DNA of 64,000 bases, taken from Farysia itapuensis (taxonomy: Eukaryota > Basidiomycota > Ustilaginomycetes > Ustilaginales > Ustilaginaceae). Below, piece by piece: positions 1 through 64,000 of the stretch; the stretch's first letter is position 1, and each line of letters opens with the position of its first letter. Position numbers and translations under genes: made by a program. The DNA lies in contig JALBYC010000006.1 of NCBI GenBank assembly GCA_023212645.1, positions 124,001 to 188,000 of the forward strand. Reading direction: 5' to 3'. Below the pieces are notes generated by a model. It worked only from the letters and a program-made list of their open reading frames with translations. It was not told where the DNA came from and made no database searches.

Positions 1-232
1 TCAGCAAACCGAACAGACGAGAGGGAATGGTGGATGGTTGATTCACAAGCGTGCATGCAAAATTACGACGTGATAAAGGGGCAAGGGCAGAAGTAGAAGG
101 ATGCTTGAAGCTTTCGCTTGCAAAGTTGCAAGCAGAGCTTGATGCGTGTGCATCCATGTCTATTGCATGATTCTGTGATCGATTTGTACAAGATAGAAAG
201 CAGCAGCGTGTGACTATCGACCCATGAACGAT

Positions 233-693
233 TTACTTGGTCTCATCCTTGAGGTAAGTGATGAGGTCGTTGCGGTCCTTGTCCTTCTTCAGTCCGGCGA
301 AGGCCATCTTGGTACCTGGGATGTACTTCTTTGGGTTTTCAAGGTACTCAAAGAGAGTCTCCTCGTCCCATGTGATGCCCTTGTTGACATTGGCCTGTGT
401 GTAAGAGAAGCCCTCAACCGAGCCAGTCTTTCGTCCAAAGAGTCCATGAAGGTTGGGTCCGACTGTGTGTGAGAAACTTGCATGTCAGTCTGACTGTAAT
501 GTTACGGCGTTCCTGATCGGTGGCGGTGTACAAGCTAGCGTTCTACGCTGGTCTGGTATCACCAGAGAAATGTCTCCTCAAAATGTAGCCACTTACCTTT
601 GTTGGGTTCGCCGGATCCGAGAGTGTGGCACTGAGCACATCGGGTCTTGAAGAGACCAGCGCCCTTCTTCAGATCACCTTCCTTGAAGCCCAT
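233..693 (-). CDS. CYC1: Cytochrome c, two exons
   Basis: Soluble haem protein of the mitochondrial intermembrane space that carries electrons from complex III to complex IV. Exons 597-693 and 233-462 are joined across a 134 bp intron with a GTAAGT donor and CACACAG acceptor, giving 108 residues, the usual fungal length. The haem attachment motif CAQCH lies near residue 19, in exon 1. Exon 2 starts with [10 protein letters not shown] and carries the axial methionine loop GTKMAFAG and the C-terminal helix ending [11 protein letters not shown]. The start is the only methionine ahead of [10 protein letters not shown], the expected N-terminus. No presequence is expected in this family. Identity is very secure; only the expression pattern is unknown. 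Confidence 0.97.
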
Positions 694-1506
694 GATGAAG
701 AAGTGTGTGTAGAAGTCGAGGAGGTTGAAGCTTTGAAAGCTGTGTGTGAAGTGTTGGTGGTGGCAAAGAAAAATGAGTAAAAGTGAGGATCACTGATGTA
801 TTTGTGTTCAGTCTGAACCCGTGTACCGGGCTGTTCCTCGAGCGGCTATACTTGGGGGCCCTTTGCTGACTGAGTTGAGCTCCGATGATCAGCCAATAGT
901 ATCTTCACTAATGACAAGAAATTTTTCCAAATTTTCCTTCCATGCTCGACAAAAGCACCGATCCGTTCAATTCAGCCAGTGAGCTCAGAAATCTTTCAAA
1001 TCAATTTCCCCTACGGCGAAAGAATTCCGAGGCATCCCGACATTATCCGCCTACGTATGAGGCCATGAGGTCACGTGCCGAGCAACTTGTTAGAGTAACG
1101 GTTACACAACATCCAACGCGCGAACGGCCAACGGCCAACGACTTGGCGGCTAACGAGCGAACGACGGAGCACATCAACGTTGCTGAGATGTGAAGGATTT
1201 TGCACATGGATCTGACCGACACGTATCACCACGTTGCCAGAGGTCGACACAAGCTTGCACACACATGCCTGGAGCATCGGTATCAGAATTATTTATGAGT
1301 CAAAGCCGCTACCGGTCAAAGTAGCAACAAAGATGTTATATGAAAGGGACAACGCCGCTACGAGTACATCCTCCTCCGGACGAGCGCCGCTAAGATCGAG
1401 TGAACTACACTCGTAGATAGAGTGGTCCGACAATCTGCCTTGTCCAGAAGGAAAGAAACTGCTGGTACATGGTGGTATCTTTGGTATGCTGAGTCAAGAG
1501 AGATGT
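694..1506. other. Intergenic: cytochrome c promoter and MARVEL gene 3' flank
   Basis: About 0.8 kb without a recognisable gene. It should contain the cytochrome c promoter (next to 693) and the 3' end of the MARVEL gene (next to 1507). A short tandem of AACGGCC (1123-1136) is the only visible repeat. The small frames here have no recognisable sequence. Confidence 0.6.
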
Positions 1507-2073
1507 TTAGGCGAGAGACTCCTTGACGGAACGGCCACCGCGGAAAGCACCGCCGCCAATGAAGAGGACCACGGCCAGCATGAGAGTGAGAATGATCCAG
1601 CCGATCCAGGCGAATGCCATGAGAGCCTTGGTCGAGTTGCAGTAAGGGAATGGGTATCCCTTGTCAGCACAGTTGAAGCTGCCTCCAGTTCGGTCGGTCA
1701 AGGCAGCGGCACCAGCCATCCAGAAGATCCACGTGAGGAACAGAGTGATGGTGTGGCCGGCGATCGAAGTGATGACACCTCCAACGCTCATAAGGAAGAG
1801 AACGGTCTGTGAATTCGATGTTGGTCAGTATAGAGTTCTCGACCCTTTTCTTCTGTATCAACTCACATAAGCAATGCCAACGACGAAGCCCCACCATCCG
1901 GCAAAGACAAGGAAGCGAGTTGCATTGTTGATGCCGCTGGTAGGTGGGTTGTGGTTGGAGTTGTAGTCAGCGACAAGTGTCGAGGCAATAACGGCAACAA
2001 TGAAGGCGACAAAGGTGAAGATACCGAAAGCGATCGGGTGTCCGCGTCGGATAGCAGAGGAAGTGTCAACCAT
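1507..2073 (-). CDS. MARVEL-domain four-helix membrane protein, two exons
   Basis: Exons 1867-2073 and 1507-1806, separated by a 60 bp intron with a GTGAGT donor, encode 168 residues. Four hydrophobic segments are visible: about residues 14-33, 52-68, 70-100 and 128-150. The stretch ATRFLVFAGWWGFVVGIAY and the following helix match fungal MARVEL-domain proteins, a family of tetraspanning proteins linked to membrane microdomains and vesicle traffic. A loop between the last helices holds two cysteines (FNCADKGYPFPYC) that could form a disulphide. The methionine before VDTSSAIRRGHP was chosen because it directly precedes the conserved RRGHPI motif; the frame is open further upstream but that sequence looks untranslated. 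The exact cellular role cannot be read from sequence. Confidence 0.88.
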
Positions 2074-2771
2074 GGCTGCTAAAGGTGTGTTGATGTAGGA
2101 TAGAGTGGCAACGACGAGCGGATGTGTGATAGGTGGTGAGCAAGAAACTGAGCGCAGAGACTGCACTCAGTATATATTTGAAACTACGGTGGCTATGACT
2201 GGGACGGAATTAGCTATGCCTTTGAGCTGTTGGATGACCGCGGCTTGCCTTCGTCATCGCTATGACTGGAAATATGAACCCTGGACCCGCCCAAACGGGC
2301 CGTTCTATTTTGGTTTAGGACAAACATACAATTTGTGTGACAGACTAGTATTGTCAAATTCAAAGATCGCGTGCAGCATAAAAGTACTTTGCAGATCAAT
2401 GCCGTCATCGCTGCAGCCGGCTTTCCGATGCGGAACCAAACATGTGTAACTCAAAGAACAGCTCATGTACCGCCACGAAAGAGAGTCGAGCACAACAGGC
2501 CATGTTCACATTGTCACGGTCTTACGCCATGCGCCGTCAGATCTCGCTACGTCGTTGGTTCTAGTGTCGAGTGTGTTGACGTGTTGATGCAGGGCAAGCG
2601 TCGCTCTAACACTCTGTGCTTGACAACGATGTAAGATTGTTGCGATCCCACGTTTGTATTTTCGGCCGAGGTCACGCGTCAACTGTATTCGCACGTCTGT
2701 TGGATCGGCGTTGAGTGGCTCACGATATTGAGATTTACACCTTCTCACCATCCCGAACACATATCGACAAA
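2074..2771. promoter_or_regulatory. Divergent promoter region, MARVEL gene / RPS21
   Basis: About 0.7 kb between two divergently transcribed genes. It should hold both promoters. No gene, repeat or recognisable binding site was seen. Confidence 0.5.
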
Positions 2772-3704
2772 ATGGAGAACGACCGCGTAAGTGCTTGCAA
2801 GCTCACGGAAGCACGCAGAGGACGTTTGCTCTGCTAGCCACTGGCTACTACCCAGTCAAGGGCAGACTTTGGCATGACATCCGGCCTTGCTGCCTGAAAG
2901 ACGATGTATGATTTCACGTCAAGTCGCACCCTGTGCCGCTGCCTCGATGCTGTCGAGCCCTCATGCAGTCGAACAGAAAAGTGAGAATAATTCGTACTAA
3001 CTTGTACTTTTGTGATACACTCATAGGGAGATCTTGTTGACCTTTACGTCCCCCGAAAGTGTGCCGCTACTGGCCGCATCATTGAGGCCAAGGACCATGC
3101 TTCCGTCCAGATCGCCGTTGCCGATGTTGACGCCAACGGACGAATGATCCCCGGACAGTCCACCGTCTTTCCTCTCTCCGGCTTCGTCCGACAGCTTGGC
3201 GAGGGCGATGACTCTTTGAACCGTCTCGCCCAGAAGGAAGGTCGTAAGTACTTGTAAAATCCAGCCGATTGATACGCCTGCCACCGAGACCTGCAATGTT
3301 GTCGCACGTCAGCAAACACGCACGTCCCAGCAACTTCTCGGCATGTCCGCCCTTGACAGTCTGCACTAGACGCATCTCCCGTCTTCTCGCAGGATTCCAA
3401 ATATTTTGATATAAGGAGCGAAGAACAAATCAGCATCGGATAAGATCTCAATGTTCGGGGCTTTCTTTACAGAGAGCACACTCAGTGGACCACAGAGAGT
3501 CAGACCTTTGCTACATTTCCAGCGTTCCCATGTCCCCGTTGCGCATGCTGCACCCAGCACAGTGCGACGAGATTCATGACAGGCATCGCAGACGCACAGT
3601 GGCAGGCACTTCGGGCTTCAATGGATTCCAGGTTCAGCTGGCTGACTTCTTCGATTTCTTTTTGACTAACAGTGCTTCGCAACGTCTGGTCCCACCAAAA
3701 GTAA
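2772..3704 (+). CDS. RPS21: 40S ribosomal protein eS21, three exons
   Basis: Component of the small ribosomal subunit. Exon 1 (2772-2786) codes only MENDR. Exon 2 (3027-3243) codes [15 protein letters not shown] through [10 protein letters not shown]. Exon 3 (3673-3704) completes [11 protein letters not shown]. The total is 87 residues, the same as yeast Rps21. Intron 1 is 240 bp and intron 2 is 429 bp, both long for this window. Exon 3 was placed because it alone restores the conserved LLxNVWS tail, and it is preceded by a branch point and acceptor reading TTGACTAACAG. Reading through the second donor would give a premature end after KEGRKYL. A micro-exon start and long introns are common in fungal ribosomal protein genes. 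Identity is secure and the splice sites are inferred. Confidence 0.95.
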
Positions 3705-3961
3705 AGGACCCTCTCTCGTTGTCGATCTACATTCTTTCCCGCTCAAAAACGGCCAATCCGTCGAACTCGTGGAGAAGGACAGGTCGATTCTTCACTGTAT
3801 ACACATTGCACACGCACACCCATTTCCATTGCCCTCTTCGTGTGGTTTCTTTTGCGAAGACTTTGAGAGAAGCGAGTACGCGGAAAAGAGTTGACACCGT
3901 TACATACGCAAAACAGAATGAGATTGCAGGTGTGAGGGGCTAGGACACAGCTTTGGGCGGT

Positions 3962-6900
3962 CTACGCGGTAACGATCTCGCCTTCTTTGCTGTCGGCCCC
4001 TACTGGATCGTCAGCGGCGATCTCCGGTTCAGCTTGGCTCTCTTCTGCCACTTCGACGGTGCCCTCGCCTGTGGCGTGAGCTGGATTGTCGATAGCTTGC
4101 CTTCGGCTGGAAAGCCATTGAGACCATCGTTCAGATCGCTGCTTCTTAATGGTCGCGGCCTTCTGGTCGATTTCGGCGACCTCCTCTGCGGAGCGGATAC
4201 GCACAAAGACGTCCTCCGTGTCATGCACGAAGAAGAGTTTGAACGTCTTGAGACAGATGCGAATCTCGAGTGCACTTCGAGTCACGTAGCGCATGTTGGT
4301 GGTATCGTCTTCCACGCTTGCATTTGCGGGCAAAGAGCGCTTGAGGAAAGGTGCCTGGGCCTCGGCAGGAAGTCCTTCCGTGGGCGTCCACAAACTGAAG
4401 CTTGACATGTAGTGAAGCCATTTCTGTTCGGCTGTTCTTGCTTCGTCCAGAGTAAGATCATCCTTGGACAGCATCTGCACGAGCAGCGTGTAGGAACTCG
4501 GGACCCATTCCAGTCGGAACAGGTTCTCATCCTTGCCAATCAAACCTTCAGCAGTCATGCGATCAGCAATCTGCTGGCGGTAGCTCGTCAACGAGCTCGG
4601 AGAGCTGGCTCGATTCTGTTCCATGATGGCTTGAAGCTCTTGGCATTTGCTGTCGGTGGTCAAGAATTGGGCAACCTTGACCAGAGCTCCTATGACTTTG
4701 TCCAAAGTAAAGACAATGTAGCCCTCGATGCCATACATATACCGGACGCTTTCTTCAAATGTAGCTTGGTCAATGTCACCGTCGAAGAGCTTTTCGCACA
4801 TGTCGAGCAAAGTATCGTAGTAGCGCGAGGGATGCAAGATCAGGCCCGCCTCCTCGTTCGTAGGTGCAACCGGTCCCAAGTGTGATGCATTGGCTGTAGC
4901 TCCTACCACGGTGGCAGGCCCGTTGGCTACATCTTGCCCGAGTTCAATAGCAATCGGGTTGATTTTGCTTCGAATGGGCTGCTTGGCAGCCATCTGGGTA
5001 CCGAGCCCCTTCATGCGGTTCAAACGAGAATACAGCAATTGCAATAGCCTCGCGAACACAAAGAAGTGGCTGTTGCAGAAGAAGTTGACCGGTGTCTGAC
5101 CTTCGGCTTGACTTTCAGCCTTCTCGATTGCGTCGCCTATGTTGACTTGCTGTCCTTGCTGCGAATCCAGTGTGGAATGAAGATCAGAATTCATCCAGGT
5201 TCCGGCCGACGGTGGCGGATCAACGTTCGCACCGGCGGCCTTGGCCGTCGACGCTTCCGCAGCAGGCAGGTCTGCTTCGGAGACTGTTTCTGCCGTCGTC
5301 CTGTCTAGAGCCTCAGCAGCAGAAATTGCACTGCTTGCAGATGCATTCAGACTGGTAGCGACTGCGTCACCGCTATTTTTCGAGCCATCTTCCATGTCCA
5401 CATCCTCCGCAGGTGCGACAGAAGGCGCCACCGTGTTGGAAGTCTGGTTAGCAAGAGCTTCAGCGGCTGTATCGATGTCGGCGACAATCGACGGGCTAGA
5501 GGCTCGAGCATTTGCAGAGACAGCAAGACTCACTGCTTCAGCGGAATCGTCCACACCATCACCGTTCTGCTTGGACGTTTCGGCTTGGTTCCTCAAGATC
5601 TTCTTCCGGAGGTCCGCTTGCTGCTTTTTTCCTCTTCGACCACCAGAACCGGACAAGACCGAGCCGCTGTCTGTGTCGTCGTCAGCGGCAGTACCTTCGC
5701 TGCGACTGTCTTCTTCCAGCTGGCTCTTCCCATCCTCGTCATCGTCCAGTTCGACCTCGCCATTGAGGAGCTCATCGAAGTCGGTCGTATCGGACGCCAG
5801 CATCTTTGGCACGAACGATCGCAAAAAGGCCTCGATTCGTTCCCGGTCGTTGGAGCTGTAGCTTCCCGTCGAGCGATCAAGGAAGCTGAAAGCCAGCTTG
5901 AGAACGTCAGTCAAAACAGCCATGTCGTCCATTACATAGACCAGCTGATGGCGTGGCTTGGGTCGGGGAAGAGTCGGATCCAAGGTGAGTCTGCGCTGTT
6001 GTTGTTGAATCTTGCGAGCTTCAATTTCGGCGACGAAGGCCTTGGCAGTGATGGACTTTTTGTCAGACGCCTTGAAGTTAACGCCCTGATGGTCAAGGCT
6101 CTTGTAGTAATTGCGTGCATCTACTTCGCGCCAAACCTTGTTCCATTCGCGCTGTGCTCGCTTCCACTCTTCGTCCTTCTGCTTGAGACGGTGCAGAACG
6201 ATGGGCACAGCGACGCATGGGGTATCGTGGAGAGCATTTATGACCTCGAGACCCTGCTCGCGACCGTAGACCTTCTTAATAACCCGTTGATATATACTCT
6301 TGCTTTGGCCACCGAGACCTGGCTTCAGTCGGAAGGCGACTTTTTCTTCGTTGTCCATGGTGGAGATCCTTGCTGCAATAGGTTCGAGAAGCGCAATGGT
6401 GCGCAAATTTGCCTCAATGTGGTAATCATATTCGTGCCTTTCTTCTTCCGACCTGTATAGGGCATCCTCGTATGGATTCTTCTTATGAGGGTTGAAGCCT
6501 TCGCCTTCAGATGCCCAGGTTGGATGGCTGACCCAAGAATCATTGAGAACTTCCCAGCACATGGGGTCCCGACCAGAGCAAGCCAGTTCGACCTCTGACT
6601 TCGGAAGCTTGCGGTACGACGCTCCGTACACTTTGCAAGTACTGAGATCAACCTTTTCTCGAAGCGGAGCGGGCACATTCTCGACGATGGGATCTTCATT
6701 GTCCAACCAGCCGTGCTTGCCCATGTCGTATCCACACAATCCTTTAAAGGTAGCAAAGAGCTCGCGGTTTGCTCCAATGAAGAGCGCAGCACGATCCACA
6801 AGGGTCTTGACGTCGATGATATCTTGCGTGTAGAGATTGAGCAGCTTGAGGAAATCAAGGTAGGTGGTGCGATCATCAATGTGCTTCTTGACGCGATCAA

Positions 6901-8368
6901 AGAATGCGACCTCATCGAGCGTTGCTAGAGGTGCTTGACTCTGTCCTAGAGCCAAACCATTGATAACGGTGCCTTGAGGCACGAGACCTGTAGCCTCTGC
7001 TGCTACCATGCCATCTATGCCGTAGACATGATGCATCTGGCCAGGGTGCGCAAAAGTTGGCGAGGAGGGAACAGCATCCTGTCGGAGCGGTGGCGTTCTT
7101 TGTTCCCCCTTCTGACCATGTTTGGACTTTTTGTTTTTACTGAGGCCGGATTTTCCAGTCTCGTTGGCCCCGCTCCTCTTTTTGCGCGAGCCAGGTTGCC
7201 CAGGAGTAGGAATACCAGATGCAGAAGTTGCGCCTGGTTTTCGTCCAGACATCATATCGTCCGACGAGCCCATAGCTCTCGAGCCTGCCAGATGGCCCAT
7301 CGAGCCACCTGCTGAAGGTGCATTGCCTCCACCGAGGCCCGATGTAACCTGACCCAGCATGTTGAAGAGTCCTCCACTAGGTTGAGCACCAGCCGAGGTG
7401 TCCGGAAGGAACTGCTTGAATTCGTCCAAGAGATCCTTTGCATTCTCGAACAGGATGGTGACTTGTGCGTAGACCTCGTGGATGGGACGCTGTTCCTTTT
7501 GATATGTCTGGAGAATTTCGAGGAATTGCTTGTACGTGTCCGGATCCTGCGAAAAGCGTTGCTTGATCTTGTTGACATAGTTGATGGCGTGGTTGAACTC
7601 GACAGGCGGTCGCTTAGAGTCTTGCAGGGGAGTCAAAGGCCCGGCAGAACCATTGTGCATATTGCTGTGTGGACCGCCAGTACTGGCGCTGGACGGCAGC
7701 GGGGACTGTGCTCGACCGTGGCCGTGGTGAGGAGGCATTGACGCCATGGAACTTGACCCGTGGACAAGGTGTTGCTGGCTTCCGATACCCATAGATTGCC
7801 CAGAGGCACCGGAGAAGCCAGACGTATTGGTATTGTGAGCCATGGGATGGGCAGCCGAACTTCCCAAGTACGAACCGGGCTCGTGGGAGTGAGACTGTGA
7901 ATGCATGTGTGACATAGGCTGGTCCGCATGCCTGGCCCCAGATCCGTGAGCCATACTGATGCCACCCGAGCCACGAGGATTCGCCTGCTGGGCAGAGGAT
8001 GCCATACCTTGTGCGCCAGGCCCGGTGCCACTCATCCGGTTGATGGCCCCAGCAATGCCGACACCGCCTGGCGTCTGCGTGGTGGTGCCGGTGGGAGTGG
8101 TGACGGTGATAAGATTGCTCTCGCTCGGATCTAAGCTGCATTCGATGCGGTAGCCCGGCGGCAAGAAGGTGTTGAAGCCCTGAATGAGGCTAGGATGACC
8201 ACGAAAGAGGGTCGAGACTCGCTCGATGACGCCAGGAGTGTCTATCGACTGGCTCTTGAAGTCCTTCATGATGTCCAGGAAGCGATTGTAGACGTCGGGA
8301 TGCTCGGCAAACTGGACCTTGACCTGGTCCAGATATGAGAGCGCATCTTTGACGTTAAGTGTCGCCAT
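3962..8368 (-). CDS. SIN3: SIN3-type transcriptional corepressor scaffold
   Basis: Nuclear scaffold of the Sin3-Rpd3 histone deacetylase complex; it links DNA-binding repressors to the deacetylase. The single frame codes 1468 residues. Paired amphipathic helix domains lie at about 4-72 (LNVKDALSYLDQVKVQF), 257-323 and 485-547. The histone deacetylase interaction domain follows at about 572-730 (YRKLPKSEVELACSGRDPMCWEVLNDSW, quoted in part). A Sin3 C-terminal domain sits around 1110-1400 (FFCNSHFFVFARLLQLLYSR). Linkers are rich in Gly, Ser, His and Met, and an acidic serine stretch lies near 890-1000. Unusually, PAH1 starts at residue 4, whereas most fungal homologues have a long N-terminal extension. 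An upstream exon is possible but none was found. No intron interrupts the frame. It shares a divergent spacer with the transporter at 8911. Confidence 0.95.
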   Translation of the reverse strand: MATLNVKDALSYLDQVKVQFAEHPDVYNRFLDIMKDFKSQSIDTPGVIERVSTLFRGHPSLIQGFNTFLPPGYRIECSLDPSESNLITVTTPTGTTTQTPGGVGIAGAINRMSGTGPGAQGMASSAQQANPRGSGGISMAHGSGARHADQPMSHMHSQSHSHEPGSYLGSSAAHPMAHNTNTSGFSGASGQSMGIGSQQHLVHGSSSMASMPPHHGHGRAQSPLPSSASTGGPHSNMHNGSAGPLTPLQDSKRPPVEFNHAINYVNKIKQRFSQDPDTYKQFLEILQTYQKEQRPIHEVYAQVTILFENAKDLLDEFKQFLPDTSAGAQPSGGLFNMLGQVTSGLGGGNAPSAGGSMGHLAGSRAMGSSDDMMSGRKPGATSASGIPTPGQPGSRKKRSGANETGKSGLSKNKKSKHGQKGEQRTPPLRQDAVPSSPTFAHPGQMHHVYGIDGMVAAEATGLVPQGTVINGLALGQSQAPLATLDEVAFFDRVKKHIDDRTTYLDFLKLLNLYTQDIIDVKTLVDRAALFIGANRELFATFKGLCGYDMGKHGWLDNEDPIVENVPAPLREKVDLSTCKVYGASYRKLPKSEVELACSGRDPMCWEVLNDSWVSHPTWASEGEGFNPHKKNPYEDALYRSEEERHEYDYHIEANLRTIALLEPIAARISTMDNEEKVAFRLKPGLGGQSKSIYQRVIKKVYGREQGLEVINALHDTPCVAVPIVLHRLKQKDEEWKRAQREWNKVWREVDARNYYKSLDHQGVNFKASDKKSITAKAFVAEIEARKIQQQQRRLTLDPTLPRPKPRHQLVYVMDDMAVLTDVLKLAFSFLDRSTGSYSSNDRERIEAFLRSFVPKMLASDTTDFDELLNGEVELDDDEDGKSQLEEDSRSEGTAADDDTDSGSVLSGSGGRRGKKQQADLRKKILRNQAETSKQNGDGVDDSAEAVSLAVSANARASSPSIVADIDTAAEALANQTSNTVAPSVAPAEDVDMEDGSKNSGDAVATSLNASASSAISAAEALDRTTAETVSEADLPAAEASTAKAAGANVDPPPSAGTWMNSDLHSTLDSQQGQQVNIGDAIEKAESQAEGQTPVNFFCNSHFFVFARLLQLLYSRLNRMKGLGTQMAAKQPIRSKINPIAIELGQDVANGPATVVGATANASHLGPVAPTNEEAGLILHPSRYYDTLLDMCEKLFDGDIDQATFEESVRYMYGIEGYIVFTLDKVIGALVKVAQFLTTDSKCQELQAIMEQNRASSPSSLTSYRQQIADRMTAEGLIGKDENLFRLEWVPSSYTLLVQMLSKDDLTLDEARTAEQKWLHYMSSFSLWTPTEGLPAEAQAPFLKRSLPANASVEDDTTNMRYVTRSALEIRICLKTFKLFFVHDTEDVFVRIRSAEEVAEIDQKAATIKKQRSERWSQWLSSRRQAIDNPAHATGEGTVEVAEESQAEPEIAADDPVGADSKEGEIVTA

Positions 8369-8910
8369 CTTGACCCGTTCCTTGACTCACGTAGAGGATG
8401 GTATGGATCTTGGTTTGGCAGACCAGCCTCCGTCTGAGAGTGTGAGGGGAGATGTTACGTCAGAGTGGTGCGCAATACGCAGATGCCAGATTGACGAAAA
8501 CAACAAGAAGGAAAGGAAATGGGAGCAGCGATGGTGTGCGGTAAAGTTGCCGGTCGAAGGGGGGGAAGGAGCAAAGTCACGTCCTGCTTTCCCGAGTTCC
8601 ATTTCTGATTTCCAGGAGAGAGATCCGGGTCAGTGCGGCACCGTCTGGAGACCGTACGCGATCACGATCCGCAATCCAAACGCGATATAGGGCAGTCTAA
8701 CATCTCTTGGTGATTTTTTTGCAGCTTTTTCATTCTACATTCGTACGGCTGCGTGGAAGACCGCACGGCGGCACGCGAAATCACGAATTTGATGTAGCCG
8801 GAGCCACCGCCACGAGCAGCGGAAACACCGGTGAGATTTCATTTGGACCCTGATTTACTGCGTCAATCAGGAGCTCGGCAGATCCCTCAGCTGTCCAAGC
8901 ATCTCGGACA
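8369..8910. promoter_or_regulatory. Divergent promoter region, SIN3 / MFS transporter
   Basis: About 0.54 kb between two genes read outwards. Presumed to hold both promoters. A short open frame on the minus strand (8387-8602) ends in a stop just before the SIN3 start and does not resemble SIN3. No defined site was recognised. Confidence 0.5.
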
Positions 8911-10842
8911 ATGAGTGCGCGGACAGAAGAGTCAAGGCCTCTCTTGGCAGAACGTCCCAGCTCTGCTCATCGGGGCGAGGCTGGCACCGTAATTGCGCTA
9001 CATCGTCCGGGGCTATTGCAAGCAGCTCGTGACCAATGGCCACTTCTCCGCATCATGATCGTAGCCCTCTTGTGGGGAATGGGAAGCTATGGTGCGGCAC
9101 CATCCTATTTGGACGGCCTGAGAGCTTACACCTGTGCATATCACTACAGCATGCATCCTATTTTGCTGCCCGACCATCCACGCCCCAACTTGCCGCATGA
9201 CCGTGATCGGCCGTGTGCTGTCAAAGGCGTGGAGAGCAAGGTGGGTGTGCTCGTAGCTGCTGTGACCATGCTCAGCTTCTTCCTGTCCAGTGTCAGTATG
9301 CTCTTCTACGGACCTCGCCTCTCCAAATGGGGTCGCAAGCCAATGCTCATCATCTCTCTGGTGTCTAATATCATCAACTATGCTCCCTTCATTGTCCTTC
9401 CGTTGGGCTACCCCTTCGGTGACATTCCGTCAGAGCTACTCGTTAGTCCGACAGCTTCCATGGGCGTCATTTTGGCTTCCAGTTGCATTGTAGGATTGAC
9501 TGGCTTCGCTGGTCTCTTTCTCTGTGTCATGCGAGTCATGATTGTGGACGTAGCCCCGCCTACGCGTAGGACAGTCACCCTTAACTGGCTCATCAGTGCT
9601 ACTCTCCTGGGTGGCTTCTTCGGCCCTTTGCTAGCAGCATGGGCTCTTGACACGTCTGTTCAGCCTCGTATGCCGCGAGCGCCTGAGCCCGCTGCTTACC
9701 TTGACTGGTTCGCGGTCTCATCGCCCTCCTTGTCGATCCTGGCCGATGATCGCCGTCACCACTCTAAACACGGCAATCCAGCGGCCCTAGTCGCATGTTG
9801 TTGGGTCTTTACTGTGGCGATCTTGTGGTCACTCGTAATGATGCCAGAGACCAGTCCAAAAACCACAGTAATGCCTCCTCGAAGCTCCAATAACGCAGAA
9901 AGTGCCCAGAACTCTAGCCTGCGGTTACAGGCGGGTGCACCGAGCGCTAGTGTCGCCATGAGCACAGCTCTGTTCAGAACCTCAAGAGTACTTGGTCCTC
10001 TCTCGATGTATCTACCACAGACAACCAAGGACGGATCCAAGGACTTCCGACTGACCTGGTTAGCCCTAGCGGGTATGTTCTCCAACATTGGTACCAATGC
10101 GCTTCAATACATTGCCATCTTCGCAGGCTACAAGTTCGACTTTACGCCTGATGCAATCGGTCTCTTACTCGGCTTGATTGGAGCAACGAGAGCCATTTGG
10201 CTTATCTTCGCCATTCCCTTAGTGGTGATCTTTCTGGAAAGGAAAGTGAAGAAGCCACGTGCGGTCTCGCACCTTTCGAGAACAGAGCTAGAAGATTTAG
10301 CCAAAGTTGGTCTCAAGAGCTCATCCACAGGTCCTGTTGGCCCTACCTCGCACGACTCAGTTGATCAGCAAGGGGACTCTGAGACAACAGCATCTGTAAT
10401 TCGATCTGTGGTTTTATGGCGTACAGCCATGGACGTCGCTATAGGCAAATTGTCGTATGCTGCAGATATTGTCGGCTATCTCGTCGTGTTCCTTTCTGCT
10501 GGATTGTCCAACGCGGCTGCCATGATTGTTGGAACTCTCTTTCTGTCCTTCGGCGCCGGAGCAGGACCGGCTGTGGCTTCGGCGGCTATTGCCACCATAC
10601 AGGATATGAAGCAGTCGCAACACCCTTCGCTGGATGCATCCCTTCATGCGTCCCCCACCGACGATTGGCTGGCGGCCTTGTCCATATCCGACAACGTAGT
10701 GAACGGTTTCAGTCCCGTCCTCCTTAGTCTTGTCTACAGTCTCACGATCGAGACGGCTTTTCCTTCCGTCTGCTTCTTGATCCCCACCGTTGGTTACGTA
10801 CTGTCATTCGCGTTGCTATCTATGGTGCAGACGAAGCCATAG
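8911..10842 (+). CDS. Major facilitator superfamily transporter
   Basis: Multi-span membrane protein of 643 residues. Hydrophobic segments include about 45-62, 110-132, 143-166, 180-208, 222-243 and several more in the C-terminal half, consistent with 11-12 helices. The loop after the second early helix reads YGPRLSKWGRKPMLI, a variant of the MFS motif A (GxLaDRxGRkp). A luminal-type loop with two cysteines lies at about 75-102. The cytoplasmic loops around 310-350 and 455-500 are hydrophilic and serine-rich. It resembles fungal MFS proteins of broad or unknown specificity, so no substrate can be assigned. The ATG at 8911 is the first in frame, and the leading SRPLL motif is a dileucine-like sorting signal often seen in vacuolar transporters (inference). 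Confidence 0.88.
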   Translation: MSARTEESRPLLAERPSSAHRGEAGTVIALHRPGLLQAARDQWPLLRIMIVALLWGMGSYGAAPSYLDGLRAYTCAYHYSMHPILLPDHPRPNLPHDRDRPCAVKGVESKVGVLVAAVTMLSFFLSSVSMLFYGPRLSKWGRKPMLIISLVSNIINYAPFIVLPLGYPFGDIPSELLVSPTASMGVILASSCIVGLTGFAGLFLCVMRVMIVDVAPPTRRTVTLNWLISATLLGGFFGPLLAAWALDTSVQPRMPRAPEPAAYLDWFAVSSPSLSILADDRRHHSKHGNPAALVACCWVFTVAILWSLVMMPETSPKTTVMPPRSSNNAESAQNSSLRLQAGAPSASVAMSTALFRTSRVLGPLSMYLPQTTKDGSKDFRLTWLALAGMFSNIGTNALQYIAIFAGYKFDFTPDAIGLLLGLIGATRAIWLIFAIPLVVIFLERKVKKPRAVSHLSRTELEDLAKVGLKSSSTGPVGPTSHDSVDQQGDSETTASVIRSVVLWRTAMDVAIGKLSYAADIVGYLVVFLSAGLSNAAAMIVGTLFLSFGAGAGPAVASAAIATIQDMKQSQHPSLDASLHASPTDDWLAALSISDNVVNGFSPVLLSLVYSLTIETAFPSVCFLIPTVGYVLSFALLSMVQTKP

Positions 10843-11372
10843 CCAAGAACTTCTTCAAGCTTCCAGGCTAGACTCGTGTTGCTTGTGACCCAATGCTCAA
10901 CACCGCGAGCACTAAGCATCGAAGTTACAACACAAGTACGCGCGCATATCTTTGGAGATCAGGCAGAAGTGTTGTCAAAGTATTGCTATTGTCAAGTCAG
11001 ACACGACGCGTAGTAATGATTGAGAGAGTGTATGGCTAGACTTGCGAGTATAAGGAAGAAAAGAGCAAGAAGCCCTGATGCTGTTAAGAGAACAAATGAC
11101 CGGTGACGAGAGAGACGTTGCTAGATAGATGACGATGCGTACAATTCCGTTTGACGAGGGAGACAGAGAGACCCGGGAAGAAAGGATGGGGAAGCGGGGA
11201 AGGAGAGTTGATGATCGGTGATTGGGTGGTAGTCCAGCTTCAGTCCCAAAAGCGATGGCAATGTCTTGCTGTGGGAACACGCTCCAGGCGTGACCACAGG
11301 ACTTTTTTGCGGTAAGCTTTGGCGACTTGTGAATGCAGAGACTTCATTCCCATCCCGGAATCGGTTGAGGAG
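10843..11372. other. Intergenic: convergent 3' flanks
   Basis: About 0.53 kb between two genes that end towards each other, so it should contain two 3' UTRs and their polyadenylation sites. No gene was recognised; the frames here are short and featureless. Confidence 0.5.
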
Positions 11373-12647
11373 TTAATAGGCGGAGGTTTGATGTCCACCG
11401 AGCATGCGCGACAGAAGGTTCGTGCTACTTCGCGAGCTTCGCATCTCCACCTGCGATGGGTTGCTCTTTTTGAGACTGGACGGCAGAGCATTGGACAGGT
11501 AGCGGTGCATAACGGAGCCGACCTTTTGGCTTTCCATTTCTTCGCCGCTAACGACGACAACGGGCTGTGCTGGCCTTGATGGCAGGCTAGAGACCGAGTG
11601 TTGTTGCATGCGGGTATCGAGTCCCTCTTGCTCTAGGTAGTCGTCTTCGTAGTCGTCGAAGTCTTCAGCAGACGAGGACGAAGAGCCGTTATCATCCGTG
11701 AGATCTGCTTCGGAGGACATCGAGCTGATGCTGGATTCACTCGAGTCTTGGCGCGTCATGGAAGCCGACTGACGGCGGTACATATTCTTGGGCGACGAGT
11801 CGAGCGAATCGGGGGAGTCGTAGCCAGCAACGCGGTGTGTCGGCTTCTGTCGAGCAACCTCGGGCTTGGCTTGGTTCCAGCAGGGTACCTCTGAAGCGGG
11901 CAGGCTACGCAGAAAGACGCGACGCTCGCTGGCTCGAACGTAGCGTTCGCGCTCGCGACCACAATCGAGACTGCGAAGATGCATCTCTCGTCGACCAGCT
12001 TCGGAACGCGTCTCGACACGTCGGAAAAAGGGTGCAAAGTGAACCATCAGCTCCTCCTCTTCAATTCGAAGATCGTAGTCGAGCAGGTAGAGCAGCTGCT
12101 TCTCCATCAGGTTGACTTCAGCTTGCGAAAAGAGGGCGGCGTACTTGGTCCAGTGCTTGTTCTTGGGAGAAGAGTCGTTGAGGTATTTGGCGGCAACGAT
12201 GAGAACAGCTAGGAAAACGCGGTGACGAGTGCAGTGCATGCCTTTGGCGACTCGAGGAAGTCTAGATCTCAGTCGGTCGAGGTAGACAAGTGTGCAAAGA
12301 AGTGTTGGCACCTGGACATTGGATCGTTCTACCAGAAGTGCAATGAAAGTTTCAAGGCTGGGAAGACCGTTGACTTCGAGCTTGCCGGCGGGATCTGCCT
12401 CAGCAGATGCGACGGATTGGCCCGGCGAGTGTGGTGGAGAGTCTGGTGATTGTGATGTGCCGCATTGGATGACGTGGGCTGCTTGATTTGCGAGGTATAC
12501 AACCATCTCCCTCGTTACAGGACCTTTGATAAGGTCAGTAATGGAGGGGTTGTGCACCAATTTTGGGATCAGGCTGGCTGGGTGACGGCGAAGAAAGCTG
12601 CTGCTGAGACCAGTGCCAGCAGATGTGGATGCTTGCATGGCTGACAT
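11373..12647 (-). CDS. Pho80/PCL-type cyclin
   Basis: Regulatory subunit of a Pho85-like cyclin-dependent kinase. The 424-residue product has a cyclin box at about residues 97-195. Diagnostic stretches are [16 protein letters not shown], then [20 protein letters not shown], then [32 protein letters not shown] (quoted in pieces), typical of PCL1/2-class cyclins that act in G1 and polarised growth. Ustilago Pcl12 is a known member of the group, but I cannot tell orthology. The C-terminal half is low-complexity, serine-rich and acidic ([20 protein letters not shown]), with SP and TR phosphorylation-type sites. The ATG before SAMQAST was chosen because the open frame upstream has no ATG and is pyrimidine-rich like a leader. 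It is transcribed away from FBP1 across a 2.2 kb spacer. Confidence 0.88.
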
Positions 12648-14787
12648 TATGTGATGCTGGACGTGGTGTGAGGGCGGAACAGGGAAGGACGAATCGCGAG
12701 ATGGAGTCAAAGAAAGAAGGTAACCAAAAGTGAGCACAGAGAGGATGGGAGAGAAGGACGACCAAAAGAAGCAAGGCAAAGATGTTGATGTCAGGTAGGG
12801 CTTGTTTTAAGGAATGCAGCGGTCAAGGCGTGCGAGCAGGCGTATTGGCCGACCCGGATAAGTGGTGTGCAGTGGCTCGGACAAGCGAAGGCTGGGCCGA
12901 CACCGACAATGACCTGGCTGGCGAAGAGTTGAGGCCAGAATGCATCTGAGTGAACATTGGCATGAATAGTTGGACAAGTCAAGGCAGAAAAGCAGTCTTT
13001 CGAACTGTCCAGCAAAGCATGTCCGGTTGACAGGTCCGAGATGCAGGACGAGGCAAATTCTGAAGGGGGGCACACGGCCTTTGAAGACTGTGGTTTGCCC
13101 GAGCGCTACACAAGTAGGCTCGGTCGACAGGCTGCCACATTTCACACCTGCAGGCGGTACGCCAAGCGAACCCCGCCTGCATGTGGCTGCAATGCAATGG
13201 ATCGTGTGGACCCAAGCGCCCGGCATCGAAAAGCACAGTGGAACGCGAACTTCTGTGCCCGACTCGGGCAAGCCACCGTGACGCGTCTTGAGGCAAAGTG
13301 CCTTGAGAAGAAATTTTCAAAGTTCAATTGCCCTTTGTTCGGCGACGCAGGCGTCTCGGGTTTTCCCAGCCTTTCCCAATTCTGGATTCGAGCCCCGTCA
13401 CCCGCTATGCAATAACCGCCTCGCTTGAGTGACAAGCCTGCAAGCCTTCCAAGCCCATAGGCCCGTTCTATGTCGCTTTCCACAATCCTTCTCGTTTTCC
13501 GTACACGCGAGTAGGCCTGACTAGACTGATGGCTCTCTTTGCGCTACAGCTCTCGGCCGATGTATACAGATGGGCATCTTGCCGAACAGGGAGAGAAGTG
13601 GCACCCATTAGTCACCGTACGGAGTCACAGTCACAGTAGGGTGATGGCACTGATAGGACACTAACGGAGCGTAGGCGAGGCTGACTGGACCAAGAGCTAA
13701 GCGAACGCGCAGTGAGACCAACACCCGAGTTACCGTGCTCCGAGTCGGGCAAAACGCGCTGACAGTTGTGTTCGCGACGCGTCCGCTGTTTCTACGTTTG
13801 CAACACCGACCCGTCACAGCTCTGTGAAGATCCCATCGATGCGCGGACTTCTCGTATGCAACCGTGCACTGGAAAGCTCCGCCCGAGTCTGCAACAGCTT
13901 CAGAGCTCCTTTCAAAATTTCATGTGCATCTCGATCATGGCACCTACTGTCCCGCCCGCGGCAGATGGACCTCCGCTTGCCGCCAGAACGTTATCTCGGC
14001 CTTTGCGGGTTCAGAAGAGCGACCAAAGACATATGTGACCACTGACCTGTCAAGAATGGATGTGCTCACAGCCAATAGGGAGCAGTACAGTGTCAGTGTT
14101 AGTGAAGCCAATCTTGCCATGCGGAACAAGCGTGCCTGAGGTTGCCAGCGCAATTCGCCATGCGCAAGGCTTCCTCTCGCTTCGCCTCAGCACTGTCTGC
14201 AGTGCTATGGCTGCGTCAGGGCCAGTGACCAGAACATAAGCTTGAATAAAATTGTCAAGGACTAGATCACCGCAGAGTGGGATAATTGAGCAGAAAAAGG
14301 TGTACCCTAAAAACTGGTGCCAAAATTGGTGTCGTCTCTCAGGTTCACCGTATCCTGATGCTTTATCATGTCGGCTGTGTAGCATAATATTAGTTGTGCA
14401 GCACTGGTCAGAGCTACTTACATAGCACCAAACGACATTATACGAAGAGGCTGGAGACGGTGAAATAGGGCGACGTTCTCGTTGGCCAAGAGCGCTTGAG
14501 CTTCAATCGCCGATATGGCTCGCAGGATTTACCGGGAATGTCACACTGTGTGGAGTGAAGTTTGCGCAGTGTGCATAAGTGGAGCATTGCGATCTAACAG
14601 CTCGGACGATGTCGCATGCCATGTTCCGGCAACTTCCGATGCAACTGGAAGAGGAATGATCCGCACGTCACACGGGCCTCTGAAAGCACGGCAAACTCTC
14701 CACCTCGAACCGGGTACTTTAATCAACGACCTCCCCCGCATAATCAAAGTCACCTACCGTCCCAACCAACCCAGGCACCGCAAACAT
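12648..14787. promoter_or_regulatory. Long divergent regulatory region, PCL cyclin / FBP1
   Basis: About 2.1 kb with no recognisable gene between the divergent cyclin and FBP1 genes. The cyclin side (12650-12780) is pyrimidine-rich on the transcribed strand, as expected of a leader. A compact cluster at 13610-13634 has three AGTCAC copies around the palindrome CCGTACGG. A GCGGGG (Mig1/CreA-like) core lies on the minus strand at 14734-14739. Small frames within are not conserved in any family I know. Confidence 0.5.
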
Positions 14788-14861
14788 GTGAGCATCCCAG
14801 ACCTGACATGACGACGAGCCGTTGATGTGTACTGACACCACTGAGTCCGTTGATTCCACAG
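14788..14861 (+). other. Probable 5' UTR intron of FBP1
   Basis: A 74 bp segment with a GTGAGC donor, a TACTGAC branch point and a TTCCACAG acceptor, similar in size to the FBP1 coding introns (62-79 bp). Removing it deletes the ATG at 14825 and destroys a minimal ATG-TGA uORF at 14786-14791, leaving the ATG at 14882 as the start. Inferred from sequence signals only. Confidence 0.6.
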
Positions 14862-14881
14862 CCAAACTTTCTGTACTCAAG

Positions 14882-16206
14882 ATGGGATCTGAAGAATACA
14901 ACCCTCCTGCCACTGATATCATCACGCTTACCCGGCATGTACTCAATGAAGGTTTTCGCCTTCGAAAGGAGAGTGCAGCCAGTGGAGATCTTACCATCTT
15001 GCTGAGCTCACTTCAGACCACATGGTAAGCGCCATTCTAGACTGCATCAGAAGGACAGGATTTGACAACTCGCCATTCGTGATTTCCTCCACAGCAAGTT
15101 CATCGAGAGCATGGTGCGCAAAGCCAGCTTGATCAATCTGTGAGTTTCTGCCATCACCGTCCGTCAAGGTTCGGCCCGATCTGACCCGTCATATTTGACA
15201 GAATCGGCGCAGCTGGTAACACCAACGTCCAGGGCGAGGACCAAAAGAAGCTCGATGTGCTCTCCAACGACATCATGGTCAACGCCCTACGGGCCTCAGG
15301 CAAAGCAGCCGTACTCGTTTCAGAGGAAGACGAAGAAGCCATCTTTGTTGGAGAGAAGAGGATCGGCGACGATTTCGATTCGAGCAAGGGCAAGTATTGC
15401 GTCGTATTTGACCCTCTGGATGGCTCCAGTAACATCGATGCTGGTGTCAACATTGGCACGATTTTCGGTATCTACCTCGTCAAAGACGGCTCCAAAGGTA
15501 CATTGGAAGATGTGCTTAGACCTGGCAAAGAGATGGTCGCGGCTGGTTACTGCATGTACGGTTCCTCTGCGAATCTGGTCCTAACCACTGGAAACGGGGT
15601 GAACGGCTATACACTGGACAATCAGATCGGCGAGTTCATCCTGACTCACCCCAACATCACCCTACCGAACCGAGGCAAGATCTACTCGATCAACGAGGGA
15701 AACAGCATGTACTACCACGAACCTGTTCTCAATTACCTGGATAGCATCAAGCACCCCAAAGGCGAAGGCGCCAAACCCTACTCGGCCAGATACATTGGGT
15801 CAATGGTCGCTGATGTTCACCGTACGCTGCTGTACGGTGGAATCTTTGGATACCCTGCGGATAAGAAAAGCAAGGACGGAAAGCTGCGAATTCTCTACGA
15901 GGCCTTCCCTATGGCGTTCTTGACGGAGCAGGTGAGTTGCGCTTTGACTTGCAACGAAAAGGGGAGCTATACTGACTTTTCTTCATTTCCTCACGCAGGC
16001 CGGCGGCGTGGCAACAACGGGTACCGAGCGAATTCTCGACATTCAGCCTACCGGCATCCATCAGCGATGCCCCATCTTCCTGGGCTCCAGAGACGATGTT
16101 CACGACCTGTAAGTATCGTGCGTCACTATGCGCAGCGAGAGAACGAAGAACTGACGAGCTTGCCTCTGGCCATTGTCGACACCAAAGGATGAGTTTCTAC
16201 AAGTGA
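14882..16206 (+). CDS. FBP1: Fructose-1,6-bisphosphatase, five exons
   Basis: Gluconeogenic enzyme that hydrolyses fructose-1,6-bisphosphate to fructose-6-phosphate in the cytosol. Exons are 14882-15024, 15095-15139, 15202-15931, 15999-16108 and 16188-16206, joined in phase to 348 residues, the length of yeast Fbp1. Recognisable parts are [11 protein letters not shown] and GDLTILL near the N-terminus, SEEDEEAIF, the metal and phosphate site [59 protein letters not shown] and [11 protein letters not shown]. The last exon gives the short tail MSFYK after a weak AAAG acceptor. If the upstream 74 bp intron is not spliced, an in-frame ATG at 14825 would add 19 residues. Such genes are normally glucose-repressed; a Mig1-like GCGGGG core about 145 bp upstream fits that, but is only suggestive. 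Confidence 0.95.
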
Positions 16207-16539
16207 ACCACCTAGTTGCACAACTCAATCTTTTCACAAGGCTCTTTCCTGCAACTTGCCAAGATGTTGCCAATTGATGCACATGCGGATCTTGCTGTTG
16301 GCTGTGTGTCTGCACACGTATATCATCTGGATCACAATCACAATAAGAGACGAAGTACACTTTTCCGACCACATTCGGCCGAATTATGAGGACATGACGT
16401 AGCATAAGCCAAGATGCAGTCAAGGTGCAGAGAATACTACAGAGCGCACATTTCCGAGTCTACGAGAGCATCTGTCGTCCTCAATTCCGCGGCCCTGCGG
16501 CTGCAAACTTGTGTTCGTGTTCGCCGAGCTGGTGTGAGG

Positions 16540-16548
16540 ACAAAGGGA
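16540..16548 (+). promoter_or_regulatory. Prf1-type pheromone response element, copy 1
   Basis: Exact ACAAAGGGA, the consensus bound by the HMG-box factor Prf1 in Ustilago maydis mating-type and pheromone-induced promoters. It lies 668 bp upstream of the Clp1-like ATG. The motif is seen directly and its function is inferred. Confidence 0.55.
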
Positions 16549-16791
16549 TATTTTTTTTCACTTGGTCAAAATCTGAACACCGTTTCCAAGTCCGCAATGT
16601 TTGACGTGTCTGCTATTCCTGTGCTAATAGGCGGATCGTGAAGGCACAACACCAGCGTGGCAAACGGACTCATACGACTTAAGCTGGGGACGCTTCTTTT
16701 GTCAATGTCATACGGTTCGAGGCTCACTCGCTGGGAAAAGATTGCCGAATTCAGTAAGGTATCGGACCAGATAAACAATGTCTTGCGTTGA

Positions 16792-16800
16792 TCCCTTTGT
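16792..16800 (-). promoter_or_regulatory. Prf1-type pheromone response element, copy 2
   Basis: Exact ACAAAGGGA on the minus strand (TCCCTTTGT on the plus strand), about 416 bp upstream of the Clp1-like ATG. Confidence 0.55.
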
Positions 16801-16909
16801 TCGTCGTTCCCTTTCCTCTTTCTACCAGCCTGAGGTCTTCGAAATGGTCGTGAGCCGGACCCCGGAACTTTGGACTTTTGCATAATAGCAGGACTGACAT
16901 CTCCGGCTG

Positions 16910-16918
16910 TCCCTTTGT
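16910..16918 (-). promoter_or_regulatory. Prf1-type pheromone response element, copy 3
   Basis: Third exact ACAAAGGGA on the minus strand (TCCCTTTGT on the plus strand), about 298 bp upstream of the Clp1-like ATG. Confidence 0.55.
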
Positions 16919-17215
16919 CGTCCTTTTCAATTCGACCTGACAGGCTTACTTGATGGAGCCGCTTGTTTGCAGTGCTGACAGCCTTTTGTTTTGTATGAGC
17001 GGGGCTGTCCTCACAGGAGGTGTTCTGTCTCAGGCTGCGCTCCGAAGGAACGATAGCATGTACTCCTACTTTCTGTCCCACGATAAGTTGAGCGTTTCTT
17101 GATCGTTGCTTTCCCATCTTCCCGACCGTCCCCCTTCCTCGCCACCACACTCTTCTGTCAACGATCCCCCCTTCCGCCAGACAAAGGTCAGATTCCAAGC
17201 GCCTCTGGCCTGAGT

Positions 17216-18721
17216 ATGTCAATCAGAGATGGTGCTACTCGAACGAATACCAGTGCAGGCGACCTGCAGAAGAAACTGCCAATGGAGGTTCTGAGTGAGA
17301 AGCTACACAGTGTCGGGAAACACTATTGGACTCGACCCGAAACTTCTGATTGCACCGTTGTGATATTCGTGCCTCCCGCTCCCGCTCGGAGCCATTTAAG
17401 GCATGATCGAGCGGTATCGAGCATGCAAAGACAAGGCTCATCGTCTTCCGTGATGAGCACAGGTACACTCTTGTCCCGACAGTTCAACGAATTGTCATGC
17501 TCTACAAGGCTGCAGCAAGTCGAATCATTTCCGTCACCAACATCTTGTTCTCCGAGTCAAGACCGTATGAAAATGCAGGAATGGTCAACCAAGAGCCGGG
17601 ATCGACGCAGTAGCGACTGTAACAGCAGTGTTTCCGGGGCCGACGTTAGTCGAGCGTGTTCCTTGGCTCTTACACCGTCTACTCCAGCGTCAAGCGTTTG
17701 GTCGCCGCCCTCACAGGCCAAAATCAAAGATGCTTACACGTCCAATAACATACCTCTGCAAACTATGGTACATGAAGCTAGGAGAGAGAGCGCACCTGCT
17801 CTGGTTTCCATCACTGGTACTGGTGCGAATGCTGAGCTACAAGGGGCTACTCGGCATACTTTCAGTCTGCATAGTGACTTCCTCGTCACCCAGTCGAGCA
17901 TGTTTCGCAAGCTTCTAGGTGACTTTACGAGTCTAGGAGGAGACATTGGCTCCTTGTCAATGACCAGTAGGAGAGAAGAGACACTCTCCTGGACTGCATC
18001 GAGTCCACGCGTACTCCCGCGCCGGCTGGGGCACAGCCCGATCTTGCAGCTTCCAATTCCTTCAGATATCACCAGCTTCGTGATTCTGATAGAGTACCTC
18101 TATCTGGGCAACTTTGGGCGCCTGACAAGAGCAATGGAGTCTGGCGAAGTACGCTGGGAAAGCGTGATGCTGAATGCCCGATACTTAGGCCTAGACGACA
18201 GTCTCAAGCAGAAGCTTGGTTTATGGTGGAGTACTTGGACTGCATCAAGAAGAGTAATTGCTCAGAATAGAGGGTTTGCAGCCTCACCTAAATCCATGGA
18301 AGCTAACAGGTCGATTCCAGCCAGGCCCATGTCCATGTCTGCTACGATGCGCCGCCAAGCAAGCGAAACTAGTCGAGAGAGCGACTTCAGAGACACGAAA
18401 AGGGCTAAGTTCTCCGGCATCATGCTACCGCGAGGCAGCGAGATTACAACCTCTCAACCAGCACGCGATATCAGACGCGATGGTGAAGAAAGTAGTCAGC
18501 GACGACCGTCGTCTCTTTCGGATCTGGGCCCACAGTATTCTCCAAGTCCAAGGTCAGCAAGAGCTCCAATGAGTCCTGCTACGCCGTCATCAACAGCATC
18601 ACCGCTTCCGAGCGTTCAGCGCACAGGATCATCGGCTGTGCGCGACTGGTTAGGCAAAACTCGAAGACCAGCGTCCACATCCAGCTTGGCATACTATTGC
18701 AACACGCCCGCTGGACGCTAG
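17216..18721 (+). CDS. clp1: Clp1-like (clampless) protein with BTB-like core
   Basis: The product is 501 residues. Near residues 22-40 lies EVLSEKLHSVGKHYW followed by TSDCTVVIFVPP. The central region carries HTFSLHSDFLVTQSSMFRKLL and, after a variable insert, LQLPIPSDITSFVILIEYLY and WESVMLNARYLGLDD: a BTB/POZ-like arrangement that I associate with basidiomycete Clp1 proteins. In Coprinopsis and Ustilago, Clp1 is induced by the mating-type homeodomain heterodimer and is needed for clamp-cell formation and release of the dikaryon from cell-cycle arrest. The rest is serine-rich and probably disordered, with SP/TP sites near the C-terminus. The start ATG is the first in frame. Three Prf1-type elements upstream support a mating role. 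It could instead be a generic BTB protein; assignment is from remembered family patterns. Confidence 0.6.
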   Translation: MSIRDGATRTNTSAGDLQKKLPMEVLSEKLHSVGKHYWTRPETSDCTVVIFVPPAPARSHLRHDRAVSSMQRQGSSSSVMSTGTLLSRQFNELSCSTRLQQVESFPSPTSCSPSQDRMKMQEWSTKSRDRRSSDCNSSVSGADVSRACSLALTPSTPASSVWSPPSQAKIKDAYTSNNIPLQTMVHEARRESAPALVSITGTGANAELQGATRHTFSLHSDFLVTQSSMFRKLLGDFTSLGGDIGSLSMTSRREETLSWTASSPRVLPRRLGHSPILQLPIPSDITSFVILIEYLYLGNFGRLTRAMESGEVRWESVMLNARYLGLDDSLKQKLGLWWSTWTASRRVIAQNRGFAASPKSMEANRSIPARPMSMSATMRRQASETSRESDFRDTKRAKFSGIMLPRGSEITTSQPARDIRRDGEESSQRRPSSLSDLGPQYSPSPRSARAPMSPATPSSTASPLPSVQRTGSSAVRDWLGKTRRPASTSSLAYYCNTPAGR

Positions 18722-19445
18722 TCGCCTAGTGAGCAAGTTCCATGACTGTTGATGCGAGTCATATACATGTTGTTCTTTTCTTTCCTCTTTTCCTATTGCC
18801 TTTCATGTCTTGTTCTCGATCCCTGGACGTCAAATGAGGCGACGAGATTGAAGACAGCGAGACGCACAAGAACCCCAAACTGGTGGCAGGGATGAGTTGA
18901 ATTCGACACGCTGCCCAGCGGAGTTCCAAGTCTGAATCTCAGATCCATAGATTTTCCGCATACATCGGCATATGGATCAACATGGCTGCATTTAGCATTG
19001 AACGCCAATCACATTCTTGAGCGCAGTCATTAGGCCTAAGGCGGGGAAAAACACACGTGTTGACCGAACATATACAGACAGAACCGCGCAAGCTTTTGAC
19101 GCATTTGAGCTTGTTGACTTTGCGGAAAGAGAGCCTGGCTTTCTGGCACCCCTACGCAAGCATGTCCCAGCTGAGACGTCGCTCTGTGTACTGTCTCTGT
19201 GAAGGCCTCGACCGCACCGGCCAACCATCATGACGCTTGTACCTAAAGCCACCGCCATCCACTGCTGAACCTCGCATTCTTATGGCCTTGCTTCCGTTGA
19301 TGTGCTAACATCTTGTGTTCTGGCGACACCTGCTTACCGTAAGTGGCTCGCTGACAAGTCTCTTAAAAGACCTCCCACATCGCCAAACTCACTCCAGGGC
19401 TACCTCTCTCGAACAGCATCCTTCGGACTTCAGCACAGGTCCAAC
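18722..19445. other. Intergenic region with possible 5' UTR intron
   Basis: About 0.7 kb holding the 3' flank of the Clp1-like gene and the promoter of the first seven-helix gene. A candidate 59 bp leader intron at 19339-19397 has a GTAAGT donor, GCTGAC branch point and CTCCAG acceptor. No other gene was recognised. Confidence 0.45.
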
Positions 19446-20546
19446 ATGATCGCTTGGAATTCACCTCCGGTGCTGGCTCAATGTCTCTACGCTTTCCAAT
19501 CAATCATGTGGCTCAGCATCGGCGTCTTCGCCTACGATTGCTGCCACTATCTCTCCTTCGACTGGTCCATCATCAAAGGCACTAGACAGCGAAAGTGGGC
19601 GCATGTGCCATACATCTTCTCCAAGCTCTCTGCATGGGCCTTTCTCTTCTGCGTCCTTGTTATTGTGCACATTGGCACCGAAATCAATTGTAATGGCTTA
19701 ATGCGGGCAAATCAAGTGCTTATGGCCTTGAACATGATCTCATGCTCTATACTCTTGGCGTTTCGCGCTTCTTGTGTCTACACTGGCACAGCACGAAAGG
19801 CGGTCATTGCGGTGCTTGTCGTCTTGACATTAGGCGTGCTCGCCGTATGGCTACAAGGAACCGCCGATGTCGTCTCTGTATGGAGCACGCAGGCAGGTAG
19901 CATCTGGCAAGATGGCCTCTGCATCGTCGTCGACATCCCTGTACGGTACTCTGCCAAGTACGTCTGTACGATCGCCTTTGACTTGATCGTTACGATTCTG
20001 ACAGTTGTCGGCGTACTGCGTATGAAAATATCCTCTCGCATCGGCTCAATCCTGATGAGACAAGGCATTCAGTATTTTGCCATCACAACGGTGATCAACA
20101 GTGTCACTGCAGCATTGACGCTGGCAAACCTGAACACACTGGTCTCAATCATGGGTGGCATCCCCAGTTGCGTCGTGTGCGTCATGTGCGTCACTCGTCT
20201 TTCGGTCAATCTGGCAGAAGAATCCAAGCCAAGAACCAGTGGAGTCTACTTATTTCCAACTGCTTCCAGCAAGAGTGAAAGAATTGCCCGATTTTTCAAC
20301 AAAGGAAAGGACACTCAGCAAGTCGAAGAGCACATTGCCGCCACAATTGGTTCAGGCAAGGATGGTGAAGAGCTTGCTATTGGATCTTTGACCTACAATC
20401 AGAGCAAGACCGAAACACCACCACTTGACAGCAAGGACGAAAAGTTCGCATCACTTGACAGCAAGGACGAAAAGTTCGCATCACTTGAAAGTGATGTCGA
20501 AGCGCAGAAATCTCCAGAGAGTGCTAGCTCCAGTCTTCCGCGATAA
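19446..20546 (+). CDS. Seven-helix membrane protein, tandem paralogue A
   Basis: Integral membrane protein of 366 residues with seven hydrophobic segments (about 8-31, 55-75, 88-108, 115-135, 168-190, 205-225 and 230-250) and a hydrophilic, acidic C-terminal tail of about 110 residues. It belongs to a basidiomycete family of uncharacterised seven-helix proteins with a conserved first-loop motif, FDWSIIKGTRQRKWAHVPYI, and TEINCN before helix 3. A second copy lies directly downstream at 21506, and the aligned first methionines (MIAWNSPPVLA and MVDWHSPAVLA) fix the start. The tail contains an exact tandem repeat. The topology resembles G-protein-coupled receptors, but no receptor class motif is recognisable, so neither ligand nor function is proposed. 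Confidence 0.85.
   Translation: MIAWNSPPVLAQCLYAFQSIMWLSIGVFAYDCCHYLSFDWSIIKGTRQRKWAHVPYIFSKLSAWAFLFCVLVIVHIGTEINCNGLMRANQVLMALNMISCSILLAFRASCVYTGTARKAVIAVLVVLTLGVLAVWLQGTADVVSVWSTQAGSIWQDGLCIVVDIPVRYSAKYVCTIAFDLIVTILTVVGVLRMKISSRIGSILMRQGIQYFAITTVINSVTAALTLANLNTLVSIMGGIPSCVVCVMCVTRLSVNLAEESKPRTSGVYLFPTASSKSERIARFFNKGKDTQQVEEHIAATIGSGKDGEELAIGSLTYNQSKTETPPLDSKDEKFASLDSKDEKFASLESDVEAQKSPESASSSLPR
20424..20483 (+). repeat. Exact 30 bp tandem repeat in coding tail
   Basis: Two identical 30 bp units (20424-20453 and 20454-20483), each encoding LDSKDEKFAS, in frame in the C-terminal tail of paralogue A. A third, degenerate start (LESD) follows. Paralogue B lacks it. Perfect identity implies a recent duplication. 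Confidence 0.95.
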
Positions 20547-21505
20547 TGGGAGCTCGCATAACGACTCCGTACATCTGGATTTCCCCATCATGTATTTGTA
20601 TTTGTTCAAAGGAGAGGTTATTATGTCACACGGCCGCAAGGCTTAAGCATTCGCGCTAGCCTTGAATGCCGCCTTCTGCGCTTGCCAATGGCTCATGCCG
20701 ATGAAGAGCTCCGCCTTGGTTCAGAAGCACACAGACTGCAAGCGGCAGTCTCACTCGTTCTGAGCAGTTAATTATATGGGGTGGTTGAGTCGGACATGAA
20801 AAGCGGAGATGAAATCGGAGCTGTCGAACAACAAATTATGGCCGCATTGGATGTTGAACGGAAATGCACAAATCAAGCACCGAATACCTGGGCCGTTGGT
20901 CGCTGCAGCACAGATTGCTTTTAATCTGTTAAGGTGGACCTTATCACAGAGTAGGAGAGCGACTCCCGCAGAGGAGACAAGATGCTGCTAATAATTCAAG
21001 AAGAGGTCTCATTTTAGCACAGTAGTCAACGCTTGCGATCAGGTGATATGCAACGAACATGTTCTGACTGACGGCAACCTCGAGGTCGATCGTCGCTGCA
21101 GAGACCGGTCGGAGTTAGATGACAATGTTGCACATCGTGGCGTAGTCTGCTCAACTTTGCCACGTTTTGGGATCCGAAAGCGCGTGAGCCCCGCCCAATA
21201 CTCGCATTAGCATTTGGACATAGACTGCTTTCGCACATGGTCCTTCTCCGCTGAACCAAATGCGGGTGGACGATTCATTGTCAGATGCTCGCTTAGCCGT
21301 AGGTCCCCTCAAGTTCTAGGCCGCTCCCATTCTTTCCTGTTTCTAGCTTCCCGCCCTTCCTCAATCTGGTTCGCCCACTAGAAGAGCCTACTTGGCTCGC
21401 TCCTCCCCGGGAACTTGGTTCACCCATCCCCACCATCATCAGCAACAACAGCAATTCACGTCTCGTTGCACGCCCTGTACACTACCCAGCGTTGCTGTAG
21501 ACGAG
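20547..21505. other. Intergenic spacer between tandem paralogues
   Basis: About 0.96 kb. Holds the 3' flank of paralogue A and the promoter of paralogue B. No gene or repeat was recognised, and no leftover third copy of the seven-helix family is apparent. Confidence 0.5.
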
Positions 21506-22639
21506 ATGGTTGATTGGCACTCGCCAGCAGTGCTGGCGCACTCCCTGTACGCCTTGACCTCATTGATGTGGTTCAGCATCGGCGTGTATGGTTACGACTG
21601 CTGCCAACAATTCTCTTTTGATTGGTCCATCATCAGAGGCACTCGGAAAAGAAGATGGGCACACGCCCCCTACATATTCGCCAAGGTCTGTCAGTGGTCC
21701 TATCTTTTTACATGCGTGGTCGCGTTGAACAGCGACACCGAGATCAATTGCAATCCAACCATGCAGGCGATTGAAGCTCAGATGGGGCTGATCGTCGTCG
21801 CTTGCTCGACGCTCCTCGCTATTCGTGCCGTCTGCATCTACACCGACACACAGCGAAAGATCGTGGCGGGCATTGTGACCGTCTCGACGATTGGACTGCT
21901 GGCAGTATGGATGATTGGCGTAAAGGATGTAGTGACAGCTTGGGCACCCCAAGGTGGTGCTGCATGGCAAGAAGGAGCGTGTGTGGTCGTCTCCATCTCA
22001 AAGCGTTACTCCATCAAGTACATCGTAACGATTGCCTTGGACTTTGTCATTCTTGCATTCACCGTGGTCGGAATCTTACGCATGAACTCGAATTCGCGCA
22101 TTGGCACAGTATTGGTCCGCCAGGGCGTGCAATACTTTGTCGTGACCCTCATTGCCAACTCCATCGTCGCTGGTCTGACCTTGGCAAGTCTCAACCCGCT
22201 CATGTCTCTCGTCGGCGCCATCCCTAGCTCCACCGTTTGCGTCATCTGCGCCACACGCCTGTTCGTCAATTTGTCCGAGGAAGCGAAACCCAGTCAAAGT
22301 GGAGTCTACTTGTTCTCTACTTCTTCAAGCAGAGGCGAGAAGATTGCCCGATTCTTTACCAAGAGCAAGGACGCCAACAACCTGCTTTCTTCTGCAGGCG
22401 AGAGCTCAACGTGCGCCGACCTTGCTGTCAACGCACTCAGCTACCAAACGAACCATGTCGCGCAGCTGCAGGCTCCACGCAAGAGCTTCGGTATTGCTTC
22501 TCGCGACTCAGACATCGAAGCACAGCTGTCTCGAACCAGTCTCTGCATCCAAATAACAGAAAAACAAACTGTCACGCAAGAACCCATGCCGGCTCATCTG
22601 AACGGCATGCTTGCTCCAAGTGACTTCAAGAAGAAATAA
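21506..22639 (+). CDS. Seven-helix membrane protein, tandem paralogue B
   Basis: 377 residues, with the same seven-helix layout as paralogue A and close similarity along the whole membrane region: FDWSIIRGTRKRRWAHAPYI, TEINCN, then a W-rich loop with GGAAWQEGACVVV, and NLSEEAKPSQSGVYLFSTSSS after the last helix. The C-terminal tails diverge and B lacks the 30 bp repeat of A. The ATG at 21506 aligns with the first methionine of A; the open frame upstream has no ATG and is His/Gln-rich. It lies head-to-tail on the same strand as A, so the pair arose by tandem duplication. The function of this basidiomycete family is not known to me. Confidence 0.85.
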   Translation: MVDWHSPAVLAHSLYALTSLMWFSIGVYGYDCCQQFSFDWSIIRGTRKRRWAHAPYIFAKVCQWSYLFTCVVALNSDTEINCNPTMQAIEAQMGLIVVACSTLLAIRAVCIYTDTQRKIVAGIVTVSTIGLLAVWMIGVKDVVTAWAPQGGAAWQEGACVVVSISKRYSIKYIVTIALDFVILAFTVVGILRMNSNSRIGTVLVRQGVQYFVVTLIANSIVAGLTLASLNPLMSLVGAIPSSTVCVICATRLFVNLSEEAKPSQSGVYLFSTSSSRGEKIARFFTKSKDANNLLSSAGESSTCADLAVNALSYQTNHVAQLQAPRKSFGIASRDSDIEAQLSRTSLCIQITEKQTVTQEPMPAHLNGMLAPSDFKKK

Positions 22640-22916
22640 GTTTGTGCCTACTTGTCCCGCCGGAGCTTCTTGCTCCTTTCCATAGCCTCCTTTTGTATGT
22701 CACGTCACGAATTTTACGATGCTCTGTTCGTTGGTACTCTGTTGCACTGTATGATGGGAATGTGGATCCAAGGATCGGGTGTGTGCAGATTTTGATCGGG
22801 GTTGTTATTTCGGCAGCAGTGCCTCGTCAGGGTCCTGCGTGCGGTAAATTGTGACTACTCTGTCGCAAATCGCCAGCTACCGAAGGGCTGAAGTTTACAG
22901 AGGGGCCAAATCGAAG

Positions 22917-23930
22917 ATGCCGAGACTTGGAAGCTCAGTTTCCGGATGGGCGCGGCTCAAGGCGGATATGATGGCCATTGTCTCGCCTGGAACTGGCTCA
23001 TTTGGAGTCCGTGCATCAATCGCAAAGTCGATCGTGTTGCGTTCGGTGCGGATTGGGCCAGCAGCGAGCAGGAACGGAAGCGCGATACCGGTCCTTCCTT
23101 TACGCATACGACCGGCATTTGTGCTGCTCAACGTGCTGTCTCTGATCTTTTTGGGCATCCTAGGATTTCATCCGTCTGGCCAAGCCTGGATCAGGCTGAA
23201 CGACAAAGTCCTGCATTTCATCTGCTTCTTCTTTGCCACCGGACTGTTCTATATGATATGGGACGTGGACGAGTCTGCGCGCGGGAGCTGGCTTTGGAGG
23301 AATGCCTCACTCATTCTGACCTTTACGACCTGCTTTGTCGTTGGAGGAATCGGCAGCGAGATTGTGCAGAGCTTGTTGCCGTACAAACAGTTTCAGCTGG
23401 GTGACATCGTTGCCAACCTACTTGGAAGCTCCTTGGGCCTGTTCTTCAGCTACCACATTGAGCTCACATACCGAGCGCGGCGAGAGATCGAACGACTGTA
23501 CGCCCCGCTGGACATTGAGGATTACGGCGACCTGGAGGACGGCGAAGAATCCGACGACAACACTGCTACGGCAGGCCAGCAGCGAGAGAGGTCTCGCAAG
23601 CTCCCTCAGGTCTCGTCTTCGCTGTCCGCTTCTGCGTCGAACAAGAAGAAGGTGCACTTCGGCAGCGATATCTGGGACGACAGTGTTGAGTTCCAAACGT
23701 CACGCGCCTCATCGCCAGCCTCGCATTCGCAGAAGGCAAGACCGCCATCTTCCTATCCTCCCACATCCACTTCAAGCGTCCACACGAACCAAAACAAGAC
23801 CAGCGCAGGTGGATCCGCGGCCAACAATGCCAAACTAAAGCCGGAAGATCTCTTTACTATCGACGATGAAGACGGGGATGAGAACGACGACCCAACGGAC
23901 AATCAATGGAAAGACGCTGCAAGATCCTAA
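22917..23930 (+). CDS. VanZ-like domain membrane protein
   Basis: 337 residues. Four hydrophobic segments lie at about 65-83, 97-116, 128-150 and 160-180. The stretch LNDKVLHFICFFFATGLFY and the later LLPYKQFQLGDIVANLLGSSLG match the VanZ-like fold (KxxHxxxF and a D-x-x-x-N-x-x-G motif), known from bacterial teicoplanin-resistance VanZ and found in many fungal proteins of unknown role. The C-terminal 150 residues are acidic and serine-rich, probably cytosolic and disordered, ending in DDEDGDENDD and a short tail. The ATG before PRLGSSVSGW is the first in frame. It is co-oriented with the seven-helix pair 277 bp upstream, but no functional link is evident. Confidence 0.8.
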   Translation: MPRLGSSVSGWARLKADMMAIVSPGTGSFGVRASIAKSIVLRSVRIGPAASRNGSAIPVLPLRIRPAFVLLNVLSLIFLGILGFHPSGQAWIRLNDKVLHFICFFFATGLFYMIWDVDESARGSWLWRNASLILTFTTCFVVGGIGSEIVQSLLPYKQFQLGDIVANLLGSSLGLFFSYHIELTYRARREIERLYAPLDIEDYGDLEDGEESDDNTATAGQQRERSRKLPQVSSSLSASASNKKKVHFGSDIWDDSVEFQTSRASSPASHSQKARPPSSYPPTSTSSVHTNQNKTSAGGSAANNAKLKPEDLFTIDDEDGDENDDPTDNQWKDAARS

Positions 23931-24152
23931 CACTGACGGAAGACCTGCGCCATGAATCACTCCAGACACTTAACACATGCCACTAGTGTGCGACTTGCTG
24001 TATGCAGAGGCGATAGAGATATCTAATGGTGACTATAGTGACGGGAACGCATAGCTGTGTGCTGGATAGCAGCAAGCCTGCCAGGTAACGAGAATGTCCG
24101 TGAAGCGAAATTGTTCGGGTGTGCTAAAAGGGAGGCCGTAGTGGCGTCGGGC

Positions 24153-24779
24153 TCAACCAGAAGTCACGTCGTTGAGGACTTGCTGGAAAAGCTGTCTAGT
24201 TGGAAGCATATTTGGGGGACGGTTGCGTAGCCACATGAGCGGCAATTTTTGGCCATCGAATTGCTGCATCTGCAGAGCATATGCAGAAGTTCCGACTGGC
24301 ATGAATCCGGGGTGATTGTCTTGGTAGTTGTACCAGCTGGAGATGAGCTCAAATTCGGAATAATGATAGAGCGAGCTGGTCTGAGCAGCACACGGATCGA
24401 GGATCTGAATCGAACCATCAGCAGGGAAGGGTGTCAGGGTGAGTGAGCCATTTGAGTGCATAGTGTAGGTGCCATGTTGCCAGATCAAGGACGCCTTAAA
24501 GCAGCGATTGGTGACTGGATTAGAGGTGAATTGATATTTGGCCTCCTCGAAGAAGCCATCGTCTGTGAACGAATACGAGATGCCAGAGGTAGTGGGCATG
24601 GTAAAGTCCTTTGTGATAGGGTTGAAGAAGTCGAGACCAGTGGTCACGTTTTGCGATCCTGAAGACCACGTGCCAAAGAGTGAAGTGACATTCTGAGCTG
24701 AGCCTTGAGCTGGGACCAGCGAGGCCAGGAGTGAGATGGCGATCACCACTCGAGAAAGCGAATGCAAGTTCATCGTCAT
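24153..24779 (-). CDS. ROT1: ROT1 family ER chaperone
   Basis: Rot1 is an essential ER protein in yeast that helps fold glycoproteins and supports beta-1,6-glucan synthesis. The 208-residue product starts with a signal peptide (about residues 1-28, ending ...PAQGSA). The conserved core contains LFGTWSSGSQNV, GISYSFTDDGFFEEAKYQF, CFKASLIWQHGTYTMHSNGSL, LTPFPADG and the terminal RPPNMLPT. Several N-x-S/T glycosylation sites are visible (NVT, NGS). The yeast protein ends in a membrane anchor, but this one stops shortly after RPPNMLPT without a hydrophobic segment, and no downstream exon coding one was found. It may be lumenal or its last exon may be missed. Confidence 0.9.
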   Translation of the reverse strand: MTMNLHSLSRVVIAISLLASLVPAQGSAQNVTSLFGTWSSGSQNVTTGLDFFNPITKDFTMPTTSGISYSFTDDGFFEEAKYQFTSNPVTNRCFKASLIWQHGTYTMHSNGSLTLTPFPADGSIQILDPCAAQTSSLYHYSEFELISSWYNYQDNHPGFMPVGTSAYALQMQQFDGQKLPLMWLRNRPPNMLPTRQLFQQVLNDVTSG

Positions 24780-25104
24780 GGTGGACCAGAAGAAAGCAAA
24801 GGTGCCTCAGATGGCAGTGTGTCAGAGAATAACCATGTGCCGTCCCCCCAAGAATGCCGGCGGTGGTTTCGATGAGCAAGTACGTCAACGCGAATCATTT
24901 TGAAATAAAATTGGGCTCAACCTTGACAACGGTGAAACCCAGATTAATCTACGCGAGGTCACTCTTTCAATGGCGTTCAAACTCCTATTCTCGCGTTACC
25001 ACTGCGATCTTTTGCAGCCACGATTCGAATCCTCGATCGGTTATAGGCAACAATCAGTTCCGGCTTTCATTAAGTGCGCTGACTACTCCCTTGTTAGTGT
25101 CGTG
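24780..25104. other. Intergenic: ROT1 promoter and armadillo gene 3' flank
   Basis: About 0.33 kb. Expected to hold the ROT1 promoter. A lone GATTCGAATCC (around 25022) looks like a tRNA B box, but no cloverleaf can be drawn around it. Confidence 0.45.
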
Positions 25105-28062
25105 CTAATCGCGCTGGGTAACGAGTTTCTGAACAGCTTGTAAAGCTCCGGCCGCTGGTTCAAGAGCCTCGACTGGACCCTGTGTGGTGAGCAATTGAAG
25201 CGCAGCCTGCGTTTTGCTCGCTAGGCGCACAATGGCATCCTGTCCGACCGCTCCCGTGCTGACTTGATCGACCAGCATATCATCTGTGCCGCCCGCTGAG
25301 ATACTGTTGCTCGAGCTAGACGCCGCCTGGCACAGGCTGAGTACCAGCATGCAGGCGTTGCACGCAAATTGGGGCGGCATTCGCGCGTCCCGGCGTGCCA
25401 GGACAGAGTTGACCATGTCCAAGGCACTCGATGGAGGCGGCAAAGGGTGAGAAGAGGAAGAGCCCATGCTGTCTGCTGTCGATCGGCGTTTGCGAGAAGC
25501 AGTGATTCCTCGCATAAGGTCGTCCTCGGCCTCGTCGAGATCCGAACTATCTTCTTCAGCTGCTGCTGCTACTTTGTTCGGCTCAGTCAGCAGCGAGAGG
25601 CAGACGAGCTCAGCCCCAACTCGATCGCTTCCCACTAAGGTCAGCGCCAGAATGCCTTCGTTGACCAGAACGGGGTATTTGGGACTCGTTCGAACCATCT
25701 CGGCTAGTGCTTGAACAACGTCTCGACGCACCAACTTCTGCCTTGCCGCCATCACTTCGTCGTCCACAACGTTCCGAGCATTGTTTGGCGATGCAGACCA
25801 AAGACTTTTGACCACGTTGACTAGCACTCGTGTCGATTCCAGCTTTGTCGGCACGTCGTCTATGCGACGGATCATATCAATCAGAGCATTCAAGGCGGAG
25901 GGATCGGTGCTACCAACAAGTCGGACTGCGTTGCTCTGAACATTTGCGCACAAGTGCTTGAGCAAACCCACGGTCGCAAATTGCAGAGGTTGGACCATGT
26001 CTCTGTCTTTGCCCAGACAAGGCACGACGTTGTCAATGATACCGAGATCACCAATCACTACTTTGTTGGCGACGGGAATCGACAAGTTCTTGAGCAATGA
26101 CACAATGCCGTGTGCCACTTTGATGTCATGGGCCTGAGGCAAGGCAGACGCAAGGAAGGGAGCAAGCTCATGCTCCTGTACGAGACTGAGGCAGTGCTGA
26201 TCGCTTCGAGCCAGGTTGCCGAGAGCGAGCATGCCACAGCTGACCAAATCGTCCCTCTCCTTGGCGTCGTATCGCATCCAGCCTTTTAGCCGGTCAATGA
26301 ATCCCGAGGAGGGATTGAAGAGTTCCAGCATGTTGGCGTCGTCTCCTGATATTGCAACCACAGCACGAGCCACAGCAGCTTTGACTTTGGAGAACGACTT
26401 GACTGCCTCTGCTGACGTTTCGGCATCGCTCACCGAGGGCAATGCCTGTTCGCTATACGCTTCTTCGTCTACTTTTTGCCAGGCTGAAGGCACGCTGGCT
26501 TTCTCTACGAACGTCATCAGAAGATCGAGAGCCGAGGAAAAGCCCGAATTGATAATCGGTGGTGTTGCTGCCTGATGCTCCTGACGCGATAATGGTGTGA
26601 CAGCCTTGGTTCGGAATGAATGATCATCACCAGCACTTCCCTCGATCAGCTCCGACACCGTGAGAAGGATCTCAATGTCGGCTTCGACCAGATCTTCTAC
26701 GTCGTCCACATCTAAAGCGAGCAATGGCTGAGCAGCGTTGGCCATCTCGTCGAGCTGAGATGAAGGTGTGTAGAGCAGCAAAGGTTGGAGCATTTGGACA
26801 AAACAGTGTTTTGAAAGCAGTGACCTGATATCAGCATGTTCATCGTCCTGATCATCATTGTCGGACAGGTCTTGCTTGCTTCTGTCCTTTTCTTCCTTTG
26901 CGTCATCGTAAACTTCCTGCACGATGCGCCATGCCCAGCTGCACACCATTGCCCCCATCTTGATCTTGTCCAGACCCTCGCTGTCGTTTTCGAGTTCGAC
27001 ACGTTGAGGAAACCTCCAGATGTTTGGAGTATAGACGCGAGCATGGGTTGCTACTTGTGTCAGGGTCATGAGACAATCAACGCGTACCAAGGAGTGACGT
27101 GTCGGAATATGCTCGAGTTGCAGATTGAGCACAGCCCCCATGGCAGCTCGTAGTAGAGAGAGAAATCTGATGGAAAACAGGGCTGTGGACCTGGACTCAT
27201 TCTGCTTGTTGAGCAGAGTCGACACCACTTTGAGAACGACCGGCGCAGCATCGAGATCATGCAGTACAGTGCGGTTTGGCTCGTGGTCGATACACAGGTT
27301 GGCCAAGACTCGGAAGATCTCGATGTGTGCGTTCATAACGGGTGTGCTCGTGTGACCATCCGACGAGGGAGCCTGCAATTCCAGCCAGAGCTCCAGAGCC
27401 GAGACACAATACAAGGGCAATTGAGAATGCCCTAAAGGTGTACGAAGTCGACCGGTGCGCATGATGTCAGCAATTGGTTTGAGCTCTCGAGCTAAGCTGG
27501 CCCAGGTGTCTTCAAGGTCAATGTCCTGAGCTGCGAGTGGTGATACGGGGGCGGGCGAGGAGAGACGGAAAAAGGTTTCGTGTGCCCTCAACGATGATGG
27601 CGAAGCCACGACGTTGCTCTCGGCAGTCACATCAGGGCCAAGCTGGGTCAGGATGGAAGGAACACCGAGTGAGTCTGACTTTGAAGTGTCGGCTGTGGGT
27701 GTACGCCGAGCAAACTTGTCTGCCGTGAGGGTGGAAGCACGGTGCGCTACTGTCTCTGGTGTGATAGTGCTGGCTTTGGAACTGCCCGACGCCTCGCGGC
27801 TACCTTGCTTGGATGATTCGCCGGAAAATGACACACCCGAGTCATTGGCGACGTTGTGATCCACTGACGTCTTGTGGACTAGCTGAACAAGCTGATGAAG
27901 CTGCTCTTTGAGAGACGTGTTCGAAGATGGCGGGCTTGTTGACGACCTCATTCTGATGCAGGCAGCCCTAGGTCGGCGTTCAATGTAGAGATACCGCTTC
28001 AGTTTGCGCCTTCTACGATGATGCTCACCAGATCGATCGGCTGCATCTTGGGAGGACAACAT
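25105..28062 (-). CDS. Armadillo-fold protein, SmgGDS/Rap1GDS1-like
   Basis: 985 residues built mainly of alpha-helical repeats. Armadillo-like units are visible around VLANLCIDHEPNRTVLHDL, GMLALGNLARSDQHCLSLVQEHE, GIVSLLKNLSIPVANK and FATVGLLKHLCANVQSNAVRLV, the layout of the SmgGDS (RAP1GDS1) family, which chaperones small GTPases such as Rho and Rap and promotes nucleotide release. The first 120 or so residues are basic and serine-rich. An acidic patch (EEDSSDLDEAEDD) lies near residue 835. A second in-frame ATG at 27951 (MRSSTSPP) is a plausible alternative start, because the residues before it are Arg-rich and unlike the family. The fungal role is not established, and the family call rests on repeat pattern rather than a signature motif. 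Confidence 0.7.
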   Translation of the reverse strand: MLSSQDAADRSGEHHRRRRKLKRYLYIERRPRAACIRMRSSTSPPSSNTSLKEQLHQLVQLVHKTSVDHNVANDSGVSFSGESSKQGSREASGSSKASTITPETVAHRASTLTADKFARRTPTADTSKSDSLGVPSILTQLGPDVTAESNVVASPSSLRAHETFFRLSSPAPVSPLAAQDIDLEDTWASLARELKPIADIMRTGRLRTPLGHSQLPLYCVSALELWLELQAPSSDGHTSTPVMNAHIEIFRVLANLCIDHEPNRTVLHDLDAAPVVLKVVSTLLNKQNESRSTALFSIRFLSLLRAAMGAVLNLQLEHIPTRHSLVRVDCLMTLTQVATHARVYTPNIWRFPQRVELENDSEGLDKIKMGAMVCSWAWRIVQEVYDDAKEEKDRSKQDLSDNDDQDDEHADIRSLLSKHCFVQMLQPLLLYTPSSQLDEMANAAQPLLALDVDDVEDLVEADIEILLTVSELIEGSAGDDHSFRTKAVTPLSRQEHQAATPPIINSGFSSALDLLMTFVEKASVPSAWQKVDEEAYSEQALPSVSDAETSAEAVKSFSKVKAAVARAVVAISGDDANMLELFNPSSGFIDRLKGWMRYDAKERDDLVSCGMLALGNLARSDQHCLSLVQEHELAPFLASALPQAHDIKVAHGIVSLLKNLSIPVANKVVIGDLGIIDNVVPCLGKDRDMVQPLQFATVGLLKHLCANVQSNAVRLVGSTDPSALNALIDMIRRIDDVPTKLESTRVLVNVVKSLWSASPNNARNVVDDEVMAARQKLVRRDVVQALAEMVRTSPKYPVLVNEGILALTLVGSDRVGAELVCLSLLTEPNKVAAAAEEDSSDLDEAEDDLMRGITASRKRRSTADSMGSSSSHPLPPPSSALDMVNSVLARRDARMPPQFACNACMLVLSLCQAASSSSNSISAGGTDDMLVDQVSTGAVGQDAIVRLASKTQAALQLLTTQGPVEALEPAAGALQAVQKLVTQRD

Positions 28063-28991
28063 GTTGTTTGCCCAGGAGAGAGCAGCGTGTGCGAGTCAGC
28101 TTCAGTCCATCGGACGACCAGGGCGGAGGAGGTTCGGGAGGAGGGCAAAACTGTGGAGCAATTGAATGTTGGAGCAGACTTACAGAGGTCAAAAGCGGCG
28201 GGAGCGGGAGAACTTGCCTCGAGGCAAGGCTGTGCGATGCCAAGCAAAAAGCAAGGAGGAGCGAAGTGTTGTTCTCTCTTGAGCTACTTTGTTGGGCGGA
28301 GCACGAGGCTGTGACCATGAGCGATGACGATGTTGTGCAATGTCAGGACAACCGCTTACCGTCGGTTGATATTCCAGAGTGGTTGACAAGCTCTTGCGCC
28401 ACGATTTGGCCCCTCCTTCGCCTTTATGAACCCCTGTTGGCTGTCGCGGTAATCTCTGAACGTCGATCGAGCAATCGTCTGCCAGCACTCCGTAGTACCG
28501 TGGTATGGACAGGGAACGGCAACGCCTTGAATTGCACAGCCTCAGAAATCAAAAAGGTCACGCCTGCATCACTTATTCACTCATCTTCTACGGCTGCAGT
28601 CTCCAGACGTGAGACGATCCCTGTGCTATTCATACTGAGAAACGGGCCTCACATCATGGCGCTGAGCACGATGATCACAGAACAAAACGAAGCTTAGCAT
28701 TTCAGCATAAGAGATGCGCCATGACAGTCAAGAGGCACACAGCCTTTCATCGGAGTGCGAATTATTAGCTGCAGTCTGCAGAGATTGTCGGTGCGCCGTC
28801 GCGCCGTCTTCTTGCGATTTTCGCAATCTGACATGGCGCAAAACGACTTCTCGTTCTCGGGCGAGAGAAATATGGTCAGACGATCAGATCCCTGCATAAG
28901 CTCCATCCCTTGGCTTTGTGTTTGTACCGGATCACGGTCTTCCACTACCACTGCCGTCCACCTAGAAGCTTGGTAGAAAGACGTTGTCAAC
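28063..28991. promoter_or_regulatory. Divergent promoter region, armadillo gene / SRP54
   Basis: About 0.93 kb between two divergent genes. A 210-codon plus-strand frame (28068-28697) spans part of it but shows no recognisable domain and no conserved start, so it is not called. No other element was seen. Confidence 0.45.
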
Positions 28992-30941
28992 ATGGTTCTG
29001 TCCGATCTCGGCAGACGCATCAACAATGCCTTTCAAGATTTGTCCAAAGTCCCCATAGTCGACGCTTCTTCTATCGACCAACTGCTCAAATCCGTCTGCA
29101 ATGCTCTGATTGAAGCCGACGTCAATGTCAAGCTCGTCGCCAATTTGCGTTCGCAAGTTAGAGCTGAAGTCACTGCGCTGCTCAATGATCCTGCCAATGC
29201 CAACTGGACCGATGCGCAACGGCGTCAACGTGTGCAAAAGGCCGTCTTTGACCACCTTGTTGCCCTGGTGGACCCCATGCACGGACAGACCAAAGCTGAA
29301 ACTGAACCCGGCGTCTCAGTGCAGCCTGGCAATGCCGGGCCTGGCGACATCTTCAAGCCCAAGAAGGGCAAACCCAACGTCATCATGTTTGTAGGTCTCC
29401 AGGGTTCCGGTAAGACGACATCGTGCACAAAGCTCGCACTCTACTACCAAAAGCGAGGCTTCAAAACCGGTCTTGTCTGTGCAGACACCTTCCGAGCCGG
29501 TGCCTTTGATCAGCTCAAGCAGAACGCCAGCAAAATCAACATTCCCTTCTACGGCAGCTATACAGAAACGGATCCCGTCGCAATCTCAGCTGCCGGTGTA
29601 GCCAGCTTCAAGCAGAACCGTTTCGAGGTCATTATCGTCGACACAAGTGGCAGACACAAGCAAGAGCAGGAGTTGTTCGACGAGATGCGCGAGATCGATG
29701 CTGCCGTCACCCCGGATCTTACCATTATGGTTCTCGATGCCAACATTGGACAAGCCGCCGAAGCGCAGTCTCGAGCTTTCAAGGAGGCAGCCGGATACGG
29801 TGCCATCATTGTCACCAAGCTCGATGGCCATGCAAAGGGAGGTGGCGCAATCTCGGCCGTCGCTGCTACATCGACACCAATCATGTTTATCGGAACAGGT
29901 GAGCATGCTACCGACCTCGAACCGTTCCGTGCCCAACCTTTTATCTCAAAATTGCTCGGAATGGGTGATATTTCCGGTCTCATGGACAAGATGGAAGAGA
30001 TGCAGATGAACGGCGGGCAAGAACGCAACCGCGAAATGCTCAAAAAAATTGGCGAGGGAGGAGTTTTCAGCATTCGAGACTGGAGAGAGCAGCTATCCAG
30101 CATCATGGGCATGGGGCCCCTTAGCAAGATTGCCGGCATGATTCCCGGCATGGGTGCGATGCTGGGCGGAGCTGGTGGAGACGACGAAGCAGCGGGAGGC
30201 AAGATGAAGCGCATGATGTACATTACCGATGCCATGACTGCTGAGGAGCTCGATAGCGATGGAAGACTGTTCACCGCCCCCATTCGATCCAAAGCAGCTG
30301 CGGCGGCGGCGTCCAAAGAACTCGTGGTTGCTGAAAGCTCCGTCACCGCCGGCAAGAGCAAGAAGAAGAAAAAACCGCAAGCCAAAGTCCGTATGACGGC
30401 ACGCGCCCGCCGCGTAGCGCGCGGCTCGGGAACTTCGGTCAAAGAAGTGGAAGAATTCCTGATGCAGTACCGCATGGTGGCTGGTATGGTCAAGAAGATG
30501 GGCGGAAAAGCTGGCTGGCTCAAGCAGATGCAGGGAATGGGCGGCGCTGGAGGCAAGGGTAAGATGCCTGGTCCCGGAATGCTTCCGCCGGGCATGACAC
30601 GCGAACAAGCCATGCAAATGCAAAACGCCCTACCCCCCGAGATCAAAGCACAGCTACGCCAACCGGGCGGTCGGGAGAAACTCTTGCAACAGATCCAGTC
30701 CGGCAACATGCCCGAGGGACTTGCCAATCTCGCCGGCGGGGGCGGTATGGGAGGCATGGGTGGTCTCGGCGCTTTGGCCAATATGATGGGCGGAGCAGGC
30801 GGCGGCGGCCCACCCGGCGCAGGAGGGATGCCAAACATGGCCCAAATGCAACAAATGATGCAAAGCATGGGGGGAATGGGCGGCATGATGAACATGATGA
30901 AGGGCATGATGGGCGGCGGTGGCGGTCCCCCAAATTCCTAA
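28992..30941 (+). CDS. SRP54: Signal recognition particle 54 kDa GTPase
   Basis: Binds signal sequences emerging from the ribosome and the SRP receptor, coupling both through GTP hydrolysis. Uninterrupted frame of 649 residues. The N domain (1-90) opens with [14 protein letters not shown]. The G domain has the P-loop [13 protein letters not shown] at about 135-147, then [37 protein letters not shown] and [13 protein letters not shown]. The M domain follows, with [19 protein letters not shown] at the RNA-binding helix-turn-helix. Typical SRP54 is 500-540 residues; the excess is a Met/Gly/Pro-rich C-terminus (repeats like GGMGGMGG and NMMGGAGG). That tail and a Lys-rich segment before the RNA-binding helices (KSKKKKKPQ) are expansions. 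The gene converges on NOT4 with a 152 bp spacer. Confidence 0.97.
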
Positions 30942-31093
30942 CCCAACCCCCTTACCTTCTCACCTCAACCAATCCAAGCAGCACCTCAACAATACCACAA
31001 TTTTTGCCACTTCAGAACATTGTGCTAGGATGAATTAGCGAAGGAGGAACCAGACATACACGAGACGAACTTGAGCATTAGCACCGCGGAAGC

Positions 31094-33997
31094 TTACGAC
31101 ATGGTCGGGTACGAGTTTCGCAGATCATGCTGAGTTTGCTGACCTTGACCCTGAGATGGACCGCCTTGACCTTGCTGCATGGAGAAACGCTGGTCTACAC
31201 CATACGGACTGAAAGCGTTACCGCTCCCGCTGTTTCCTTGGTCAAAGGGCGAGAAGATCGAGCCGCCTCCGAATCCCCCTCCATGTCCAAACCGACTGCC
31301 ACCAATTTGCTGCTGTTGCTGCTGATGTTGCTGTGCGGCCTGCATCTGAGCGCGGTTCATGGACATGATAGCAGGATCGTTGAAATTCAAATCTGAACCA
31401 GAGCCGGATTGGCCAAACCCAGTTCGGCGGCCAGAAGCGGCCAAGAGCTGAGCCAACAGGGGATCCGAAGAATTCGTGTGGGCGGAGTTGGGACGACCCT
31501 GCTCATCTCCACCAAAGTGAGCTTGCTGTTGAGCACGCTGGTCAGCCATGAAGTTGCCGTGGTTGCCGTTGCTACCTATGTGCTGCATAGAGTCTGACGT
31601 CGAGCCCATCTGATGAAGGGAAGCCAAGAGGGCTTGCTGTTGTCGACTCGCCGGCGCTGCAATGCCAGGAGGGGGCGTATTGGTTCCAAATCGTCCGCCA
31701 AATCCAGGACCTGCGATACCAGGAGGCCGAGCGAGTCCCATGCTGGAAAATGTATTGTTGTCCCGACCAAGACCAAAGGTCGGAGGGGCACCTGCATCCT
31801 GGAACGCGCTCAACCTCGAAGCACCGTCATGATCGAAAACGCTCCCGAGCATGCTCGATACGTCCTTGCTGCCGTTGCTGAATACGTCAAGGTCCCCACC
31901 TTTCTGCAGGTCACCCATGAGCTCTGTTCGTAACGGTGATGCTGCTATGAATGAATCTGACTCTTTGCGCTTGGCGAAGTCGAAGCGTGAAGCCCGTTTG
32001 GAAACATTGTTGCTTTCTTCATCTTCCATGCCGTTGTGGTTCGTGACCTGATCCTGACTGAAGGTCCTTCTCATGTGCTCCAGCGTTGTGAAAGCAGAAG
32101 AATTGGCAGCACCCTCGCCGAACGCGCTTCCGTCCTCCTTTATCGACTCTCCAGCGCCTGGTGCAAACGGATCAAATGAGCCAGAATAGCAAAGAGGAGC
32201 GGGCGAAGCTGTGGAGCTGCGATTGGGCGTGCGAGTGATCCCCGGAGGAGGCGTGGCAGTTGTCACTAAACCGCTATGAGCGGCAAGAATCCCTGAGGGA
32301 GCACCAAAGGGGTTGAAATTGCTGAAAGCACCGTACAGTTCGGACGGGCCATCGTCCAGCGCGAGTTGCTGATGAGCAGGCAGGTTGAAGCTGAAGTCAC
32401 CATCCTGAAAGCTGGAAAGTGCATCATCAAAGTCTGGAAATGGGCTGGGCTTGACTTGAGCCGGTTGCGCCTCGCGTCGCTGCAGCATATCGTCCAAGAG
32501 AGCTTGTGCGCTCGAAGAAGGCTGATAGATAGACTTCTCTGCGTCGGCGGCACTTGACTGCATCTCCGCTTGGGCAGTATCTTCAGCGGCCGCAAGTGCG
32601 GCCTCTTCCGTCTGACCGAGCCTACCTTCACGTGCAGCGTAATCAGGGCTGGTCTTGCTCAGGACGGGCGAAGAAGGTCCGGAAGCTGTAGAAGCGTCGG
32701 TGTCTTGCAGCGCAGGCGATTCGGAACGTCCGGCCATCGCAGCCAACTTGGCCTTGGACGAAGAGGTGGACAGCTGCTTGGCAGCTCTGGGTGTTGAAGG
32801 TTTCTGGGAGCTGACTTTGCGTGACAGCGCCGATGCAGAGCTCGCCGAAAGAGGCGGCATGTCAGTCTCACGGAAGGGACTGCCAACAGCGGCAGAGGCG
32901 GCCTGCGGACCTATCTTTCCAGACGCCCACGAAGCCGTTTTTGGAAGCGCTGACGATTCCGGGTCCAAGACATCCACAAGATCTGACCTCTTGATGGAAT
33001 GAGCCAGACCGAGCGAGGCAGGCTTGATCTTGTGTTCCGTGTCCTTCGCAGCATGTCGTAATGTGGAGAGGTCCTCCTTTGTGAAGCTGTCAGCTTCCTC
33101 CCCAGGCTCGTGCAGGTATGTGCAGCCCGGATTGGAGCATGGGAGATTGCGTAGATACGTGGTGCAGTATTTTGTGGTACCATAACTTGCACGAATGATT
33201 CTGCCGTCACTTTCCTTGCTACCGTCGATGGCTACGATGGCTTTGGCAGCGTCTTCCTTGCGATGGTAGGTAACATACACGCCCAATGCCGTTTCAGAGG
33301 TGCCCATGACCAGCTTTGAGGCAGTGTTGCGTTTGCTGATTAAGATTTTGGAGATGCGCCCATACTGGCCAAAGTATTCATCGCTTCGCAGCGTCGGTAT
33401 GAGCTCCTCTTTGGCTAGCTTTGAGCTGAGTCCAACGACATAAACCAGATTCTTTTGCACCACTCGCATGTTGGCGAGATGCTTGCGATTCATCGATTCA
33501 AGTTCCTTTTTCTCTCTCTCCTTCTGCTTTTTCGCCTGCGTGAGTCTCTTGATCTCCTCTGAGGTCATTGGCTTGAATTCGACCGTTTGATCCGAATACT
33601 TTCGCCGACACGCAGGACATCTGCCGTTCAGGTTCTGCTTGATGTGATGCCAACAGAAGCGACAGATCTGATAACCACATGGACATGGTTTGAAATTTGC
33701 GTCGGAAAGATCGATTTCTTCGAGACAGAGCGGACAGTCCATATCCTCTTCTTCGTCGGACCAATAGGCGTCTTGTAAGCGACATTGCTGCGCCTGTGTG
33801 ACGTCGAACTTATTTGGCGCTGGCGGAAGACCGTTTGCCGCGTTCTCAGAGGGCGGCAAAGACCCTGTATTGGAATAGGAGGATGGCGAGCCACCGTTCG
33901 TTGAACGTGCGTTGGGCGCTCCCAGGCCAGCAACGAGCCCGAGTGGTGGGAAAGCAGGCCCTGTTGAGCTGCTATGTGGCGCTGATCGTTTTGACAT
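31094..33997 (-). CDS. NOT4: NOT4 (CNOT4) E3 ubiquitin ligase of the Ccr4-Not complex
   Basis: RING ubiquitin ligase of the Ccr4-Not complex, acting in mRNA decay and co-translational quality control. 967 residues. The C4C4 RING is at about 88-131 (CPLCLEEIDL ... CPCGYQICRFCWHHI ... CPACRR). A coiled, charged linker follows (145-180). The RRM is at about 183-275 (NLVYVVGLSSKLAKEE and GRIIRASYGTTKYC) and a C3H1 zinc finger at about 278-296 (CTTYLRNLPCSNPGCTYLHE). The remaining 670 residues are low-complexity, rich in Ser, Ala and Gln, with a polyglutamine run near the end. That long tail is typical of fungal homologues, though its length varies. The ATG at 33997 starts a 60-residue disordered leader before the RING. 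Confidence 0.95.
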   Translation of the reverse strand: MSKRSAPHSSSTGPAFPPLGLVAGLGAPNARSTNGGSPSSYSNTGSLPPSENAANGLPPAPNKFDVTQAQQCRLQDAYWSDEEEDMDCPLCLEEIDLSDANFKPCPCGYQICRFCWHHIKQNLNGRCPACRRKYSDQTVEFKPMTSEEIKRLTQAKKQKEREKKELESMNRKHLANMRVVQKNLVYVVGLSSKLAKEELIPTLRSDEYFGQYGRISKILISKRNTASKLVMGTSETALGVYVTYHRKEDAAKAIVAIDGSKESDGRIIRASYGTTKYCTTYLRNLPCSNPGCTYLHEPGEEADSFTKEDLSTLRHAAKDTEHKIKPASLGLAHSIKRSDLVDVLDPESSALPKTASWASGKIGPQAASAAVGSPFRETDMPPLSASSASALSRKVSSQKPSTPRAAKQLSTSSSKAKLAAMAGRSESPALQDTDASTASGPSSPVLSKTSPDYAAREGRLGQTEEAALAAAEDTAQAEMQSSAADAEKSIYQPSSSAQALLDDMLQRREAQPAQVKPSPFPDFDDALSSFQDGDFSFNLPAHQQLALDDGPSELYGAFSNFNPFGAPSGILAAHSGLVTTATPPPGITRTPNRSSTASPAPLCYSGSFDPFAPGAGESIKEDGSAFGEGAANSSAFTTLEHMRRTFSQDQVTNHNGMEDEESNNVSKRASRFDFAKRKESDSFIAASPLRTELMGDLQKGGDLDVFSNGSKDVSSMLGSVFDHDGASRLSAFQDAGAPPTFGLGRDNNTFSSMGLARPPGIAGPGFGGRFGTNTPPPGIAAPASRQQQALLASLHQMGSTSDSMQHIGSNGNHGNFMADQRAQQQAHFGGDEQGRPNSAHTNSSDPLLAQLLAASGRRTGFGQSGSGSDLNFNDPAIMSMNRAQMQAAQQHQQQQQQIGGSRFGHGGGFGGGSIFSPFDQGNSGSGNAFSPYGVDQRFSMQQGQGGPSQGQGQQTQHDLRNSYPTMS

Positions 33998-34364
33998 TGC
34001 TGCAGCAATATGTCTTGATCAGACTGCGGCAAGCCAGACTGAGAGCAAGTCGTTCGAGGTGATTGCTGATGTGTGTGAGGTGTTAAATGGCAAAGCAAAG
34101 CTGAGCGTGTAGCCAAAAGAAAGTCACAGAGTGCAAAAGTGAGAGGCTGAGTCCTCTAATTCAAAACACTTCACGCGTTTTCCACCTTTTTTAAAGTCGA
34201 TCACGAAAGTCTTAAAAGAAAACTTTTGAATACGCGTATTCACAGTCACTACCGGCCGTGTGAAAGGCTGCTCTCCACATCCTCGCCAACCACGAACGGC
34301 TACTGTGACTTGCATCCACCCTGTGCGACCAACATAGCGATACCCCAGTCGGCCTCAACACACC
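33998..34364. promoter_or_regulatory. Divergent promoter region, NOT4 / VPS55
   Basis: 367 bp spacer between divergent genes. It presumably holds both core promoters; a relatively AT-rich part lies at 34160-34240. No specific site was recognised. Confidence 0.5.
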
Positions 34365-35000
34365 ATGGCTGCCGGTCTGAAGAGTAAGGGAGACTCGGTT
34401 TCAGCGATGCTGCCTGTGACTGACACCTGACGGCTTCGCGAACACAGCCATCATCCTGCTCTCGTTCGTCCTGGCACTCGGCTTTCTTCTGATCATTCTG
34501 TCGTGTGCCCTTTGGTCCAACTGGCTTCCATTACTTGTCGGTGCGTACAGCAGTTGACTCGAACCTGCCGCTGTCCCGAACTGATCGGATTCTTTTGCGT
34601 AGCTCTGATCTATGTCTTAACACCACTGCCCAACAGTCTGTGCGCGAGATGCGCCGGTGCAGACGACTACTCCGCTGATTACAACAGGTGCGTTGCTTGC
34701 AGCAAGCTCGCGACACGTACTGCCGCTGACTTTGACCTATGATGTTCCCTCTCAGTGGCTTCCTCGACTTTGGCAACTTTATGACTGGCGTTATGATCGT
34801 TTCTGGATTTGCACTGCCACTGTCCCTGGCTCACTCTGAGGTCATTGCACCCACAGCGTGCTGGATGTCTATTGCTGGCGGAGGTCTCGTGTACGGAACT
34901 AGTAAGTACAAGCACAGTTTATCATGAAGAATTCTGGCTCACAATCTCCACTCCAGTCTTGACCTACTCTGGCTTCTTCACAGAATCGGAAGACTACTAG
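34365..35000 (+). CDS. VPS55: VPS55 / LEPROT endosomal protein, five exons
   Basis: Small four-helix protein of late endosomes; with Vps68 it supports traffic from endosome to vacuole. Exons 34365-34383, 34448-34540, 34603-34687, 34756-34901 and 34957-35000 are joined in phase to 128 residues. Introns are 55-68 bp with GTAAGG, GTGCGT, GTGCGT and GTAAGT donors. The product reads MAAGLKTIILLSFVLALGF, then LLIILSCALWSNWLPLLVAL, YVLTPLPNSLC, DFGNFMTGVMIVSGFALPL and ends TYSGFFTESEDY, closely following yeast Vps55 and mammalian LEPROT, including the acidic C-terminus. No single exon would be recognisable alone. It converges on the NSRP1-like gene with a 108 bp spacer. Confidence 0.95.
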
Positions 35001-35108
35001 TATCAACATGCTCACTCCTTTCCCCGCGATTGCATGCAACACAGTCATTGTCAACAGAACCATGCGCGAAATTGGGTATCAATTGCTTTCGGTTGAGCAA
35101 GCGCTGGC

Positions 35109-36239
35109 TCAGGTACGGTCCAGCTCCTTCTTGCGTTTTCGTTCGAGGTATCTTTGTTTAGCGTCCGAGATGGCTGCGACATCATTGCGTTTTGCTTTGA
35201 TCTTTTCGAGCTCCTTGACTTGGTCTTCTTCTTCTTGCTGCTGTTGCTCACGCTGAAGCTCCAGCATTTGCTGTTCGATCTGAGCACTTTGGCGGGCTCT
35301 TTGGGAGTCTCGATTCATTTTGGTTTCGTACTCCTCCTGCCGCTTTCGCTCGCTGTCGCGCTTGTTCTGCTTGGTGTCTGATTCACTGCGTCTGTCCTTG
35401 GCGTGAGCGCCGGGCTTGGAAACGATATTGAGACCCTTGCTTAGCAATTGGCGCTTGTCGACAAGCTCGTTGTCATCATTGAGCTCGACTGTTAGCCCAC
35501 GCTGCCTTGCTTCCAGTGCTTGATCTGCTTCCGACCTCTCTGGCACCGATGTCGCCAAAGTTGCTGGCTCTGGCTTGGAATGAAGAGAGGCAGATACAGC
35601 AGCTTCTCTGACTGCACTGCTTTGCTCAAGCATATTTCGGTAGAAGCTGCTCATACCTTTGCTCTTCTTTCGCTGCTCAGACTCTTGCCGTTCTTCCCGC
35701 TCTTCGGCTTTGGCGAGCTCAGCCTGCTGTTCTTTGTACGCGTTGGTAACAAACGCTTCCGTATTCGCGAATTCTTCGCCCTCTGCTTCGCGCTGCCTTT
35801 GTATCGTTCTGGCTTCGGCCCTGAGTCTGTCTCTCTTGCGTTGCTCGGCGGACTCGAGAATGCCATCGACGTACTTGGGCTTTTTGCTGGCGTCCTCCGC
35901 CAACCTCGCCAATCGTACCTTGCGCTCAGCCTCTTTGATGGTGTCATATGTCGCATCGTAGTCAAAGACGCTGGAGTCAATTCGTTCCGCCTCTTGTTGC
36001 CTTAACTTCTCAGCCTTCGTTGCGGGAGTCGCATTTCTTCCGGGCGCCAATCCTCTCGACTCAAGCCTGCTCGATGATGCCTTGCCATTTTGGCCTGGGG
36101 CCGAGTTTGTATCTTCATCATCATCTTCGTCGAAAGCCGCGACAGCTTGCACCCGAGGCGCACTACCGCTACCAGATGGCGGTCGAACAGGCTTGAAGCC
36201 AAAGGACAGCTTGGTCTTGGCCGCTGCGTCCTGAACCAT
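35109..36239 (-). CDS. NSRP1-type nuclear speckle splicing regulator
   Basis: 376 residues, charged throughout. The family core lies at about residues 88-215: FDYDATYDTIKEAERK, KKPKYVDGILESAEQRKRDR, then EGEEFANTEAFVTNAYKEQQ and SFYRNMLEQ. This matches the N-terminal domain of NSRP1/CCDC55, a nuclear speckle protein that influences alternative splice-site choice in animals. The N-terminus (LSFGFKP) is also typical. The remainder is predicted coiled coil, rich in Glu, Arg and Gln. The frame is uninterrupted and starts at the first ATG. The fungal role is presumably in pre-mRNA splicing, by inference from the family. Divergent from the M13 protease gene, with 155 bp between starts. Confidence 0.9.
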   Translation of the reverse strand: MVQDAAAKTKLSFGFKPVRPPSGSGSAPRVQAVAAFDEDDDEDTNSAPGQNGKASSSRLESRGLAPGRNATPATKAEKLRQQEAERIDSSVFDYDATYDTIKEAERKVRLARLAEDASKKPKYVDGILESAEQRKRDRLRAEARTIQRQREAEGEEFANTEAFVTNAYKEQQAELAKAEEREERQESEQRKKSKGMSSFYRNMLEQSSAVREAAVSASLHSKPEPATLATSVPERSEADQALEARQRGLTVELNDDNELVDKRQLLSKGLNIVSKPGAHAKDRRSESDTKQNKRDSERKRQEEYETKMNRDSQRARQSAQIEQQMLELQREQQQQEEEDQVKELEKIKAKRNDVAAISDAKQRYLERKRKKELDRT

Positions 36240-36394
36240 GGTGGTTGTAAATCCTTCTGACCGCCGGCCAAATAGATTTGTGCGTTAAGCGCGGGATTGG
36301 CTCGTGCAGAGAGCTCGTTTGGATTTTTGACAGGATCGACGTACTTCTCTTCTCACCACTTCCACTTGGGGACGGAGGTGCTCCGTATCCCACA

Positions 36395-39040
36395 ATGTCT
36401 AACCGTGACTATGGTCGTCCATCGACCGATGATCTTGCCGAGGATCGCCCCTTGTTACAGGGTGAAGCTGACACTTCCGCCAATCAATCCATCTTTGCTC
36501 GTGTAAAGCGTCACTTGTCAGCGACTTTCGCTCCACTCGCAAAACCCGAAGATATGCGTCCTCTTGAACGATTCTTGGTCGTCCTTTCAGTGATTTTGTT
36601 GCTGCTTGCAGCGGTATTTATCGGTCTGTTTGCTGGCTCGCAACACAAACTTGCTCATCGTCCCGGCGGCCCAGCTCCTCGCCCTGGCCGAGGAAACCCA
36701 AATCAAGACCCCCCTCAAGGCGACATTTGCACCACCAAAGAATGCGTGATCGTTGCCAGCGAGCTTCTGCGCGGTATCGATGAGACTGTCGACCCTTGCG
36801 ACGACTTCTACTCCTTCTGCACCAATGGTTGGCTTGATGCTCACCCGATCCCAGGTGATGCCGGTCTCTTTGGCGCTGGTCAGTTTGTAGCCGCTGAGAA
36901 TGCTAAGATTATCCGACAGATCATCGCCAATGCCGGTCCGATCGAAGATCTCAACAAAGCTTTGTCGAGCATCGAGACAGTGGAAGAAAAGGCCGACAGA
37001 GAAAACCTTGCCAAGCTCAAGGGCTACTACGAATCGTGCATCGATCTCGACAGCCAGGACAAGCTGGGTGCCCAGCCCTTGCTCGATGTCGCAGAAGAGC
37101 TTCGTCAGCGACTCAATGTTGCTAAAGACCAGGACGATGACTTTGTAGAGATTGACCAGCCTCAACTTTCCTTCCAGCTGGACGATGCCGAGGACCCTGT
37201 TCCCCCGAATCTACCACCTGGTCGATCTCCCAAGCCACACCCTCCTCGTGAGAGCCCCAAGCCTTTCCCTCCTTCCGGCAAGCGACAGAAAGGCCTGACT
37301 GATGCGCTTGCTTGGGCCCACAGTCGCGACCTTCCAGCTTTCTTTGACATCAGAATCGATGGAGACGCTGTCAATGATCCTACGGCAGCAGTTCCCTGGC
37401 TCTTCCCGTCCGGTCTGGGCCTTCCTGATCAAGCTTACTACGACGATGAAGGCGAAGTAGCATTCTACAGAACGGTTGTCACAAGTGGTTTGAAGATTTA
37501 CGATCACGAAGTAAAGAAAGCAAGCTCAATGACCAGCAACAAGAAGAAACACAAGGACGACCGGAACAAGAAGCCAGCAGCTCTCGCCGAGCACGCTGAC
37601 GATGTCGTCGAATTCGAGCGTCGACTGGCCGAGATTACGCCAGACTCGGAAGAGATCAACGACCCCGTGGGATCGTACAACCCCGTGAACACGACATCGC
37701 TGCCCTACACTTTCTCCGCAATCGACTGGCCCTCTTACCTCTCTGCGCTCACAGTACGGACACCCGAGACTGTCATTCTTACCAGTCCCAAATTTGTCAA
37801 AGCTCTCGACTCGCTAGTTTCCCAGACGCGCACCGACGTGCTGGAAGCCTATATGGTCTGGACTGCGCTGCGCCAGCTCGGTACTGCTTTGGGCCCCAAC
37901 GTCAAGTTGCGGGGCCCGGCCGAGCGTCTAGACAGGTACAGTAAAGGTGTCGACCCTGATGCCAAAGACAACCGCGAAACCACCTGCCTTAACGACCTGA
38001 ACGCTGCGATGGGCTTCATGTCGGGGCGATACTTTGTCCAAGAGGCTTTCAAGGGCGACAGCAAGAAGCGAGTCGAAGAGATTATCTACTCGGTCATTGA
38101 AGCGTTCAAGGCCAGGTTGCCTCAGCTGGACTGGATCGACCAGAAGACGCGCAAACGCGCTCAGGAGAAGGCCGATGCGATTCGCGTCATGGTCGGCTAT
38201 CCCAACACTCCCAACACCACCGACGCCGTCTCGGTGCGCGCATTCTACGCCGATCTGCCCATCGATCCGTCCAACTATTTCACAAACAAGCTCGGAGCCT
38301 GGACACGCGATTCGAAACGCAACTGGGCCCAGGTCGGCCGCAAACTCGACCGGGAACTGTGGGACATGTTCCCTGCCGAGGTCAATGCCGAATACTCGCC
38401 GCAGGGCAACTACATTCTGTTCCCTGCTGGGATCATGCAGCCTCCGTACTTCCACGTGTCATGGCCGTCGTATCTGCAGCGCGGGGCGTTTGGCGCAGTC
38501 GCCGGTCACGAGCTGTCTCACGCCTTCGACCCGGACGGCAGACTGTACGACAAGAACGGCTACTTGCGAGATTGGTGGACCCAAGAGACCGCCCGCGAAT
38601 TCCAAGAGCGACAGACTTGTCTCACCAACCAGTACCACGAGTACACGGTGGCCGACGGCAAAGGCAATGAGCTGCACCTTCGCTCCAACTTTACCAAGGG
38701 TGAAGACGTCGCTGATGCAGGTGGATTGATTCAGAGCTACAAAGCGTGGAAGGACGAGCTTGCTGCTGGTGGAGAGGAGGTTGAAGCTGCCAATGCACTG
38801 CTGCCTGGTCTTGGCTATACGCGTGAGCAGCTGTTCTTCATCTCGTACGGTCTCAGCTGGTCGAGAAACATTCGAAACAGCGAGCTGGTGAAGCGTCTGC
38901 GAACCGACCCGCACAGCCCCACAAAGTACCGCGTCAACGGCGTCGTTGTCAATTCGCCCGAATTTGCACAGGCCTTTGGCTGTAAACCAGGTCAGGATAA
39001 GATGGCCAAGGCGCCCGAAGATCGCTGCAACATCTGGTAA
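36395..39040 (+). CDS. M13 family zinc metalloprotease (neprilysin/ECE-like)
   Basis: Type II membrane ectopeptidase of 881 residues. A cytosolic tail with a dileucine (RPLLQ) precedes a transmembrane helix at about 60-80. The M13 N-terminal domain starts at ETVDPCDDFYSFCTNGW. The zinc site is HELSH at residues 705-709, within VAGHELSHAFDPDGRLYD. The third ligand is E770 in GEDVADAGG; the family consensus is ENxAD, so the Asn is replaced by Asp. NAEY stands for the substrate-binding NAYY. The C-terminus ends CNIW, the usual CxxW. Two inserts interrupt the fold: a Pro-rich stretch near residues 265-305 and a Lys-rich one near 375-400. The open frame upstream of 36395 lacks an ATG. Substrates in fungi are unknown. 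Confidence 0.93.
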   Translation: MSNRDYGRPSTDDLAEDRPLLQGEADTSANQSIFARVKRHLSATFAPLAKPEDMRPLERFLVVLSVILLLLAAVFIGLFAGSQHKLAHRPGGPAPRPGRGNPNQDPPQGDICTTKECVIVASELLRGIDETVDPCDDFYSFCTNGWLDAHPIPGDAGLFGAGQFVAAENAKIIRQIIANAGPIEDLNKALSSIETVEEKADRENLAKLKGYYESCIDLDSQDKLGAQPLLDVAEELRQRLNVAKDQDDDFVEIDQPQLSFQLDDAEDPVPPNLPPGRSPKPHPPRESPKPFPPSGKRQKGLTDALAWAHSRDLPAFFDIRIDGDAVNDPTAAVPWLFPSGLGLPDQAYYDDEGEVAFYRTVVTSGLKIYDHEVKKASSMTSNKKKHKDDRNKKPAALAEHADDVVEFERRLAEITPDSEEINDPVGSYNPVNTTSLPYTFSAIDWPSYLSALTVRTPETVILTSPKFVKALDSLVSQTRTDVLEAYMVWTALRQLGTALGPNVKLRGPAERLDRYSKGVDPDAKDNRETTCLNDLNAAMGFMSGRYFVQEAFKGDSKKRVEEIIYSVIEAFKARLPQLDWIDQKTRKRAQEKADAIRVMVGYPNTPNTTDAVSVRAFYADLPIDPSNYFTNKLGAWTRDSKRNWAQVGRKLDRELWDMFPAEVNAEYSPQGNYILFPAGIMQPPYFHVSWPSYLQRGAFGAVAGHELSHAFDPDGRLYDKNGYLRDWWTQETAREFQERQTCLTNQYHEYTVADGKGNELHLRSNFTKGEDVADAGGLIQSYKAWKDELAAGGEEVEAANALLPGLGYTREQLFFISYGLSWSRNIRNSELVKRLRTDPHSPTKYRVNGVVVNSPEFAQAFGCKPGQDKMAKAPEDRCNIW

Positions 39041-39127
39041 ACTCCCACCCCTTCCGGCCCAAAGTACACTTTAGGGAGAAACACAAATACACAAAGGAAA
39101 ATGTCGTTCGCTTGTAGCTAGTCCCCA

Positions 39128-39436
39128 TTACGACTTCATCAATTTCTTGCGCTCGGCTTTAGCCTTGTTCGTGAGGAACTTGGAGTTGACTTTGTCTGCT
39201 CTTGCTATTGCCTTTTCGCGCTTGGCTCGTGAGGATTTGCCTAAGGCCTGACTGGTGGATGCTTTCCTCTTGGTGGAAGCAGGATTGGATGCTGCCGAGT
39301 GTTGGTATGGTTTGTATGGTGTGGTTGCTGTCGATGCTTGTGCTTCTTCAGTTGGTCCTGCGGGAAAGTCTATTTTGAGATCTGGTTCGGGAGCTCGACG
39401 ATCTGCTCGTTTGAGCTTGCCGGAATTCTTGACCAT
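39128..39436 (-). CDS. Small basic protein, possible Alb1-type ribosome biogenesis factor
   Basis: 102 residues, very basic. The N-terminus MVKNSGKLKRADRRAPEPDL and the C-terminal helix SSRAKREKAIARADKVNSK followed by alternating Lys/Ala resemble Alb1, a partner of Arx1 on late pre-60S particles. The resemblance rests on spacing of basic residues (RxxRxxKxxxRAxxV), so confidence is modest. It stops a few residues earlier than the Alb1 members I recall, which end with a short tail containing tryptophan. The ATG at 39436 is the first in frame. It is packed between the M13 protease (87 bp, convergent) and CWF19 (138 bp, divergent), so its presence as a gene is likely even if its name is not. Confidence 0.55.
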   Translation of the reverse strand: MVKNSGKLKRADRRAPEPDLKIDFPAGPTEEAQASTATTPYKPYQHSAASNPASTKRKASTSQALGKSSRAKREKAIARADKVNSKFLTNKAKAERKKLMKS

Positions 39437-39574
39437 CGCTAAGGAGTAGTGGTGGTGGTGACTGGGAGATGTCAAATAGAGGAATTTTTCTTCGGCTGTT
39501 AAAAATGTTCAGTTCCTCCTCCACAACCTCGAGATCCCGGGTAGCTGGTTGTCTTTCCGGTCGGTGTACACACG

Positions 39575-42196
39575 ATGAGCGACTCAGAAAGCCGTCGGGC
39601 AAGGGAGAACGAGCATCGTCACAGCAATGGACGATCGCGGCATCACGATTCGAAGCACAGATCGCATGACGACCGCATACGAAGCAGCGACAGAAAGCAT
39701 GAGCATCGTTCCAGTTCTAGCAAGTCAGACCGCCGTCCTGACCGAGAACACAGCAAAGAGCGAAACAAACATGAAAGCAGCCGAAGACATCACAGTCACA
39801 GCGGTCATCACAGCTCAAGCAGCCACAGCCACAGAAAGCGGCATAGGGATGACAAAGATGACGATTCGCGCCACGACCACCGACACCACCACCGCTCTCA
39901 TACCAAAGCGCGGGAGGGTCAAGATGAACAGGAGAAGCAGGCGCCTGAAGATTTCGTGCCGACATCCGAGTCACTGTCTCTGACGTCATCTGCCATTGAG
40001 AAGCCCAGCGAGCCAACTGTGCTTAAGCGCGACGATTGGATGACACCAGCACCTTCCAGCTCCCGTCGTCCTGACAACGGCCCTCCAGACGCGGAAGCAG
40101 ACGACGTGTCGTACTTTTCGTCTCTCGGCAAGGCTAGGGTCAAAGCACCTCGACCTGATAAACCCGATCCCGAGAAGCTCAAGATCAGCTCTCGCGAGCT
40201 CAACACTCAGCTTGTCGAGGGCAAGACAGTCGACGAGTATCAAGCGCCTTCCTCGGAACTACAACGGCCCGCTTTTGGATCGCCAGGACATCAATGGCGC
40301 ATGATGAAGCTCAAAAGAGTGCTCGAGGCGGCGCAAGACGAAAAACGCAAGATCGAGGATGTCGCTCTGGAGCGATATGCCAGTCTGGAGGAATTCGAGT
40401 ATGCCAAACAAGAGCGTGATTTCCTGGATGGCAAGGGCGCAATCCGCGATGCTAGACCCCAGCTTCAAGGTGTCGCTCAACGAAGCTACATACTTGCCAG
40501 TGGTGGTCGCAGTGAGGCTGCATCTCCAACTTCCTCTCGGCCCGGGAGCAGACAGGGCTTCCGTCGACCAGGTGAGATGTCCAAACCTTCTACGCCGACG
40601 CCAGCTCAGCCAGCTCGTCCACCCCGCAATATCGGCTTTGACACGCCATCTTCTAAGGCAGCCACGCCGACTGCCATTCCCAGTGTCTTCACCCCTGTAC
40701 TGGAGCGTCCTCCACGCCCAGATTCTGCCCAAAATCCGCGTCAAGGCGTGGTAGTGGACGACGGGTCCGCTGACCCAGACAGACCCATCATGCCAGCAGA
40801 CGAGCTCAACAAGCTACAAGCCAAGATCATGAAAGCCGAGCTCATGGACGACCCATCTCTTCCGGAGCTCAAGGCACGCTACGAGCAAGAGTCTGCCCGT
40901 AGTAAAGCGCACAGATCCATGGCAGGAGACCAAGGCCGTGCTTTCGGCTCTTTGGTCGTCAGTGACAGAAAAGACCAGGGCTTGCTGGTTGGAGCTAATG
41001 GCGAACGCGAGCTTCAAGTGCTGCCAACACTGGATGCACGTGGACGCATGTATGACGTTGGCACATCTTCGCAAATAGACGAGACGCAGCAAGCCGCTCA
41101 CGGCGGGAAACGCGCGAGAAAAGAAGATCGTTTCGAGGCACGAGATCCACAGACGGGTCAAATCGTTCGCTACTCTGCCGACGACGACAAATTGTCACTC
41201 GGCGACCTCGTACGGGCGGAGAAATTCTCCGCTGGATCACGTACCCAGAAGGATCTAGATGCTGAGCTAGCCGCCAACATCATGACCGATGCTACGTTTA
41301 GCACCGACCTCGACGCACAAGACGACGAAGCGCACCGCTATGCGCGGAAAAAAATGAAGAGCGATGCCTTGAAACGCCAATTTGCCATCAACGATTTCGC
41401 AAAGACGCGGAAAGTGCTCGACACATGTCGCTTCTGCTGGCAGGACGAAGGCGCTCGTCCACCGAGAGCCACCGTCATCAGCACTGGCTACCGAGCCTAC
41501 TTGGCTGTTCCAGATGCTGAGCCGATCGTTGAGGGACATACACTGATCGTCCCCATGCAACACCACTTGTCCTCACTCGAAGCAGATCAGGACACGTGGG
41601 ACGAGATCAAGAACTTTCTCAAATGCCTCATCCAGCTTGCTGCCGCGCGCAACCAAAGTATGGTCTTTTTCGAGACTGTTCTCTCACTCAAGCAACAAGC
41701 ACACACGGTCATTGAAGCAGTGCCCATTCCTTCCGCCGCTTTCTCGACTTTGCCGGGGGTGTTCAAGGAATCGCTGCGTAGCGAGGGGGGCGAGTTCAGC
41801 AGCAACTCGAAAATCGTCGCCTTCACACCCGACAGGCCGTTCCGGAAGAGTCTGGTGCCCAACCTGCCTTACTTTGCCGTCAGCTGGGACCCGAATTTCG
41901 CCACAGGATACGGTCACGTCATCGAGAACATGGAGAAAGACCATCGCGACAAGGGAGAGGAGAACGCGTTTGACATTGACGAGCTCGGCTCGAGCTCTGG
42001 GTTTAGCAAGAATTTCGCCCGCCAAGTCATCGCTGGCGTTCTGATGGACTCGGCCAATAGCGACTCGGACACGCAGGACGACTTCAGAATCTACACGGGC
42101 AGAGTCAAGAACATCCCCGATGCGCAGAAACAGCAAGCCAAGGAAAAGTTTGTCAAGGATTGGGATCGCTTTGACTGGACTAAAACGTTACACTAG
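39575..42196 (+). CDS. CWF19: CWF19 spliceosome-associated protein
   Basis: 873 residues. The first 115 are an Arg/Ser/His-rich region (RSHDDR, HSHSGHHSSSSHSHRKRH), typical of splicing factors. The CwfJ C-terminal domain 1 starts near residue 610 (VLDTCRFCWQDEG) with a HIT-like motif, EGHTLIVPMQHH, near 655. Domain 2 follows and ends with IYTGRVKNIPDAQ and KEKFVKDWDRFDWTKTL. Homologues act late in splicing, in intron-lariat spliceosome turnover with the debranching enzyme. The middle part has a conserved QWRMMKLKRVLEAA segment near residue 235. Uninterrupted frame, first ATG used. Convergent with the aconitase-mL40 gene, 107 bp apart. Confidence 0.95.
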   Translation: MSDSESRRARENEHRHSNGRSRHHDSKHRSHDDRIRSSDRKHEHRSSSSKSDRRPDREHSKERNKHESSRRHHSHSGHHSSSSHSHRKRHRDDKDDDSRHDHRHHHRSHTKAREGQDEQEKQAPEDFVPTSESLSLTSSAIEKPSEPTVLKRDDWMTPAPSSSRRPDNGPPDAEADDVSYFSSLGKARVKAPRPDKPDPEKLKISSRELNTQLVEGKTVDEYQAPSSELQRPAFGSPGHQWRMMKLKRVLEAAQDEKRKIEDVALERYASLEEFEYAKQERDFLDGKGAIRDARPQLQGVAQRSYILASGGRSEAASPTSSRPGSRQGFRRPGEMSKPSTPTPAQPARPPRNIGFDTPSSKAATPTAIPSVFTPVLERPPRPDSAQNPRQGVVVDDGSADPDRPIMPADELNKLQAKIMKAELMDDPSLPELKARYEQESARSKAHRSMAGDQGRAFGSLVVSDRKDQGLLVGANGERELQVLPTLDARGRMYDVGTSSQIDETQQAAHGGKRARKEDRFEARDPQTGQIVRYSADDDKLSLGDLVRAEKFSAGSRTQKDLDAELAANIMTDATFSTDLDAQDDEAHRYARKKMKSDALKRQFAINDFAKTRKVLDTCRFCWQDEGARPPRATVISTGYRAYLAVPDAEPIVEGHTLIVPMQHHLSSLEADQDTWDEIKNFLKCLIQLAAARNQSMVFFETVLSLKQQAHTVIEAVPIPSAAFSTLPGVFKESLRSEGGEFSSNSKIVAFTPDRPFRKSLVPNLPYFAVSWDPNFATGYGHVIENMEKDHRDKGEENAFDIDELGSSSGFSKNFARQVIAGVLMDSANSDSDTQDDFRIYTGRVKNIPDAQKQQAKEKFVKDWDRFDWTKTLH

Positions 42197-42303
42197 ACGC
42201 ATCGCCAAGAACGATACACATACGGACACGCAGACGATGTATTGTACAGTGTCTATAACACCACGCAATGCAGATACATAGAATAGACGGAGAAGGCTGC
42301 TTT

Positions 42304-45300
42304 TTACTTTGATGTGCTGGGAGCGACGGTCAGGGCAGGCCAGCCATTCTTGCTAGGCGTATGTGTTGGAACTCTGAGTTCGCGTGGGAACAGACCTTCG
42401 AGACGGGCACCACCTGCCACAAGCTTGAACAGACGCCGGGCTTCGGCACCCGTGGGAGCGTTGGGCTTCAACGGAGCGCCGCGTCTCGGACGCGCAAGAC
42501 CGGCGTCGATCAGTCTAGCTTGCTCTTCAGGCGAGCGCGTGTTGGGTCGGACCTTGTAGATTGCCGCTTGATACAAAAAGTTGTGTTCGAGCTTGAGATC
42601 GGCTAGCGCCTCGAGCATTCGTGCGTGTTTCTTGTTGAGTCGCGTCTCGAGTTCTTCCCGCTGTGTGCGCTGGTGGAGCAGCCAGGCACGGGTGATGGTG
42701 GAGTGCACTTCCTCAGATGCTTCCCCATACGGCAACACATCAGATGCACGACTGGCGTTGAACCTCTCCTTGTCCTTCTCCGTCTGGGGCGGACCAGGGA
42801 ATACCATTCTGCGAATAGCTTCAGTGCGTGGATCCGCCGATGGCTGGACATACTTGGGATCGCTAGGGTTGCGCACGCTATCTGCAGAACTGGTCGCGTA
42901 CGTTCGCACACCTCCGAGCGAGGTCAACTTGGATGCTTTGCTCCCAGTCACTGCTGCTGAGATCTTTCCCAGCAGACCTTTGTTGGCAGCCTGCTCGCGA
43001 ATCGTGTTGAGCGCAGATCCAGCGCGAATCCAGTCGAGATGTGCGGGAGACAAAGTGTGCTTGGTTGGCAGCTCAAACGTCTCCTTGACCGTTTTCCCGT
43101 CGGACTCAAACTTGGTCACTCGCAGACGGACCTGCGTCCCGAGATACTTCTGACTTTGGGCTGGATCACTGGGGTTTCCTTGTAGCGTGGCATCAGTGTG
43201 ACTTGGTTGAGGTCGGATCAGGTCAGTGAGGTTCACGGTCTCGACCAAGTCTCCAGATGCGATTCTGAGGTAGTCGTCTTCGTTTTCAAACAAAAGGGTC
43301 AGCACACCCTGCTTTCGCAGATTGGTCTCAGCAATGCGAGCAATGCTGCGTGCAACGATCAGGTTGCATCCGTAGAAGCGGGGCTGGAGAGCAGCATGCT
43401 CTCGTGCGGAGCCTTCGCCGTAATTGTGATCGGCAACCATCATCCATGGCTGAGAGCGAGATTTATACAGCTTCGCAACTCCAGGAATGGTGTCCTTTTT
43501 GCCAGTAACGTAGTCCTGTGCCACGTTGACAGCGTCAAATTCGTCGTTCGTCGCGCCGATCAGCGTGTTCTCGGCAAGATTGGACAAGTGACCTTTGTAC
43601 TTGAGCCATGGGCCTGCAGCACTGATGTGGTCGGTAGTACACTTGCCCTTGATGCGCAACAGACATCGCATAGGGGCCAATTCATACTTGCCCTTGACGG
43701 CTGTAGCGGCAAAGGGGCTTGGGAACGGCTCCAGAGGCTCCAGACGTGTTGACGTTGGGCTGATCAGGATCTCAGCATCGGCTTCCGGCTCAGGTTGGGG
43801 CAGGGGCAGGTAGTCAAGATTGCCTTGAGCAAAACCCTTCTTGGGCAAGACATCGCTGTGAGGTGGTTCGAACTTGAAAGGCTTGCCGTCAGGGCCAGTC
43901 AAGCTATCAGTCATCGGGTTAAAGTCGAGTCGACCAGCAAAGGCCATGGCTGTGACAATCTCGGGAGATGCGAGCAAATTCCACGTCTTGGAGTTGCCAT
44001 CGTTTCGGCCACGGAAGTTGCGGTTGAAGGAAGTGAGAATGACATTCTCCTCACCTTGCAGCTCTTTTCGGTCCCATTGGCCGATGCAAGGTCCACAGGC
44101 GTTGGCGAGCACGCGTCCACCCACGTCGGTAAGCACTTGCTGGATGCCATCACGTTCAATAGTAGCGCGGACCTGTTCCGAGCCCGGAGTTACGTCGAAG
44201 CTCGACTTGACTTTCATGCCTCGATCGAGGGCTTGCTGCGCTAAAGAGGCACATCGAGCCATGTCGGCATAGGAAGAATTGGTGCAGCTTCCAATCAAGG
44301 CTGCACTCAGCTCAAGAGGATGCTGGCGAGATTCCGACTTAGCGTTGGCGACAAATTTGGACAGAGGAGTAGAGAGATCGGGAGTGAAAGGTCCATTGAG
44401 ACTCGGCTCGAGATCAGAGAGGTTGATCTCGATGTACTCGTCGTAGTGGGCATCCTTGTCTGCAGACAGCATACCTTGAGCAGCAGCTTCTGTGGCGGCG
44501 GAAGCAACTACTTCTCTACCGGTGGCTGCGAGATACGCTCCCATAGCGGACGTGTAGGGGAATACAGACGTGGTAGCGCCAACCTCGGCTCCCATGTTGG
44601 CCATAGTGGCCAATCCAGTCGCAGGAAGGGTGTCCACACCTGATCCAAAGTATTCGATGATCTTGCCTGTGCCTCCTCGAACGCTGAGCTGACCAACGAG
44701 ATGCAGGATGACATCCTTGGGTGTGCACCAAGGGCTGAGTTGACCTTTGAGGTGAACGCCAAGTACTTGAGGCGCCAGGAGCTCCCACGCCGTGTTGGTC
44801 ATGGCGTCAACAGCGTCAGCGCCGCCAACGCCGATAGCGAGACAGCCAAGACCGGAGGCATTAGGTGTATGCGAGTCGGTACCAAGCATGAGCATACCTG
44901 GTGCAGCGTAGTTCTCCAGTACAATCTGATGGATGATACCAGATCCAGGACCCCAGAACTCGATGCCATACTTTCTTGCAGCTGACTCGAGGAAAGCAAA
45001 GACTTCTTGGTTAGAGGCGATGGAACGCTTGAGATCGGCTTCGGCCCCTTCATAAGCCTGGATCAGATGATCGCAATGAATGCTTGACGGGATAGCTGTT
45101 CTGGGCAGTCCGCAAGTCATGAATTGGAGCAGAGCCATCTGAGCAGAAGCGTCCTGCATTGCCAATCGATCGATGTCGAGTTTGAGGTAGACTTTGCCTC
45201 GGACAGCCGCTGGGTCCGATCCAAGATCAGCCAGATCATTGGAATCGCGAAGATGCGAATAGAGGATCTTTTCCGACAGAGTCAGAGGTCTTCTGAGTAG

Positions 45301-45471
45301 TTCTGATGCAGCCTGAATCTTGGGAAGAAGCTTGCTGTACGGAGGCATTCGAGATTGATGAAATGTAGGGACTGCGTGGGTGGCATACGATCTCTGGGTT
45401 TTCAGCGCCCGCTCAGCGATGCAGAGATCGCTGCGGACCCTGCGCATCCTAGCCAGAGAGGCAACCAACAT
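42304..45471 (-). CDS. Mitochondrial aconitase fused to ribosomal protein mL40
   Basis: 1055 residues in one frame. Residues 1 to about 35 form an Arg-rich presequence ending QRSYATHA. The aconitase part spans roughly 50-840: GPGSGIIHQIVLENYAAPGM, MLGTDSHTPNASGLG, three [4Fe-4S] cysteines C396 (GSCTNSS), C459 and C462 (ACGPCIG), FNRNFRGRNDG, GKCTTDHISAAGPWLKYKGH and GEGSAREHAALQPRFYG. It should interconvert citrate and isocitrate, or act on homoaconitate as some second aconitases do. After about residue 865 comes a domain matching fungal mL40 (yeast Mrpl28): HSTITRAWLLHQRTQREELE, then LFPRELRVPTHTPSKNGW. The junction holds VRTYATSS, like a second presequence. S. pombe Aco2 is a comparable fusion, but to bL21m. 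The ATG at 45471 has a CAAC context; another at 45594 would add 41 residues. Confidence 0.9.
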   Translation of the reverse strand: MLVASLARMRRVRSDLCIAERALKTQRSYATHAVPTFHQSRMPPYSKLLPKIQAASELLRRPLTLSEKILYSHLRDSNDLADLGSDPAAVRGKVYLKLDIDRLAMQDASAQMALLQFMTCGLPRTAIPSSIHCDHLIQAYEGAEADLKRSIASNQEVFAFLESAARKYGIEFWGPGSGIIHQIVLENYAAPGMLMLGTDSHTPNASGLGCLAIGVGGADAVDAMTNTAWELLAPQVLGVHLKGQLSPWCTPKDVILHLVGQLSVRGGTGKIIEYFGSGVDTLPATGLATMANMGAEVGATTSVFPYTSAMGAYLAATGREVVASAATEAAAQGMLSADKDAHYDEYIEINLSDLEPSLNGPFTPDLSTPLSKFVANAKSESRQHPLELSAALIGSCTNSSYADMARCASLAQQALDRGMKVKSSFDVTPGSEQVRATIERDGIQQVLTDVGGRVLANACGPCIGQWDRKELQGEENVILTSFNRNFRGRNDGNSKTWNLLASPEIVTAMAFAGRLDFNPMTDSLTGPDGKPFKFEPPHSDVLPKKGFAQGNLDYLPLPQPEPEADAEILISPTSTRLEPLEPFPSPFAATAVKGKYELAPMRCLLRIKGKCTTDHISAAGPWLKYKGHLSNLAENTLIGATNDEFDAVNVAQDYVTGKKDTIPGVAKLYKSRSQPWMMVADHNYGEGSAREHAALQPRFYGCNLIVARSIARIAETNLRKQGVLTLLFENEDDYLRIASGDLVETVNLTDLIRPQPSHTDATLQGNPSDPAQSQKYLGTQVRLRVTKFESDGKTVKETFELPTKHTLSPAHLDWIRAGSALNTIREQAANKGLLGKISAAVTGSKASKLTSLGGVRTYATSSADSVRNPSDPKYVQPSADPRTEAIRRMVFPGPPQTEKDKERFNASRASDVLPYGEASEEVHSTITRAWLLHQRTQREELETRLNKKHARMLEALADLKLEHNFLYQAAIYKVRPNTRSPEEQARLIDAGLARPRRGAPLKPNAPTGAEARRLFKLVAGGARLEGLFPRELRVPTHTPSKNGWPALTVAPSTSK

Positions 45472-45795
45472 GTTGAGGAGCGAACGAGTGCGAAGGCAGA
45501 TGACGGTAGTAGCGCACTTTGAGATTGAAGGCGAAAAAGATTGCAAATTGCTAATCTTCTGAGTTGAAAGGCATCGAGCACATCGGGGACTCATCGGGAC
45601 GATCCAGCTGCGCGAAACTGCGAAAGTGTTGTTCTCGGTGTTTTTGTGCGAGAACTAGATTCTGGTTCAACACCTGCGTTTACCTGTCAAAGAACGGCTC
45701 AAAGAATGGCAATGTGAACGCTCACACATCCATCATCTTGTACATCGTCGTCTGCTATCCTTTATCTGCTATATACTTATCCGTCTCGGCCTACA
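45472..45795. promoter_or_regulatory. Divergent promoter region, aconitase-mL40 / SAP gene
   Basis: 324 bp between divergent starts. An alternative upstream ATG for the aconitase fusion lies at 45594. No other element was recognised. Confidence 0.45.
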
Positions 45796-48147
45796 ATGCA
45801 GGATGGCAACTTGCTGCATCCAGATGCCCTGCACTGTCTCAAGCGCAAACAGCTCATCAGCCTCTGTCGACGCTTTGGCATCAGAGCCGTCGGTACCAAC
45901 ACAGATCTTGTAGACAGACTCCAACAATATGTAGCTACCAATATCCCTACAAATAGCCCGACCAAGGGCAATGTCGCTCTTTTGCGACATGTCAAGCGTA
46001 GTAGAAGCGAGTCGAGTCTAGAGACCAGCGATGATGAAGCTGTCTCGCTGCCTCAGACGTACACTCCATCACGTTATGCACCATTGACGCCACGCACTCG
46101 GCGAGCAAGAGTTTCAGACCTTGTGCAAGCTATAGAGCAGGTTAAAGCTGAAACACAAGATATGGACATGGATGATAATGACGACCCGCCCATCAGACGT
46201 CCAGTCATCGAGCCTCTTCGGTTCGCACACAAGACTTCCGAGACAGGGACGAAGAAGATGTCTTCTTCAGAGTCCACTCAGCCTCTTCGCATTATCAAAG
46301 CGCTACCGAGCGCCAACCGCCTACCTTCAGCCATGTCGTCAACCTCGATCGTGGAATTGAGCCGATCGAGTTCTTCCGCATCTTCAGCCGGGAACCCAGC
46401 CTCTCGCATGTATCCGGATGCCACGCTTCTTCCCCTACCTGAAGGAATGTCCACCGACCAGATTGTCAGCTCCTCCACCCTGCCATCCATTTCCTCTCGC
46501 CAATTCTCGGCCGCCGCCGCATCGGTGCTGACAGAGATGAACGCCAGACTGGCCGCTGCTGGCCGGCTGAACGGCAGCACGTCAACTTCGACGCTGAACG
46601 GGTACAAAGCCGCATCTTCGTCTCGGTCCTTATGTGATGCTGGCATGCCAGCGTCCCAGTCGGGTCGGTATGAGATCCACCACGACCGTCAATTCAAGAA
46701 AATGGACTCCATCGTCACGCATTACGCTGCACGTCGTGTGGCCGCACCAGGTCTACCGACTTCGCAAAGCCGAAATCGTCTACCCGCTTCACACAGCAGG
46801 ACTCGCATGCCAGCTTCGAGCACAACGAGCAACGCGCTGAGAGGCGCAAGAGTCGATGCTTCCACCTCAACTCGTAGCTTAGCAGCCATGACGCGCTCCG
46901 CCACAACCGCTGCGCCCCGGAATAGACCCCTACCTGTTCCTCCACAGGCCAACCCAGCCCCTGTCGCTATACCAGAGCAACCTCGCACAAAGAGAATCCG
47001 TCTGGCCTTGACAGAAGATACCGACGCCCTGCAAAACACCGTCATTGAGATCCCCAAGGAGAAGAATGTGGTCATCAAGGTCACTCGACCTGACCGAGAA
47101 GGTGCACCGTACAAATTCAGCATCACTCCCTCTGAAAGTTCGCGCACCTTGGCTCCCAGTACTTCAATTCGAAAGACGGTGATCAAAGCTACCAAATCGA
47201 CGTTTGGCAGCGCGAGGAAAACTCGAACAGATCCGTCAGCGTCTCGACACGGGGCTGTCGGCGTCGCAGCTGCCAAACAGAATAACGGTTCTCGCAGTCA
47301 CGGGCTGAAAATCCGAGAAGATGACGAGACAAGTGAGAGCGGCGTGCGCAACAAGTTTACGGGGTTGGTGACTCCATCAGCCTCCGTGCCTCTAGGTAGC
47401 CAGTCTGGCGCAAGGGCGAAGACGGAACAAACGAGCAGTCGAAAGGCGTCTGCGCAAAGCACAGCTACTGCCGTCAGTGCGTCTACCACCAAGACGAGCA
47501 GCACCAGCACGAGTCTGGGTAGTTCATTTCGGAGTAGCATCTCTGCCGGTCTTGAACGCACGGAAGCAGCCCGCCAAGCTCGACTGCGTGAAATCAAAGC
47601 TCGAACACGGTCCGCCCTAGTCGGTCTCGGTCTTCACAGATCCAGCGATGGTGCTGATGATGATGACGAGCGACGCGGGAAGCAGGAGTTTTCTTCCAGT
47701 GTTACTCGGCCCACTGTCGCCAGTTTGGGCCGGATTTCTTCGCCCAAAGCCAATGCGGCAGGATCGCCCTCGCTGCCAGCCTTGTCCTTTGGCACGCTTT
47801 CACTCATGATGAACAGCAATGGGGAGAAACACCCTGTGATGCAACGTGCGGCTACGATACACGGTGCACTGACGCCAGTTGTTACGCCAAGATCGTCCTC
47901 CCTTCGCCACCTTCGCAGAATGATGCGCAAACAGAACAAAGACGCCCAGATCGAACAGGACCGCATCACCGCAGCTGAAAACATCGACCCCAATACCGTC
48001 GTCCGCTCCGTAGTCACCAAACCAGCCACGGCTTCGCCCGATAAACCTTCCATCCGCGCCGTTGTCGACACAACCCTCCCCCGAAATAGACCCGCTCCCC
48101 TCGGACCGCGGAACCTCCCCACCTCCTACATCCGTCGACGCACCTGA
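45796..48147 (+). CDS. SAP-domain protein of unknown function
   Basis: 783 residues. Residues 6-46 form a SAP domain (LHPDALHCLKRKQLISLCRR, then GTNTDLVDRLQQYV), a short helix-turn-helix found in chromatin, DNA-repair and RNA-processing proteins that binds AT-rich DNA. The rest is low-complexity: long Ser/Thr/Ala stretches (SATAVSASTTKTSSTSTS), basic clusters (VSDLVQAIEQ, RTEAARQARLREIKARTRSA) and a conserved-looking basic end, LRHLRRMMRKQNKDAQIEQDRITAAENIDPN (quoted in part). Basic linkers plus SP/TP motifs suggest a nuclear, phospho-regulated protein, but this is inference. I do not recognise the full-length family. Uninterrupted frame; the first ATG immediately precedes the SAP domain. Confidence 0.82.
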   Translation: MQDGNLLHPDALHCLKRKQLISLCRRFGIRAVGTNTDLVDRLQQYVATNIPTNSPTKGNVALLRHVKRSRSESSLETSDDEAVSLPQTYTPSRYAPLTPRTRRARVSDLVQAIEQVKAETQDMDMDDNDDPPIRRPVIEPLRFAHKTSETGTKKMSSSESTQPLRIIKALPSANRLPSAMSSTSIVELSRSSSSASSAGNPASRMYPDATLLPLPEGMSTDQIVSSSTLPSISSRQFSAAAASVLTEMNARLAAAGRLNGSTSTSTLNGYKAASSSRSLCDAGMPASQSGRYEIHHDRQFKKMDSIVTHYAARRVAAPGLPTSQSRNRLPASHSRTRMPASSTTSNALRGARVDASTSTRSLAAMTRSATTAAPRNRPLPVPPQANPAPVAIPEQPRTKRIRLALTEDTDALQNTVIEIPKEKNVVIKVTRPDREGAPYKFSITPSESSRTLAPSTSIRKTVIKATKSTFGSARKTRTDPSASRHGAVGVAAAKQNNGSRSHGLKIREDDETSESGVRNKFTGLVTPSASVPLGSQSGARAKTEQTSSRKASAQSTATAVSASTTKTSSTSTSLGSSFRSSISAGLERTEAARQARLREIKARTRSALVGLGLHRSSDGADDDDERRGKQEFSSSVTRPTVASLGRISSPKANAAGSPSLPALSFGTLSLMMNSNGEKHPVMQRAATIHGALTPVVTPRSSSLRHLRRMMRKQNKDAQIEQDRITAAENIDPNTVVRSVVTKPATASPDKPSIRAVVDTTLPRNRPAPLGPRNLPTSYIRRRT

Positions 48148-48436
48148 ATCCAGCCGTCAAACTATGGACAATGCTATTCACACACTTCTAGCGCTATACC
48201 TCTTCGTCTTCCTATTTCTACTAGAAAATTTTTCTCTTCTGCTATTCTTTCACGCTGTGTGCCACTTCTAGTTCGTCTCGCTAGCGGGTTGTGATGATGA
48301 AACGTATTAAATTGCGAGTCCAGGGCACGTTTTGAGGCCACCGACGACCGACGAAAAAAAGAGGAAGCTATGCTACTCTACTGGTGCGAGACGAATATAA
48401 GAAAGTTGGAGGAGTGGATCTGTGAAAGCAGGTGGC

Positions 48437-49924
48437 TTAAGCCAGTAGAGCCACTGCTGCGAAAAGCGCCACGGAGGCAAGTGTAGAAAGAAGGAGCGCG
48501 TTAGCCGGCGCGGCTGCAGAGGTAGGCGTCGACGACTGTCGTGCAGCGGCGGTAGTCTGTACGACCTTGTTGCCAGCGGTCGACGATACAACACTCACGG
48601 CGGCAGTCTGGCCTGCCTTTTTACCGCCAGAGCTGGCAGTAGCGGCGCTGGCGGTGCCAGCAGTTTTCGTGTACGACACGGCAGCGTTAGCGTCGTATCC
48701 AGCGTTGGATGCCTTCATCGACGTGCCATCGGGAAGACCGGTAGCGTTGACATTGCCCGCAATGTAGTCTGCAAAGTTGGGATACACGATGTTCTCGGGG
48801 TATGGACGCGTCTGGTTCTTGCAAGCTGTGATGGGAACAATGTACTTGAAGGCGGCCTCGATGTTCGAGTACTGCTTCATAAATTCTTGCATGGTGTGTC
48901 CGTTGATCTCGTGGGTCAAAACAATGTTGCCCTGGCCGGCAGAGGCGCCCTGGGTCTCCTTGGCAATGATGGAGGCGTAATTGGCATCAATCGAGGCAGT
49001 GGGCAGAGTTCCGAGGGGCAGAATCTTCCAGTCGTCCGTGTCATCGGTCCAAATGATGGTTTCGAGACCAAGACCGGTGGCGATGGCGCGAACACGATCA
49101 TCGACATCGCCGAACGGAGGTCGCCAACAGGTAGGAGTGACACCAACAATGTCCTTGATGGCTTTGGCGGTGTAGTAGAGCTCGGCAAACACCTGCTCGT
49201 CGGGGAACGCGGTCATGTACTGATGGCTCCATGTATGCACACAGATGTGGTGACCATCGACGATACCTCGTTGAGCCTCCAGAGGCCAGTCGAGAACGTT
49301 GGAGCCAATGTAAAACATGGTTGCCTTCTGGTTCTTCTGCTGCAGGAAGTCATAAAAGGCATTGTGTGTGCAGTTGGGGCCGTCATCGAATGTGAGACCC
49401 CACGTATTTGGTTCGGGACAAGTGTAGGTATCAGCGGGAATGCCGGTATGCTTGGGAGTGACACAGCCGTCAAAGGTCCACCAGCAGTCGGGGTCGGAGT
49501 GACTGTAGGTGGGAGTGAAGGAGGTGAAGTCGCCATTGACAGTACCTTTGGGCTTAACGCTGGAAGGAATGATACCCGAGGACTGAATGGATGACCAGAC
49601 GGCCTGAGCCTGAGTGTCAGAGGGAAGGATGGTCGCGTTGGCCCAGGGAGCAGGGAACTGGGACGCGAGCGCCGCGACTTCGGGCACCGAGTAGGCAGTG
49701 CACTCCTTCTTGGCGCTCGAGATGGCTGCCTGGGATGCTTCAGTACCGGCGCGTCGATGATGGGGCCTGCGGTTGATAAGCTTGTCGTAGACACCCGAGT
49801 CTCTGTGACGTTTGTAGAGGTTGTGAACTGGATGGTTGGGGTCTGGCACACCTTTACCAATGTTGGCGGCGGCAGACGTGGCCAGCCCGAGTGCAGCCAG
49901 GACGGCTGTGGTAGAGAGCTTCAT
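48437..49924 (-). CDS. Chitin deacetylase, GPI-anchored
   Basis: Secreted NodB-type (carbohydrate esterase family 4) polysaccharide deacetylase that converts cell-wall chitin to chitosan. 495 residues: signal peptide 1-20, Arg-rich propeptide-like stretch (LINRRPHHRRAG, 49-60), then the catalytic domain. Motif 1 is TFDDGP (178-183), motif 2 HTWSH with zinc ligands H230 and H234, motif 3 RPPFGD (268-273), motif 4 around WTDDTDDW (292-299) and motif 5 IVLTHEI. All catalytic residues look intact. The C-terminus has a Ser/Thr-rich linker and a hydrophobic tail (ALLLSTLASVALFAAVALLA), typical of GPI addition. In smuts such enzymes remodel the wall during infection-related growth and sporulation; that role is inferred here. 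Confidence 0.95.
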   Translation of the reverse strand: MKLSTTAVLAALGLATSAAANIGKGVPDPNHPVHNLYKRHRDSGVYDKLINRRPHHRRAGTEASQAAISSAKKECTAYSVPEVAALASQFPAPWANATILPSDTQAQAVWSSIQSSGIIPSSVKPKGTVNGDFTSFTPTYSHSDPDCWWTFDGCVTPKHTGIPADTYTCPEPNTWGLTFDDGPNCTHNAFYDFLQQKNQKATMFYIGSNVLDWPLEAQRGIVDGHHICVHTWSHQYMTAFPDEQVFAELYYTAKAIKDIVGVTPTCWRPPFGDVDDRVRAIATGLGLETIIWTDDTDDWKILPLGTLPTASIDANYASIIAKETQGASAGQGNIVLTHEINGHTMQEFMKQYSNIEAAFKYIVPITACKNQTRPYPENIVYPNFADYIAGNVNATGLPDGTSMKASNAGYDANAAVSYTKTAGTASAATASSGGKKAGQTAAVSVVSSTAGNKVVQTTAAARQSSTPTSAAAPANALLLSTLASVALFAAVALLA

Positions 49925-50722
49925 GATGTTTGCAAATGAGCGTGTACGGGAAGGGCAAATCCAGACTTGGAGAGGGAGGGAAGGGACACGACAGGGGGAG
50001 AGAGGTTGTGGTTGGGAGGCAAGGGGCTAGAAGCGGGCCTTTTGATACTCGTACCCTGAGCCACGTCCCAGAATCTGTTTGTTTCGCAGCAAGCGCCGGT
50101 TGAGCACTGGCGTGAGGTGTGGGCTAGGCCAAGATTGGCTCGAGATCCCGACGGTTGGCTCGGTCATGGTTCGAGTGACATGCATGTCAGAACAACACTC
50201 TTCTCGCTAAATGCACTAACGCGTTGGCGACGCGCCTGCACAATTTGTATTCACCAAATACAAACCTATGGCCACGCTGGCCGAGTCGGCGTTTTTGTCT
50301 TTGAAACCAGAAAATTCTCTTCGGCACATCACCCTGAAATCACGCGGTTACTCACGCTACTGTCGTCGGTACACCTACCGAGGATCGACACATGCAACCA
50401 CCAACGGCACACGACGGCCTCAACAATTCGCCGTTGTTTTGCATCCTCATGCTGAAGCGAGGCGTCGGAATCGAACATGCACACATACGTCGGACGCAAA
50501 ATGACGGATCGGCCAAGTCGTGCTTGGTTCCATGATGGTTAATCCGATCCGTCTATCGTCCGAGAAAGCCAGCTTGCACTCACACAAAACGTCACACGCG
50601 AGAGAGAATGTGATGGTCTGAAGCTTGTATTGTACCAAATCAATGGGTGGGAAAAATAGTGGTTGCATTGTCGTGAACGGAAATCCGGATGGCGGTCGCG
50701 GTCTTTGCGGGTAGAAGCTGGT
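49925..50722. other. Intergenic: chitin deacetylase promoter
   Basis: About 0.8 kb upstream of the chitin deacetylase, next to the 3' end of the metallothionein. TGGCCGAGTCGGC near 50279 resembles a tRNA A box, but no matching T arm was found. No gene was seen. Confidence 0.5.
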
Positions 50723-50975
50723 TTAGTTGCAGTCGCACTCCTTGCAATCCTTGGAGCAGGTGCAAGACTTGCCCTCGGCCAGACACTTGCAGTTTTGCTT
50801 GTCGCCAGCTATACGGGAATCAAAGAATAATGGTCAGCGCTACGAGCTACTTCAATCGGAATGCTATCGCGACAAACTTACTGCGGCAGGCGCATGAGTT
50901 GTCGCATCCCTGGCAGGAGCACTTTCCAGGAGCGCAGGTGCAGGCAGATCCGTTCTTGGCGCAAGTGCAAGTCAT
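50723..50975 (-). CDS. Copper/zinc-type metallothionein, two exons
   Basis: A 59-residue protein with 16 cysteines, too short and interrupted to show up as one frame. Exon 1 (50882-50975) codes MTCTCAKNGSACTCAPGKCS, then CQGCDNSCACR. After a 73 bp intron with a GTAAGT donor, exon 2 (50723-50808) codes TGDKQNCKCLAEGKSCTCSK and DCKECDCN. The cysteines fall in CxC and CxxC pairs, and there are no aromatic or His residues, the hallmark of metallothioneins, which bind Cu(I) or Zn/Cd through thiolates in the cytosol and buffer metal toxicity. The join is in phase and both halves show the same CxC spacing, so the model is secure. A TATA element lies about 90 bp upstream of the ATG. Confidence 0.92.
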
Positions 50976-51352
50976 TGTAGACAGTGGACGATCGTGTCTC
51001 AGGGAGGAAAGAGGTTGAGTGATGCGGGATAGGAGATGGGAACTTGCAGGGTCTCGCTTGCTAGTTATATATTCGACCGCCTCAGAAGCGGCGAGATGTG
51101 GAGACAGATTGCTTCACTGGCGAAATTGCCTCATGGGCAAAGGGGTGTCGTGTGCAATAAAGTTGGGTGCGCGATTTTCGCCGACCAATCACAAAATTCC
51201 CTCAACCGTGATTCACCCGCCAGATTGAGGTTCCTTGTTCACTTACTGCGCCACAGCGCAACATAGTCGATGTACTTCTGAGTAATTGCACAAGGCCAGA
51301 AGGGATGCATGTATGTTGTGGTTTCCGAATCTCTTGAAGCTTGCTGATGAAA
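50976..51352. promoter_or_regulatory. Metallothionein promoter region
   Basis: 377 bp upstream of the metallothionein start, also containing the 3' flank of the Zds-family gene. Besides the TATA element there is CCAAT on the plus strand near 51183 and a CCGC-N7-GCGG dyad at about 51077-51091, just upstream of the TATA. Factor identity is unknown. Confidence 0.5.
51066..51071 (-). promoter_or_regulatory. TATA element of the metallothionein gene
   Basis: TATATA within GAATATATAACTAG on the minus strand, roughly 90 bp upstream of the ATG at 50975. Strong TATA boxes are typical of inducible fungal genes. Confidence 0.55.
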
Positions 51353-54300
51353 CTAACGACGGCGTGATTGACTAGTTCGAGCGGCCTCGAGCATGGCGTT
51401 TGAGCCTGGTGCAATGGGGAAGCTGGCGTGTCCGTTTGGGGACCCTCCTTCTCGGTTCGGCGATCGCTGCTGATACTGCTGATGCGTATACCCGTCTATC
51501 GCCGGAGTACTGGAAGACGTTGGCAGTCCGGCTTTTTCGTCGATTCGATCGAACACACTTGGAGATACCGTGTGCGCCGAAGTCGAGTGGCTCAGCGAAC
51601 CGGCAGATACTTTCCGCCTCCGCTCCACATCGGAGCCAGACCTCCACAGATCGCTGCTGCTGCGCGGTGTTGTACCACTCAGCGACGTACTACGCCCTTG
51701 CGGATGAGGCTCAGAAACCATGCGGTCGCTGCCATTGATGGCAATTGGAGCGGCGTCGTCTACTTCGACCCGGTGGGTGTACGTTCCGCTGGCTCCGTTG
51801 GGAGAAGATCGACCAGAACCACTGCGAACACCGAGCCATGCCCGCTCCTTTTCTGCTTCCGCGCGGTAGGGCTTGTTCGGGCTGGAACTACGTTGCAGAC
51901 CGCCAGAAGATGGAGCGGCGCCGCTTCGCCGTCGATGAATTTCTGAAGGGTCGCTCTCGGCTTCTGCCATGGCGCTAGGCTTGACATCGGCAAAAGAATT
52001 CGCACGCTCTTCCGCCAAGTTTACTGGGTCGGACCACAGCGGCTCGGAAGTCCCAAAGTGCGTACCTAAGCCGAGATAGTCAGTCGCGGCAGATCGCGCC
52101 TGATCCTGACGGTCAGGTCCCTCTCGAAATTCTGGTCCTGCTCGATACGGGGTGTTCGCCTGCATAGCTTGGGCATCGACGACCTGACCAACTACAAACC
52201 CAGAAGATGAAGGAGGCGCACCCATCCTGAAGTCATCGTCAATTTGACGATGTTGCTTTCCATATCCTGGCTGCTTCATCGGCGTCTCTGCGCGCCCACG
52301 ATTAGAGCCTGCTGGAGCTCGGTTGGGTTTCACGAGTCCTGTTCGTTTTGGCTTGACCGCTGTGTTCGGAGGGCTTGTACCACTTCCACCGTTCTGGCTT
52401 CGCTGGTCGACCGCGCTACTGTCGTCCCCTTCGTAGATAGGGTCTATGCCGTCATATGCACTTGACGTGTCAATGACTGGACCACTATTTGAAGCAGAAG
52501 GTTGATTCTGTACCGAGCTTTGATGTGCCAATGGCTTGTCCTCGACGCTTTGCTGCTGCTGATGCTGCTGTTGCTGTGGTGTCTGCTCCTGATTGTTGCG
52601 ATTAATGATGCTAAGGTACCAGAACATGAGATTAGAGATCAAAACTTGTTCGTACAGAGGTCGACGTGGGTTGGCTAGCTTGATGTGGCTTAGACGGTAC
52701 ACCGCTCTTTCGACATGGATTGGGTAGCGAGAGTAGAAGAAGCCGTTCTTGCCCTTGAGCGCCATCTCGTTTCGCTCCAGGAGACTACCGACAGTCAATT
52801 GTCCTTGCATAGGACGATGTCCTGTGCCTGTCGCACTCTCGTCTGCACCCTTCTTCTTGCCAAACAGCGCGCCAAGGAAGCTGGAGGACGTACTGTCCTC
52901 CCGCTCCTTTTCCTCTTTCTCGCGCTCCTTTCGCTCTCGCTTTTCGTGTTTCTCTTTCTTGCGCAAAATTCCTTTGTCAGCTTTGGCCTTTTCTTCGTCT
53001 TCATCCTTGCCAAGACCGAACCAGGAAAGACCGAAACCGCTCTTTTTGTCCTTCTCTTTGTGCTTGGGCGTTAGCGCGAGAGGCTGTTGCTGCACGACGG
53101 GGACATGAGTGGCAGCAGGTGCCACTGGTGCAGCAGATTTATCATCTTTTAAGCTTGCATGTGGATCGACAGAAGAGGGCACTGCACGTCGTTGCGTTTG
53201 AATTGGCGGCACCAATACAGCAGGAGGGGCAGTCGTGGGGTCGATTCCACCACGCTCTTCGACAGGCGAATGTTGTGGCGAAACGACTAAAGCACCTGCG
53301 CTTGACGTTCGATTGTGCAAATCGGGCTGAGAAGTCGATGGATCCTCGATGTCAAAGTAGCCATAGGGGGAACCTTTTGCAACAATCGTGTCTTGTGTCG
53401 GCGTGCGACGAGATGAGACACCTTCATCAACAAGCTGACCACCACTATCAGAAATCGTGTCGGCATACGAGGTCACACTTGTCCGTTGAGAGATATCTGA
53501 GTGGTAAGAATCGCGCGAGTGGTTGTCCGCCAGAGATTCCGCGGCCTCTGCCGAGGTAGGTCGTGAAGAGCCGTGTCCGAGCGAAGACTCGTCTTCTGCT
53601 CCGGAAGAGACCTCGGATTGACCGCTATGGCGTCTTTCCATCTCTTCCGCGCTGTTACGGCGGAGCTCCCAAGCTCTGCCACCCTCGGTTGCAGATTCCA
53701 GCTCGCCGCCTGTTGTGCCGCGGCGGCGCGATGCGAGACTCGCCCGAGGTGTCGAGTCGCCGGACGCCTTCCTGATCTTGGTTCGTGCGGCTCTTCGAAG
53801 TATCTGTCCCGGCTTCGGGACTATGATGGGGGCATCTGGATCTTGGGTCGGTTCTGCCGGCACGTCATCTATCGTGTCAAAGTCGTTCGGAGCACTAGTA
53901 CTCAGAGTCCTCCTAAGTACGCTGCGTAGCATCGCCGGATTTTGTGTCTGGCTTGCCTCTTCGGCTGCAGCTTCGAGCCTCTGAAGATCCCCAATGGTTA
54001 GATTCGGTATTCCAACGTTGGGGCTAGCTGACACACCGAGCTGGCTTCGGTTGCGTTGGAGCGGTCGGTCCTCTTGTAAATCATCATTGTCGTTCTCGGG
54101 ACGGTACTGTCGTCGAAGCGTACTGCCGCGACGGGATAGAGAAGTGGCTCGACTCACCAGGCCGCTGTGAAAGTCATGACCGTCCTGCTGCTGACGAACC
54201 GAATTGAGTCTCTGTGCGATGGGTGAGTCATGCGCAGCCATCGACGGAAGCATGTCGTCGGTCGGGACTTCTCCCTCGTCGCCAGCATGTTGACTGACTG

Positions 54301-54859
54301 CGCGTGCAGCGTGTTCTCGGAGGAAATTGCGAAAGTCGGAGGGAGAGATTTCCGGATGCACAGAGGCTGGCACCCAGAAAAGATGACTGGGATCCTTTGG
54401 CGAAAGGGAAGCGGCGTTGGGAGAGCGTCGACCAGAGCTAGACGATGAAGCCGAAGGAGATAGTCCTGGCAGGTCGGAAGGATCTGAAGACTGGCGTTGC
54501 GAATATGACGAGTGCGTGACACCGGCATCCGAGCCAGTTGCACGTGGTGAGCCTCGTGCCTTTCGTCTTGCCGTAAATTGAGAGCGACCGCCATTGAACG
54601 CCTGCTGGTCTGCGGCACCGGAGAAAGAGGAAGACGAGCGAGTTGCGACCTGGCCATCGTCTACGAGATTATAGCCGCGTCTTTCTCGTTCAGGGGACGT
54701 GAGAACGAGGAGCTCTTGACCACCTCCGTAGATTGCTGCCAAGTCGGGAAGATCAGGATCAAGCACGGGTCTATTCACGGAATGTCTTCTGTGAGACTTG
54801 AGTGCTTCTACCTCCCGGTTGAACTCATCCTCGGTGATACTCATCGAAGCAGACGACAT
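51353..54859 (-). CDS. Zds-family protein (Zds C-terminal domain)
   Basis: 1168 residues, mostly disordered and serine-rich. A short conserved N-terminus (EDEFNREVEALKSHRRHSV, then DPDLPDL) and the Zds_C motif at about 708-752 (RYPIHVERAVYRLSHIKLAN followed by PRRPLYEQVLISN) place it in the Zds1/Zds2 family. In yeast these bind PP2A-Cdc55, promote mitotic entry and exit and influence polarity. A Lys/Glu-rich segment (LRKKEKHEKRERKEREKEEK) and FLGALFGKK precede the motif, as in other fungi. Unusually, about 415 residues follow it, beginning with a polyglutamine stretch, whereas in yeast the motif is close to the end. The ATG at 54859 is the first in frame; the open frame continues upstream without one, and a 5' exon cannot be excluded. 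Confidence 0.85.
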   Translation of the reverse strand: MSSASMSITEDEFNREVEALKSHRRHSVNRPVLDPDLPDLAAIYGGGQELLVLTSPERERRGYNLVDDGQVATRSSSSFSGAADQQAFNGGRSQFTARRKARGSPRATGSDAGVTHSSYSQRQSSDPSDLPGLSPSASSSSSGRRSPNAASLSPKDPSHLFWVPASVHPEISPSDFRNFLREHAARAVSQHAGDEGEVPTDDMLPSMAAHDSPIAQRLNSVRQQQDGHDFHSGLVSRATSLSRRGSTLRRQYRPENDNDDLQEDRPLQRNRSQLGVSASPNVGIPNLTIGDLQRLEAAAEEASQTQNPAMLRSVLRRTLSTSAPNDFDTIDDVPAEPTQDPDAPIIVPKPGQILRRAARTKIRKASGDSTPRASLASRRRGTTGGELESATEGGRAWELRRNSAEEMERRHSGQSEVSSGAEDESSLGHGSSRPTSAEAAESLADNHSRDSYHSDISQRTSVTSYADTISDSGGQLVDEGVSSRRTPTQDTIVAKGSPYGYFDIEDPSTSQPDLHNRTSSAGALVVSPQHSPVEERGGIDPTTAPPAVLVPPIQTQRRAVPSSVDPHASLKDDKSAAPVAPAATHVPVVQQQPLALTPKHKEKDKKSGFGLSWFGLGKDEDEEKAKADKGILRKKEKHEKRERKEREKEEKEREDSTSSSFLGALFGKKKGADESATGTGHRPMQGQLTVGSLLERNEMALKGKNGFFYSRYPIHVERAVYRLSHIKLANPRRPLYEQVLISNLMFWYLSIINRNNQEQTPQQQQHQQQQSVEDKPLAHQSSVQNQPSASNSGPVIDTSSAYDGIDPIYEGDDSSAVDQRSQNGGSGTSPPNTAVKPKRTGLVKPNRAPAGSNRGRAETPMKQPGYGKQHRQIDDDFRMGAPPSSSGFVVGQVVDAQAMQANTPYRAGPEFREGPDRQDQARSAATDYLGLGTHFGTSEPLWSDPVNLAEERANSFADVKPSAMAEAESDPSEIHRRRSGAAPSSGGLQRSSSPNKPYRAEAEKERAWLGVRSGSGRSSPNGASGTYTHRVEVDDAAPIAINGSDRMVSEPHPQGRSTSLSGTTPRSSSDLWRSGSDVERRRKVSAGSLSHSTSAHTVSPSVFDRIDEKAGLPTSSSTPAIDGYTHQQYQQRSPNREGGSPNGHASFPIAPGSNAMLEAARTSQSRRR

Positions 54860-55429
54860 CGCGAGCAGTGGTGAGCGGCGTTGGACAATGGCTCTAGTAC
54901 CGGATCCCTTGACGTTGAGTTCGAGTCCAGGTAGCTCCGTTCGGAAAAGTGCCGACGAAAACGACGACGGTTTTGGGACGCTCTCAAGCTTGCATCGGCT
55001 CAAATGTCTCTGCCAGCGTGCCGTTGTTTAGAAGCTGAGCGACGGGAAGTCTGGATTGTGGTGGGGTCAGGGTCGAGACAGAAAGCTGAGACGAGCCAGC
55101 GTCGTCGACTGTCGCGTCAGAAGCTGGACTCGGAGGCGGATGTGTGTGGCCTTGTGACGGTGTGACGGCACGATTGAGACCGAGTGTGAGCATAGAGCGC
55201 TAGAGCGAAGATGGCAACTTCACACCCGGTGTCACCTCGCACCCCCGAATTCAGAAAACAGGCTCCTGTTTCTCAGTGCAATACAAAAATAAACGTATTC
55301 CAATACTAATCCCCGGAATTGACTACCGGGCTAGATTGCAATCTGACACTATATTGAATCATCATTTTACTGTTTAAGCACCCATGTCTCGCCATACTGA
55401 ATTCGTGATTGTGCTGGAGTCTAGAGAGA
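54860..55429. other. Intergenic: Zds promoter / orphan gene 3' flank
   Basis: About 0.57 kb. The part next to the Zds gene is open on the minus strand (54984-55193, Pro/Ser-rich) and may be leader or a missed 5' exon. The segment 55280-55380 is AT-rich. No other gene was seen. Confidence 0.4.
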
Positions 55430-56680
55430 TCAAGACCTGAAGGATCTCAAAATGGAGGAAGGGGGAAGCTCCTTTGATTTACTGCTTAAGCTTGAGCTGG
55501 ATGAAGATGCTTGAAGGGAGTGACCAAGTAATTCCTTTGCAGCTTTTTTGCCGCTGTTCTTTGACTTTTTGCCAGTGTCTTGCTGCAAGAATGCAGCCTC
55601 GGCACGAAGGACGCTAACAGGCTCGTAGCTCGGTAGCGCCGGACTGTGACTCTTGTTCCTGCGAAGCAGCCGGAGTGAACGACTTTGACCAGAATCTGGT
55701 ACGGCTAAGCGACGCTCAGGGAGACACGCAAGTCGGAATCGCTCGCTTGTCTTGACGTCGGAAAACTCTTTGCTGTTAATGTAGTGGGTGGATAGCAGCG
55801 GCGGAAGGTCCTCTGCACGAACATTTGCTGATGTACTGTGGCTCGATAGGCTTTCGTGTGCATCGTTGGGATCAAAGAGCTCAGCATCTAGCCCACAGCT
55901 ATATGATTGGGCTTTCGCTCTGTCTATGAGGTCCCTTGCTTCCGTCTGTCTTTCATTCCTGTGTCCGGACGAGGAAGAGAAAGAGTCGTATCTGTGGCTA
56001 CGTCTGCTGGAGTCAACAGACTGTTCATGGCTGCTTGCATGGGTCAATGCTTTTGATGCCGACTTTGTGAGCGTTTCCAGGTCGAGACCCAGAGTGTTTC
56101 TTGCAAATCTGCTTTGTTGCACTGCAGGGATCACTTGTATTGAGGGATCCTTGTGTGTCACTTGCTTGTGGCTGGTTGATCGATCGGAAACCCTCAGCGT
56201 CAAGAGGTCTTCCAAGGCAAGATCGAGAGTGTCCACGCTCCACTGCTCGTAACCGTCTGGTGTCGTTGCTGAAGAACGATGCGGCACTGCGGGGAAATCG
56301 AGAGCGCCGTAGTCCGCGTCCTTGTCTTCCGCCTGCAGCCTGCGCAGGGCCCTCCTCTTCGTCGCTGAGATACGGGAACTGTGTTCTGGACGCAAGACGA
56401 CCGGCTCCACGAATCTGATCCGCCCGGACCTACTTGACGGCAGTGGACCGCTCTGCTCTGTGTCCGAGGTATCGTCTACAGACGGTTGCAGCTCGAAGTT
56501 GATACTGTCACCACACGAGCTTATCGATCGCCCATGCTGATAGTCAGAGACCGAGGAGGGCGCTGAATCAGGAAAGCTGTGTGTCAAACTGGGTTGATTG
56601 TAGCTGTACCCCGAACTTATGGTATCTGAGCAACTGATCACCGAAGGTGGCGGTGTCAGCAAGGGCGGTGTTGACGACAT
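55430..56680 (-). CDS. Serine-rich protein of unknown function
   Basis: 416 residues in one frame from the first ATG. I recognise no domain. The sequence is Ser-rich, with an N-terminal TP cluster (STPPLLTPPPSV), a basic patch (ISATKRRALRRLQAEDKDAD, about 104-123), a leucine-rich stretch (SVDTLDLALEDLLTL) and a basic C-terminus ending SSSSSSLSSKSKELPPSSIL and RSFRS. The SILRSF ending and the RIRFVEPVVL stretch resemble short linear motifs of PP1-binding or other signalling proteins, but this is speculation. No signal peptide or membrane segment. Its length without stops and codon use similar to its neighbours support a real gene. It lies downstream of the Pac2-like gene on the same strand. 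Confidence 0.65.
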   Translation of the reverse strand: MSSTPPLLTPPPSVISCSDTISSGYSYNQPSLTHSFPDSAPSSVSDYQHGRSISSCGDSINFELQPSVDDTSDTEQSGPLPSSRSGRIRFVEPVVLRPEHSSRISATKRRALRRLQAEDKDADYGALDFPAVPHRSSATTPDGYEQWSVDTLDLALEDLLTLRVSDRSTSHKQVTHKDPSIQVIPAVQQSRFARNTLGLDLETLTKSASKALTHASSHEQSVDSSRRSHRYDSFSSSSGHRNERQTEARDLIDRAKAQSYSCGLDAELFDPNDAHESLSSHSTSANVRAEDLPPLLSTHYINSKEFSDVKTSERFRLACLPERRLAVPDSGQSRSLRLLRRNKSHSPALPSYEPVSVLRAEAAFLQQDTGKKSKNSGKKAAKELLGHSLQASSSSSSLSSKSKELPPSSILRSFRS

Positions 56681-57603
56681 ACTGATCCGAGCTGTACATC
56701 AAGCGAGGAAGGGAGGGGAGCCTGGACAAGGGAGTAGAAGTAGGGGACATACAGACCGGCTCAGATTTGCACAAGTCTTCCGACGACAACGGGTTGTGGG
56801 TTTTGTGTCCTACAACGGCGATTTTCAAATGAATCAGGCAGGGCAAGCAGACGGCTCAAGCAGTGTTGCAGGGGTCTAGCGTGGGAGATTTGCATGTACG
56901 TATCTGTACTCAGCTTCGTGAGAACATGCATGCCCAGCCCACCTTATTCGTGATTGCGAGCAACCAAGGGTGACGTTCAAAATAGTGGAGCCGAGCTGCC
57001 ATGTGATTGACAGTCAGGCGCGCCCAGGCCGAGTCAGGGGCTACACAGTGCACACACTCTGGGGCGGCCCGCAAACCGAATCGAGTCTTAAAAAGAGGAA
57101 AATTAGGCTTGCGCTGTCGAAAGGCCGCCCATGATATGCCCGATGCAGTTTGAACTAAATTCCCACGCCCTGGCCTGATCGTATGCGTCCTGACTGCGCA
57201 AGCCGCACGTCTCTTTGGCTCGTGAGCACAGGCACGCGCTACCGCCTCTATCACAGACCCTCCCACACATCGCACATCGACCGTTGCAACGGAAGATTGA
57301 AGCAAGCAGGTAGACGCGATTGCTCTTCTGGACAGTCACACTGGAGCGCACTGCAAGCAGTTTTGTTGAAGACGGCTCGCGCACCCTCATGGCATTGCAC
57401 AGTCCTGCACACAACATGCCGAATCATGGAGCAGGGCAACTTCCTTTCCGAGTATGCAGAATTTACCGATATGCTTAAACTTGGTGACTGATATGTGGGC
57501 GACCGAAGGACAGGGCGAGATTAATAAGAACAACAGAGACAATATGATACAGGCAAAGAGCCAGATGCAGAGAGATATGCGTGCCCGTAACGTGCTCTCT
57601 GTC
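56681..57603. other. Intergenic: orphan gene promoter and Pac2-like 3' flank
   Basis: About 0.92 kb. A minus-strand frame at 57103-57417 is rich in cysteine but lacks a signal peptide, family resemblance or good start context. No repeat or RNA gene was seen. Confidence 0.45.
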
Positions 57604-59247
57604 CTAGATGCGAATTCTGAATCGATCCAGGGCGGCTCGATCGGTGCAGGAAAAAACTGGCTTGACAAAAGCGGCTGGCTCCGCATCGATGCTGCCAGGT
57701 GTAGAAGCCGAAGGAGAGGGAGTGAACATGGATCTGACCGAGGTCAGTGATGGGCTGGAACCATCAGCGCTCGAGCCAATACTGCTTCGAAGGCTGAGCA
57801 ACGCACCGACCGCCGAATCGCGCTCTTGCAGTCCGGGAGTCCCGGTGTGGGTCGAGCGAAGTTTGGAGACACCCTCGTCGGCTGAGCCAGCGCGACTTGT
57901 AGCTCGAATCGGCGCCAGACGTTGATTGGACATGTCGCTGGTCATGCTGAAACTTCGCAAGCGTTTCAGCTGAGGACGAGTGACAATAGGCTCGCCGTTG
58001 ATCTGATACGCATAGTCGTGGTCCGCAGAAGGACGCTTGCCATTGTCATTATGCGAGGTAAGCATTTCTTGATGAGAGGGCCACTCGCCACTGGCGCCGC
58101 GGGTTGGACGATGTCCGTCATACTCCGAAAAGGTCGGGAGGGGGTGCAGGTCACGCAACTCTTCTACCGGCGCAAAGCCAGTGGACCACTGTCCATTCCT
58201 CGGACGCTGAGACTGGTTGTTGTCTTGCACAACAACAACATCTGCGCGATTTGGAGAGGAAGTGCTTGCAGACCTGTCTGCCCTATCTTCCAGCAAGCTA
58301 TGGGTGGCTGAAGAAAGGAGAGGGCTCGAGGTAGGCGATGGGGATCCTTCCAATCCTTCCGACTGCATGTCAAGGGGCAATTCGCCAGCGCGGCTGATAG
58401 GATCGGGATATTCGTGTTCATCGACGACGAGACCCCACTCGCCTCCGTCCTCGCCGACGAATCGCGAGTCTTCCCCTACGCGTCTGAGGCGGCCTTCACG
58501 GACGTCACTCTTTGTGTAGTAGGAAATGACGTGAAGCTTTCGACCTGACGTAGTAGTCATGCTGAAGGACTGTTTGATGAGGCCGTCAGCCTTGTACAAG
58601 TTCGATGTTGGACCTCCAGTGATGGACGACGAGGGCTTTTTGCGCGCTTCGAGTTCGCGATAAGTGAGGAAGCATCCGCTGACACGGCTGGCACTCCAGC
58701 ACTTGCCGTCAGTCCAGCGTCGCATGCCTGCCTCTTTCTCTTCCCATACAAAGATGCTGCCAGATACGATGGCAGCTGGCCTTTCAGAATCTTGCAATCG
58801 ACGTCTGATTCTTCGCGGTGGCTTGTAGCAAGATCGTCCGGCATCTGAGAGGTCGCACGCGGCCAGAAGCAGGATGGCATCCTTGGTCGTCTTGATGTGA
58901 CCCTGGTAGGTGGTCAGTGGTTGAGTCACAGTTCCTACATCATTGCCAGAGAATGTGCGACGGGAGGACGGCATTGTCGTGTGGTCTTGCGGAGTTGGAA
59001 GGATATAATCAGAGCGGTAGGCTGATGTACGCTGCAGATCAGCCTCGTCGCTGCTGACTGGTCGTCGATAGTGAAGAGGCGGAGGCGGAGGCGGGCCTCT
59101 CTCGTCGTAGAACGAGTGGTGCTGTCGCGCATACATGGGATGGTGCATTGTGTAAGCAGGGCCTTGGTATGCGGGTGCATACGGATATGCTGAGAACGGC
59201 GCCCTGCTGCCACTTGTGAGGTTACGAGCCATATCGGGTCTCTGCAT
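57604..59247 (-). CDS. WOPR transcriptional regulator, Pac2-like
   Basis: Fungus-specific DNA-binding regulator of the Gti1/Pac2 (WOPR) family; members (Wor1, Ryp1, Ros1, Pac2) control morphological switching, sporulation and virulence. 547 residues. WOPR part a is at about 112-200: TTYQGHIKTTKDAILLLAAC, then RRLQDSERPAAIVSGSIFVW and MRRWTDGKCWSASRVSGCFL followed by TYRELE. Part b is at about 217-250: YKADGLIKQSFSMTTTSG and LHVISYYTKSDV. WSASRVSG-FLTYRE fits Pac2 rather than Gti1, which has WSPSRILGNFLVYRE. A short insert (SDAGRSCYKP) interrupts part a. The N-terminus is Tyr/Pro/His-rich and the C-terminal half serine-rich. The first ATG (59247) was used; a second lies five codons on. Upstream lies 2.25 kb of non-coding DNA. 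Confidence 0.92.
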   Translation of the reverse strand: MQRPDMARNLTSGSRAPFSAYPYAPAYQGPAYTMHHPMYARQHHSFYDERGPPPPPPLHYRRPVSSDEADLQRTSAYRSDYILPTPQDHTTMPSSRRTFSGNDVGTVTQPLTTYQGHIKTTKDAILLLAACDLSDAGRSCYKPPRRIRRRLQDSERPAAIVSGSIFVWEEKEAGMRRWTDGKCWSASRVSGCFLTYRELEARKKPSSSITGGPTSNLYKADGLIKQSFSMTTTSGRKLHVISYYTKSDVREGRLRRVGEDSRFVGEDGGEWGLVVDEHEYPDPISRAGELPLDMQSEGLEGSPSPTSSPLLSSATHSLLEDRADRSASTSSPNRADVVVVQDNNQSQRPRNGQWSTGFAPVEELRDLHPLPTFSEYDGHRPTRGASGEWPSHQEMLTSHNDNGKRPSADHDYAYQINGEPIVTRPQLKRLRSFSMTSDMSNQRLAPIRATSRAGSADEGVSKLRSTHTGTPGLQERDSAVGALLSLRSSIGSSADGSSPSLTSVRSMFTPSPSASTPGSIDAEPAAFVKPVFSCTDRAALDRFRIRI

Positions 59248-60419
59248 AGCGGCAATTGGCTCAAAGAAGTAAACGGATGCTGAACGCCACAGCGACAAGA
59301 ACGGGAGGAAGATGAGAGACGGAGGCTGAGCGCAACAGCGACTGAGTTGGACTCGTGGTGGGAAAGAAGGGGTTGTGACACCACCGAGAGCAAGATGTAT
59401 ACAAGGGAAAGAAGGGGGGAGGTTTGGAAGCAGAGACAGACGGCTATGAGACTCGAGGGCAATGATTTTCAGCTGCAGGGAACGGACGAAAGCGGTCAAG
59501 TGGCAACAAGGGGCTTCCTTGCGGCACTTGCACAGTCAAGAGCAGAAACCCAGAATATGGATTTGAAGTGCTAATGCCAAATAAGGCTCGTGGGGCTACA
59601 GCTCTGGTTGACGGGAAGAGGGACCAAGCCACAATGAGAGGCATGAAATCTGTGGTGCAAAGCACGGTCAAAGCCAATACCGGGGCGAACGGCAAGAGGC
59701 GCTTGAAATCAACATTTGCCGGGACCCTGATGTTTGTTATCGCGAGTATCCAACGGGACACCGTTTTTACGGAACACTTCCATGATCTAATGTGCGACAT
59801 GACGATATGCAGCGGCGACTGCTTTAAACTCAGAGCACAAAGGCTTGTGCTTGCGCCATGAGTGCAATCTGTGGTAACGAGACAGGACAGGAGTGCAGGA
59901 GGAGCGTCAGCACCGAATGCGATTCTGCACGTCACGATCGAGAAATCGGCAAAAAGGTAAGACAGAAGCTGCTTTGGATCTAAAATCTTTTCAAATCCTG
60001 ATAAAATTTCATATCTCCATCACTTGCCACACGCGCGTCTAGGGATTTTTTAGACTCAGTCCATGCATTCCATCGTAGACCGAGGTGTTCAACAGCCCAG
60101 GGCATGGTACAATGCTTACTCAGACACTTTAATGCAAATTCTCACGGAGTCAGCATCCGCAAAAAAAACAGCAGAGCAAGATCAGCGCATGAAACAAAGG
60201 CACCAAAAGCAATCACTTCGCACACCGAGGGGTATTGCAGATCCGCTTCCCAGTCCAGTAGAAAGAATCAAAGTCGCCAACGGTCTTACCAAGCGTGCGC
60301 CGACATGATTCACAGCAAGATTTCCTTTATGTCTTGAATTCGCTGGATCAAATCCGTTTCAGCTAGGCTAAATGGGCTGGTGGGGTTGCATGAACTGGTT
60401 TGCTCCTCACAGATGTAAA

Positions 60420-60434
60420 ACCCAGCTTCTGGGT
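60420..60434. repeat. Short perfect inverted repeat 1
   Basis: ACCCAG, CTT loop, CTGGGT: a 6 bp stem with a 3 nt loop. Confidence 0.8.
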
Positions 60435-60444
60435 AAAAGCAAGA

Positions 60445-60459
60445 ACCCTGTCTCAGGGT
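60445..60459. repeat. Short perfect inverted repeat 2
   Basis: ACCCTG, TCT loop, CAGGGT: a 6 bp stem with a 3 nt loop, starting 25 bp after the start of repeat 1 and of the same geometry. Confidence 0.8.
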
Positions 60460-60611
60460 CCAATACGATAATCAATTTGTTTCAAAACCCGATTTTCTCG
60501 CTAATCGCAAATCCAACCTTTAATTCTCGCTTGCGGACTTTTTCGGCGTGGAACGCCCGGATGCCCCTTCTATTTGACTAGCCGACGCCAGAATCGTTGT
60601 GCGTGCCTGCC

Positions 60612-60624
60612 GTGACAAAGTCAC
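60612..60624. repeat. Short perfect inverted repeat 3
   Basis: GTGAC, AAA, GTCAC: a 5 bp stem with a 3 nt spacer in the same region. Confidence 0.75.
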
Positions 60625-61497
60625 AGCTGCTGACACAGATCAGACACGAGCTCACCAGTCGCCTTATGCAAATCGAAAACAGCGCCATTCGTCCAATTAC
60701 GTCCAAAACAAAGAGAATAAGCAGCGCCTTGCATGTCTGTGGGAAAGAACGCAGGCAATGTCCATTGATCTTACGGACGCCTGTTTGGCCTAAACTCAGA
60801 TCTCCACGTCCAGTGCTGGTCCGAACTCCGCGCCACGCTCCTTGCTGCCCGGACAAGTCGCTGGCGGTCTGGTACAAACCACAGCGGCTCCTTGTCCACC
60901 GCCGGAAACGTACATTCCGAGAAATAGAGCGGCCGGGTTGAGCAGGACCAAATAACTGGGTCAATCTAGGACAAAAAAGCCTTGTCGAACTAAAGCACCG
61001 TAAAAGATGAGTCAGAGTGACCCGCGGTGCAGTTCGCCATTTGAGTGTCCAGGAAATGCTTTGCAGGCATGAAGCCGAATGCGATCACGGATAGATGACA
61101 ACCCCGAAGCCACCCCTTACCGTGTCCAAATAATATGCGTTCAAAATTAAGTGCAATGCCGGTCCACCTTCCTGAGCAAACAGACTGTTGAGGAAACTAT
61201 CAAATGTGAGGACCTCGCGACCAGGGCGGTCTGTCTAGGTGGTGGAGTTCAAAAGACAGACCAGGTAATAGCCAACGAGAAAACCAAACAGTCTATGTAG
61301 CCATCCTTCTTCAATCAGGCAGCCATGGAGTAAAGACTGCCCAATCAAATAATAGGGGCGTTGAGGGGATTGGAGTGCAAAGCCTTGTACAGACCCAGCC
61401 TTCGGACGACCACAAACGCCACAATCACGGGTGGCAACAGTGCAGCGGAATGATGATTCAGAGCTGATGGGCGTGGTTCTTCCACGTGCTTTGACAA

Positions 61498-64000
61498 TTA
61501 AGTGGCGGCGGCGTTGATGGCCTCCTGCAATTCCTGCGCCATGTCATCCGTCTTCACCTTGGTCCTAAATTGTGTCGGCTTGCCCTCCTCGGAAAACCCG
61601 AGGAATGAGCAAATGTTCTTGTCTCGAGTCACCTTGATGCCCTTGTAAATGTGGAAGTTGACCGCCACTTTGCCATTGGCCTCGTTTCGAGCCAACATTC
61701 GCTTTTTCTGCGTGTCTTTGTTGGATTTGACCTTGGCAACACATATGCCAAGATCCTTGTATGCTTTCGTCTCCGTGTCGAACTTCCAGAATTTGGCTCG
61801 CACTTCAAAGTCGGTGGTTTCGGCTTCTTCGCCCTCGCCTTCCCCGAGCAAGCCTGAGGATCCCACTTTGCTTGGATCCTTGGCCCCGTCCTCGCTCTCA
61901 TCGTTCTGTGACGTAGATACTGGATCATGCGTCTTGGGAGATGAGTCAGCTGTCTCTGCTTTTCCGTTATTGGTCACCGTGTCGACTTCGTAAGTGAAGC
62001 TGAACTTGGGTAAGGCCGCTTCCGCGACCGCATTGATCTCGGCTTTCAATGTTTTCTCCGCGTCTGGGTGAACAGGGTTGATCACCTCGTAGGTGAAATC
62101 AAATGCTGGCAGCTCCCCGTCTTCCTTTGCAGGGGACGAGGAAACTGGTGCTTCAAGGGGTTTTGGAAGCGCCTTTGGTGCCGAAAAGGAAAAGCCACCA
62201 ACGGGGGTTGCCGCTTCTGCCGCTTTTGCAGAAGAAGGAGCTGTTGATGCCGGCTTGTTTGACTGTGGCAGTGAGAAAGTGAAACCTGATGACGGCGCCT
62301 GTACTGGCTGGGCAGGCGCTGCACTCGCCGTTGCCACAGCAGGAATTGGGCGGTATGATCGAGTATCGGATTGCGAGGATTCCGTCTCGGACCCTGGTGA
62401 CTCAGGCGCCTGAAAAGCGACCGACAAAGGAGACGGCTTCTTTGGCTTCGATGCAGCGTACTGCGAAGGCACAAGACCGGTGTTCAGAGCAGCGGAAGCT
62501 GGCGCGGCAGACTTCTGAGGCGTGACTGGGACAGCAGCAGGTGTAGCGACTGGGGTTGCAGCCTTGCCTTGCTGTTGTTGCTGTTGCTGAGATGCCGCTT
62601 GCCTTTGACTCTGGTCTTTGGCTTTGGTGAGTGCCTCTAGTCGACGCTGGACTTCCTCCGTCTTCTGCAGTTTGCGGACTTCAAGAGTATTCTCATCCTG
62701 CTGCCTCTGCGGCTGCGACACTGGCGCAGGTGGAGAAGCGGTCTGCTGCGTGTCGAGACTGCTCGAGTCTGGCTCTGGGTTGCGTTTTCTTGGAGCTCGA
62801 GCTCGAGGTGCTGTACGCTCAATCAGATCAAGGATCGACTCTTTGGGTGGCTCCACTTTTTCCGCAGCCGCCTTCTGCGACTTTGCATTCGCGACTTCTT
62901 TCGCTTTGGCTCTCGTCAGCATATTGGCCCTGGCCGATCGGATCGGTCTAGACTCGGGCGGTGCTGCCTTGACCAGACTCGAAGCGTTCTGGTACGGATT
63001 GACAAGCTCGGTCTTGACGGGGTTGCGGACGAGTGGGCTTTCTTTGAGAATGTCTTGGATGGCGCTGGCCGTCCGAGTCGGGACTTTGGGCGGGCTTGTC
63101 TTGACAGGCGCAACCGCGGGTGCAGCGCGTTTCAGGGGAGACGCGGCCGACCCAGCGCGCGGCGTTGACTGCGCTGCGATTTCTCTGGCCAGCGCACTGC
63201 TCTCGTCAGTGCGTCTCTCGAAAGAGGAATCGAATCGAGCAGAGCTATCTGGACTGAAGCTGCTGGGTGCTGCAGCGTTAGGTCTGCGTCGCTTCACATC
63301 GTCAGGTCCAGGCTGATGTTGCTCCTCGGACAAGTCGTCAACAGACCTACGAGCTAGCTGAGGGTCTGTGAAAGATCGCGGTATGAAGTCTCGACCGGTA
63401 TTGGCCATCGCTCTGGTTGGCGGCGCGAGTGTGCGCTTGCGATTAAGCGAGAGACCCGTCATACCGGGCCCCAGGTAGATGGGTCTTCGTCGCGTAACAG
63501 CAGCTGCCACTGCTCCAGACGCCGAAGAAGCAGCTGGACGTGGCGCAAGGAACGAGTAGGCGCTAGATGACGCGGGCAACGTTCGCGTGCCAGGATGGAA
63601 CAGATTGCCCATCGTTTGCGAAGCAGGCAGAGTGTTGGTCGCAACGCTGCTGGCTCGCGAACTTGCGCCGTTGACGGAAGAGGCATCGTACAATCGAGAT
63701 CCTGTCGACGGCTGTAGGAATTCGGACTGCAAGTCTCGGCCCACAGCCATGCTTTCCTCGATTAAACGAATGCAGCCTCCCACTTCGACCTCGCTCAGCC
63801 CACTGCTGCCACCCCGCTGTTTTTCGGAGAAGAAGCGAGCAAGCAGGTCATAGTTACGCGAGACTGGACTCGTGTTGGTGGCTGGCGCTTGATGAGTAGT
63901 AGTGTGCGAAGGTCCCTCGTCGAACTGACCGTACTTGTGGATTCCGGGAGTGAGCAGAGCGTTATCTGCGAGCGGTAGGCTTTTGGCTGGTGCTGGTAGG
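61498..64000 (-). CDS. Nup2/Nup61-like nucleoporin with RanBP1 domain (5' end outside window)
   Basis: The frame is open to the window edge, so at least 834 residues are seen and the N-terminus is missing. The C-terminal 130 residues form a Ran-binding (RanBP1-type) domain: FEVRAKFWKFDTETKAYKDL, NFHIYKGIKVTRDKNICSFL and TKVKTDDMAQELQEAINAA. Ahead of it are FG-like and F-x-F repeats (GFTFSLPQSN, GGFSFSAPKAL, FSFTYEV) and long Ala/Ser/Pro-rich and Gln-rich linkers. This architecture is that of Nup2 (Nup61 in S. pombe, Nup50 in animals), a mobile nucleoplasmic nucleoporin that helps release cargo from importin-alpha. The visible upstream part (LLARFFSEKQRGG) is also in frame, so the start lies beyond 64000. 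Confidence 0.85.
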   Translation of the reverse strand, partial: LPAPAKSLPLADNALLTPGIHKYGQFDEGPSHTTTHQAPATNTSPVSRNYDLLARFFSEKQRGGSSGLSEVEVGGCIRLIEESMAVGRDLQSEFLQPSTGSRLYDASSVNGASSRASSVATNTLPASQTMGNLFHPGTRTLPASSSAYSFLAPRPAASSASGAVAAAVTRRRPIYLGPGMTGLSLNRKRTLAPPTRAMANTGRDFIPRSFTDPQLARRSVDDLSEEQHQPGPDDVKRRRPNAAAPSSFSPDSSARFDSSFERRTDESSALAREIAAQSTPRAGSAASPLKRAAPAVAPVKTSPPKVPTRTASAIQDILKESPLVRNPVKTELVNPYQNASSLVKAAPPESRPIRSARANMLTRAKAKEVANAKSQKAAAEKVEPPKESILDLIERTAPRARAPRKRNPEPDSSSLDTQQTASPPAPVSQPQRQQDENTLEVRKLQKTEEVQRRLEALTKAKDQSQRQAASQQQQQQQGKAATPVATPAAVPVTPQKSAAPASAALNTGLVPSQYAASKPKKPSPLSVAFQAPESPGSETESSQSDTRSYRPIPAVATASAAPAQPVQAPSSGFTFSLPQSNKPASTAPSSAKAAEAATPVGGFSFSAPKALPKPLEAPVSSSPAKEDGELPAFDFTYEVINPVHPDAEKTLKAEINAVAEAALPKFSFTYEVDTVTNNGKAETADSSPKTHDPVSTSQNDESEDGAKDPSKVGSSGLLGEGEGEEAETTDFEVRAKFWKFDTETKAYKDLGICVAKVKSNKDTQKKRMLARNEANGKVAVNFHIYKGIKVTRDKNICSFLGFSEEGKPTQFRTKVKTDDMAQELQEAINAAAT

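Follow-up and report, generated by a model that had tools for sequence, protein, structure and literature searches.

Does a fungal gene that encodes an aconitase directly followed by a mitochondrial ribosomal protein make one lasting two-domain protein, or a precursor from which two proteins are released? In Schizosaccharomyces pombe, Aco2 is such a fusion, with bL21m as the partner (Jung et al. 2015, as cited in PMC11431987); it is also named in the reference lists of PMC7022524 and PMC8148214. A first-pass annotation of a 64,000-nucleotide stretch of Farysia itapuensis DNA (here, the window) had described an aconitase joined to a different partner, mL40. Judging from the sequence, we think it probable that this gene specifies a tandem precursor that is cut by the mitochondrial processing peptidase (MPP) into aconitase and mL40, rather than an enzyme tethered to the ribosome. 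Coordinates of the features discussed are collected in Table 1.

Table 1. Features of the aconitase–mL40 gene in the window
Feature	Position	Strand	Details or basis
Aconitase–mL40 tandem ORF	42304..45471	-	1055 codons + TAA stop, one uninterrupted frame
N-terminal presequence cleavage-type motif R27-S-Y29, then A-T	45385..45393	-	predicted cut after Y29
Aconitase domain, residues 45-824	43000..45339	-	full-length TIGR01340 match
Lys626 at the pig Arg580 place (yeast Aco2p Lys610)	43594..43596	-	pig alignments; PMC3556520
Ala689 at the pig Ser643 place	43405..43407	-	alignments with pig aconitase
Joint, residues 823-858 (36 aa), following AGSALN, where aconitases usually end	42898..43005	-	composition
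Internal MPP-type site R856-T-Y858, then A-T-S	42889..42906	-	motif search
mL40 part beyond the predicted cut, residues 859-1055 (197 aa)	42307..42897	-	PF09812 profile, mL40 chains
Stretch matching PF09812 (MRP-L28) positions 70-123	42550..42711	-	profile scan
Arg938, aligned with Neurospora mL40 Arg295	42658..42660	-	structure-chain alignment; PMC7560712

The open frame and the identity of its two parts

The first-pass annotation had both the coordinates and the frame right. The ORF is uninterrupted: on the minus strand it starts with the ATG at 45471 and closes with the TAA at 42304-42306, and a further in-frame ATG at 45594 extends it to 1,096 open codons. That separate genes were joined by annotation, or by a lost stop or a base error in this assembly, is highly improbable: the frame is known from one assembly, but it stays open over 1,096 codons, GC3 at the joint (0.58-0.66) lies inside the range of the remaining frame (0.48-0.70) and thus resembles that of the flanking coding DNA, and the tail starts without a Met, behind an acid-free basic stretch that ends in an MPP-type motif. 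A cryptic stop-carrying intron at the joint was also considered and rejected, as a strict pattern (donor GT[AG]NG[TC], branch CTRAY, length 45-400, donor within codons 805-935) returned 0 candidates; in having no intron candidate at the joint under this pattern, the gene differs from S. pombe Aco2.

The aconitase part is complete, as had been proposed. Fusion residues 45-824 matched TIGR01340 (aconitase_mito) over profile positions 1-745 of 745 with 1072.5 bits (cut-off 825.35), and the three iron–sulphur cluster cysteines are present as C396, C459 and C462 (pig 358, 421 and 424). A search of the genome (13.7 Mb, 53 contigs) located four places of the aconitase family at E<=0.01: besides the fusion itself, these are canonical aconitase (TIGR01340, 1253 bits), LeuCD and homoaconitase Lys4. 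Because the canonical aconitase is encoded elsewhere, the aconitase of the fusion would be a lysine-pathway or other non-TCA paralogue. On contig C13, the large and small subunits of 3-isopropylmalate dehydratase share one 808-codon frame.

The fusion and the canonical paralogue are 56% identical overall (414/745 aligned). Of 22 listed active-site positions of pig aconitase, 20 are identical between the two; at the remaining two the fusion has Lys for R580 and Ala for S643, where R and S are retained in the canonical gene. With these two replacements, the fusion lacks the complete pig catalytic set expected of a TCA-cycle aconitase, and its K626 is the Lys at pig R580 that marks the fungal Aco2p subfamily (group 2). 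According to Fazius et al. (PMC3556520), yeast Aco2p works in lysine synthesis and has Lys at this place, where it is tied to a preference for homoaconitate over aconitate: exchange for Arg brought a 116-fold gain in aconitate activity and a drop of about 45% in homoaconitate activity. The same source names this Lys as the one exception in its residue comparison, and describes Aspergillus AcoB as carrying the same Lys, yet inactive. Saccharomyces cerevisiae Aco2p and Aspergillus AcoB thus resemble the fusion in having Lys where TCA-cycle aconitases have Arg, and in occurring alongside a canonical aconitase; unlike either, the fusion adds a C-terminal mL40 and the Ala at pig S643. By its signature, the aconitase part appears to be an Aco2p-type enzyme that acts on homocitrate or is inactive, and in our judgement the S643A change raises the chance of inactivity beyond that given by the Lys. 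The earlier wording left TCA-cycle and lysine metabolism both open; here the Lys speaks for the Aco2p/lysine subfamily, while the Ala makes an inactive enzyme likelier. A stretch late in the aconitase domain, PQPSHTDATLQGNPSDPAQSQKYLGTQ (fusion residues 754-780; window 43132-43212, minus strand), is for the most part missing from the canonical paralogue.

The tail had been read as mL40, and profile comparison agrees. Scanned alone, it matched Pfam PF09812 (MRP-L28, the mL40 family) with 30.7 bits (E 4.5e-7; cut-off 28.4); in the context of the whole protein (25.5) and in the genome search (26.1) the score was under the cut-off. The match spans 54 of 157 profile positions. At E<=1 the tail scan, in which HMMER filtering discards most matches with E over about 0.1, listed PF09812 and no other family. 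PF00829 (bL21) was missing from the list; bL21m was accordingly rejected as the identity of the tail, and no C-terminal bL21 domain of the S. pombe Aco2 type of fusion was found in the protein.

Comparison of the tail with solved structures pointed the same way. The best three matches were mL40 chains, individually weak, one from Neurospora (E 0.026) and two from yeast (E 0.2 and 0.48; organisms assigned in part from PMC7560712); the next two, at E 3.2 and 3.4, were unrelated proteins. A helix of the form TI-x-x-[AC]-W ... QRE in stand-alone mL40 (yeast chain, 147 aa; Neurospora chain, 370 aa) aligned with the tail, which differs from these proteins in following an aconitase within a single frame. 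The terminal motif, also read as mL40 in the first pass, fared less evenly: in a weak second stretch (4.9 bits), LFPRELRVPT...W pairs with FPMEMKVPT...W of yeast mL40 (shared FP-x-E-x-x-VPT), but the last 58 residues alone gave 0 matches in the PDB. A single-sequence model of the tail was poor (pLDDT 62.5, pTM 0.29), with a long helix at 54-110, and a fold search with that model gave 0 PDB matches. Searches for relatives of the tail gave 9 pattern matches among viral contigs and 202 among prokaryote genomes, none of which was confirmed. Taken on its sequence, the tail can with good confidence be placed in the mL40 family, on the evidence of one helix, the 54-position match.

This tail is the only mL40 that we found. 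In six frames and exon by exon, the mL40 profile at E<=10 and the tail sequence itself each led to one place in the 13.7-Mb genome, the fusion gene; neither search of this assembly showed a separate second mL40 gene, and the fused copy would thus have to serve. The claim that the partner differs from that of S. pombe Aco2 is upheld, and bL21m is a separate gene on contig C8 with a presequence-like start.

A processing-type site at the joint

The canonical paralogue ends in ...GSALNMMAASKA and a stop codon at the place where the joint of the fusion begins; the fusion runs past this end as ...AGSALNTIREQAANKGLLGKISAAVTGSKASKLTSLGGVRTY/ATSSAD (here and below, a slash marks the putative cut). The joint contains one acidic and six basic residues, its last 30 residues are acid-free, and it presents at 856-861 a site of the R-x-[FYL] type of MPP-processed tandem proteins.

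To gauge how common such sites are, we took the mechanical ORFs of 250 codons or more from the window and 200 kb of contig C50, which number 95 (64,164 aa). The pattern R-x-[YFL]-[AS]-[ST] matched 19 times, and in 4 of the 19 the 30-mer up to the cut was acid-free with at least four basic residues. The joint is among these four; of the others, two sit close to N-termini, at positions 38 and 39, and one at position 156 in an ORF of 502 aa. A narrower motif, R-x-[YL]-A-T, was picked after the joint had been seen, so that the motif counts are descriptive: it matched three times in the 95 ORFs, at the N-terminal and internal sites of the fusion and in a 1117-aa protein with, by eye, the look of a coiled coil. 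The 30-mer of this third match has two acidic residues, as has that of the N-terminal site of the fusion (R-S-Y at position 68 in the 1096-aa numbering). Basic 30-mers free of acidic residues are in themselves no rarity at internal positions of the mechanical ORFs (810 of 51,814), and the joint would look just the same if it were a basic linker bearing a chance motif.

Presumed presequences of the same genome end in a similar way. As judged by eye, R-x-[YL]/A-T closes four of five N-terminal presequences: that of the fusion, those of Lys4 and bL21m (both RSL/AT) and that of canonical aconitase (RGY/AT), which sits in an upstream exon that a putative intron would connect; the fifth, of Arg5,6, ends RSY/SS. 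A presequence-like amphipathic helix was sought before the internal site of the fusion and was not found there: the maximal 11-residue moment of this segment is 0.32, a value reached by 465/500 and 458/500 shuffles, and the presequences of canonical aconitase, Lys4 and bL21m have moments of 0.49-0.67.

Arg5,6 served as a control, run after the fusion-joint motif had been chosen. Yeast Arg5,6 is cut internally by MPP (Friedl et al. 2020, as reviewed in PMC8847149), and PMC8847149 also mentions in silico MPP sites in Atp25, Etp1 and Rsm22-Cox11; cleavage of Atp25 is told in PMC7560712 as well. In the genome studied here, a single frame of 718 codons holds argB together with the beginning of argC (contig C3:153500-158500, minus strand). 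Its internal joint, ...PAKPSGTRGFSTMARPGLTASRMTGGHRGY/ATAVERS (HRGY/AT), shows the R-x-[YL]-A-T motif after an acid-free basic stretch, which also contains a looser match, RGF/ST. The Arg5,6 joint is amphipathic (moment 0.69, reached by 32/500 shuffles), unlike that of the fusion. In the same region of contig C3, the rest of argC follows in another open frame, so that an intron is likely in this gene.

The fusion otherwise resembles Arg5,6 and other mitochondrial tandem proteins in having two mitochondrial proteins per precursor, a basic joint and an MPP-type motif, and aconitase–mL40 would add a pair to this group. No description of an aconitase–mL40 fusion was found among the open-licence papers searched. 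Because the joint has a processing-peptidase-type site like that of Arg5,6, separation after import is likelier than a lasting link. The first-pass proposal that the fusion links metabolism with mitochondrial translation is, with such a site at the joint, unsupported as stated.

Proposed processing of a tandem precursor, alternatives and precedent

In the tandem-precursor reading, a single mRNA would be translated into a mitochondrial precursor made up of two unrelated matrix proteins, one behind the other, and imported by its N-terminal presequence. MPP would remove this presequence after R-S-Y29 and make a second cut after R-T-Y858, releasing in equal amounts an Aco2p-type aconitase of about 829 aa with a linker tail and an mL40 of about 197 aa, the latter presumably entering the large mitoribosomal subunit. 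The basic joint may be the former presequence of mL40, in which the cut site would have been kept and the import helix would no longer be needed.

We regard it as unlikely that the fusion instead stays whole, with aconitase carried on the central protuberance of the mitoribosome and the Fe-S, lysine or NAD state thereby coupled to translation. The gene is in frame and is the sole source of mL40 found in the 13.7-Mb genome, and the internal segment is without amphipathicity, all of which would suit an uncut protein. According to PMC7560712, Neurospora mL40 helps to form a pocket in the central protuberance with density read as NAD, on which Arg295 stacks; its counterpart here would be Arg938 (Table 1), an equivalence that presumes agreeing chain and paper numbering. 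Such an arrangement is, however, at odds with a processing-type site between the domains, in a pattern shared with the Arg5,6 joint and several presumed presequences. More far-reaching, and quite unlikely, is the idea of a second capture of a second aconitase paralogue by a mitoribosomal large-subunit gene, with a different partner, in which some of the product would stay uncut and, on the central protuberance beside the NAD pocket of mL40, serve as a metabolite and Fe-S sensor for mitochondrial translation.

Two products could also come from two transcripts, through an internal promoter or an alternative 3' end. The one point in favour is the precedent of S. pombe Aco2, for which alternative poly(A) sites have reportedly been described. 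Here the joint has neither a stop nor, under the strict pattern, an intron candidate. A 3' end inside the joint would yield a transcript without a stop codon, which makes alternative poly(A) less likely in this gene, and a downstream-started mL40 mRNA would lack the basic segment, because the first Met of the tail comes after it. We therefore hold the two-transcript explanation to be very doubtful.

S. pombe Aco2 is a close likeness to the precursor proposed here, as it too joins a second aconitase to a protein of the mitochondrial large subunit; the partner differs, being mL40 in our gene and bL21m, a separate gene in this genome, in S. pombe. Depletion of Aco2 lowers mitochondrial translation products in S. 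pombe, as stated in PMC11431987. If the present case is true, it would be a second junction of an aconitase with a large-subunit protein of the mitoribosome, with another partner, suggesting that joint production of this enzyme and the mitoribosome is favoured in some way, through equal dosage, common expression or shelter from the cytosol. Sheltering of a ribosomal protein from the cytosol has been suggested for Atp25 (PMC7560712).

Several neighbouring genes were recorded in the same window. A convergent CwfJ-like gene (39575-42196) leaves 107 bases (42197-42303) between its stop and that of the fusion, and because the stops are this close, the 3' untranslated regions of the two genes may overlap. 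Pfam matches were obtained for a Sin3 co-repressor (3965-8368), SRP54 (28992-30938), an M13 peptidase (36395-39037), a Zds C-terminal domain (51356-54859) and a Gti1/Pac2 regulator (57607-59247). The Fructose-1,6-bisphosphatase ORF at 15275-16189 of the plus strand matches its N-terminal domain profile just from position 72 of 191, and this gene is therefore likely to have an upstream exon.
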